Shown here in pieces: positions 1 through 34,887 of a DNA stretch of 34,887 bases. The notes under the pieces were generated by a model. It saw only the letters and a program-made list of their open reading frames with translations. It was not told where the DNA came from and ran no database searches. The stretch lies in IMG/VR virus record IMGVR_UViG_3300021079_000225, positions 1 through 34,887 of that record. One strand, 5' to 3'. The stretch is from a virus. Within the stretch, counting starts at the first letter, position 1; each line of letters starts with the position of its first letter. A program made the translations under genes and the position numbers.

Positions 1-2402
1 GTAATAGGTTTTGATTTACTATCATTAAATAAACTAACAGCGTTGGTATCTTTAATTTGTTTTGGTGTCATCTTCTGTACATCTCCTTGAGAGGATTTGT
101 CACCATTGTTAACATACATAATTACATCACCCAAATTCACATTCAAATTATTCTGAATGGCAAGTTCCATATGTGCCATACGACTCATACTATTACCCGA
201 TTTAGTTTTAGTTGTTAATCGTCTTTTGTAGTCATCAATACTCATCTTAACTTTTGCCCTTTGAGCAATTTTACTTAAAGCAATTTCCTTATCATAAATC
301 TTTTGGACATATTCATAATAATATTCAACAAACTCTTTACCATTACCCTCAAGTAATAACTTAATACCTTTATCCAAAAACTCTTCAATATACAATGGAA
401 GTTTCTTTGACTTAATACTATTACCCGTTAGTTTGATTTTTCCTTTAGAATCCATAACCGCATAATTCTTACGAGCCAAGTTAATACACGAAGGCCAAAC
501 ACCATCCGTATCAAGAGCCATTTCACCCCTCATAAAGATATCATTATACTCCGCAACATCTGCCTCAGGTCCATAATATTCTTTACCCAACATCACTTTC
601 CAATTTAAACCACGACCGACATAAACCCTATCTTTGGCGTCATCTGGTGTTGAAAAGTTTACACCATCGGTATCCATAACCAATGGGATATATCCTTTCG
701 TTGTAAAGAACTTAATCATCTGACGGAGATATTGTCTACCCGTACAAGTAATCTGTTCTCCCATAAACATATCTCCCCAAGCATAAACCTGTGGTGCCGA
801 CAACGCCCCGAACATAGAGTTAATAAAAATCTTAATCGGTAATTGTTTATTACCATATGATTCAGATTTCTTTTTATCTATTTCATAATATTCTTCAGCA
901 AGTTGTTTGTATTTGATACGGGTATCACGGAAATACTTTAACATACCTTTCATTGCACCCGTTACATCACAATCGGGAAACACATCGTGTACCAACTGAA
1001 TAGAGGGGTATAGTGAACTAAAATCCAGTTTAAGTACATTCTTACTATAACCTACTTTTAGAAGTCGTGAGAGACCTCCTACGAAGTCGGTTTTAGCTTC
1101 CTTAGCTGGAATTGCCAAACCGTGTTTGTGTGACCAAGCCAACATTAACATCTTCCATAATGTTGCAGTACCCATCGTAGATACTCTCTCATATGTTGTT
1201 GGAATCATTGAGGCTAGTAAGAAAGACCCCTGATTGAATTCATAATCAACCTTTAATGTTTCATCCAAATCGTCATCAAGATACATTTCAACCAACTTAT
1301 CACCACTTATCTTTTTATAGATACCGGGGAATTTAACATCCAAATCTTCATAGTCAGTTGCCTTTTTGTATTTTCCGTTTTCAACATTTAACCAATAATC
1401 TTCTTTATTTAAAAACATTTTACCAATGTTTTCGTGGTCAATATATACACGGTCAGGTGCTTCTGCTTTAATATATTTGGTGATGTATTTTAACCCTGCA
1501 GATTTAATACTTGAGTTAATCGCCTGTGCTCTACGAACCGCATGAATGATATCAATAACATTATAACCCCAAATTGACGTTTGAGTATATTTCTCCACCT
1601 CATTTGCAAGTTTTAACATTCCGTCTTTTCTTGTAAATGTATGTTGGGGGTGTAATGATTTACAAATCTTTTTTGGGTCAATCTTTAAAATTCTACATCT
1701 TTCAAATATCCAATGCCAATCAAAGTTTGCGGAATTGTATCCACCAATAATACTTGGTTTTAATTCATCTATAACACGGAAGAACTCAATGATTGCATTC
1801 TTTTCTTCAGATTCGTCAATACATTCAATTACTCGGTGATAACCCTTATTTGTTTTTATTCCAATCATAAAGATACGACCATCATTAGGGTCTAATGCTG
1901 TTGTTTCCAAATCCCATCCGAGTATTGTAACATCGTTATAAGATTCAAATCCTTTAAATAATCGTTTTTCTTTGGAAATTAAATATTGCTCTACGGGCGA
2001 TAATATTATAACTCTGTCTTTGGTGTGTTCACCCCAAGGGTCACATCCACCATCTCTGAAAAATTGAACTAGTTCACGGTAACCTTTCAAAGATTTAACC
2101 ATAAATGTCATACCCTTTTCTAATCGCTCATTACCGTGAGTTTCTAATTTCTCAATCATAATACCATATTTGGTCATGGCTTCTTTTTGAGCGTCTTTGG
2201 AGTCGTTGTAAAACTTAATACCCCGTAAATCACCTACCCAAGCAAATGGGGTAAATGTATCCTTTCGTATTTCTTTTCCTTTACCAGGAATTTCTTTAAT
2301 TTTATAAATGGAGTTGGATGCGTAGTCAAATTCTATTGCTACAATAAATTCTTCAGGGTCATTGCCGTGTAAGAAAGATTCAATTTCTTCGTTTGATATC
2401 AT
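1..2402 (-). CDS. Family B DNA polymerase, C-terminus beyond window edge
   Basis: Replicative DNA polymerase with 3'-5' proofreading. I translated it by hand: it starts MISNEEIESF at the ATG ending at 2402 and stays open for 800 codons to the window edge, so the thumb and C-terminus are missing. Visible motifs: ExoI DLE with D164 and E166; an ExoII-like N...FD in GGYNSANFD; an ExoIII-like Y-x3-D in YLDDD; polymerase motif A (DFSSLYPSI) beginning at D460; motif B K524-x3-N528-S-x-FG, with Phe in place of the usual Tyr; motif C with D577-T-D579. All catalytic carboxylates are present. The motif A to motif C spacing (about 120 residues) is shorter than in T4 gp43. It is the last gene of the minus-strand glyco region in this window and has an 88-base leader holding a small hairpin. 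Confident in family; the exact phage lineage is not determined. Confidence 0.96.
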   Translation of the reverse strand, partial: MISNEEIESFLHGNDPEEFIVAIEFDYASNSIYKIKEIPGKGKEIRKDTFTPFAWVGDLRGIKFYNDSKDAQKEAMTKYGIMIEKLETHGNERLEKGMTFMVKSLKGYRELVQFFRDGGCDPWGEHTKDRVIILSPVEQYLISKEKRLFKGFESYNDVTILGWDLETTALDPNDGRIFMIGIKTNKGYHRVIECIDESEEKNAIIEFFRVIDELKPSIIGGYNSANFDWHWIFERCRILKIDPKKICKSLHPQHTFTRKDGMLKLANEVEKYTQTSIWGYNVIDIIHAVRRAQAINSSIKSAGLKYITKYIKAEAPDRVYIDHENIGKMFLNKEDYWLNVENGKYKKATDYEDLDVKFPGIYKKISGDKLVEMYLDDDLDETLKVDYEFNQGSFLLASMIPTTYERVSTMGTATLWKMLMLAWSHKHGLAIPAKEAKTDFVGGLSRLLKVGYSKNVLKLDFSSLYPSIQLVHDVFPDCDVTGAMKGMLKYFRDTRIKYKQLAEEYYEIDKKKSESYGNKQLPIKIFINSMFGALSAPQVYAWGDMFMGEQITCTGRQYLRQMIKFFTTKGYIPLVMDTDGVNFSTPDDAKDRVYVGRGLNWKVMLGKEYYGPEADVAEYNDIFMRGEMALDTDGVWPSCINLARKNYAVMDSKGKIKLTGNSIKSKKLPLYIEEFLDKGIKLLLEGNGKEFVEYYYEYVQKIYDKEIALSKIAQRAKVKMSIDDYKRRLTTKTKSGNSMSRMAHMELAIQNNLNVNLGDVIMYVNNGDKSSQGDVQKMTPKQIKDTNAVSLFNDSKSKPI

Positions 2403-2427
2403 AATATTTTTTCGTTGGTGTATTAGC

Positions 2428-2444
2428 TTTCACATAAAGTGAAG
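2428..2444 (-). promoter_or_regulatory. Small hairpin in the DNA polymerase mRNA leader
   Basis: On the mRNA-sense (minus) strand TTCAC and GTGAA form a 5-bp stem with a 5-base TTTAT loop, about 27 bases upstream of the polymerase ATG. T4 and RB69 DNA polymerases repress their own translation through a leader hairpin, so this could be an analogous operator. The stem is short and could be chance in AT-rich DNA. Confidence 0.25.
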
Positions 2445-2457
2445 TTTACCTTCTTAC

Positions 2458-2465
2458 GATAAATA
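2458..2465 (-). promoter_or_regulatory. TATTTAT-type element upstream of DNA polymerase
   Basis: Reads TATTTATC on the coding strand within TTATATTTATCG, 55 bases upstream of the polymerase ATG. It belongs to the recurring TATTTAT set found before several genes in this window, and also resembles the Bacteroidetes -7 box TAnnTTTG. Candidate promoter only. Confidence 0.3.
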
Positions 2466-2490
2466 TAAAATAAAAAAACGAATAATCAAA

Positions 2491-2868
2491 TTAACAACAA
2501 GCCGTTTCTGAAATAAAACTTGGTTGGATATTAATATATAATTCTTCTCTTAATGGTAAAATAAGAGTTCCCTCGTCATTTTTAATTAAGAATTGACCCG
2601 TGTATCTACCAGGTGTATTTGTATCTCTTGAAGTAAATTTAAAATAAATGTAATATTCTGTTGGTGCTCCTTCAGGTAATATAAGGGAAGTAATAGACGC
2701 AGGGGCAGAAACAATTTTAGGGATTCCCGTTTCCACGTTAATCATAGTAAAAAATATTGTAGAAACTTCTAAGTCCTCCATTAATTGGAGATATCCCGCT
2801 CTACCGTCTTTTACCACCTGCATTTTTAATACGGGTAGCGTTGCATTTTGTTTGATGAAAAATTCCAT
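2491..2868 (-). CDS. Small virion-like protein with a BppU-N-type beta domain
   Basis: A 125-aa protein with no signal peptide or membrane segment. The opening MEFFIKQNATLPVLKMQVVK, followed by alternating polar/hydrophobic strands and a late GRYTGQFLIKND segment, resembles the immunoglobulin-like N-terminal domains of phage baseplate/fibre proteins such as lactococcal BppU. That points to a structural role, but I cannot name a specific function. It ends in Cys-Cys; the two Thr/Pro fibre proteins of this window also end in Cys. It begins 16 bases after the HtrL-GT gene stops and is followed by the polymerase gene, so it is a structural-type gene inside a glyco operon. The ATG start is preceded by TATATTTATTGTT rather than a Shine-Dalgarno sequence. 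Confidence 0.6.
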   Translation of the reverse strand: MEFFIKQNATLPVLKMQVVKDGRAGYLQLMEDLEVSTIFFTMINVETGIPKIVSAPASITSLILPEGAPTEYYIYFKFTSRDTNTPGRYTGQFLIKNDEGTLILPLREELYINIQPSFISETACC

Positions 2869-2886
2869 AACAATAAATATATTGTT
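2869..2886 (-). promoter_or_regulatory. AACAAT/ATTGTT inverted repeat containing a TATTTAT element
   Basis: AACAAT and ATTGTT are perfect inverted arms with a 6-base AAATAT centre, lying between the stop of the HtrL-GT gene and the ATG at 2868. The coding strand reads TATTTATT at 2879-2872, 3 bases before that ATG. It may be an operator, a promoter element or simply an AT-rich junction; without a U-tract it is not a convincing terminator. Confidence 0.3.
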
Positions 2887-4561
2887 ATGACTCTTTTCTT
2901 AAACTTCTTTCGTAATGCTCAAATCTATCGTGTTCAGTTGGTGTCACTAATAATAATCCTGGGTGTAATTCATCTTTCTTTACCAACTGATACATATGAC
3001 TCATCCACGTTTGCTCAAATGGATGTCCCCATGTTGTATCTAAGAACATTTTTTGATTGCCCGTTCTGGTCACAATTTGTGGCCAGTTACAATAATAAAC
3101 ATCACCTGTAACATATGGTACTCCTTGATGTGTTTTAATTGATTCATAAACCGCTCTTGGCGCGTTTGGGTCTAACCCTTGTTCGGGTAATCTATTCTTA
3201 CCTGGCCAATACTGTTCTCTAATATGTTGAGGGACATTATACCACGCCCATTGTGTTCCATTGTCACCAAAAAACTCACTAAAGTTAAGTTTAAGAAAAT
3301 CAAAATTTTCCTTTTTAACAATCTGTAATGTTTTTGAATATAAGTTTGGAACATATCTATTAAAACCATTTCTACACACCTCACCTTGTTTTGGATAAAA
3401 AAACATATCATCCTCAAAAAACCAATAAAAATCTAAATCAGTTTCACTTTGAAAGTGTTCGGCAATCCATTGGCGACCACCACAGATTCCTAAATTATCT
3501 TTTTTAATATGTTCAAAATCGTATTCTTTACAAAGTTCTGCATATTCATTAAAGGTGGAGTCATTTGATGAATTATCTAACAAAAACTTTTTTGTTTTAT
3601 AAAGATAATCCTTATCGTATGCCAACATAGAGTCAATTAATGTTTTGAATTGTTTTGGACTATTAAATGTTATAACATAAAGACCAACCTTATTAATATC
3701 TAAATTATTAACAACAGATATTTTACCTTCAGATTTAACTTTTAATTCATCGTTCTTTAAGTCCTCAAAAAATTTACCTATTAATCCATTTGATTCTATT
3801 TCAAAATAATTTATTAAGTCAGAATGTTTATAAGACATAATTGAGAAAATACTTTCTTCAGTTCCCATATATCCTTCATCTAATGTTGATGATAATAATC
3901 CATAATAAATTGAGTTGATGTCGGTTATTGTATGTTTTGGACCACCAAAAAATCCACCTCTAGCAACTTTAGTTACTTTATCTCCAGCAATTGAATTTAA
4001 CTTATTATACTCAAACCCATGAATTTCAGTTTCGGCTCCGTAAGGAAAACAAATAAATGAAAATTTTGAAATGTATTTAGGTAGTTTTTCTAAAACTTTA
4101 TCGTGTGTAAAATATCCTGAATGAACAGTATTTGTTAATCCCGCATCAATCCAAAACATCATTTCAGAATTAAACGTATCCATAATCTTAGCATCATTTA
4201 GTAAAAATACTTTTGACATTACTAAAGGATTATACATATCTAACCTTGCTTGTGTTGATTCTGATAACCAACCAGCTCGGTTGTACCATTCAGGATTATT
4301 TCTTATTTCTTGTATTTTATCGTATGGTACCGTTTGTTTAAACCATTCCTGTTGTCTAACAATAAATTGTGTGTTTGATTTATCCCGTCTTTCAAAGACA
4401 AAAGACTCTAATTCGGAATCACCAAAAACAATCATTGGGTTGTCAACTTTTAAAAGTTGTTCAAATTTATCTAAATAATGCTGGAAGGTACGAGACCACC
4501 CATCATTAAGCTCGTCTCTCTTAATGTCCCAAAGACCTGTTACTAATGTAATATTACTCAT
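2885..4561 (-). CDS. Two-domain glycosyltransferase: HtrL/YibB-like plus GT2-like
   Basis: 558 aa. Residues 1-265 look like the HtrL/YibB family (PF09612-type): opening ITLVTGLWDIKRD, a WIDAGLT motif at 137-143 that carries the likely nucleotide-sugar/metal acidic residue, and GGFFGGP near 202-208. From about residue 290 a second Rossmann-like start (KVGLYVITFNSP) begins a GT-A domain with LGICGGR near 357-363 and the acidic motif FFEDDMFFYP at 381-390, which fits a GT2-type DxD site. The protein therefore probably transfers two sugars, or one domain is structural. It has no membrane segment, so it is cytoplasmic. Its start overlaps the previous gene's end by 8 bases. Substrates are unknown. 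Confidence 0.82.
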   Translation of the reverse strand: MSNITLVTGLWDIKRDELNDGWSRTFQHYLDKFEQLLKVDNPMIVFGDSELESFVFERRDKSNTQFIVRQQEWFKQTVPYDKIQEIRNNPEWYNRAGWLSESTQARLDMYNPLVMSKVFLLNDAKIMDTFNSEMMFWIDAGLTNTVHSGYFTHDKVLEKLPKYISKFSFICFPYGAETEIHGFEYNKLNSIAGDKVTKVARGGFFGGPKHTITDINSIYYGLLSSTLDEGYMGTEESIFSIMSYKHSDLINYFEIESNGLIGKFFEDLKNDELKVKSEGKISVVNNLDINKVGLYVITFNSPKQFKTLIDSMLAYDKDYLYKTKKFLLDNSSNDSTFNEYAELCKEYDFEHIKKDNLGICGGRQWIAEHFQSETDLDFYWFFEDDMFFYPKQGEVCRNGFNRYVPNLYSKTLQIVKKENFDFLKLNFSEFFGDNGTQWAWYNVPQHIREQYWPGKNRLPEQGLDPNAPRAVYESIKTHQGVPYVTGDVYYCNWPQIVTRTGNQKMFLDTTWGHPFEQTWMSHMYQLVKKDELHPGLLLVTPTEHDRFEHYERSLRKES

Positions 4562-5435
4562 AAATTCTATTAAATTCTTCTAATATTTTATAAAAACTTT
4601 TATTTGTTTCAAACATTTCATCTGATACTCCTGCTGGTGAATTACCTTTAAACCACCAAATATCAAAATGTTTACGTTCAAAAAGTTCTTTGTGATTGAA
4701 ATACATTAACGTCATAATAACTTCCTCATGATAAGTTATTTTTTCTGTTGTTAGTAAATTTTCCAAATATTTTTCAAATATATTAACAACATTGTCCCAC
4801 TTATCTCGGTGTCCACCAAAAAGGCCACCAACTATATGAATACTCCTATCATAATTTGTATACCATTTTGGGTCTACAGTGCCAGACCAATAATTCCTAT
4901 CATTCTCTTTACCCAAAAGAATAAACTTATCTTTAGTATCTTCTATTAAATTTTTTAAAAATGTATTATTAAATAAATTACTTTCATAATAACACCTCAT
5001 CGGACCAACCTCAGTCAAATATTTATCAGGTATTAATCCACAATGAGACAATCCTGCATCAATCCAATAATAATAATCGTAACTTTTATCTTCTTTCCAC
5101 CACCAATGAAACTTACTATATTGTATTTCAACACATCTATCTGACCGTTTAACCTCTTCAACATTTTTGTGTTGTGATATAAGGTCTTTGAATTTTGTGT
5201 TACTTATTTCAAAAATTTCAAATTTTAATTTATCTGAGGAAATACCATTATCTTTATAAAAAAATTTGATTAAATCGTCAATTTCTCTATCCGAAGTATA
5301 ACATAAAAAATCTGCGTCACTCATTTTAAGTAACGACAATAAACTATATTTGTAGTGTCCACCTCTACTTGGTCTTCCACCAAACTCAGTTCCATATAAA
5401 TCACTATAAATTGATGTTATAAATTTAATTTTCAT
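4554..5435 (-). CDS. HtrL/YibB-family glycosyltransferase
   Basis: 293 aa from MKIKFITSIYSDLYG. I chose the ATG at 5435 because it forms an ATGA overlap with the stop of the preceding gene (stop 5432-5434); an upstream in-frame ATG at 5477 would add 14 residues (MGKYKLFTKIYRRY) unlike the family start. The motifs YYWIDAGLSHCG and VGGLFGGHRDKWDN match those of the neighbouring two-domain HtrL-type protein, so the two are paralogous. The family is a GT-A-like group found in LPS and surface glycan loci; donor and acceptor are unknown. The product is soluble. The gene lies in a chain of 4-8 base overlaps running from 7085 down to 2885. Confidence 0.8.
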   Translation of the reverse strand: MKIKFITSIYSDLYGTEFGGRPSRGGHYKYSLLSLLKMSDADFLCYTSDREIDDLIKFFYKDNGISSDKLKFEIFEISNTKFKDLISQHKNVEEVKRSDRCVEIQYSKFHWWWKEDKSYDYYYWIDAGLSHCGLIPDKYLTEVGPMRCYYESNLFNNTFLKNLIEDTKDKFILLGKENDRNYWSGTVDPKWYTNYDRSIHIVGGLFGGHRDKWDNVVNIFEKYLENLLTTEKITYHEEVIMTLMYFNHKELFERKHFDIWWFKGNSPAGVSDEMFETNKSFYKILEEFNRIYE

Positions 5436-6157
5436 ATATCTTCTGTAAATCTTTGTGAATAATTTATATTTCCCCAATCCGAAAAATGAGGTAAATGAAA
5501 TGGGGCGAAATTATTTGTTGGTTTAATTTTATGAGGAATTTCTGAATAGTAAATTCTACCCATCATATCTCCGTCTTCAGCACCCCACCCAACATATTTT
5601 TCATCAAACCCTCCTAAAGAGATTAATAATTGTGTATCTGAGATATAAACACCACCTAATCCACCTGTGTGATGTCTTAATGGACCATTTTCTTTAGCAC
5701 CTGAATAGGCATAAGACCAATCCGCCTTTTCAATAATAAAATTATCATCAACAATATAATCAGAAACATTGTCATTTAATTTTGCTAAATCAAAAGTACA
5801 AACATTTCCCTTTTCTAAAGTTTTAATTAATTCTAAAAGTTTTTCATAATCTTGTTCGTAAAAAAATGCATCGCAATCTATAATCATAAAAAAATCATAA
5901 TCTTTTTTATCTTTTAAAATTATGTTAGTTTTTTCAGATTTTTTATAGACACCTAAAGGGTATGATATGTGAATTGAATCTGAGATTATTTGTTTTGGAG
6001 AAAAATCATACAAAGATGAATCGGATTTAACACCATTATCATTGAGATACGTTGACAATTTTTTTAATTCTCCCCAAGAAAATTTAACATTTCTTATTCT
6101 GGTTGAGTCGGGTTGACCGTCATCCCAAAATTTCATATTTAAGGAAATACTATTCAT
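5432..6157 (-). CDS. GT-A glycosyltransferase with GT7 C-terminal galactosyltransferase motif
   Basis: 241 aa. It has a DxD motif in MIIDCDAFFY (about residues 91-100) and, further on, the signature GGFDEKYVGWGAEDGDMMGR, the hallmark of the GT7 C-terminal galactosyltransferase domain (Glyco_transf_7C) also found in chondroitin-polymerase-type enzymes. In that family the E-D-x-D residues bind metal and acceptor. Expected activity is transfer of galactose, GalNAc or a related sugar; the donor cannot be read from sequence. It overlaps the GT10 gene by 8 bases and the HtrL-type gene by 4, implying translational coupling. The gene at 7704 carries the same signature, so the cluster holds two GT7-C-like enzymes. 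Confidence 0.85.
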   Translation of the reverse strand: MNSISLNMKFWDDGQPDSTRIRNVKFSWGELKKLSTYLNDNGVKSDSSLYDFSPKQIISDSIHISYPLGVYKKSEKTNIILKDKKDYDFFMIIDCDAFFYEQDYEKLLELIKTLEKGNVCTFDLAKLNDNVSDYIVDDNFIIEKADWSYAYSGAKENGPLRHHTGGLGGVYISDTQLLISLGGFDEKYVGWGAEDGDMMGRIYYSEIPHKIKPTNNFAPFHLPHFSDWGNINYSQRFTEDI

Positions 6158-7085
6158 TTATTAATAATTTAATTCTTTCCCAAACATTATATTTTGGGTT
6201 TATAAAGAAATCTTGTTTTAATTTTTTAATCTTTTCAAGATATTGATTATATAATTCCGATTCGTTATCTATAACAGATTTAATTGTATTAACCATATCA
6301 ACCATATTCATATTATTAATTGAAACATAACAACCATCAGGTATTAGTTCATTAATATTAGAACATCCCCAATAAATTGGAATAGTGTCTGTTAGAATAA
6401 CATCCCAAAATTTCTCACTGATATAATTTTTTTGAATTGTGTTTTCACACGAAACTGAAAATTTATAATCATCAAGACCAACATGTTTATTCCACGTCTC
6501 ACCTTTAATGTTTTTACCATTAGATATCCAATAAGTCCCATAAACATCAATTCTTTCATCGTTGGATAACTCAACACCTAAATTACTTCTTTCCTCGTAA
6601 TTTATTTTATTGGTTTTTAAATTCTGTAGGTTATTATAATGACTATAACTATCCTTTCTAACTATGATTGAAATTGGTTTATCCTTTAAATAATCTTTAT
6701 TTTTTAATTTTAAAGACCAATCCCATTCTTCTCTATGGTCATTTTCTCCTTTTCCAGCATAAAACATTGGTAATAATGTTTCAATATATTCTTCTCTGTC
6801 AGGATATTCTGATTTATCGGATATTAATATTTTTGAACAATAATCGTGGATTCCGTCTTTTGGTTGGTTCGGAGACCATAAAGGTTCTTGCGATATGTAA
6901 AAAGTATTTTCTTTTGGGGTTTCAATTTTATCCCAATTGGTTTTACCAAAAACTATAGTAAAATCTGGATTTTCTGTTACAAAAGAATAATTGGTTAAAT
7001 CATCATTTGAAACAAATTGTCTTATCATTCTTGTGTTTATTGAATGTGAATCCGTCCACCAACATTCTAATTTTATTTTAATCAT
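6150..7085 (-). CDS. GT10 alpha-1,3/1,4-fucosyltransferase-like enzyme
   Basis: 311 aa, close to the usual bacterial GT10 length. The C-terminal half contains the family signature: YKFSVSCENT (207-216), NYISEKFWDVILTDTIPIYW (220-239), then G240 and an ELIP segment. In GT10 enzymes this block, with its conserved Glu, Lys and Gly residues, binds GDP-fucose. The N-terminal half (TIVFGKTNW, ISQEPLW) is the acceptor-binding Rossmann-like domain. Predicted reaction: transfer of L-fucose or a related GDP-linked 6-deoxysugar in alpha linkage to GlcNAc or Glc in a glycan. No GDP-fucose synthesis gene is in the window, so the donor would come from the host or from genes outside. It overlaps the next gene by 8 bases. 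Confidence 0.88.
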   Translation of the reverse strand: MIKIKLECWWTDSHSINTRMIRQFVSNDDLTNYSFVTENPDFTIVFGKTNWDKIETPKENTFYISQEPLWSPNQPKDGIHDYCSKILISDKSEYPDREEYIETLLPMFYAGKGENDHREEWDWSLKLKNKDYLKDKPISIIVRKDSYSHYNNLQNLKTNKINYEERSNLGVELSNDERIDVYGTYWISNGKNIKGETWNKHVGLDDYKFSVSCENTIQKNYISEKFWDVILTDTIPIYWGCSNINELIPDGCYVSINNMNMVDMVNTIKSVIDNESELYNQYLEKIKKLKQDFFINPKYNVWERIKLLINE

Positions 7086-7102
7086 AACTTACTTTATTTT
7101 AA

Positions 7103-7702
7103 TTATATAATTTCTAAAGATAAACTATTGTATCTTACAAATTTATCAGGACAATATTTAAAAATATGTTCATTTTTTAATTGTCTAACATCTAAAGCAT
7201 AATGTCCATCGGCATTCCTATAACTAATATTATGTATGTATGTTTTTTTTAACATACAATACCTCATAATACAAGACCCGATATCAAAAAGACCTAAATC
7301 CAATCTATGTTCACCATCACCGTACAGTCTAATTTTTTCAGTTAAACCCGCCTTTTGTGAAAATAAAACTAAATCAACATCAGAATTTTTTTCTTCATTA
7401 TATGTTGAGATTAAATCCCAAGTAACAACATTGTCATCATCTAAAAAATAACACCAATCATTATCATCTACAGGTATATCAGTAATAAAATAATTCCTTT
7501 GTTCGTGACCCCAAATGTGTGAAGTGTCTATCTTATAAAATTTAACCCTATCATCTTCTTTTAAAAAACTAAAATCATCTTCTCCAATGGTATTACTACC
7601 CTTAATTAAATGCCAATTAAAATCCTCAACTTGATGTTTAATTGTTGAGTATATTGTCGTTAAATTATTATACCGATAAAGTGGGGTAATAAAATGTATC
7701 AT
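7103..7702 (-). CDS. Small GT-A (GT2-like) glycosyltransferase
   Basis: 199 aa starting MIHFITPLYRYNNLTTIYST. I chose the ATG at 7702, right after the stop of the preceding gene (7704), because a GT2-like fold opens with exactly such a strand; an upstream ATG at 7759 would add 19 residues overlapping the neighbour by more than 50 bases. The motif WCYFLDDDNVV is a typical DxD site for a metal-bound nucleotide sugar. It is shorter than standard GT2 enzymes (220-300 aa) and lacks membrane anchors. The following GT10 gene starts 17 bases on. Donor and acceptor unknown. Confidence 0.75.
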   Translation of the reverse strand: MIHFITPLYRYNNLTTIYSTIKHQVEDFNWHLIKGSNTIGEDDFSFLKEDDRVKFYKIDTSHIWGHEQRNYFITDIPVDDNDWCYFLDDDNVVTWDLISTYNEEKNSDVDLVLFSQKAGLTEKIRLYGDGEHRLDLGLFDIGSCIMRYCMLKKTYIHNISYRNADGHYALDVRQLKNEHIFKYCPDKFVRYNSLSLEII

Positions 7703-7703
7703 A

Positions 7704-8450
7704 TTATAAATTTTCTTTATTATCCATAAAAAATTTTTCGTAAGGATACAATTGAACATCGTCTAATAATTGCTCACATTCTATTTCTTCAGGAAAATAA
7801 TATATGTCCCCATTGCATTTATATTTTTGGTTAAAAATATAATCCCTATTAAAGAAAGAATATTTACCCATACCACTTTTTATGTGTTCGTGTCTTATAT
7901 CTGAAATAATATTTTCAATCCCTCCGGCGTATAATCTAAAAACTCCTTTTCCTTTTTGTTTATTTAACCGATACATAATATCTCCATCTTCTTCTCCAAA
8001 CCCAATTAATCGTTCATCAAAATATCCTAACTCATCAATAAATTTTTTGTTAACAACAAAAAATGAGAATGTATTGTTAATAGTACTTAATCCAAAATAT
8101 TCGGGGGTTTTAATGTGTTGAGAAACAACTTCAAACATATCATCAGAAGTAACATTGATGTCATCATTTAATATCAATAAATCTTCTTTAGTTGAGTGTA
8201 TTAATAACGTGTTCCACATTTTAGACAATCCTCTAGTTTCAACAAAAAATATTGGAAATACATTTTTGTGGTTAAGACATAATGACAATATTTTTTGTCT
8301 ATATTCTTCAGAAAAGTTTGAATCTTTCTCTCCGTTAATACATATAAAAATGTTATTATCAACACCTAAAGTTCTAATGCTTTTTACTAGCGATTCCACA
8401 AAATCATATCGTAATGAAAAAGTTGTAATACCAATATCAAAATTATTCAT
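7704..8450 (-). CDS. GT2/GT7-C-like glycosyltransferase
   Basis: 248 aa. It starts FDIGITTFSLRYDFVESLVK, a GT2-type first strand, has an acidic motif in LLILNDDINVTSDD, and carries GYFDERLIGFGEEDGDIMYR, the GT7-C galactosyltransferase signature also present in the gene at 5432. The two differ outside the motif, so they are diverged relatives rather than a recent duplication. Predicted cytosolic glycosyltransferase; sugar unknown. It lies 1 base from the end of the methyltransferase-exostosin gene and 1 base from the next gene. Confidence 0.82.
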   Translation of the reverse strand: MNNFDIGITTFSLRYDFVESLVKSIRTLGVDNNIFICINGEKDSNFSEEYRQKILSLCLNHKNVFPIFFVETRGLSKMWNTLLIHSTKEDLLILNDDINVTSDDMFEVVSQHIKTPEYFGLSTINNTFSFFVVNKKFIDELGYFDERLIGFGEEDGDIMYRLNKQKGKGVFRLYAGGIENIISDIRHEHIKSGMGKYSFFNRDYIFNQKYKCNGDIYYFPEEIECEQLLDDVQLYPYEKFFMDNKENL

Positions 8451-8451
8451 A

Positions 8452-9840
8452 TTATAAATTATTTTTAACTTTCAAAGATAATTTAATTTTAAATTCTTTA
8501 TACCAATTAAAAACATTAGTTTTTAATTTTAAAAAATCTTCTTCGTTCATTTTATAATAATTCGTAATTTCATCCCAAGAATTAACTACAGGTAATGGAG
8601 AATCTCCCCAAACTTTAGTGAAATATTCCAAGTTATTATAATTCTTTAAGATAGGAATTGAGCCAGATTCTAAACATTCCATTAATCTAAATGAGTCAGG
8701 ATGAACCCATCCCATAGGACACGGAACAAATTTTGTTTTGTTGTAAATTGAAATACACTCATCTTGAGTTAATGATGTTGAACAATTCCATGAATTTGTT
8801 TTATGTATAAAAACATTTTCCATGCGTTCCATTACAGATAATAATTCTTGTCTATCTGATTTTGGTTGTCCAATAAAAACAAATTCATATTCTTTTGTAT
8901 CTAAAGAAGTTTCATTTTTGTTAATAAATCCTGTTTTTACACCTAAAGGAATGAAGGTAACATTTTGTGCGGTAATATTTGAGTCGTAATAATTTCTAAA
9001 TACATGATTCGCCTTTGAGTAATAATCGCAATTGTGACTTAAGTTTTCATTAGAAAAATGTAATAAATAAAAAGTATATCCAAGTTCAACAAATTTATTT
9101 AAATAGTTATTAAAATCATCAGATATGTTATTTGAATTATTGGAATAAATAATTACAGAATTATCTAATACTGTTGATAGTTGACCATCGTCAAATATTT
9201 TGTTGTGTTCAATATTTTTAAATAAAACTTCTGTTGTGTATTCAAATTCAAAATTTGTTTGGTCTCCATTAAATGTTTGCCAAATTAAGTTCAGAGGTTT
9301 TGTTTGTTTTCTATGAATTAAAAGTTTATTGTTATTATGTAATTCAAAAGGAATATTTTTTTCTTTAAACCATTCTATTGTATTAGCACAATCATACGCA
9401 TGTAAATCCTCAATAATGTATAACCCATTTTCTTTTAAATGAGGATATAACGCTTCAAAACTTTTAATGTGGTGAAAATGGGTATGAAGTCCATCATCAA
9501 TAATAATATCGTAATCACCACCATATTTACTTACACATTGGTTTAAATCCTCAGTTACGCTTTGGTCACCAATGAATATTTGAACATTTTCTTTTTCATA
9601 TTTTTTACAATCTTGATTTATGTCAAAGCCAATAAAATCTATATTTAAAAAAAACTCAGTCCACATTTGTATTGAAGCGCCAGGAAATCTTGGGTCAGCA
9701 ACACCTATTTCTAACATCTTAATTTTTTTGTTTTTTAATGGATAAAATAATTCTTGATATGTTTCGGTATAAGAGTGATATTCAAAATGTTGGGTACCTT
9801 TATCAGTACCAAGTCTATTCGCTATTTCTGTTAATGTCAT
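8452..9840 (-). CDS. Fusion of SAM methyltransferase and exostosin-like (GT47) glycosyltransferase
   Basis: 462 aa in two parts. Residues 1-180 form a class I SAM-dependent methyltransferase of the type seen with sugar/antibiotic methylation (MycE/TylF-like): the opening LGTDKGTQHFEYHSYTETY, a SAM-binding MLEIGVADP (42-50), the acidic GFDIN (71-75), and IIIDDGLH (112-119), which probably coordinates metal. Residues about 185-440 look like exostosin/GT47: IPLGVKTGF, FIGQPKSDR, then CPMGWVHPDSFRLMECLESG (374-393) followed by SIPIL, the usual P.G...S.R..E.L..G.IP nucleotide-sugar motif. One chain may add a sugar and O-methylate it, which would cap a glycan. The gene is 24 bases after the GT60-like gene. 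The fusion is continuous in one frame, with no sign of frameshift. Confidence 0.82.
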   Translation of the reverse strand: MTLTEIANRLGTDKGTQHFEYHSYTETYQELFYPLKNKKIKMLEIGVADPRFPGASIQMWTEFFLNIDFIGFDINQDCKKYEKENVQIFIGDQSVTEDLNQCVSKYGGDYDIIIDDGLHTHFHHIKSFEALYPHLKENGLYIIEDLHAYDCANTIEWFKEKNIPFELHNNNKLLIHRKQTKPLNLIWQTFNGDQTNFEFEYTTEVLFKNIEHNKIFDDGQLSTVLDNSVIIYSNNSNNISDDFNNYLNKFVELGYTFYLLHFSNENLSHNCDYYSKANHVFRNYYDSNITAQNVTFIPLGVKTGFINKNETSLDTKEYEFVFIGQPKSDRQELLSVMERMENVFIHKTNSWNCSTSLTQDECISIYNKTKFVPCPMGWVHPDSFRLMECLESGSIPILKNYNNLEYFTKVWGDSPLPVVNSWDEITNYYKMNEEDFLKLKTNVFNWYKEFKIKLSLKVKNNL

Positions 9841-9864
9841 AAATTAATAAGTTTTTATTTTTTT

Positions 9865-11130
9865 TTAACTTACCGCGTTGTGTGTTAATTGACCTGTTAT
9901 TCTATCACACCACCCTTTTGATTCTGAGTGAGGCCATACAACCCAATAAGATGGCATCTCATCAGTTTGGAACTCTCTCCATACTTTACAGTATTTGTCA
10001 GGGTCTCTCATGAAACCTGCAATTTCATTTTTGTCGGCATCTTTTCTAAATAAGGTTTCATCTTTATCGTTATGGAATGCAACAACCCAAAAATCATAAT
10101 CAGTTTCGGTTACTTGAGAATATCCAATATCAATACAATGTTTGAACATCATACAGAAACTATCTTTCCATTCTTGTTCCGTTTCAAAATTATAAGGATT
10201 TGGTGGATAATTTTTATCTAATGTGTATTTGTCAATTGCTCTTTTTTCAAATAAGATTCCCGAATATTTTTCATATTCAGTTAAAGTTCTAACGGTTCCA
10301 AAACCATAAGGACCATCATGTCCTTCTTGAGTTTCACCATCCATACCAAATAATTTTCTATTTGTTAAATGTGAGTGACTATTCTTTTGTCCCCAAGTTT
10401 TATCAATATCCCATTGTTTCGTTCTACCTTTACGGGTGTATTCGTGATAAACAACAGGAATATGTGGGTGGAACAAATCGTAACCCCAAGTGTAAGCTCT
10501 TGCCGCAATAGAGATTTCTTCTCCGTGAAAATAATATTCTGGGTTGTGTTGAACTTCGGTTGAGAACTGTCCTAATGTAAAACAGAAGTGAGCAGAATAG
10601 AATCTTGAAGTTACAGGTTTTTTCATTTCTCTCCAACCTGGAATTGTTTCAGGTAAAAAGAATACAGCTCCTTCGGGAATGAATCTATCAAATGCCATTC
10701 TCCAAGCTTCTTGTGAACGACCTGCTGGGTCATTGTCAGGGTCAAAAGATGGTACATAACCCGTAAGTAGAGGCTTCTTGTACCCATCTTTTTGTAGACC
10801 CTTAATCATCTTGATTAAGATATCATCCCAATCTTTGACAAATCTCATATGTGAATCTATCTGTAATGTATAGGTTTCACCTTTATAAAGTTGTTGGGTT
10901 AAGTTTCTCGCCCAACAAACACCCTTTGAGTCGGTATGAGGAATATCTAATATTCTAAATCTTTTATCGTTTCTCCATTCATCAATATTGTCAAAACCAT
11001 CTTCAGGATTAAATTGTCTTGCTATTGCAAATACAAGATTTTTTGGGTGTTTAGCGTTTGCCAACATATCTTTAATTGTTGGAACTAATTGTGGGTCGCA
11101 AAATGATGCAATTTGTGTAAAAATTTTCAT
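9865..11130 (-). CDS. GT60-like polypeptide GlcNAc-transferase (PF11397-type)
   Basis: 421 aa. The core matches the GlcNAc family (PF11397): KGVCWARNLTQQLYKGETYT (69-88) runs into LQIDSHMRF, in which D92-S-H94 is the DxH metal/UDP-sugar motif, and then FHGEEISIAARAYTWGYDLF (201-220) followed by HP, the analogue of the Gal/GalNAc-T motif of GT27 enzymes. Characterised GT60 members are Dictyostelium Gnt1, which modifies hydroxyproline on Skp1, and trypanosome enzymes that attach alpha-GlcNAc to Thr in mucins. Residues about 310-421 form an extra C-terminal region with no family I recognise. It is the first gene of the minus-strand GT set and lies about 1.1 kb downstream of genes encoding Thr/Pro-rich fibres, which are candidate substrates. 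A TATATTT box about 45 bases upstream is a possible promoter. Specificity for protein acceptors is inferred from family only. Confidence 0.85.
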   Translation of the reverse strand: MKIFTQIASFCDPQLVPTIKDMLANAKHPKNLVFAIARQFNPEDGFDNIDEWRNDKRFRILDIPHTDSKGVCWARNLTQQLYKGETYTLQIDSHMRFVKDWDDILIKMIKGLQKDGYKKPLLTGYVPSFDPDNDPAGRSQEAWRMAFDRFIPEGAVFFLPETIPGWREMKKPVTSRFYSAHFCFTLGQFSTEVQHNPEYYFHGEEISIAARAYTWGYDLFHPHIPVVYHEYTRKGRTKQWDIDKTWGQKNSHSHLTNRKLFGMDGETQEGHDGPYGFGTVRTLTEYEKYSGILFEKRAIDKYTLDKNYPPNPYNFETEQEWKDSFCMMFKHCIDIGYSQVTETDYDFWVVAFHNDKDETLFRKDADKNEIAGFMRDPDKYCKVWREFQTDEMPSYWVVWPHSESKGWCDRITGQLTHNAVS

Positions 11131-11189
11131 ACGTAATATCTATATTATATACAATAATAAACTCTAAAATAAAAAAATATAGTGATTTC

Positions 11190-11768
11190 TTATATAGTTT
11201 TATTACTTTTTCTTAAGTTGTCTTCCGCCCATAATGGTTGAAGATTTTTATAAAAACATAACTTATATAATTCTTCTTCAGTTTTTGATAAAGATAATGG
11301 AATTATATGGTCTATATGCCAGTCTCCGTGATTGTCCCAAGACATACCATTAACAAATTGGGATTCTAAATATTCTTTGAGAAATTGAGGGGTACAACCA
11401 ACGTAGTTAAAAGTTTTATTTTTTTTTGTTATATTTTGAATTTTTATAAATTCAACTAATCTTGACCTCATAATACACGATAATTTATAAATAATATCTG
11501 TTTTTTTTCTATTCTGAGAATATTGGTTATTTCTAAACTTTTCCTTATCCGCATTATTAATATAATATTTTTGTTTAGATTCTTTTCTTTTATTTGGATT
11601 ATTTTTTAACCAAAGTGCCTTACGATTATTTTCTTTATTTACGTTTAGTATTGCATATTCTTTCTTACATTCTTTACATTTGTATTGATATCCATTTTTA
11701 TCATTTCCCTTATGAAATTCACAAATCTCCTTTTCAATTCTACACTTACTACAAATCTTTTTTTCCAT
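11190..11768 (-). CDS. HNH endonuclease with N-terminal zinc-finger-like region
   Basis: 192 aa. An N-terminal C6-x2-C9 and C31-x2-C34 quartet suggests a zinc ribbon. A basic, Asn/Lys-rich middle follows. The C-terminus has the phage-type HNH block: MSWDNHGDWHIDHIIPLSLS with H151-I-D153-H154, then N175 and N184 in the NLQPLWAEDN segment. This family of free-standing nucleases spreads as homing-type mobile genes in phages. It sits downstream of the structural-module terminator and its first 20 bases overlap the end of the small ribbon-helix-helix-like gene. It may be an intergenic insertion rather than part of either neighbouring operon. No intron or split gene is visible around it. Confidence 0.9.
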   Translation of the reverse strand: MEKKICSKCRIEKEICEFHKGNDKNGYQYKCKECKKEYAILNVNKENNRKALWLKNNPNKRKESKQKYYINNADKEKFRNNQYSQNRKKTDIIYKLSCIMRSRLVEFIKIQNITKKNKTFNYVGCTPQFLKEYLESQFVNGMSWDNHGDWHIDHIIPLSLSKTEEELYKLCFYKNLQPLWAEDNLRKSNKTI

Positions 11769-11904
11769 AATATTCTTTTAGTTTTCTGTCAAAAAATCTT
11801 GACGGAATAATTTTATCTTTTTTTAATTGTTTATATAAATCTCTATCAACACTAATCCCAATTTTAATTTTTTTCTCTTCTTCTATTTTTTTTAATCTTC
11901 CCAT
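11749..11904 (-). CDS. Mini-gene with ribbon-helix-helix-like sequence, coupled to HNH endonuclease
   Basis: A 51-aa ORF read directly from the sequence: MGRLKKIEEEKKIKIGISVD, then RDLYKQLKKDKIIPSRFFDR and KLKEYYGKKDL. The strand IKIGISV followed by DRDLYKQLKK and a second helix is the layout of CopG/Arc-type ribbon-helix-helix DNA-binding proteins, though it is short and could be another basic peptide. Its stop lies inside the HNH gene (20-base overlap), so the two are probably translated together. TATTTATATCAT lies just before its ATG. It could regulate the nuclease or help it bind DNA; this is inference. Confidence 0.55.
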   Translation of the reverse strand: MGRLKKIEEEKKIKIGISVDRDLYKQLKKDKIIPSRFFDRKLKEYYGKKDL

Positions 11905-11908
11905 ATGA

Positions 11909-11916
11909 TATAAATA
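11909..11916 (-). promoter_or_regulatory. TATTTAT-type element before the mini-gene/HNH pair
   Basis: Coding strand reads TATTTATA, 4 bases before the ATG at 11904. Same element as before the fibre genes. If it is a promoter core the transcript would be leaderless or start inside the gene, so it could instead act in translation. Confidence 0.25.
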
Positions 11917-11958
11917 TCCACAAATATATTAAAAGTCATACTTATTTTTTATTTTAGA

Positions 11959-11990
11959 ATAAAAAAAACCCTCCACAAAGGTGAAGGGTT
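11959..11990 (-). terminator. Rho-independent terminator of the fibre module
   Basis: On the minus strand AACCCT-T-CAC, loop CTTT, GTG-G-AGGGTT forms a 9-bp stem with one mismatch, followed immediately by a run of eight T, the canonical intrinsic terminator layout. It lies 36 bases after the stop of the 71-aa gene, the last gene of the minus-strand structural module. It separates that module from the HNH pair and the glycosyltransferase operon downstream, so the latter needs its own promoter or read-through. Confidence 0.85.
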
Positions 11991-12025
11991 AATCTTTTAT
12001 TTAAAAAAGTATTTTATAATAGTTG

Positions 12026-12241
12026 TTAACTTACTGGAGGAAACACTCCATCATCAACAAATACAATACTATGAACATAGAATGGTGATATTGAATAGGT
12101 ATTATCTATCAACCAAATATTTTTTGTTTGATTCGGTGATAACTCAACTTGGTATTCCCACATTGAATCGTCGCATCTTCTGTAATTGAAGGTGGTGATT
12201 GTATCACCAGTGTTTGTTAAAGTGTATTTACTACAAGCCAT
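12026..12241 (-). CDS. Head-only paralogue of the adjacent Thr/Pro fibre protein
   Basis: 71 aa, nearly the same as residues 1-71 of the 298-aa protein encoded upstream: by my alignment 59 of 71 positions are identical, including MACSKYTLTNTG, TTFNYRRCDDSMW and TYS.SPFYVH. It stops at VFPPVS exactly where the longer protein enters its Thr/Pro linker, so it is a head domain without linker or C-terminal domain. Either it arose by duplication and loss of the repeats, or it is a functional cap or decoy subunit. Its own TATTTAT element and the following terminator suggest it is expressed. No signal peptide. Function unknown; structural role likely. Confidence 0.75.
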   Translation of the reverse strand: MACSKYTLTNTGDTITTFNYRRCDDSMWEYQVELSPNQTKNIWLIDNTYSISPFYVHSIVFVDDGVFPPVS

Positions 12242-12254
12242 GATTTTTTTTATT

Positions 12255-12262
12255 TATAAATA
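12255..12262 (-). promoter_or_regulatory. TATTTAT-type element before the head-only gene
   Basis: Coding strand reads AATATTTATAAATAAAAAAA before the ATG at 12241, with 13 bases between element and start. The 12-base TATTTATAAATA contains the T4 late-promoter octamer TATAAATA as well (coding strand, 12258-12251), so it fits either reading. Confidence 0.4.
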
Positions 12263-12277
12263 TTATGTTTTTTATTT

Positions 12278-13174
12278 TTAACAAGTTCCAGTGCTAGTTA
12301 TTACCCCTGAACCATCTATTTTAACCCAATTTACCCCATTTGAATAATAAAAACCATTTGTTAGTGGTGTGGTTAAACTTACATCTGAATATAAAATATC
12401 TGAAGTTACTAAACTACCAAATACCTTTGTACCATAAACGTTTGGTACCCCACTAGCTGGATAAACAAAACATGCGGTGGCACTGGCACTTGGGTTTGCA
12501 CCTAATGATGAATATGTAAACGATACAACTGTACTTGGTGTAATTGTTGGTGTTGGAGTATTAGTTGGAGTAGTTGTAGTTGTTGGTGTAGGTGTTTGAG
12601 TGTTAGTTGGTGTAATTGTTGGTGTTGGTGTATTAGTTGGAGTAGTTGTAGTTGTTGGTGTATTAGTTGGTGTAGTTGTAGTTGTTGGCGTATTAGTTGG
12701 TGTTATACTTGGTGTTACGCTTGGCGTAGTCGTGCTAGTTGGTGTTGTTGTAGTTGTCGGTGTGTTAGTTGGTGTTACACTTGGAGTTACTGGCACCCCA
12801 CTTGATGTTGGTGTTGGTGTCGTCGTGTTAGTTGGTGTTACCGTATTGGTTGGTGTTACACTTGGAGTAACCGTACTTGTTGGTGTATTAGTTGCTGTAA
12901 CCGAAGGAGTTGGTGTGTTTGTAGGTGTTTGAGTTGGAGTTCTAGTTGGTGTTGGTGTTGGTGGTATTGGAGGAAAAACTCCGTCATTAACCAATATAAT
13001 ATTATGAACATAGAATGGAGATAATGAATATGTTCCATCTATTAACCAAATATTCTTAATTTGATTTGGTAATAATTCAACTTGGTATTGCCACATTGAA
13101 TCATCACATCTTCTATAATTGAAGGTTGTTATTGTTGTACCTGTATTCGTTAAGGTATATTTGCTACATGCCAT
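12278..13174 (-). CDS. Fibre protein with head domain, mucin-like Thr/Pro linker and Cys-ending C-terminal domain
   Basis: 298 aa in three parts. Residues 1-69 are a compact head domain shared with the 71-aa neighbour. Residues 71-214 are a low-complexity linker of NTPT, TTTTPT, SVTPS and similar units; I count 73 Thr in 144 residues, with Pro and Ser making up much of the rest. Residues 215-298 form a C-terminal domain (SATACFVYP, LTTPLTNGFYYSNGVNWVKI, ending GTC) related to that of the 186-aa neighbour. Such a build suits an extended virion appendage or fibre. The linker looks like a mucin domain and is a candidate O-glycosylation substrate for the GT60-like enzyme encoded at 9865. The linker DNA can probably expand and contract in frame. 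Assignment as a virion protein is inferred from context. Confidence 0.8.
   Translation of the reverse strand: MACSKYTLTNTGTTITTFNYRRCDDSMWQYQVELLPNQIKNIWLIDGTYSLSPFYVHNIILVNDGVFPPIPPTPTPTRTPTQTPTNTPTPSVTATNTPTSTVTPSVTPTNTVTPTNTTTPTPTSSGVPVTPSVTPTNTPTTTTTPTSTTTPSVTPSITPTNTPTTTTTPTNTPTTTTTPTNTPTPTITPTNTQTPTPTTTTTPTNTPTPTITPSTVVSFTYSSLGANPSASATACFVYPASGVPNVYGTKVFGSLVTSDILYSDVSLTTPLTNGFYYSNGVNWVKIDGSGVITSTGTC
12533..12964 (-). repeat. Degenerate repeat DNA encoding the Thr/Pro mucin-like linker
   Basis: 432 bases of imperfect short repeats based on ACNCCNACNAAYACNCCNAC-like units on the coding strand (GTTGGTGTA... on the plus strand), covering codons 71-214 of the 298-aa fibre protein. Blocks such as NTPTTTTTPT occur in tandem. 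Repeat-unit gain or loss would keep the frame and change linker length. Confidence 0.9.
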
Positions 13175-13190
13175 AATAATTCTATTTAAC

Positions 13191-13198
13191 TATAAATA
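13191..13198 (-). promoter_or_regulatory. TATTTAT-type element before the 298-aa fibre gene
   Basis: Coding strand reads GTTATATTTATAG (13202-13190), 16 bases from element to ATG. The 13-base string recurs with one change (GTTATATTTTTAG) upstream of the plus-strand glyco operon at 19698-19710, which supports a real signal. Confidence 0.45.
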
Positions 13199-13216
13199 TA
13201 ACTTAAAAGAAAAAAC

Positions 13217-13777
13217 TTAACACAATCCAACATTAAGTACTAACGTCCCACCTATTTGAATAAATCTATTACCATTTGAAATTGTAAAATTGGCGTTTAC
13301 AGGTGGTATTGTTAATGATGAGTTACCAAATACATTATCACCAGGAACTAAAAGATTAAATGGTTTTGTTGTATAGATTGTTACATTTGATGGATTTGAA
13401 AACATACCTGACGCCTCACAAGCGTTTTGATAATACCCACCTGTCCATAAGTTATACGTATAAATAACGGTTGGTGTTGTACTTGGAGTTGGTGTAGGTG
13501 TTGGTGTGACAGGTGTTGGTGTGGGTGTTGGAGTTACAGGAGTTTGTGTTGGAGTCGGAGTTAACGTTGGTGTTGGTGTTGCAGATGGACATAATCCCAT
13601 ATTGGCAACATCAAGAGGCGCTCCATAGTATTCAACAAATACATTATCAGCACAAACATATTGTGTTTGAAGTGTGGGAATGGTTGATATTGTAATATTA
13701 CCCGTACATCCCGTCCAACTATAATACCCTTCTTGGACATTATTGTAATTTATAATTCTATAATAGTCACAACTCAT
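13217..13777 (-). CDS. Second Thr/Pro-linker fibre protein
   Basis: 186 aa with the same architecture as the downstream 298-aa protein but a different head. Residues 1-63 are a head domain with paired cysteines (C3, C24, C42, C63) and aromatic strands. Residues 67-103 are a TPTPTPT linker with 18 Thr in 37 residues. Residues 104-186 are a C-terminal domain (NACEASGMF, LTIPPVNANFTISNGNRFIQ, ending VGLC) that aligns with the other protein's end in the pattern ACxA, LTxP, sNG, I.G, G.C. It begins 14 bases after the 360-aa gene ends. Probable appendage/fibre subunit and possible glycosylation substrate. No signal peptide or membrane segment. Confidence 0.78.
   Translation of the reverse strand: MSCDYYRIINYNNVQEGYYSWTGCTGNITISTIPTLQTQYVCADNVFVEYYGAPLDVANMGLCPSATPTPTLTPTPTQTPVTPTPTPTPVTPTPTPTPSTTPTVIYTYNLWTGGYYQNACEASGMFSNPSNVTIYTTKPFNLLVPGDNVFGNSSLTIPPVNANFTISNGNRFIQIGGTLVLNVGLC
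13469..13582 (-). repeat. Short-period repeat encoding a TPTP linker
   Basis: About 114 bases of ACNCCNACNCC-like hexamer repeats (coding strand) covering codons 66-103 of the 186-aa fibre protein. It is a shorter and more regular version of the repeat in the neighbouring gene. Confidence 0.85.
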
Positions 13778-13791
13778 TATTATAAATTAAT

Positions 13792-14874
13792 TTATAATAA
13801 AAGACCCGTAAGATAATCTGTTGTCATATCTGTCCAAGTACCAGCGGATGCTGAGATATTATATGTGTAAGATGAAAATCCATCAACTTGAACGTATGAT
13901 TCATATCCATCATCAGTATTAATAAACAAACCATTACAGAAAAATACAGGATTTTCAGATGGTGCCCCTAAAGCACTTGCAGTTCCACCAGTGACGGCTG
14001 CTGGTAAATTTTGAAGTAAGAATTCTTTTGCACTATCTCTAATTGTTTCAGTAGCGTATTTCATTGCGTTACCGTATGTCATTCCTGATAATACAGCTCT
14101 TTCTGGCCATAAGATAGTTTGAAGATAATAGAATTCATAATCTCCTCCACCTGTCCAACCTGAATATTGTGGTTCTGTTGCTCCAGATGTGGTAACAACG
14201 GATATTGCTCCTGCAACAGCTCCACATGTACTTGAAGGTGTGGTACCACTTACATTACCTCTACGGAAAATTTGACCAACGGACCCACCAGATGTTATTC
14301 CAATGTGTGGTGTACTTGTAATAAACAAGGTGCCTCCTGATGCTGTGGTACCTGTTGTAATATGACTTGCCCAAGCACCTAACCCAACTTGACCAACAAA
14401 TGGATAACCAGCTAAACCTCCTGACATAAACGGTCCAAGAAGTGTGTTTGTTGATGTTGGGAACTGACCAATATTATTTATCCCTTGAAACACAGGAGCG
14501 TCAACATCATCAGAACAAATTCCTTCTGCAAAAACAATATCTTCAGGAGCAAATCCTAAATTTTGTATATATCCTGTAGTATATGAACCCCAAAAACTAG
14601 ACAATACAGACCCACTAAAAACAGCATTTACTGTTGTTGTATATGCCGATTGTGCTGGAGGTGGTTCAGGTACAAATAATGTATAAGGTGTTTGATATTC
14701 GGTAATATTCAATGTATAAGTTCCATATGGAAAATTTGAATAATAATTAAATGGTATTGTTTTCACACCCAAATTAACAATGGTTCCACCTGTTGTTGCT
14801 GAAAAAGTAGTTGGGCTTGATGTTTTACCTATTAAATTGCTACTTGTTATTCTAATTCCTTCTATTGCTGACAT
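13792..14874 (-). CDS. Probable virion structural protein, 360 aa, unknown family
   Basis: A Ser/Thr/Gly-rich, beta-structured sequence without signal peptide or membrane segments. The N-terminus (SAIEGIRITSSNLIGKTSSP, then TTFSATTGGTIVNLG) and PYGTYTLNITEYQTPYTLFV, running into a PEPPPAQS hinge at about residue 75, look like a fibre or baseplate-attachment domain. The rest (ATETIRDSAKEFLLQNLPAA, DGYESYVQVDGFSSYTYNIS) gives no family I recognise. Its place between the 720-aa LamG-type protein and the two linker fibres, 11 bases from the former, argues for the same appendage. It ends LTGLLL, not Cys. Confidence is good that it is a real gene and moderate that it is structural. Confidence 0.65.
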   Translation of the reverse strand: MSAIEGIRITSSNLIGKTSSPTTFSATTGGTIVNLGVKTIPFNYYSNFPYGTYTLNITEYQTPYTLFVPEPPPAQSAYTTTVNAVFSGSVLSSFWGSYTTGYIQNLGFAPEDIVFAEGICSDDVDAPVFQGINNIGQFPTSTNTLLGPFMSGGLAGYPFVGQVGLGAWASHITTGTTASGGTLFITSTPHIGITSGGSVGQIFRRGNVSGTTPSSTCGAVAGAISVVTTSGATEPQYSGWTGGGDYEFYYLQTILWPERAVLSGMTYGNAMKYATETIRDSAKEFLLQNLPAAVTGGTASALGAPSENPVFFCNGLFINTDDGYESYVQVDGFSSYTYNISASAGTWTDMTTDYLTGLLL

Positions 14875-14885
14875 AATTTTTTTTA

Positions 14886-17048
14886 TTAATAAATATTACG
14901 ATAGATTAAATTATCAACAGGTATATCCAAAGAATTTAAATTGTTAGAAGGAATGTTACCATAGATTAAATCATCAACGGGAATGTCTGCGGCATTTATA
15001 TTGTTCGCAGGAATATTACCATAAATTAAATCATCAACGGGAATGTCTGTGGCATTTATATTGTTCTCAGGAATATTACCATAGATTAAATCATCAACAG
15101 GTATATCTAAAGAATTCAAATTATTTGAGGGAATATTACCATAGATTAAATCATCAACAGGGATTGGTAAATAAGTTAAATCATTTGGTGTTATGAAACA
15201 ATCAGGACAATCAGGATTTAATAAATTATACTTGTTTTTTAATATTCTAAAGTTGTGTTTAATTTGAGAAGCGTTTAATGGTTCTGTATACATTCTAAAT
15301 GCACTCACATCACCAATCATACTACCACCAAAAATCTCTTCTAACTCAATATGTGTTGTAAGTCCCGAATAAATTGTATGGTCTAAATCATTTGTTGTTA
15401 AACATTCAGGGTCTTGTTGATAAGTAAGGTCATTTAATGTTTCAGGACATCCACCAGAAAAAGTTAAATTATCGTGAAGTCCTTGAGTACCTCCACCCAA
15501 AGAAATATTATAACCAACACCAATTTGTTTTTCTTTTTCAACATTTAATAATCTTGGAATAATTTCTTCAAAGTTTTCGGTAACCATAAAAAGTTTACCA
15601 TTAACATAAAACTTAAGGGTTCCCATTCTAAAGTTTTTTTCTTCAGTCCACATATCTGTGAATGTTACAACTTCAGTTGTTGCTGGGTCATAAGGTTGTT
15701 CTCTTGTTGTTGGTGGCTCAATTAAACTAACACTTCTATTTTCTATTGTTGCAAAATATTCCGTCTTGGCTAACAATCCAATTCCACCTTTATCATATAA
15801 ATCGCAGACATCCATCCACGTATATCGTTGGAATACTGCATCAATTTGAACCCAATGTTCATAATTAATATATGGTGTTAATTTACATTCATCAAATATA
15901 CCTCTTGTTGAACACCATTCAGTTATAGATGTTCCCGTAACATATGTTAATCCTGTTAGACAAACTCCACTATGTTCACACCCTCCTGTTATTCTATATG
16001 TTTTAACACATAATCTTGGATTTCCCGTATCACCACTTAATCGTAACGATATTCCATTTGAAACACCATCATATAATGGGTCTTTTTCAGGGTATTTGGC
16101 GGTTGAATCACAACCACAAGGACAACCACAATTACAATGTGTTATTGTTCCTCCTGATGGTTGATAAACTTCAAGACACATTGACGATGTGTTCGCACTA
16201 CTAGCACACCCACAAGTATGCATACAAGTTAAACCTGACGTAACTCTTGTATATCCTGAATCTTGTTTTGGAGAACCATCGGCATAATGATAAAATTTAT
16301 TCTCGGCTCTCGCTCCCATATAAAAGAATGTTCCCTTATTGTCTGGGTATCTATAATTAAGACCAACACTTGTGTCACCACTCCATCTGTATCTTAACAT
16401 AAATTCAGATGTCCACCCCAAATCAACTCTTTGTGGAAATACCTGATAATCATATCCTGCGATTTTATAAAATCCTTGAAAAAATCCTCCGTCTAATTTC
16501 GCAACATATCCAATGTCTCCACCAACATTCTCATACGATAAATTATATGTATATGAGTCATCATTCCATAATCTATTTTCAGTTGTGGTAAAACCTGTGA
16601 TAGGGTGCATTTTCATTCTCCTATCGTATTTGTATCTACTAAACTTATCTGTTGTACCTGAATATAATCCTGTTGTTATTTCTATGGTTTCACCAGACAT
16701 ATTCTGAACTAAACCATTATCAATTCCTGTCAACCCAACATCACATAATTCTGTTGTGACTACACAAAAGTTGGGGTCAATATTTTTTGGGTTCCAATAA
16801 TTTTCAGAAACAATTGTATCGGCACTAAACACACAGGGGGAAATTTGACATAATGTTGTCCCACTACTATTTAAGTTAAACTTAAATGGCATTCTATTTC
16901 CATCATTTTCAGCAATTAATAATGGAGAAAAAACAACTTCTTGGTCATAATCTTTCTCGTCTGATGCTAAGCAAATGTCAGTTATTTCATTAACTGGTTT
17001 TAGCCCAAATCTACGAAAATTGTATTGATTAATATTTTGATATGCCAT
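14886..17048 (-). CDS. Large fibre/adhesin-like protein with Cys cluster, LamG-like region and 20-aa tandem repeats
   Basis: 720 aa, first gene of the minus-strand fibre module. Residues 1-270 are beta-rich (SEFMLRYRWSGDTSVGLNYR, FFYMGARAENKF). Residues 275-313 hold nine cysteines, including CMHTCGC and a later HCNCGCPCGCDS, which could bind metal or form disulphides. Residues about 395-605 look like a concanavalin/LamG fold: INYEHWVQIDAVF, GTLKFYVNGKLF, and GDVSAFRMYTEPLNASQIKH, the usual end of LamG-like domains. Residues 629-720 are 4.6 copies of IPVDDLIYGNIPxNNxNxxD. A LamG-type domain suggests glycan or host-surface binding; the repeats may form a shaft. The product is likely a tail or collar fibre. 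Specificity and position on the virion are unknown. Confidence 0.72.
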   Translation of the reverse strand: MAYQNINQYNFRRFGLKPVNEITDICLASDEKDYDQEVVFSPLLIAENDGNRMPFKFNLNSSGTTLCQISPCVFSADTIVSENYWNPKNIDPNFCVVTTELCDVGLTGIDNGLVQNMSGETIEITTGLYSGTTDKFSRYKYDRRMKMHPITGFTTTENRLWNDDSYTYNLSYENVGGDIGYVAKLDGGFFQGFYKIAGYDYQVFPQRVDLGWTSEFMLRYRWSGDTSVGLNYRYPDNKGTFFYMGARAENKFYHYADGSPKQDSGYTRVTSGLTCMHTCGCASSANTSSMCLEVYQPSGGTITHCNCGCPCGCDSTAKYPEKDPLYDGVSNGISLRLSGDTGNPRLCVKTYRITGGCEHSGVCLTGLTYVTGTSITEWCSTRGIFDECKLTPYINYEHWVQIDAVFQRYTWMDVCDLYDKGGIGLLAKTEYFATIENRSVSLIEPPTTREQPYDPATTEVVTFTDMWTEEKNFRMGTLKFYVNGKLFMVTENFEEIIPRLLNVEKEKQIGVGYNISLGGGTQGLHDNLTFSGGCPETLNDLTYQQDPECLTTNDLDHTIYSGLTTHIELEEIFGGSMIGDVSAFRMYTEPLNASQIKHNFRILKNKYNLLNPDCPDCFITPNDLTYLPIPVDDLIYGNIPSNNLNSLDIPVDDLIYGNIPENNINATDIPVDDLIYGNIPANNINAADIPVDDLIYGNIPSNNLNSLDIPVDNLIYRNIY
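14888..14895 (-). promoter_or_regulatory. TATTTAT-type element before the 360-aa gene
   Basis: Coding strand reads AATATTTATTAATAAAAAAA, 13 bases from element to the ATG at 14874, nearly the same arrangement as before the gene at 12241. It lies within the last codons of the 720-aa gene. Confidence 0.35.
14889..15164 (-). repeat. 60-bp tandem repeats at the 3' end of the 720-aa gene
   Basis: Period is exactly 60 bases (20 codons), about 4.6 copies. The invariant part encodes IPVDDLIYGNIP. The variable tail is SNNLNSLD in copies 1 and 4, ENNINATD in copy 2 and ANNINAAD in copy 3. The last copy is cut at IPVDNLIYRNIY just before the stop. Near identity at the DNA level indicates recent duplication or ongoing homogenisation. 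Confidence 0.95.
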
Positions 17049-17055
17049 AACTAAT

Positions 17056-17063
17056 GATAAATA
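17056..17063 (-). promoter_or_regulatory. TATTTAT-type element before the 720-aa gene
   Basis: Coding strand reads GGTATTTATCATTAGTT up to the ATG at 17048. The same bases read GATAAATA on the plus strand, 36 bases before the plus-strand gene at 17100, so a T4-like late promoter facing the other way is also possible. Confidence 0.35.
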
Positions 17064-17076
17064 CCTTAGTTGCTAG

Positions 17077-17084
17077 TATTTATA
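17077..17084 (+). promoter_or_regulatory. TATTTAT-type element before the plus-strand gene at 17100
   Basis: Reads AGTATTTATAGATAAAAAAA, 15 bases before the ATG, matching the arrangement before the minus-strand fibre genes. Its complement is TATAAATA facing the 720-aa gene, the exact T4 late-promoter octamer. The 51-base divergent region therefore holds two such elements in crossed orientation. Confidence 0.4.
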
Positions 17085-17099
17085 GATAAAAAAAAACAG

Positions 17100-17912
17100 A
17101 TGATTACAGAAGATAAAGAATTTTATTCATCACCGTATTATTTTTTATTGAGAGATAAAGGAGATAAATACTCTTTATATTTCTCTGTAGAAGGGAATTT
17201 GACGGAAGCACGTAAGAAAGACGAGGTTATTCACTTTGCAAAAAATAAAGGTGTTAAGGTTAAAAATCACCTTAAAAAAATTGCCAAAGAGAAAAAAATA
17301 AAAACAACTAAAGGTCTTAAAACGGATTTAGAAGAATTGGTAAATGCCGATGGTTCTTTTTCAAATTCAAATATACCAATTCTTGACCCAAAACTTCACC
17401 CAAGAAAAACTATGGACCAAACAGTTGCGGCGGCAAGAATTACAAATGACCCTATTTCTCGTGGATATAGAAGTTATTATGGTGAATCTGTTGAAGAAAT
17501 TGAAGAAATTGATATGTCAGGAGCTTTCGGTTATGAAGAAACTGAAGATATGGATGGTGCTGAAACTTACAAATATCTTGTTAAGAAAATGGATATGGAC
17601 CCAGAGGAAGCAAAAGACAGAACAAAACAAAAAGGACAAGACCCAACAGGTAAAAAAGATAAAAAATCAAAATATTATAAAGACCCAAATTTTATAACAA
17701 GAGCAACTCTATCTGAAATTCAAAAACAAAAGATGATTAAAGTTGTGGAAGATATTTTAATGGGAAAGAAAAATTCAGATAATTCTGATGTTTCAAAAAA
17801 AGATGTTGAGGTTTCAAGAATGTTAAAGAAAAATCTTTCATCATTAAAAAGACAAGCAGAAAAAGAAGGAATTTCAATTTCTAATTTAATAAAAGTATTA
17901 AGAAGTGAATAA
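17100..17912 (+). CDS. Unknown phage protein, charged, 270 aa
   Basis: I start at ATG 17100 (MITEDKEFYSSPYYFLLRDK); an in-frame TTG at 17070 would add 10 residues through the TATTTAT element and is less likely. The protein is highly charged: Lys-rich N-terminal third (KKDEVIHFAKNKGVKVKNHL), an acidic stretch near residues 135-160 (EEIEEIDMSGAFGYEETEDM), then a Lys-rich helical end with KGISISNLIKVLRSE-like character. No enzyme motif, signal peptide or membrane segment. First gene of a five-gene plus-strand set; it overlaps the next gene by 8 bases. A structural or assembly role is plausible from context but cannot be shown. Confidence 0.75.
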   Translation: MITEDKEFYSSPYYFLLRDKGDKYSLYFSVEGNLTEARKKDEVIHFAKNKGVKVKNHLKKIAKEKKIKTTKGLKTDLEELVNADGSFSNSNIPILDPKLHPRKTMDQTVAAARITNDPISRGYRSYYGESVEEIEEIDMSGAFGYEETEDMDGAETYKYLVKKMDMDPEEAKDRTKQKGQDPTGKKDKKSKYYKDPNFITRATLSEIQKQKMIKVVEDILMGKKNSDNSDVSKKDVEVSRMLKKNLSSLKRQAEKEGISISNLIKVLRSE

Positions 17913-18372
17913 AGATTTATACGATAAAGAAATAGAGTTTCCATCAGACAAACAGGAACATATGAGAGTATGTTTCAAACAAGCTGTTGGTGCTGACGAA
18001 AATGTGGAGGGGTTCATTAGAAATAAAGAACTTCAAGGACAGAAATTTATATCGTACAAACAACTTAAAAGGATTAAAAACTTTTTTGATAATTTCAAAG
18101 GAAACCATAACGAATTACCATTCATATTAAATGGTGGTGTTGAAATTAAAAATTGGGTTAATGATGAGTTAAGAAAAATGAGAGAATTCATCAAAATGAA
18201 TAAAACAAATAAAATGAACACTGGAATGCAAAACCAATTCATTGATACTCATCAGAAAAAAGATTTTACAAATGTAAGAGCGTCCCAAGAACATTCTAAA
18301 ACTGTTGATAAATATAATCAATCAGTAACAGAAAGTTTAAGACGAATAAACGAATTAATATCAAAAATATAA
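17905..18372 (+). CDS. Unknown phage protein, 155 aa, GTG start
   Basis: Starts with GTG inside the end of the preceding gene (GTGAATAA overlap), giving MNKDLYDKEIEFPSDKQEHM. The sequence is basic and helical: KFISYKQLKRIKNFFDNFKG, an NELPFILNGGVEIKNWVNDE segment, then a Lys/Asn-rich middle and a final helix (ESLRRINELISKI). No known family recognised. The tight overlap shows co-translation with its neighbour. The 'FILNGG..I..WV' segment recurs, as I recall, in hypothetical phage proteins, but this is not a functional clue. Confidence 0.75.
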   Translation: MNKDLYDKEIEFPSDKQEHMRVCFKQAVGADENVEGFIRNKELQGQKFISYKQLKRIKNFFDNFKGNHNELPFILNGGVEIKNWVNDELRKMREFIKMNKTNKMNTGMQNQFIDTHQKKDFTNVRASQEHSKTVDKYNQSVTESLRRINELISKI

Positions 18373-18376
18373 TAAC

Positions 18377-18670
18377 ATGGCACAACAAACAACTGTAGAT
18401 TTAAATCAAACAGAACAAAACGCACTAACAGCAATTGCTGTTGCAGAAAGAGCAAAACTTATTCCTAAGAATGATTACGATTCTATTGGAAATGAATATT
18501 CGGCGGTGAATAAAGACGCACTTGCAGACGGTGACTCTATGGGTAGAGGAACTGGCGGATTTTTAGATGTATACAACACAGGAGCTGGAACAATAGACGA
18601 TATTGTAGAAAGAAAAAGTGAAGTAAAAATCAATCAATACAACGCATCAAAAGTGTATCCTAATTTCTAA
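18377..18670 (+). CDS. Unknown small phage protein, 97 aa
   Basis: Begins MAQQTTVDLNQTEQNALTAI and contains DGDSMGRGTGGFLDVYNTGA, then GTIDDIVERKSEVKINQYNA. The Gly-rich centre flanked by charged helices suggests a small structural or adaptor protein, but no family is recognised. It starts 4 bases after the previous stop and its stop codon shares a base with the next ATG (TAATG), so it is part of the same translational unit. Confidence 0.72.
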   Translation: MAQQTTVDLNQTEQNALTAIAVAERAKLIPKNDYDSIGNEYSAVNKDALADGDSMGRGTGGFLDVYNTGAGTIDDIVERKSEVKINQYNASKVYPNF

Positions 18671-19050
18671 TGAAACTACAAGAAGCATTAAAAGGTTTAA
18701 TTTGTGAAATTGCTTCTATTGATAGTGTCGTTGATGCTATTAAACAGAAACAAAGAGTTATCATCTATTATGATGGCGATGAGCCAGGTGGTAGGGGTAT
18801 CAGAGAAATTGAACCCGTGTGCTTAGGTGTCAGTAAGGCAGGAAATAAAGTTTTAAGGGCTTGGGATAATGAAGGGGCGTCTCACACAGGATACAAAGGA
18901 GAACAACCCTTACCTGGATGGAGACTTTTTAGATTAGATAAAATCCTAACTTTAAAACCATCTGGAGAAAATTTCACAGAAATGAGACCAAATTTTAATC
19001 CAAATGGTGACAAAAGCATGACTAGCGTTATTATTATAAGTAAATTCTAA
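18670..19050 (+). CDS. Stand-alone WYL-like domain protein
   Basis: 126 aa. After a 20-residue helix, VDAIKQKQRVIIYYDGDEPG, REIEPVCLGVSKAGNKVLRA and GWRLFRLDKILTLKPSGENF follow the WYL pattern (aI...r.v.i.Y ... r.IeP..l..s..g...L.a ... fRldrI..l). WYL domains bind nucleic-acid or nucleotide ligands and normally occur fused to a helix-turn-helix or to CRISPR/defence effectors. Here there is no partner domain. It could sense single-stranded DNA or a nucleotide during infection, or have become structural. It shares one base with the upstream gene's stop. Confidence 0.65.
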   Translation: MKLQEALKGLICEIASIDSVVDAIKQKQRVIIYYDGDEPGGRGIREIEPVCLGVSKAGNKVLRAWDNEGASHTGYKGEQPLPGWRLFRLDKILTLKPSGENFTEMRPNFNPNGDKSMTSVIIISKF

Positions 19051-19054
19051 AAAT

Positions 19055-19672
19055 ATGGACAGATTAACAGAAAAATTAAAGCTTTCAAAAGCTATCATGG
19101 ATAAGGCGGAAGGAATAAAAAGTAGCAATTCTATGAATGGCGGATTACCACCAACATCACTTCAACAATTTGATGTTCCAAACGCAAAATACAATATTCC
19201 TGCAGAATATATGCAAGAAGAAAGACAACAACCACAAAATTATTTATCACAATTACCAACCGTAAATACAAAGCCAGTTGGTGTTCCAACTGTGGATGCA
19301 ATTAAAAATTCAAAACTACCTGACGAAATTAAACGATTGATGATGGAACATCCTATTTCACAACCAGACCAACCAACATCAACATTATCAGATGATTTAA
19401 TTAAAAAGGCAACTAGATTGATGGGTAATACTGAAGGTAGTTATGTGCCAGAATCCGCAAAACCAAGACAAGTTGAAAGTCAATCACAACAAAATTTTGG
19501 TAGTATTGATTATAATATCATTCAAAAAATGATTACCGAAGCAGTTAATGATTCATTAAGAGAAAATGGATTACTTGTTGAGTCATCTGAGAAGGCAAAT
19601 GAAATTTTTACCTTTAAAGTTGGTAAACATATTTTTGAAGGTAAAGTAACAAAAATTAAAAAATTGTCTTAA
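19055..19672 (+). CDS. Unknown Gln/Pro-rich phage protein, 205 aa
   Basis: The N-terminal helix (MDRLTEKLKLSKAIMDKAEG) is followed by a disordered Pro/Gln-rich middle (QEERQQPQNYLSQLP, HPISQPDQPTSTLSDD, PRQVESQSQQNFG) and a helical/beta C-terminus (IIQKMITEAVNDSLRENGLL, then FTFKVGKHIFEGKVTKIKKL). The end looks like a small beta-hairpin domain. No catalytic motif. The layout would suit a scaffold-like or tail-assembly protein, but this is a guess. Last gene of the plus-strand set before a 55-base gap. Confidence 0.7.
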   Translation: MDRLTEKLKLSKAIMDKAEGIKSSNSMNGGLPPTSLQQFDVPNAKYNIPAEYMQEERQQPQNYLSQLPTVNTKPVGVPTVDAIKNSKLPDEIKRLMMEHPISQPDQPTSTLSDDLIKKATRLMGNTEGSYVPESAKPRQVESQSQQNFGSIDYNIIQKMITEAVNDSLRENGLLVESSEKANEIFTFKVGKHIFEGKVTKIKKLS

Positions 19673-19697
19673 CGGCTTTCTTTATTTGACTTAAATT

Positions 19698-19710
19698 GTT
19701 ATATTTTTAG
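19698..19710 (+). promoter_or_regulatory. Candidate promoter of the plus-strand glyco operon
   Basis: GTTATATTTTTAG, 17 bases before the ATG at 19728, differs by one base from GTTATATTTATAG upstream of the 298-aa fibre gene. It fits TAnnTTT of the Bacteroidetes -7 box apart from the final G. A TTTGAC sits at 19685-19690, but its spacing is shorter than usual for a -33 box. This 55-base gap holds no gene and no clear terminator. Confidence 0.35.
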
Positions 19711-19727
19711 AAATATACAAATAATTT

Positions 19728-20936
19728 ATGTCAAAAATCAAAATACTAGTCGTTCCGTCTGATAGAACAGGTGTCGGTAAATTCAGGTCAGTAGACCCTC
19801 ACGTTTTTTTACAAAACTTATACGGTGATGATTTTCATGTTGATATCGTATACGACCCATCATATGATGATATGACGTTTTGGTCTCAATATCAAATAGT
19901 ATCATATCATAGGAGCATCGGTCAAGATTTTGACAAAGCAAACGCTCTAATCCAAAAATTAAATTCTTTAGGTATTATTACCGTTTGTGATATTGATGAT
20001 TATTGGATGCCAGGAAAAGAACACCCAATTCACGACATCATTAAACACAATAAAATTAATGAAAGAATTGTTGCAAATCTTAAAGTCTCAAAATATGTTA
20101 CTACAACAACTACTTTGTTTGCAGACGAAATTAGTAAGTTAAATAAAAATGTTGTGGTTTTTCCAAACGCAATTAACCCAAATGAACCACAATTTAAAGA
20201 ACCAACCTTAGAGTCGGATAGAGTACGAATTGGTTGGTTAGGAGGTTCTTCTCATTTACACGATTTACAGTTATTAGATTTGGGTAGACTAACACCTCTT
20301 AAAGATAAATTACAATTTGTTTTATGTGGTTTTGATATAAGAGGAAGTGTTACTGAAATCAATCCACAAACAAATGAGCACAAAAAAAGAGATATATTAC
20401 CACACGAAACCGTTTGGGCTGAGTATGAAAAAATATTTACACAAAACTTCTCAATTTTATCGGATGATTATAAAAAACATTTATTAAAATATAATCAAGA
20501 ATCATACTCAAATGAATCTAATGAACCATATGTTAGGGTATGGACAAAACCTGTAACATCTTATGCTAAGAATTATTCAAAATTTGATGTATCTTTGGCA
20601 CCAATTAAAAATCATATGTTTAATAGAATGAAATCTCAATTAAAAGTAATTGAATCTGGATTTTACAAAAAAGCGATTATTGCGTCAGATTTAGGACCTT
20701 ACACGATTGACCTAAAACATTGTTTAGACCACGGTAATTATGTTGATGGAAATGCGATGTTAGTTGGAGAAAATAGAAACCATTCTGATTGGTCAAAATA
20801 TATTGAAAAATTAGTTAAAAATCCTAATATGGCAAAAGATATGGGAGAAAGATTATATGAAACAGTTAAAGATAAATACGATTTAAATAAAGTAACAAAC
20901 GATAGAGCACAATTTTATAAATCAATAGTACAATGA
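19728..20936 (+). CDS. GT4-like (GT-B fold) glycosyltransferase
   Basis: 402 aa. The N-terminal Rossmann half starts KIKILVVPSDRTGVGKFRSV, a typical donor/acceptor loop, and has TVCDIDDYWMPG near residue 90. The C-terminal half has VRIGWLGGSSHLHDL, an FDVSLAPIKNHMFNRMKSQL segment and KVIESGFYKKAIIASDLGPY, the E-x7-E-like nucleotide-sugar region of GT4 enzymes, then a closing helix (MGERLYETVKDKYDLNKVTN). Cytoplasmic; donor unknown. First gene of the long plus-strand operon; its stop overlaps the next ATG in ATGA. Confidence 0.85.
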   Translation: MSKIKILVVPSDRTGVGKFRSVDPHVFLQNLYGDDFHVDIVYDPSYDDMTFWSQYQIVSYHRSIGQDFDKANALIQKLNSLGIITVCDIDDYWMPGKEHPIHDIIKHNKINERIVANLKVSKYVTTTTTLFADEISKLNKNVVVFPNAINPNEPQFKEPTLESDRVRIGWLGGSSHLHDLQLLDLGRLTPLKDKLQFVLCGFDIRGSVTEINPQTNEHKKRDILPHETVWAEYEKIFTQNFSILSDDYKKHLLKYNQESYSNESNEPYVRVWTKPVTSYAKNYSKFDVSLAPIKNHMFNRMKSQLKVIESGFYKKAIIASDLGPYTIDLKHCLDHGNYVDGNAMLVGENRNHSDWSKYIEKLVKNPNMAKDMGERLYETVKDKYDLNKVTNDRAQFYKSIVQ

Positions 20937-21634
20937 TAAACATACCAATAACAAAAATATTATTCTTAGACATTGAAACCGTAGGTGTTCAACCTGATTG
21001 GGATTCTTTGGTTAAATCTAACGAAGCACTCTCATTTCAATTTGAACACTATTTTGATTGGTTTCAAAAAAGGTTCCCTGAAGATGCCGACAAAGGTGTT
21101 GGTCAAATGTTTGTTAATAGGTCAGCATTAGTTCCTGAATTTGCAAGGATTGCCTGTGTTAGTGTTGCATTCGTAACAGACAAAGGTGAAACAAAAATGC
21201 AATCATTTAGTGACCCTGATGAAAAGAAAATGTTAATTGAAGTTCAAAAACTTTTACATAGAGTTGGTGAACTTGGTTTCTTTTTATGTGGTCATAATGT
21301 TAAAGGATTTGATATTCCTATGTTAGCAAAACGAATGATTATGAATGGAATATTACCACCAAAAATATTACCAGGTCACGATACTAAACCTTGGGAAGTA
21401 AAGGCGTTAGATACAAAAGAAGTATGGCAATATGGTGGTTATGGGTCAATCGCTTCTCTTGAACTTATGTGTGTTTGTTTAGGTGTTGAATCTTCTAAAA
21501 CAATGGAAATCACAGGCAATAAAGTTCACGATGCTTTTTGGAATAAAAAAGATATTGCAGGTATTGTAAAATATTGTGAAAAAGATGTGTCGGTATTAAT
21601 TGATGTAATAAACAAACTAATAGAATTAAAATAA
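20933..21634 (+). CDS. PolB-type 3'-5' exonuclease, DEDDy family
   Basis: 233 aa. All three exonuclease motifs are visible: ExoI FLDIET (D13, E15), ExoII HNVKGFDIPML (121-131, with the FD Asp at 127), ExoIII Y214-C-E-K-D218. This matches the predicted exonuclease related to the PolB proofreading domain (PF10108-type, DNA_pol_B_exo2), which often occurs in phages as a separate protein. It degrades or proofreads DNA ends with two metal ions. It is linked by 4-base and 1-base overlaps to a glycosyltransferase gene and dut. The phage polymerase has its own exonuclease domain, so this one has another role, perhaps recombination or host DNA degradation. Confidence 0.88.
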   Translation: MINIPITKILFLDIETVGVQPDWDSLVKSNEALSFQFEHYFDWFQKRFPEDADKGVGQMFVNRSALVPEFARIACVSVAFVTDKGETKMQSFSDPDEKKMLIEVQKLLHRVGELGFFLCGHNVKGFDIPMLAKRMIMNGILPPKILPGHDTKPWEVKALDTKEVWQYGGYGSIASLELMCVCLGVESSKTMEITGNKVHDAFWNKKDIAGIVKYCEKDVSVLIDVINKLIELK

Positions 21635-22242
21635 TGGATTTTAACCAAAAAACTAATAAAGAAATTCAAGATTTATTTGAAAAAATAAAAAAGGATTCTG
21701 GCGTAACACCAGACATTAATTATCAAGAAGACCTCATGGATATGTTTGGGTTAAATCTTGATGAAATGGAAGAGGAGATGTATGCTGCCGCAAAAACAAA
21801 AACAGTTAATATAGAAATTGTTCACGGAGATGCTGTTTTTCCAAGATACGCCTACCCATCAGATTCGGGATTTGATTTACATTCAACCGAAGATTTAGAG
21901 ATTAAACCATTTGGAAGAATTTTAGTTCCAACAGGTCTTAAAGTTTCTTTTGAAGAAGGATATGAAATACAAGTTAGACCCAAAAGTGGTTTGGCAATTA
22001 AACAAGGATTAACTGTTCTTAACACACCAGGAACTGTTGACCAAGGATACACGGGGGAAATACAAGTTATTGTTTTTAACACCAACAACCATTCTGTAAT
22101 GATTCCAAAAGGAATGAAAATAGCACAAGCGGTTTTATGTCCTGTGGTTAATGGGAAATATGTTAATCTTCAATTGATTAATCAAGTGGAAGAAAAAGAT
22201 AGGGGAAATAACGGATTTGGCTCAACTGGAATAGGAATTTAA
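21634..22242 (+). CDS. dut: Trimeric dUTPase with N-terminal extension
   Basis: 202 aa. Hydrolyses dUTP to dUMP and pyrophosphate, keeping uracil out of phage DNA and feeding dTMP synthesis. All five motifs are present: I SDSGFDLHS (76-84), II RPKSGLA (115-121), III GTVDQGYTGEIQV (133-145, catalytic Asp136), IV PKGMKIAQ (158-165), V RGNNGFGSTG (190-199) for the C-terminal arm. An additional N-terminal segment of about 55 residues (NKEIQDLFEKIKK, MFGLNLDEMEEEM) is helical and acidic, absent from standard 140-150 aa dUTPases, and may mediate partner binding. It starts one base inside the exonuclease stop and ends directly against the next ATG. Confidence 0.96.
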   Translation: MDFNQKTNKEIQDLFEKIKKDSGVTPDINYQEDLMDMFGLNLDEMEEEMYAAAKTKTVNIEIVHGDAVFPRYAYPSDSGFDLHSTEDLEIKPFGRILVPTGLKVSFEEGYEIQVRPKSGLAIKQGLTVLNTPGTVDQGYTGEIQVIVFNTNNHSVMIPKGMKIAQAVLCPVVNGKYVNLQLINQVEEKDRGNNGFGSTGIGI

Positions 22243-23880
22243 ATGATAACAATAGGATATTCAACAAGAGAACATAACCCAAAATATATTGAGTACTTAA
22301 AGAAAAGTTCAGGATATAAAAAAATTGAGGTTATTGAAAAAATTAATAATGGGGAGAAATCCCTTTCTCAAGTTTATAACGAAATACTTGAAGAATCAAA
22401 AACCGACATAGTAGTTTTATGTCACGATGACATTTATTTTGATACGACCGCATGGTTTCATAAAATTGAAAAGCATTTTGAAAAAAGTGATTATGGTATT
22501 TTAGGTGTTGCTGGTACCACACATATGTCGGAAACAGGAAGATGGTGGGAAACTAATCGTAGAAAAAACATGATTGGCATTGTTAATCATGAAAGTGGTG
22601 GAAAAAAATGGACATCAAAATACTCAGAAGAATTTGGTAATAACATTAGAGAAACCGTAATTGTTGATGGTGTTTTTATTGCCGTTAATAAACAAAGAAT
22701 TAAAACTAATTTTATAGAAGAATTTAACGGATTCCATTTTTATGATATATCATTTTGTTTTGAAAATCATTTAAAAGGTGTTAAAGTCGGTGTTATAACC
22801 AATATTAGAATAACTCATAAATCAATAGGACAAACCAATGAAAAATGGGAAGAAAATAGGGAATTATTTGTTAAAAAATATGGTGAAAATTTACCAGCAA
22901 AATGTCAATTTGACCCAAATAGAAGAATTAAAGTTTTACTATCTTGTTTATTTTTTAGAGGGTTTACAGGTTCAGAATTATATGTTTATGAACTCGCCAA
23001 AAGTTTAATGAAACTTAATTGTAGTGTAACTGTACTCTCACAAATCGGTGGGCCATTAACAGATATGGCAAAAAAGATAGGGATTAAATGTTTATCTTTT
23101 GAGGAAGCACCAGGGTTTAAACTTGGCGATGGGGTATGGGAATATCAAACACCAAATGGTGTACAAATATCAACTCTTAATGCGTTATATAAAACTTCCG
23201 AAGTTGATTATGATATTGTTCATATCCAACACAAACCTGTTGCAGAAAGAATTATTAATATGTACCCTGAATTAGATAAGGTTTGTACAATTCATTCTGA
23301 AGTAATGTCAAAAGAACTTGAAAATCCAATAATTAATGAAACCATTAAAAAATTCATCGCAATTAGACCTGAAATCAAATCACATTTAATTAATACTTTT
23401 AACGTACCTGAAGAATTAATTGAGGTTATTTATAACCCAATTGATAATGAAAAGTTCCAACCAAAAAATCTTCCATCTGAAAATTATATATTATTTGTTG
23501 GAACAATTGATTACTTAAGAAAAGAATCAATATTAGATTTAATTGAATATACCAGAGAAATTGGTAAAGAATTGTGGTTAGTTGGGGAAAACAATGGAAA
23601 TTATTTAGAAAATATTTTATTGGAACCTCATGTAAAACATTTCCCATCTACTTGGAATATTGAAAATTACATTTTAAAATCATCTGAAACCGCAGGAATT
23701 CAATTAGGTAGAACTACTATTGAAGGTTGGATGTGTGGTAAACCTAGTTGGATTTATAAAGTAGATTCTGATGGATTTATCTTATCTAAAGAAAAATTTG
23801 ACCCACCATCTGATATTGAAAAATATTACACATTAAATGTTGCACAAAAAATAAAAGACGAATATATAAAGATACTATAA
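22243..23880 (+). CDS. Two-domain glycosyltransferase: GT2 (Glyco_tranf_2_5-like) plus GT4
   Basis: 545 aa. Residues 1-220 fit the PF13712-type GT2 group: short first strand MITIGYSTREHNPKYIEYLK, VVLCHDDIYFD (H61-D-D63 as the DxD equivalent), VDGVFIAVNK, FNGFHFYDISFCFE, and a closing HKSIGQTNEKWEENRELF. From about residue 225 a GT-B domain starts (RIKVLLSCLFFRGFTGSELY) with a bound-donor half (ENYILFVGTIDYLRKE, ETAGIQLGRTTIEGWMCGKP) carrying the GT4 E...G motif. Both halves look intact, so one polypeptide may add two successive sugars. No membrane helices. It sits between dut and nadE with zero to one base of spacing. Confidence 0.87.
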   Translation: MITIGYSTREHNPKYIEYLKKSSGYKKIEVIEKINNGEKSLSQVYNEILEESKTDIVVLCHDDIYFDTTAWFHKIEKHFEKSDYGILGVAGTTHMSETGRWWETNRRKNMIGIVNHESGGKKWTSKYSEEFGNNIRETVIVDGVFIAVNKQRIKTNFIEEFNGFHFYDISFCFENHLKGVKVGVITNIRITHKSIGQTNEKWEENRELFVKKYGENLPAKCQFDPNRRIKVLLSCLFFRGFTGSELYVYELAKSLMKLNCSVTVLSQIGGPLTDMAKKIGIKCLSFEEAPGFKLGDGVWEYQTPNGVQISTLNALYKTSEVDYDIVHIQHKPVAERIINMYPELDKVCTIHSEVMSKELENPIINETIKKFIAIRPEIKSHLINTFNVPEELIEVIYNPIDNEKFQPKNLPSENYILFVGTIDYLRKESILDLIEYTREIGKELWLVGENNGNYLENILLEPHVKHFPSTWNIENYILKSSETAGIQLGRTTIEGWMCGKPSWIYKVDSDGFILSKEKFDPPSDIEKYYTLNVAQKIKDEYIKIL

Positions 23881-24659
23881 TGAATAGAATTATTGATTAC
23901 GAAAATTTATCAGAAAAAATTGAAAAGTGGATAAAAGAATACGTTGAGGTGAACGGAATTGAAACTCTTGTTGTTGGTGTTTCAGGAGGAATTGATTCGG
24001 CGGTAGTTTCTACCTTATGTGCAAGAACAGGAATTTCAACTATTGCTGTTGGTATGCCACTAAATTCAAAACCTGAAAACACAAGATTATCTGAAGCACA
24101 ATTAGATTTTCTATCAAAATTAAATGTTAACACAATTGAGGTTGAATTAAGTGAGACATTCAAAAAATTTGAAGTTAGTATACCTAACCATCTCAAATCT
24201 GATTTGTCAAACGCAAATAGTAAATCAAGATTAAGAATGATAACACTGTATCATATTGCCACAACCGTTAAAGGTATTGTTGTTGGAACAGGAAATAAAG
24301 TTGAAGATTTTGGTGTTGGGTTTTTTACTAAGTATGGTGATGGTGGAGTTGATATTTCTCCAATTGCTGACCTATATAAAACAGAGGTTAGAGAACTTAG
24401 TCGTTATTTAGGTATTCCTGAAGAAATAATTAACGCAATCCCAACAGATGGTTTATGGGAAGATGACAGGAATGATGAACAACAAATTGGAGCAACCTAT
24501 GAAGAATTAGAATGGGTGATGGAATATGGTTTAGATAAATGTTCAACCACAGAAAAAGAATATAATATCACTAAGATATTTGAAACTTTTAATAAAAAAA
24601 ATAATCACAAAATGGTACCAGTACCAATTTTTGATTTAAAACAAAATGAGATTATATGA
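23880..24659 (+). CDS. nadE: NH3-dependent NAD+ synthetase
   Basis: 259 aa, near the length of bacterial ammonia-dependent NadE; no glutaminase domain. Converts nicotinate adenine dinucleotide, ATP and ammonia to NAD+. Motifs: PP-loop SGGIDS (35-40) for ATP, SKSRLRMITLYHIA (the R-x-R/M.LY segment), GTGNKVEDFGVGFFTKYGDG for the deamido-NAD pocket and metal, and a C-terminal IPTDGLWEDDRNDEQQIGAT loop. It overlaps the next gene, an NAD-dependent sugar dehydrogenase, in ATGA, and starts one base inside the preceding GT stop. Likely roles are sustaining NAD+ for sugar oxidation, or countering host defences that deplete NAD+. Both are inferred. Confidence 0.94.
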   Translation: MNRIIDYENLSEKIEKWIKEYVEVNGIETLVVGVSGGIDSAVVSTLCARTGISTIAVGMPLNSKPENTRLSEAQLDFLSKLNVNTIEVELSETFKKFEVSIPNHLKSDLSNANSKSRLRMITLYHIATTVKGIVVGTGNKVEDFGVGFFTKYGDGGVDISPIADLYKTEVRELSRYLGIPEEIINAIPTDGLWEDDRNDEQQIGATYEELEWVMEYGLDKCSTTEKEYNITKIFETFNKKNNHKMVPVPIFDLKQNEII

Positions 24660-25813
24660 AAATAGGAATTATTGGTGCAGGAAGATTAGGATTAACTTTC
24701 GCCCTATTATGTGAAAAAAATGGATATGATGTAATCGTATCCGATGTTAGAGAAGATTATGTATTTAACTTAAACCAAAAAATTTGTTTAACAAATGAAC
24801 CCCTGATTCAATCAATGTTACTTGAAGTTAAGAACTTCAGTGCAACAACTAATAATATTGATGTCATACAAAATTCTGATATGATTTTTACATTTGTTGC
24901 AACACCATCAACATTAAATGGAAATTACGATACCACAAAAGTATTTGAAGTTGTTGGTGATTTTTACACAGCATCTTCATCAGGTGTTCCAATTCACAAC
25001 AAAAAATTTATTGTTGGATGTACCACAAATCCTGGAGACGTTGAGCAAATACAAAACAGATTAAATATGTTTAATGTTCAAGTGGCATATAACCCTGAAT
25101 TTATTGCACAAGGAGAGATTGTTAAAGGACTTGAACAATCGGATATTGTTTTAATTGGTACGGAATATACTGAATTATCAAATGAATTAATTGAATTATA
25201 TAATAGAATTCAAACAACAAATGTTAATGCATATGTAATGTCTACAAAGGCCGCTGAAATAACTAAAATAGGTATAAATTGTTTTTTAACCACAAAAATA
25301 AGTTATGCGAATATGATGGGTGATATTATGATTAAGGCGGGAATTCAAGATGAAATTGATATGGTTTTAAATGCAATTGGGGGTGATTCAAGAGTTGGTA
25401 AAAAATATTTAAAATACGGTTTTGGGTTTGGTGGACCGTGTCTACCAAGAGATAATAGAGCTTTAGGTCACTATTCAAAAAATCTTGGTATGGAATTAAA
25501 CTTACCACTAACCGTGGATGAGTTTAATAAGGAACACGCCAGTTTTATTAAAGATTATTATATACAAAAAAACCCTGACAAGGGTGTACCATTTGTTATG
25601 AATTATATTACATATAAAAAAGGAACAGATATATTAGAAGAATCACAACAATACCAATTATGTATTGATTTATTAACTGAAGGGTATTACGTTAATGTAA
25701 TTGAAATTGATTCTGTTGCAAAAAAATTAACTCCAATAAGCGAATCTTATAATAACAGACTTAAATTTTTTAAACCAGGAACAAATCCCGAAGGATATAA
25801 AATTAACTTATAA
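24656..25813 (+). CDS. UDP-sugar 6-dehydrogenase (UDP-Glc/UDP-GlcNAc type)
   Basis: 385 aa. Oxidises the C6 alcohol of a UDP-hexose to the uronic acid using two NAD+. Visible: the Rossmann motif GIIGAGRLGLTFA (4-16), FTFVATPS with the substrate-loop Thr/Pro (79-85), the YNPEFIAQGE segment (145-154), the central Lys/Asn-rich helix (STKAAEITKIGINCFLTTKI), and the catalytic cysteine in GFGFGGPCLPRDNRA (Cys262). It is somewhat shorter than usual UGD/WbpA enzymes (about 390-440). Sequence alone does not tell UDP-Glc from UDP-GlcNAc as substrate. Genes for a WbpB-like oxidoreductase and a WbpD-like acyltransferase downstream favour a WbpA-like role with UDP-GlcNAc. Coupled to nadE by a 4-base overlap. 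Confidence 0.92.
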   Translation: MKIGIIGAGRLGLTFALLCEKNGYDVIVSDVREDYVFNLNQKICLTNEPLIQSMLLEVKNFSATTNNIDVIQNSDMIFTFVATPSTLNGNYDTTKVFEVVGDFYTASSSGVPIHNKKFIVGCTTNPGDVEQIQNRLNMFNVQVAYNPEFIAQGEIVKGLEQSDIVLIGTEYTELSNELIELYNRIQTTNVNAYVMSTKAAEITKIGINCFLTTKISYANMMGDIMIKAGIQDEIDMVLNAIGGDSRVGKKYLKYGFGFGGPCLPRDNRALGHYSKNLGMELNLPLTVDEFNKEHASFIKDYYIQKNPDKGVPFVMNYITYKKGTDILEESQQYQLCIDLLTEGYYVNVIEIDSVAKKLTPISESYNNRLKFFKPGTNPEGYKINL

Positions 25814-25820
25814 TTAAAAT

Positions 25821-26486
25821 ATGAAACTACTAATTAAATTCCCAACAAAAGGTCGTAAACAAAAATTTTTTGAAGTTTTTAACCATTATCAAAATTTATG
25901 TGAAGACTTAGATAATACTTATTTTTTAGTCACATTAGATAATGATGATGAAAATATGAAACTCTCTGAAGTTGAGGAAATGTTTAATACCTTTAAAAAT
26001 GTTAAAGTAATTTATGGTGATAGTACTTCTAAAATACATGCCATTAATAGGGATATTGAAATGATTAACGATTGGGATATTGTTCTATTAGCGTCTGACG
26101 ATATGACACCAAAAGTTAAAGGATATGACAATATCATTCGTAATAAAATGAAAGAACTTTATCCTGACACCGATGGTATTTTATGGTTTAATGATGGTCA
26201 TATGGGAAATAAATTAAATACCTTATGTATTCTTGGAAAAAAATATTACGATAGATTTGGTTATATTTATCATCCCGAATATAAATCAGTTTGGTCTGAT
26301 AATGAATTTATGATGGTAGGTGATTTACTTGGAAAACAAACCTATTTTGACGAAGTTATTATTGAACATGAACATCCTGATTGGGGATATGGTGGTAGAG
26401 ATGATATTCATCAAATCAACTCAAAGAATGAAAATCACGATAGATTACTTTTTGCAAAAAGAAAAGAAAATAATTTTTATCTATGA
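25821..26486 (+). CDS. GT-A glycosyltransferase, 221 aa
   Basis: Starts MKLLIKFPTKGRKQKFFEVF, a GT2-like first strand with the 'ptkGR' loop, followed by LVTLDNDDENM, KIHAINRDIEMINDWDIVLL, and ASDDMTPK as the DxD-type site; the later HPDWGYGGRDD is rich in catalytic-type residues. I read it as a GT2-like enzyme in a small family often seen in phage and marine bacterial glycan loci. No membrane segment. It begins 7 bases after the dehydrogenase stop and ends in an ATGA overlap with the next gene. Substrate unknown. Confidence 0.72.
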   Translation: MKLLIKFPTKGRKQKFFEVFNHYQNLCEDLDNTYFLVTLDNDDENMKLSEVEEMFNTFKNVKVIYGDSTSKIHAINRDIEMINDWDIVLLASDDMTPKVKGYDNIIRNKMKELYPDTDGILWFNDGHMGNKLNTLCILGKKYYDRFGYIYHPEYKSVWSDNEFMMVGDLLGKQTYFDEVIIEHEHPDWGYGGRDDIHQINSKNENHDRLLFAKRKENNFYL

Positions 26487-27133
26487 AAAAAATAATAAGT
26501 TTTTCTCTTTGGGGTAATAACCCAAAATACACTATTGGAGCAATAAAGAACGCCGAATTAACCCCTTTAATTTACCCCGAATGGGTCTCAAGATTTTATT
26601 GTGGAAAATCAGTTCCGGTAGAAATTATTGAAAAATTAAAATCGTTACCACAAACAGAAGTTATTATGATGGAAGTTGATGGTGATTGGACCGGAATGTT
26701 TTGGAGATTTTACGCTTGTAAAGATTCTGATATTATGATTTCAAGAGATGTTGATAGTAGATTAGGTAACAGAGAAAAATTAGCAGTAGACGAGTGGTTA
26801 AAATCGGATAAAGACTTTCATATTATGAGAGACCATCCACATCACGCTACGGAAATATTAGGTGGTATGTGGGGATGTAGAAATGGAATTTTAAATGATA
26901 TTGAGTCAGAGATTATAAAATATAATAAAGGTAATTTTTGGCAAGTTGACCAAAATTTTTTAAAAGAAAAAATTTATCCAAAAATTTTAAAAAATTGTTT
27001 TGTACACGATTCGTTTTTTAAAATTGAAGTTAATTCTAAACAATTCCCATCTGAAAGAATCAACAAAGAGTTTGTTGGTGATGTTTTTGATAAAAATGAC
27101 ATCCGACATCCTGATTATTTTAAATTTTTATAA
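26483..27133 (+). CDS. Probable glycosyltransferase, 216 aa
   Basis: Begins MKKIISFSLWGNNPKYTIGA, a nucleotide-binding-like first strand, then SRFYCGKSVPVEIIEKL, MFWRFYACKDSDIMISRDVD with the DVDSR acidic motif, and HIMRDHPHHATEILGGMWGC. The R-D-x-D-S-R motif plus the later W-Q-V-D-Q segment are characteristic of a group of uncharacterised bacterial glycosyltransferase-like proteins. Cytoplasmic. Overlaps the previous gene by 4 bases. Donor and acceptor cannot be read. Confidence 0.68.
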   Translation: MKKIISFSLWGNNPKYTIGAIKNAELTPLIYPEWVSRFYCGKSVPVEIIEKLKSLPQTEVIMMEVDGDWTGMFWRFYACKDSDIMISRDVDSRLGNREKLAVDEWLKSDKDFHIMRDHPHHATEILGGMWGCRNGILNDIESEIIKYNKGNFWQVDQNFLKEKIYPKILKNCFVHDSFFKIEVNSKQFPSERINKEFVGDVFDKNDIRHPDYFKFL

Positions 27134-27145
27134 AAAAATTAAATT

Positions 27146-27958
27146 ATGAAAATAGATAGAGTTTTACTTGCGAGTAATAATAATAAATTATATTATGAAT
27201 TTTGGAATCATGCCAGTAAAGTGTATCATGAAAAATTTGGATTAAAACCCACTTTAATTTGGGTTGGTACCGAAGAAGAAAAAAAAGAGTGTAATATTTC
27301 AGAGGAATTTGGTGAAGTAATTATTACACAACCAAACGATAATTACCCAATTAATTCACAATGTACTTTGGCCTCATATTGGGCAACTCAATTTTTTCCT
27401 GAAGATGTATGTTTTATTTGTGGAATTGATGAAATTGCATTATCAAGTTGTTTTATAAAAGAAATGGTAAAAGAATATTCAGATGATGATTATTTAATGT
27501 TAATCGCTGACGCATATGGAACCCAACATTGGTCAATCCCAAATAGCGTAAGTCCCAGTGGTTATCATGTTGGTAAAGGTAAAATTTTCTCAGACATTTA
27601 TCAATTTAAAAAAGAATTTGATGAAACCATTGAAATAGTTATGTCTTCCAAAATTTTAGAAAAATATCTTGAGGCCAATAATGGTGGATATGCCTCTGAA
27701 AATTTAAATTGGGGAATGGATGAAACTTATATTAGTTATAAATTACGAGAATACAATGGTGATTTTAAACTTATTAGTTTAAATAATTTTACAATTATGC
27801 AAAATACTCGTATTGAATGTTTTAGAAATACGGAAACTCCATATAATATGGATAAATTAAGAAATGGTGAATATTCACACTCTCATTTATGTAGACCCTT
27901 TAGTAATCATAAAAATTATATTTTAAATATGTTTAACAACATTCCAAAATCAATTTAA
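27146..27958 (+). CDS. Unknown glyco-operon protein, possible GT-A fold
   Basis: 270 aa. I do not recognise the family with certainty. The start MKIDRVLLASNNNKLYYEFW resembles a GT first strand followed by a helix. VCFICGIDEIALSSCFIKEM gives a D-x-E that could act as a DxD, and NLNWGMDETYISYKLREY is similar to late acidic motifs of GT-A enzymes. LIADAYGTQHWSIPNSVSPS and a closing SHLCRPFSNHKNYILNMF add conserved-looking His and Arg residues. The context among glycosyltransferases supports a glycan role. It starts 12 bases after one gene and ends 5 bases before the next. Confidence 0.55.
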   Translation: MKIDRVLLASNNNKLYYEFWNHASKVYHEKFGLKPTLIWVGTEEEKKECNISEEFGEVIITQPNDNYPINSQCTLASYWATQFFPEDVCFICGIDEIALSSCFIKEMVKEYSDDDYLMLIADAYGTQHWSIPNSVSPSGYHVGKGKIFSDIYQFKKEFDETIEIVMSSKILEKYLEANNGGYASENLNWGMDETYISYKLREYNGDFKLISLNNFTIMQNTRIECFRNTETPYNMDKLRNGEYSHSHLCRPFSNHKNYILNMFNNIPKSI

Positions 27959-27963
27959 TTATT

Positions 27964-28563
27964 ATGTACAAATATTCAAAAATAATAGAAATATTAAAAA
28001 GTAAAACAGTTGAGTTAAGACATGACGTTGATATTTCATTAATTTCCGCTTATAAAATGGCTAAATATGAAAAAGAAATGGGTGTTAAATCAATATATTA
28101 TATTAGATTTGATTCAGATTATTATAATGTATTAAGTTATGAAAGTTATAAAATCATTAATTTTTTAATTGAAAACCATGAAATAGGATGTCATGTTGAT
28201 GTTACAAACATTAATGATGAAATTGATTTATTAAATTATTTAAATAGATATAAAAAAATAATTGATTTTAATAAATTTACATTTCACATTAATACTGAAA
28301 AAACAAAATTATTTACAGATGTTGATGGTTATTTAAATAAATCAATACTTAAAAGTGAATATATATCGGATTCAAAAAACACATTTAATAAAAAAATATT
28401 AAATAAAATTATTGAATTGGATGAGTACACTCTATTAATACATCCTGAATGGTGGGATAATAAAGATTTTATATTTAATAAAAATAGTAAAAATGCGTTA
28501 ATCTCATCGATGAGACATAACCGACTAAAAAAAACGGCAATTAATGAAATATTAAAAAAATAA
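27964..28563 (+). CDS. Polysaccharide deacetylase-like (NodB/CE4-type) protein
   Basis: 199 aa. VELRHDVDISLISAYKMAKY (16-35) has the H-D-V-D block (H20, D21, D23) of CE4-like enzymes, GVKSIYYIRFDSDYYN follows as the second strand, and NHEIGCHVDV (71-80) supplies the H...H metal-binding pair (H72, H77). LLIHPEWW near the C-terminus is the usual late histidine motif. In sugar pathways such proteins remove N- or O-acetyl groups. It is shorter than a typical NodB domain plus flanks, with a very Lys/Asn-rich end. Close neighbours are an acyltransferase with two hexapeptide domains and sugar dehydrogenases, so it may edit acetylation of an amino sugar. Directly abuts the next ATG. Confidence 0.75.
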   Translation: MYKYSKIIEILKSKTVELRHDVDISLISAYKMAKYEKEMGVKSIYYIRFDSDYYNVLSYESYKIINFLIENHEIGCHVDVTNINDEIDLLNYLNRYKKIIDFNKFTFHINTEKTKLFTDVDGYLNKSILKSEYISDSKNTFNKKILNKIIELDEYTLLIHPEWWDNKDFIFNKNSKNALISSMRHNRLKKTAINEILKK

Positions 28564-29556
28564 ATGAGCGAAAGATTAAATTTTATTAGAAGTTTATTAG
28601 AAAAAGAAATAACTCCATCAGAAATAGAAATTGGTGAAAATTGTATTATTTGTGATACCGCTAAATTAGGTAATGATGGATTTGGTTTTGAACCCGATGA
28701 GAATGGTAATTTAATTTATTTTCCTCATTTTAAAGGAGTTAAAATTGGTAATAATGTTAGAGTTGGTTCATACACCTGTATTGATAGAGGAAATTTAAAT
28801 GATACAATAATTGGTAATGGTGTTAAAATTGATAATTTAGTTCATATTGCCCATAATGTAAAAATTGGTGATAACACATTAGTAGTTGCTGGTTCGGTAA
28901 TTTGTGGTTCAGTAGTAATTGGTAATAATTCGTTTATTGGTGCTAAATCAGTAATTAGAGAACATTTAAAAATTGGTAATAATGTTACAATAGGAATGGG
29001 GTCAGTAGTGACTAAAAATATTCCAGATGGTGAAACATGGGCCGGAAATCCTGCTAAAAAAATTGATAAGTTTGATTATTTTAAACATAAAACCTCAATT
29101 GTTGAGTCTAAAAATATAGGGAAAAATACTAAAATATGGTCAAATTCTCACATTTGCGAAAATGTTAAAATAGGTATAAATTGTGTTATTGGTGAAAACG
29201 TATATGTTGGTCCAAATGTTATCATAGGTAATAATTGTAAAATCCAAAATAATTCTTTAATTTATGAAGGGGTAACAATAGAAGATGATGTTTTTATTGG
29301 ACCTAATGTAGTAACAACTAATGATTTTAATCCAAGAGTTGGTGGTGATTGGATAAACGACGGTAGATTTAGAAAAACTCTTTTTAAAAAAGGTTGTAAT
29401 ATTGGTGCGAACTCTACAATAATTTGTGGTGTTGAGATTGGTGAAAACTCATTAGTTGGTGCCGGTTCAGTTGTAACAAAAAATGTTCCAAATAATACAG
29501 TTGGATTTGGTAACCCGTATAAAATAAAAAAAAATAAAATTAATTTAAATGACTAA
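28564..29556 (+). CDS. Double left-handed beta-helix acyltransferase (LpxD-like plus WbpD/WlbB-like)
   Basis: 330 aa with two hexapeptide-repeat domains. Residues about 1-165 resemble LpxD: NDGFGFEPDENGN, YTCIDRGNLNDTIIGNG, VKIDNLVHIAHNVKIGDNTL, with the likely catalytic His in AHNV. Residues about 175-325 resemble WbpD/WlbB, the UDP-3-amino-uronate N-acetyltransferase: TKIWSNSHICENVKIG, NNCKIQNNSLIYEGVTIEDD, VFIGPNVVTTNDFNPRVGG, KGCNIGANSTIICGVEIGEN, GAGSVVTKNVPNNTVGFGNP. In P. aeruginosa WbpD acetylates the 3-amino group of a UDP-GlcNAcA derivative with acetyl-CoA. The fusion could acylate two amino groups of one sugar. Neighbours encode a 6-dehydrogenase and a WbpB-like enzyme. Confidence 0.88.
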   Translation: MSERLNFIRSLLEKEITPSEIEIGENCIICDTAKLGNDGFGFEPDENGNLIYFPHFKGVKIGNNVRVGSYTCIDRGNLNDTIIGNGVKIDNLVHIAHNVKIGDNTLVVAGSVICGSVVIGNNSFIGAKSVIREHLKIGNNVTIGMGSVVTKNIPDGETWAGNPAKKIDKFDYFKHKTSIVESKNIGKNTKIWSNSHICENVKIGINCVIGENVYVGPNVIIGNNCKIQNNSLIYEGVTIEDDVFIGPNVVTTNDFNPRVGGDWINDGRFRKTLFKKGCNIGANSTIICGVEIGENSLVGAGSVVTKNVPNNTVGFGNPYKIKKNKINLND

Positions 29557-29599
29557 TGAAGAATTACTAATATTATTAGAAAATAATTTTAATATATGA
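29549..29599 (+). CDS. Bridging mini-ORF MTNEELLILLENNFNI
   Basis: 16 codons: starts 5 bases before the stop of the acyltransferase gene and ends in an ATGA overlap with the next gene. It fills the only gap of more than 20 bases in this part of the operon. It may be a coupling peptide that carries ribosomes across, or the leftover start of a deleted gene; the WbpE-type aminotransferase expected here in a complete pathway is missing. It could also be chance. Confidence 0.3.
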   Translation: MTNEELLILLENNFNI

Positions 29600-30609
29600 A
29601 AAAACATAAAGTTGGTATAATTGGTTGTGGAGTAATACTACCAAGACATATTGAATCAATAGAATCTAATGATAATTTTGAATTAGTTTCGTTATGTGAT
29701 ATCCAAGAGGATTTGGTAAAAGAAACATCTAAAAAATATAATACAAATCATTTTACTAATTACAAAGAAATGATTAAAAATTCAGATATAAATTTTGTAA
29801 CAATTGCAACCCCAAACTCACTTCACTATGAACAAGCAATTTTTGCAATGGAAAATGGGTGTGATGTCCTAATTGAAAAACCAGTTTCTTTTTCTAAAAA
29901 AGAAATTTTAGAGTTAATAGAAATTTCAAAAAAAAATAATAGAAAAGCGTATTGTGTGTTGCAAGTGAGGTTAAATCCAACCGTAGAATTTTTAAAAGAA
30001 ATTTTATTTAATAATATATTAGGAGATATTAGGTCAGTTAATTTTATCCAAAGATGGCAAAGACCTGTTGAGTATTTTACAGGATGGAGGTCATATCCAA
30101 AAATAGGTGGTGGAACTTTATATGAGGTGGGTATTCATTATTTAGATATTATACAACATGTGTTTGGTCAACCAATTGTACATAGTTCTAAAATATATAA
30201 AACAAAACACGTTTCGGTTGATATTGAAGATACAATTTATTCTATTTTAGATTTTGGTAATTTTGGTGGTACTTGTGAAGTTACAATTGCTGCCGAACCA
30301 AGTAATTTAGAATGTTCAATTTCTGTTTTAGGTTCAAACGGATTTGTTAAAATTGGTGGTAAATCTTTAAATGTAATTGAATCGGGAACTTTTTTATCTT
30401 ATGGACATCAAAAAGAATTTGAAAGAATTAAAAAGAAGTATTCAATATCTGTAGAACCCAATAATTATGGCTCTTATCAAGGTTCGTGCCCTAACCACCC
30501 ATATGTTTATCAAAATTTAAATCAGTTTAAACTTGAGGAGTCAATAAATGTTATAGAGCTAATTGAAGAAATTTATAATAAATCAAATATTAAATATAAT
30601 CGTATATGA
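29596..30609 (+). CDS. Gfo/Idh/MocA oxidoreductase, WbpB/WlbA-like
   Basis: 337 aa. The N-terminal Rossmann fold starts HKVGIIGCGVILPRHIESIE, followed by VTIATPNSLHYEQAIFAMEN and the family signature DVLIEKPVSFSKKEILELIE with the catalytic Lys in EKP. The C-terminal alpha/beta domain has QRWQRPVEYFTGWRSYPKIG, GGTLYEVGIHYLDIIQHVFG with the catalytic-type His, and SVDIEDTIYSILDFG. These features are close to WbpB/WlbA, which oxidise C3 of UDP-GlcNAc-uronate to the 3-keto sugar with NAD+ recycled by 2-oxoglutarate. The next step needs a PLP aminotransferase (WbpE), which I do not see in the window. The stop overlaps the next ATG by 4 bases. Confidence 0.85.
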   Translation: MKKHKVGIIGCGVILPRHIESIESNDNFELVSLCDIQEDLVKETSKKYNTNHFTNYKEMIKNSDINFVTIATPNSLHYEQAIFAMENGCDVLIEKPVSFSKKEILELIEISKKNNRKAYCVLQVRLNPTVEFLKEILFNNILGDIRSVNFIQRWQRPVEYFTGWRSYPKIGGGTLYEVGIHYLDIIQHVFGQPIVHSSKIYKTKHVSVDIEDTIYSILDFGNFGGTCEVTIAAEPSNLECSISVLGSNGFVKIGGKSLNVIESGTFLSYGHQKEFERIKKKYSISVEPNNYGSYQGSCPNHPYVYQNLNQFKLEESINVIELIEEIYNKSNIKYNRI

Positions 30610-31343
30610 AAAATGGGTATGTAACCTTTGTAAATGACAACCTAAATTATTTAAAATTATGTGATATTTTAGTTGAAAGTGTAATAAATTTTTCAGAAAA
30701 TCCAATAGAAGTTTTTTCAATTAACTTTGATTATAAACACTCAAGTGAAAAAGTGATATCAAGAAGAATTGATTTACAAACTGTTGGGTTTAACACAATT
30801 TGTTACTCAAAACTTTATTCCTCAATCAACACTAGTTTTGATAAGGCAGTTCAATTAGATGCTGATTTTATAATTACTAAACAAATGGATAAATTATTTG
30901 ATTTAATTGATGATAATTTAAAATTACCTTTATGTTCTCTCCATACTCAAGACCCTAATAATCAAAAAAACATAATGGACATTTTAGGAGTAAATAATAA
31001 ATCACAATATTATGTTCACGGAACTTATTTATTTTCTAAACAAACAAAAGATTTTCTTAAAGAATGTTATGATTTTTCACAATATTGTTTAAAAAATAAT
31101 ATTTCACCGGGAAATTTTGATGAAACAATATTAAACGTAATGCTTTGGAAAAATCAAACAACTGATAGTTGGGTGTATCCATATGATATATGGTACGATA
31201 CGTTTATTAATCCTGAAAACAGATTTGGTTATCCTGAAAGTTATGATTTAAAGTTTTATTCATCTCATGGATGTAAAGACCCTGAATTTGCTAATCAAAT
31301 ATTCAACAAAATAAAGAATGATGAATTTAAACATTTAAAATAA
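30606..31343 (+). CDS. GT8-like glycosyltransferase
   Basis: 245 aa. MKNGYVTFVNDNLNYLKLCD followed by LVESVINFSENPIEVFSINF is the typical GT8/GT-A start, and FDKAVQLDADFIITKQMDKL carries the DAD metal/nucleotide-sugar motif in the right place (about residue 80). QYYVHGTYLFSKQTKDFL and NFDETILNVMLWKN match the later G..lf and DE.xlN parts of the fold. Retaining transferase predicted; sugar unknown. Overlaps the oxidoreductase gene by 4 bases. Confidence 0.75.
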   Translation: MKNGYVTFVNDNLNYLKLCDILVESVINFSENPIEVFSINFDYKHSSEKVISRRIDLQTVGFNTICYSKLYSSINTSFDKAVQLDADFIITKQMDKLFDLIDDNLKLPLCSLHTQDPNNQKNIMDILGVNNKSQYYVHGTYLFSKQTKDFLKECYDFSQYCLKNNISPGNFDETILNVMLWKNQTTDSWVYPYDIWYDTFINPENRFGYPESYDLKFYSSHGCKDPEFANQIFNKIKNDEFKHLK

Positions 31344-31347
31344 CAAA

Positions 31348-32187
31348 ATGAAAATATTAATTATCCAAGAAAATGGTAGACATGATAAAAACAGAATTTT
31401 TAGAGAATGTTTTTGTTTACAAAGAGGTTTTGAAAAATTAGGTGTAACTTCAATAGTTTGGGGATTGGGTCATGATAATTATAATCAAGTTCCTGACTTT
31501 GAATCTTTTGATTTAATTATCAATTTAGAAAATTATGGAAATGGGTGGGAACCTAATTTATCAAATATCAAAACAAAAAAATTTTTATGGTCAATTGATG
31601 CACATTGTAGAGGTGAACAACCGTTTATTCAAGAATTTATTAGAGGTAATTATAATATTTTACTACATTCTACAAAAGATTTTGTTGACCAAAATTTTAA
31701 AATATGGTTTCCAAATGCGTTTGATGATACATTAATTTATCCAAAACAGTTAGAAAAAAAATGTGATGTAGGATTTTGTGGAAGTTTATTAAACAGAGGT
31801 CAAATGATATCGTTACTTCAAAATAAATACAATTTTATTCATGATAATTTTGTAATTGGTAATGACATGGTCAATGCTGTTAATTCTTATAAAATACATT
31901 GGAACAAAAATTTATCAAATGACATTAATTATAGAAATTTTGAGACAATTGGGTGTGGAGTACCCTTAGTTACTAACTATCACTATCAATATGAAGAATT
32001 AGGATTTAAACATATGGAAAATGCAATATTTTATAACAATATTGATGATATGTTTTCAAAAATTGATTTGGTCCTATCTGATGAAAATTTGATGAAGTCT
32101 ATAGGTGAAAATGGTTATTTACTTTCTAAAAAACACACATATGTTAAAAGGAGTGAACAAATTTTAGAATTATATTCTAAACTATAA
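31348..32187 (+). CDS. CgeB-like (GT-B fold) glycosyltransferase
   Basis: 279 aa. MKILIIQENGRHDKNRIFRE starts the first Rossmann domain. CDVGFCGSLLNRGQMISLLQ and NDINYRNFETIGCGVPLVTN are the CgeB/Glyco_trans_1_2-type motifs, the second being the N.R.fE..gcG.PLvt donor-binding block. The closing helix (DLVLSDENLMKSIGENGYLL, then HTYVKRSEQIL) is normal for GT-B enzymes. It is shorter than many CgeB proteins (about 330-370 aa). It lies 4 bases after the previous gene. Confidence 0.84.
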   Translation: MKILIIQENGRHDKNRIFRECFCLQRGFEKLGVTSIVWGLGHDNYNQVPDFESFDLIINLENYGNGWEPNLSNIKTKKFLWSIDAHCRGEQPFIQEFIRGNYNILLHSTKDFVDQNFKIWFPNAFDDTLIYPKQLEKKCDVGFCGSLLNRGQMISLLQNKYNFIHDNFVIGNDMVNAVNSYKIHWNKNLSNDINYRNFETIGCGVPLVTNYHYQYEELGFKHMENAIFYNNIDDMFSKIDLVLSDENLMKSIGENGYLLSKKHTYVKRSEQILELYSKL

Positions 32188-32205
32188 TTGATTTAAAATA
32201 AAACT

Positions 32206-32925
32206 ATGATAATACTAACAACAACATTTAATTGTGAAAAATATATTGAAAAATCTTTACTCAGTGTTATGGGTCAAAGATTTAAAGATTTTACTTGTTA
32301 TATTACTGATGATATGTCAACCGACAATACGGTTAATATTGTTAAAGATTTAATTAAAAATGACGATAGATTTATATTAATTGAAAATAAAATAAAGAAG
32401 TATCAATGTGGAAATTACGACCAAATAATTCGTGAATTAAATATTTCAGATGATGAAATTTGTATTGAAGTTGATGGTGACGATTGGTTACCCAACTCTA
32501 ATGTTTTTTTAAAAATTAATGAAATTTATAATGATAGTGATGTATGGATGACTAGCGGGTCATTTAAAGATTATGATGGTAGAGGTTGTGCTGAAGGATT
32601 CACAACTCCACCAGAAAGTTTTAATAATATAAGAAAATTAAGATTTACATTATCGCATTTAAGAACATGGAAATCTTGGTTATGGAAAAAAATTAAACAA
32701 GAAGATTTAAAAAACTCCGAAGGAAATTATTGGAGTGTTGCTGGAGATTTGGCTTTTATGTTTCCAATGTTTGAAATGTCAGGTGAAAAACATTATAGAC
32801 ATATTTCGGATATCAACTACATTTATAATCGTTTAAATCCATTAAATGATTTTAGAGTTAATGAGAACATCGCTAACTCAATTGATAAAATAATTAGAAA
32901 TAAACAACCTTATAATAACCTATGA
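32206..32925 (+). CDS. GT2 family glycosyltransferase
   Basis: 239 aa with the classic GT2 pattern: MIILTTTFNCEKYIEKSLLS, VMGQRFKDFTCYITDDMSTD (Asp for UDP), NTVNIVKDLI, and ICIEVDGDDWLPN (DGDD as DxD). Later parts have LRTWKSWLWKK and WSVAGDLAFMFPMFEMSG, with GDLAF in place of the usual ED acceptor motif. Inverting transfer from a nucleotide sugar predicted. No C-terminal membrane helix, so soluble. It starts 18 bases after the previous gene and overlaps the methyltransferase gene by 4. Confidence 0.92.
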   Translation: MIILTTTFNCEKYIEKSLLSVMGQRFKDFTCYITDDMSTDNTVNIVKDLIKNDDRFILIENKIKKYQCGNYDQIIRELNISDDEICIEVDGDDWLPNSNVFLKINEIYNDSDVWMTSGSFKDYDGRGCAEGFTTPPESFNNIRKLRFTLSHLRTWKSWLWKKIKQEDLKNSEGNYWSVAGDLAFMFPMFEMSGEKHYRHISDINYIYNRLNPLNDFRVNENIANSIDKIIRNKQPYNNL

Positions 32926-33740
32926 CAAAAACAGTAAAAGATGTTAAAAATTATTGGGATAATAGACCATGTAATATTAAACATTCAAAAAAAGAAATTG
33001 GTAGTAAAGAATATTTTAATGATGTAGAACATCGTAAATATTTTGTAGAACCTCATATACCAAAATTTGCAGAATTTGATAAATGGAAAGGTAAAAAAGT
33101 TTTAGAGATTGGGTGTGGTATTGGTACCGACTCAATAAATTTTGCAAAGGCTGGAGCAATATTAACATGTGTTGAACTATCGGAAAAATCTTTAGAATTA
33201 TGTAAAAAAAGATTTGAATTATTTGGATTACAGGCTAATTTTTATTCGGCAAATGCTGAAAAATTATCTAAAGTTGTTCCAATTGAAGAGTATGATTTAA
33301 TATACTCTTTTGGGGTTATCCATCACACACCAACACCACAAAATGTGTTTGATGAAATCAAAAAATACATGAACAAAAATACTGAAGTTCGTATAATGCT
33401 TTACGCTAAACATTCTTGGAAAACATTTGAGTTTTTTATTAAAAATGGTTATAAATTTAATTTTAATTTAAATAAAACAATACAATATTATGCCGAGGCA
33501 CAATTAGATTGTCCTGTTGCATTAACATACACTAAAAAAGAATTAAAAAATATTTTACAAGATACAAATGATTTTAAAATCATTTCTCTTAAAAAAGACC
33601 ACATATTTCCGTATGTAATTAAAGACTATATAAATCACACATACAATAAAAAAACTATAATTAAAATTATACCAAAAGGTATTTTTAATTATTTAGAGTC
33701 AATCCTTGGTTGGCATTGGTTAATAAAATTTAAAAAATAA
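32922..33740 (+). CDS. Class I SAM-dependent methyltransferase
   Basis: 272 aa. Motif I VLEIGCGIGTDSINFAKAGA (residues about 46-65) binds SAM, motif II acidic VELSEKSLELCKKRF, post-II NAEKLSK and motif IV YDLIYSFGVIHHTPTPQNVF are all clear (Methyltransf_11/25 type). The C-terminal half (QYYAEAQLDCPVALTYTKKE) is a substrate lid. Sugar O-methylation fits the context, but C- or N-methylation is not excluded. Coupled to the GT2 gene by ATGA, and 3 bases before the fucosyltransferase gene. Confidence 0.9.
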   Translation: MTKTVKDVKNYWDNRPCNIKHSKKEIGSKEYFNDVEHRKYFVEPHIPKFAEFDKWKGKKVLEIGCGIGTDSINFAKAGAILTCVELSEKSLELCKKRFELFGLQANFYSANAEKLSKVVPIEEYDLIYSFGVIHHTPTPQNVFDEIKKYMNKNTEVRIMLYAKHSWKTFEFFIKNGYKFNFNLNKTIQYYAEAQLDCPVALTYTKKELKNILQDTNDFKIISLKKDHIFPYVIKDYINHTYNKKTIIKIIPKGIFNYLESILGWHWLIKFKK

Positions 33741-33743
33741 ATT

Positions 33744-34565
33744 ATGATAACATCAAGTAATATTGGAGATAATGGTAGATTTGGTAATCAGTTATTTCAA
33801 TTCGCATCTTTAATTGGTATTGGAGACAAATTAAATTATGATGTAGTTTTCCCTAAAAAAAATTTAAGCCCTATTAATGTCTCATCAACTAGGGAAAATA
33901 AAACTTTTGTTGCTTATTTTGAAATAAATGAATGTTTTGACATTGACCAAAAATATTTTACAAATGATTTGGTAATCAATGAAAGAGTAACTGAAAGATT
34001 TTTTCACTTTGACGAAAACTTGTTTAACATTAAAGATAACACAGATGTTATAGGGTATATGCAATCAGAAAAATATTTTAAACATTGTTCAGATAAGATA
34101 ATGGATACTTTAAAATTTAAAGATTCTATTTTATTGTCCGCAAAATCATACTTACCAAAAACAGATAAAACTTTAGTGTCAATTCATGTTAGAAGAACTG
34201 ACGCCGCAGTGCCTAACCCATTTCACCCATTAACAGGGTTAGATTTCTTTAATCCTGCAATAGAACATTTTAATAAAGATGAACACCATTTTGTGGTTTG
34301 TTCTGACGATTATGAATGGTGTAATAATGTTTGGGGAAATGACGAAAACTTTACTGTTGTTAATTCAAAATCACCTTATGTTGATTTATGTGTTATGTCA
34401 CTATGTGACCACCACATAATCTCAAATAGTTCATTCAGTTGGTGGAGTAGTTACTTATCAAAAAATAAAAATAAAAAAATCATCGCTCCAATTAAATGGC
34501 TCGGTACGGGGTATTCAACATACATTACCGATGATTTATATACTGAAAATATGATAAAATTATAA
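33744..34565 (+). CDS. GT11 alpha-1,2-fucosyltransferase-like enzyme
   Basis: 273 aa, the usual bacterial GT11 length. Motifs: DNGRFGNQLFQFASLIGI (9-26), the G.GNQlfQya start; TLVSIHVRRTDAAVPNP, the GDP-fucose binding HxRRTD block; and CVMSLCDHHIISNSSFSWWS, the third family motif with N-S-S-F-S-W-W. Predicted transfer of L-fucose from GDP-fucose in alpha-1,2 linkage to a terminal galactose or similar sugar. Together with the GT10 enzyme on the other strand this gives the phage two unrelated fucosyltransferases. Cytoplasmic. Three bases after the methyltransferase stop. Confidence 0.92.
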   Translation: MITSSNIGDNGRFGNQLFQFASLIGIGDKLNYDVVFPKKNLSPINVSSTRENKTFVAYFEINECFDIDQKYFTNDLVINERVTERFFHFDENLFNIKDNTDVIGYMQSEKYFKHCSDKIMDTLKFKDSILLSAKSYLPKTDKTLVSIHVRRTDAAVPNPFHPLTGLDFFNPAIEHFNKDEHHFVVCSDDYEWCNNVWGNDENFTVVNSKSPYVDLCVMSLCDHHIISNSSFSWWSSYLSKNKNKKIIAPIKWLGTGYSTYITDDLYTENMIKL

Positions 34566-34570
34566 AGGTT

Positions 34571-34887
34571 ATGAATACTCAGATAGAAGAATTTGATATG
34601 AATGAAAATTTAGAAATACTTCAAATTATTGAGGAGTGGAAATTAGATTTCCATCTTGGTAATGCTGTTAAACATATATTAAGTTCAGGAAAAAAAGAAA
34701 CTGAAGATGAAGAACTACAAGATTTAAAAAGTGCTTCATGGTATCTTACCCGAAAGATACAAGTTTTAAATGATGAAACTTGTAATTGGGAAAATGTTAA
34801 AGATTTAACAAAAACAACATTTATTATTCCAATTTGTGTTGAATCCAAGGACAGATATAATAACGCTGTAAGTGTACTTGGGTTTTT
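34571..34887 (+). CDS. DUF3310-like domain fused to a GT-A glycosyltransferase, truncated by window edge
   Basis: 105 codons are present, then the window ends. I translated it by hand from ATG 34571 (5 bases after the GT11 stop): MNTQIEEFDMNENLEILQII, then EEWKLDFHLGNAVKHILSSG, EDEELQDLKSASWYLTRKI. The 'FHLGNAVKHIL...DLK.A.WYL.R.I' pattern is that of DUF3310 (PF11753), a small phage domain of uncertain function. From about residue 85 TKTTFIIPICVESKDRYNNA, then VSVLGF, is the first strand and helix of a GT2-type domain. The rest of the GT is beyond the edge. If the reading is right this is an unusual fusion. Confidence 0.65.
   Translation, partial: MNTQIEEFDMNENLEILQIIEEWKLDFHLGNAVKHILSSGKKETEDEELQDLKSASWYLTRKIQVLNDETCNWENVKDLTKTTFIIPICVESKDRYNNAVSVLGF

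Follow-up and report, generated by a model that had tools for sequence, protein, structure and literature searches.

In a phage glycan operon, a gene for a NAD+ synthetase (nadE) overlaps a gene for a sugar dehydrogenase (UGD), and in the phages related to it the fate of nadE follows the catalytic state of UGD. The two genes are neighbours in many aquatic phages. We consider it reasonably probable that the pair acts as a metabolic module of the glycan operon, in which NAD+ supply sustains the double oxidation performed by UGD. Comparative sequence evidence supports the identities of the enzymes, the conservation of their pairing, and a dependence of nadE on UGD being active. That NAD+ supply, and not another NadE product, would be UGD's gain, that the NAD pool would be limiting, and which sugar acid would be made, are points that we infer.

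nadE and UGD overlap within a compact glycan operon

The studied DNA, here called the window, is a single IMG/VR virus record (IMGVR_UViG_3300021079_000225) of 34,887 bases. The following features were identified:

22243-23880 (+), two-domain glycosyltransferase, 545 aa, 5' of nadE (PF13712 + PF13439; synteny)
23880-24659 (+), nadE, single-domain ammonia-type NAD+ synthetase, 259 aa (PF02540, TIGR00552, phrog_11189)
24656-25813 (+), UGD, NDP-sugar 6-dehydrogenase of the UDP-glucose/GDP-mannose dehydrogenase family, 385 aa (PF03721, PF00984, TIGR03026, phrog_9148)
24656-24659 (+), ATGA overlap of the UGD start and the nadE stop (sequence)
25821-34565 (+), further glycan genes of the operon, 3' of UGD (scans with Pfam, NCBIfam and PHROG)

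The downstream region encodes a hexapeptide acyltransferase, a Gfo/Idh/MocA oxidoreductase, glycosyltransferases, a methyltransferase, a GT11 protein and proteins without a family match. The original prediction had placed an overlapping nadE and 6-dehydrogenase gene inside a glyco operon. Coordinates and sequence agree with the ATGA overlap, and family scans of the neighbours confirmed glycan genes on both sides of the pair. The nadE start in turn shares one base with the glycosyltransferase stop codon (TAATG), and this glycosyltransferase lies directly 5' of UGD also in relatives without nadE, as judged by synteny. ATGA occurs at 5 of the 19 operon junctions and TAATG at 3 of the 19, indicating a compact operon. 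Because ATGA junctions are common in the operon, the nadE/UGD overlap alone is ordinary, and it was rejected as the sign of a special link between the two genes. Translational coupling from nadE to UGD may be read from the overlap.

Other regions of the window contain further genes of note. Upstream (5') of the glycan operon, positions 18670-19050 (+) encode a small WYL-domain protein (E 1.4e-5), a possible ligand-sensing regulator. A second glycosyltransferase gene cluster (GT10-like, GlcNAc-type, RXYLT1_C, HtrL_YibB) occupies 2885-11130 (-), and an LCIB-like carbonic anhydrase family protein (PF18599, E 1.2e-26) is encoded in this phage at 13792-14874 (-).

The phage NadE retains a conserved NAD+ synthetase active site

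NadE matched PF02540 with an E value of 1.7e-55 (188 bits, cut-off 21) and TIGR00552 with 205.8 bits (cut-off 63.65). It consists of a single domain without a glutaminase, and shares with its family (PF02540, TIGR00552, phrog_11189) this domain layout, the fold, the ATP loop and the residues for nicotinic acid adenine dinucleotide (NaAD), ATP and Mg. The SGGxDS ATP loop and the Mg/ATP residues (G33-S40, D39, T137, E142, K167, T189) are invariant in 81 phage NadEs. The B. subtilis enzyme served as reference (PDB 1ee1, identical over all 271 chain residues); its deamido-NAD binding residues are R137, K170, D177, H257 and K258. The putative deamido-NAD positions of the phage protein, R117, K151, D158, H243 and K244, are invariant in the 81 phage and 80 cellular NadEs, so that ATP, Mg and deamido-NAD positions form one active site common to both groups.

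In 17 cellular genomes that carry the window-type NadE subfamily (Flavobacteriia, Desulfobacterota, SAR11, Poseidoniales and others), it is the sole full-length NAD synthase; other PF02540 matches in these genomes are short and partial. Compared with the PDB, an AlphaFold model of NadE (mean pLDDT 86) matched both NAD and NMN synthetases. The nearest solved structure, in sequence as well as in fold, was 3fiu, a Francisella NMN synthetase, with an identity of only ~29%. Judged by its conserved residues, the phage protein looks like a genuine ammonia-dependent NAD+ synthetase. In a quick NadE tree with weak support, two SAR11-type cellular NadEs (L136, L145) fall among the phage NadEs, a placement that suggests exchange of nadE between phage and host.

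UGD partners of nadE belong to two subfamilies

UGD scored 195 bits against TIGR03026 (cut-off 189.8) and also matched PF03721 and PF00984. It keeps the Rossmann motif GxGxxG and the catalytic Glu, Lys, Asn and Cys (E148, K204, N208, C262), which it shares with the UDP-glucose/GDP-mannose dehydrogenase family (TIGR03026, phrog_9148). It differs from that family in being a short form and in having a sister set of relatives without the active site. Among the specific equivalog models scanned for the sugar substrate, none reached its own cut-off. Oxidation by UGD uses two NAD+ per nucleotide-sugar, and this NAD+ is reduced, not consumed.

The UGD partners of nadE comprise two subfamilies. Type A, to which the window UGD belongs, has about 360-390 aa and a GGPC motif, and type B about 410 aa and GGGC. 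Many phage UGDs have no nadE nearby. Since type B UGDs mostly occur without nadE, yet are catalytically intact by their residues, phage UGD function does not in general require nadE; hosts may differ in NAD supply.

Pairing of nadE and UGD is specific to one phage nadE lineage

Phage nadE loci were dereplicated at 95%, leaving 63, and genes were called abutting when they overlapped or lay up to 30 nt apart. UGD abuts nadE in 40 of the 63 loci; in a further 11 the distance is at most 1.2 kb, and in another 4 at most 6 kb. Thus it is found ≤6 kb from nadE in 55 of 63 and is absent from 8, many of the loci being related, so that these counts are not independent events. Both gene orders (nadE first or UGD first) were seen, each with ATGA overlaps, and sometimes one gene lies between the two. 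Counted by record, UGD is present in 34 of the 37 that bear nadE. No UGD was detected in some nadE records (L075, L033 and L048). A nadE without a nearby UGD adjoins, for example, a GT2 gene or groEL.

In GenBank, 15 phage records carry window-type nadE, from cyanophages, a pelagiphage, marine single-cell viruses and a jumbo phage, and each of them has a UGD within about 1 kb. A detectable UGD was found in none of 34 GenBank phage records with a distant nadE, and near none of 80 cellular nadE homologues (flanks up to 8 kb each side). The phage-borne nadE beside UGD therefore contrasts with its cellular relatives, and only phages of the window-type nadE lineage show the association. The original prediction had proposed a comparison of nadE operon neighbours, and would have been refuted if nadE in related phages were never near sugar dehydrogenases; the comparison found adjacency to be the rule in this lineage.

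Several loci depart from the usual arrangement. In L078:4043-6735 and L081:4025-6735, nadE is located directly 3' of groES/groEL-like genes, and the L078 record has a UGD ~20 kb away. In L064:5020-6786, NadE shares a reading frame with a glycosyltransferase-like domain 5' of it (weak match to RXYLT1_C), with UGD directly next. In L060:6740-8203 and in Pelagibacter phage HTVC008M (L347:6464-7996), nadE has an overlapping or adjacent neighbour that encodes a carbamoyltransferase.

In Synechococcus phage S-SSM7 and Pelagibacter phage HTVC008M, the same two families have already been annotated side by side, gene by gene. Each gene is known and annotated in isolates, and we class the pair among phage metabolic gene modules. 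A search of open-access papers found no description of the nadE-UGD pair or of the dead UGDs described below.

Most type A UGDs without nadE lack an intact active site

Among 59 distinct type A UGD loci, nadE is adjacent in 40 and within 6 kb in 7, and 9 have long flanks and no nadE. In these 9 the remaining operon order is unchanged, with the glycosyltransferase, then UGD and usually a GT2. In two cases with short flanks (L216, L241), nadE is present elsewhere in the record. The catalytic residues were compared in all type A sequences, UGDs being called dead from their residues. With nadE in reach, 84 UGDs are intact and none is dead; with nadE absent, 2 are intact and 7 dead (Fisher p 4e-9, sequences counted regardless of kinship). 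Cys262 is replaced by S, T, S, S, I, Y and L in L165, L167, L169, L170, L172, L196/197 and L198, respectively. Glu148 is also lost in 6 of the 7, and several are without the GxGxxG glycines. The two intact type A UGDs without nadE (L230, L235) both fall outside the clade of the window.

No nadE was found anywhere in the available stretches of the dead-UGD records (51-142 kb for the main ones). A scan with L167 yielded eight more relatives (L331-L338), all dead and none with nadE in the available flanks. Inspection of neighbouring ORFs at loci without nadE revealed no replacement amidotransferase beside UGD.

The dead UGDs retain frames of 384-386 aa and a match to the UGD fold. Pairwise dN/dS values were 0.09-0.32 for dead UGDs and 0.03-0.11 for intact pairs, many synonymous distances being near saturation. 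By these measures the dead UGDs are under purifying selection with weaker constraint and, given intact frames, fold match and dN/dS, they are kept for some presumably non-catalytic use. In the best tree they occupy two places, both nested among nadE-bearing phages; because of this nesting, the dead-UGD phages probably descend from phages that once had nadE. The data do not reject a single dead-UGD clade (p-AU 0.133) and contain just two independent pairs that are informative, so that the co-loss of nadE and UGD activity represents only one or two events. Because dead-UGD operons keep their other glycan genes and not nadE, the way in which the fate of nadE follows the catalytic state of UGD connects NadE with the reaction of UGD or with what that reaction yields.

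NAD+ supply and alternative roles of NadE

In the mechanism that we favor, NadE would amidate host-made NaAD to NAD+ using ATP and ammonia, and the overlapping genes would lead to NadE and UGD being made together. UGD would then reduce two NAD+ per nucleotide-sugar, yielding a sugar acid for the phage glycan, and the extra NAD+ would keep this double oxidation going while the host NAD pool stays constant or declines in the infected cell. Since UGD reduces NAD+ without consuming it, the need for supply is not obvious, and the reading requires a limiting NAD pool during infection. The original prediction reasoned from two NAD+ per sugar to NAD+ synthesis feeding glycan building. Its premise, the use of two NAD+, stands; a requirement for new NAD+ does not follow from it alone.

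The tie to UGD could also be a tie to its product. WbpS and WbqG are AsnB-type amidotransferases in bacterial O-antigens and A-LPS. They act on a product of the UGD pathway (PMC7468200), so uronamides derived from such products are known, and a NadE-like enzyme could similarly adenylate and amidate the sugar acid made by UGD; no NAD+ would be made, and "NAD synthetase" would be a misnomer. Such a role directly explains why nadE follows UGD specifically and goes when UGD dies, and it fits the one NadE fused to a glycosyltransferase-like domain. WbpS and WbqG themselves belong to the AsnB family (PF00733), while the nadE studied here is PF02540, and PF00733 was above cut-off in 0 of 23 related records. 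The putative NaAD positions are nevertheless all conserved and match those of cellular NadEs that are sole NAD synthases, and nadE is also present in phage records without a detected UGD. Because of this intact NaAD site and these records, NAD+ supply is favored over uronamide amidation, which was set aside as the main reading and which we regard as very improbable. Equally improbable is its corollary, that phages which no longer make the sugar acid discard nadE and retain the dead dehydrogenase as a protein without catalytic function. The resemblance to 3fiu raises a different product. NadE might convert NaMN to NMN, as Francisella NadE* does, with a host or phage NMN adenylyltransferase completing NAD+. 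The low identity to 3fiu, the sole-copy NAD synthases among the cellular relatives, and the conserved C-terminal HK and other NaAD positions all speak against this, and we hold it to be the least probable of the alternatives. In a search for a linked NMNAT, CTP_transf_like was found in 17 of 37 records; this is a broad nucleotidyltransferase family with nothing NMNAT-specific, and the candidate was rejected.

Other explanations loosen the link to UGD. NadE might help to rebuild NAD+ after the action of host NADases (TIR, SIR2 and others), its position beside UGD being incidental. Rebuilding of NAD+ by phages is known: NARP1 (Adps + Namat) reconstitutes it from ADP-ribose and nicotinamide and so counters NADases (PMC12774641), and in L078 and L081 nadE adjoins groES/groEL instead of glycan genes. 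Like NARP1, the genes described here would make NAD+ in a phage, but they comprise a lone NadE, predicted to act on NaAD and tracking UGD; as its substrate, this lone NadE can use only host-made NaAD. The original prediction had noted that a lone NadE is not the described reconstitution set. PF04095 (NAMPT/NAPRT) occurs in only 1 of 37 related records, which also led us to reject linked NAMPT genes as partners, and no Namat/NAMPT-type transferase of this family is present among the window proteins scanned with Pfam. A purely defensive role does not predict that type A UGDs without nadE should mostly lack their active site, as observed; it is therefore disfavoured and we judge it improbable, though a defensive side benefit is possible. 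The preference of the original prediction for metabolism over defence is thus partly supported, by the pairing and the co-loss, and is weaker as to mechanism. Finally, nadE might raise the NAD pool at large, or simply travel with glycan cassettes, with no specific need on the part of UGD. The compact junctions throughout the operon and the nadE genes found beside GT2 or groEL fit such a loose association. The pair, however, persists through swaps of gene order and with two UGD subfamilies, and dead-UGD operons retain other glycan genes with no nadE in the record, so that we consider this explanation unlikely, if less so than the others.

NAD+ supply to UGD remains our preferred reading. The phage pathways known to make NAD+, NARP1 among them, are interpreted as counter-defence. 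The synthetase described here is widespread in phages and follows a working sugar dehydrogenase, which points instead to a metabolic contribution to glycan synthesis. A natural test set is provided by relatives that share the operon and differ in whether nadE is present and whether UGD is live or dead, and the dead but selectively kept phage dehydrogenases pose a separate puzzle that is directly testable.
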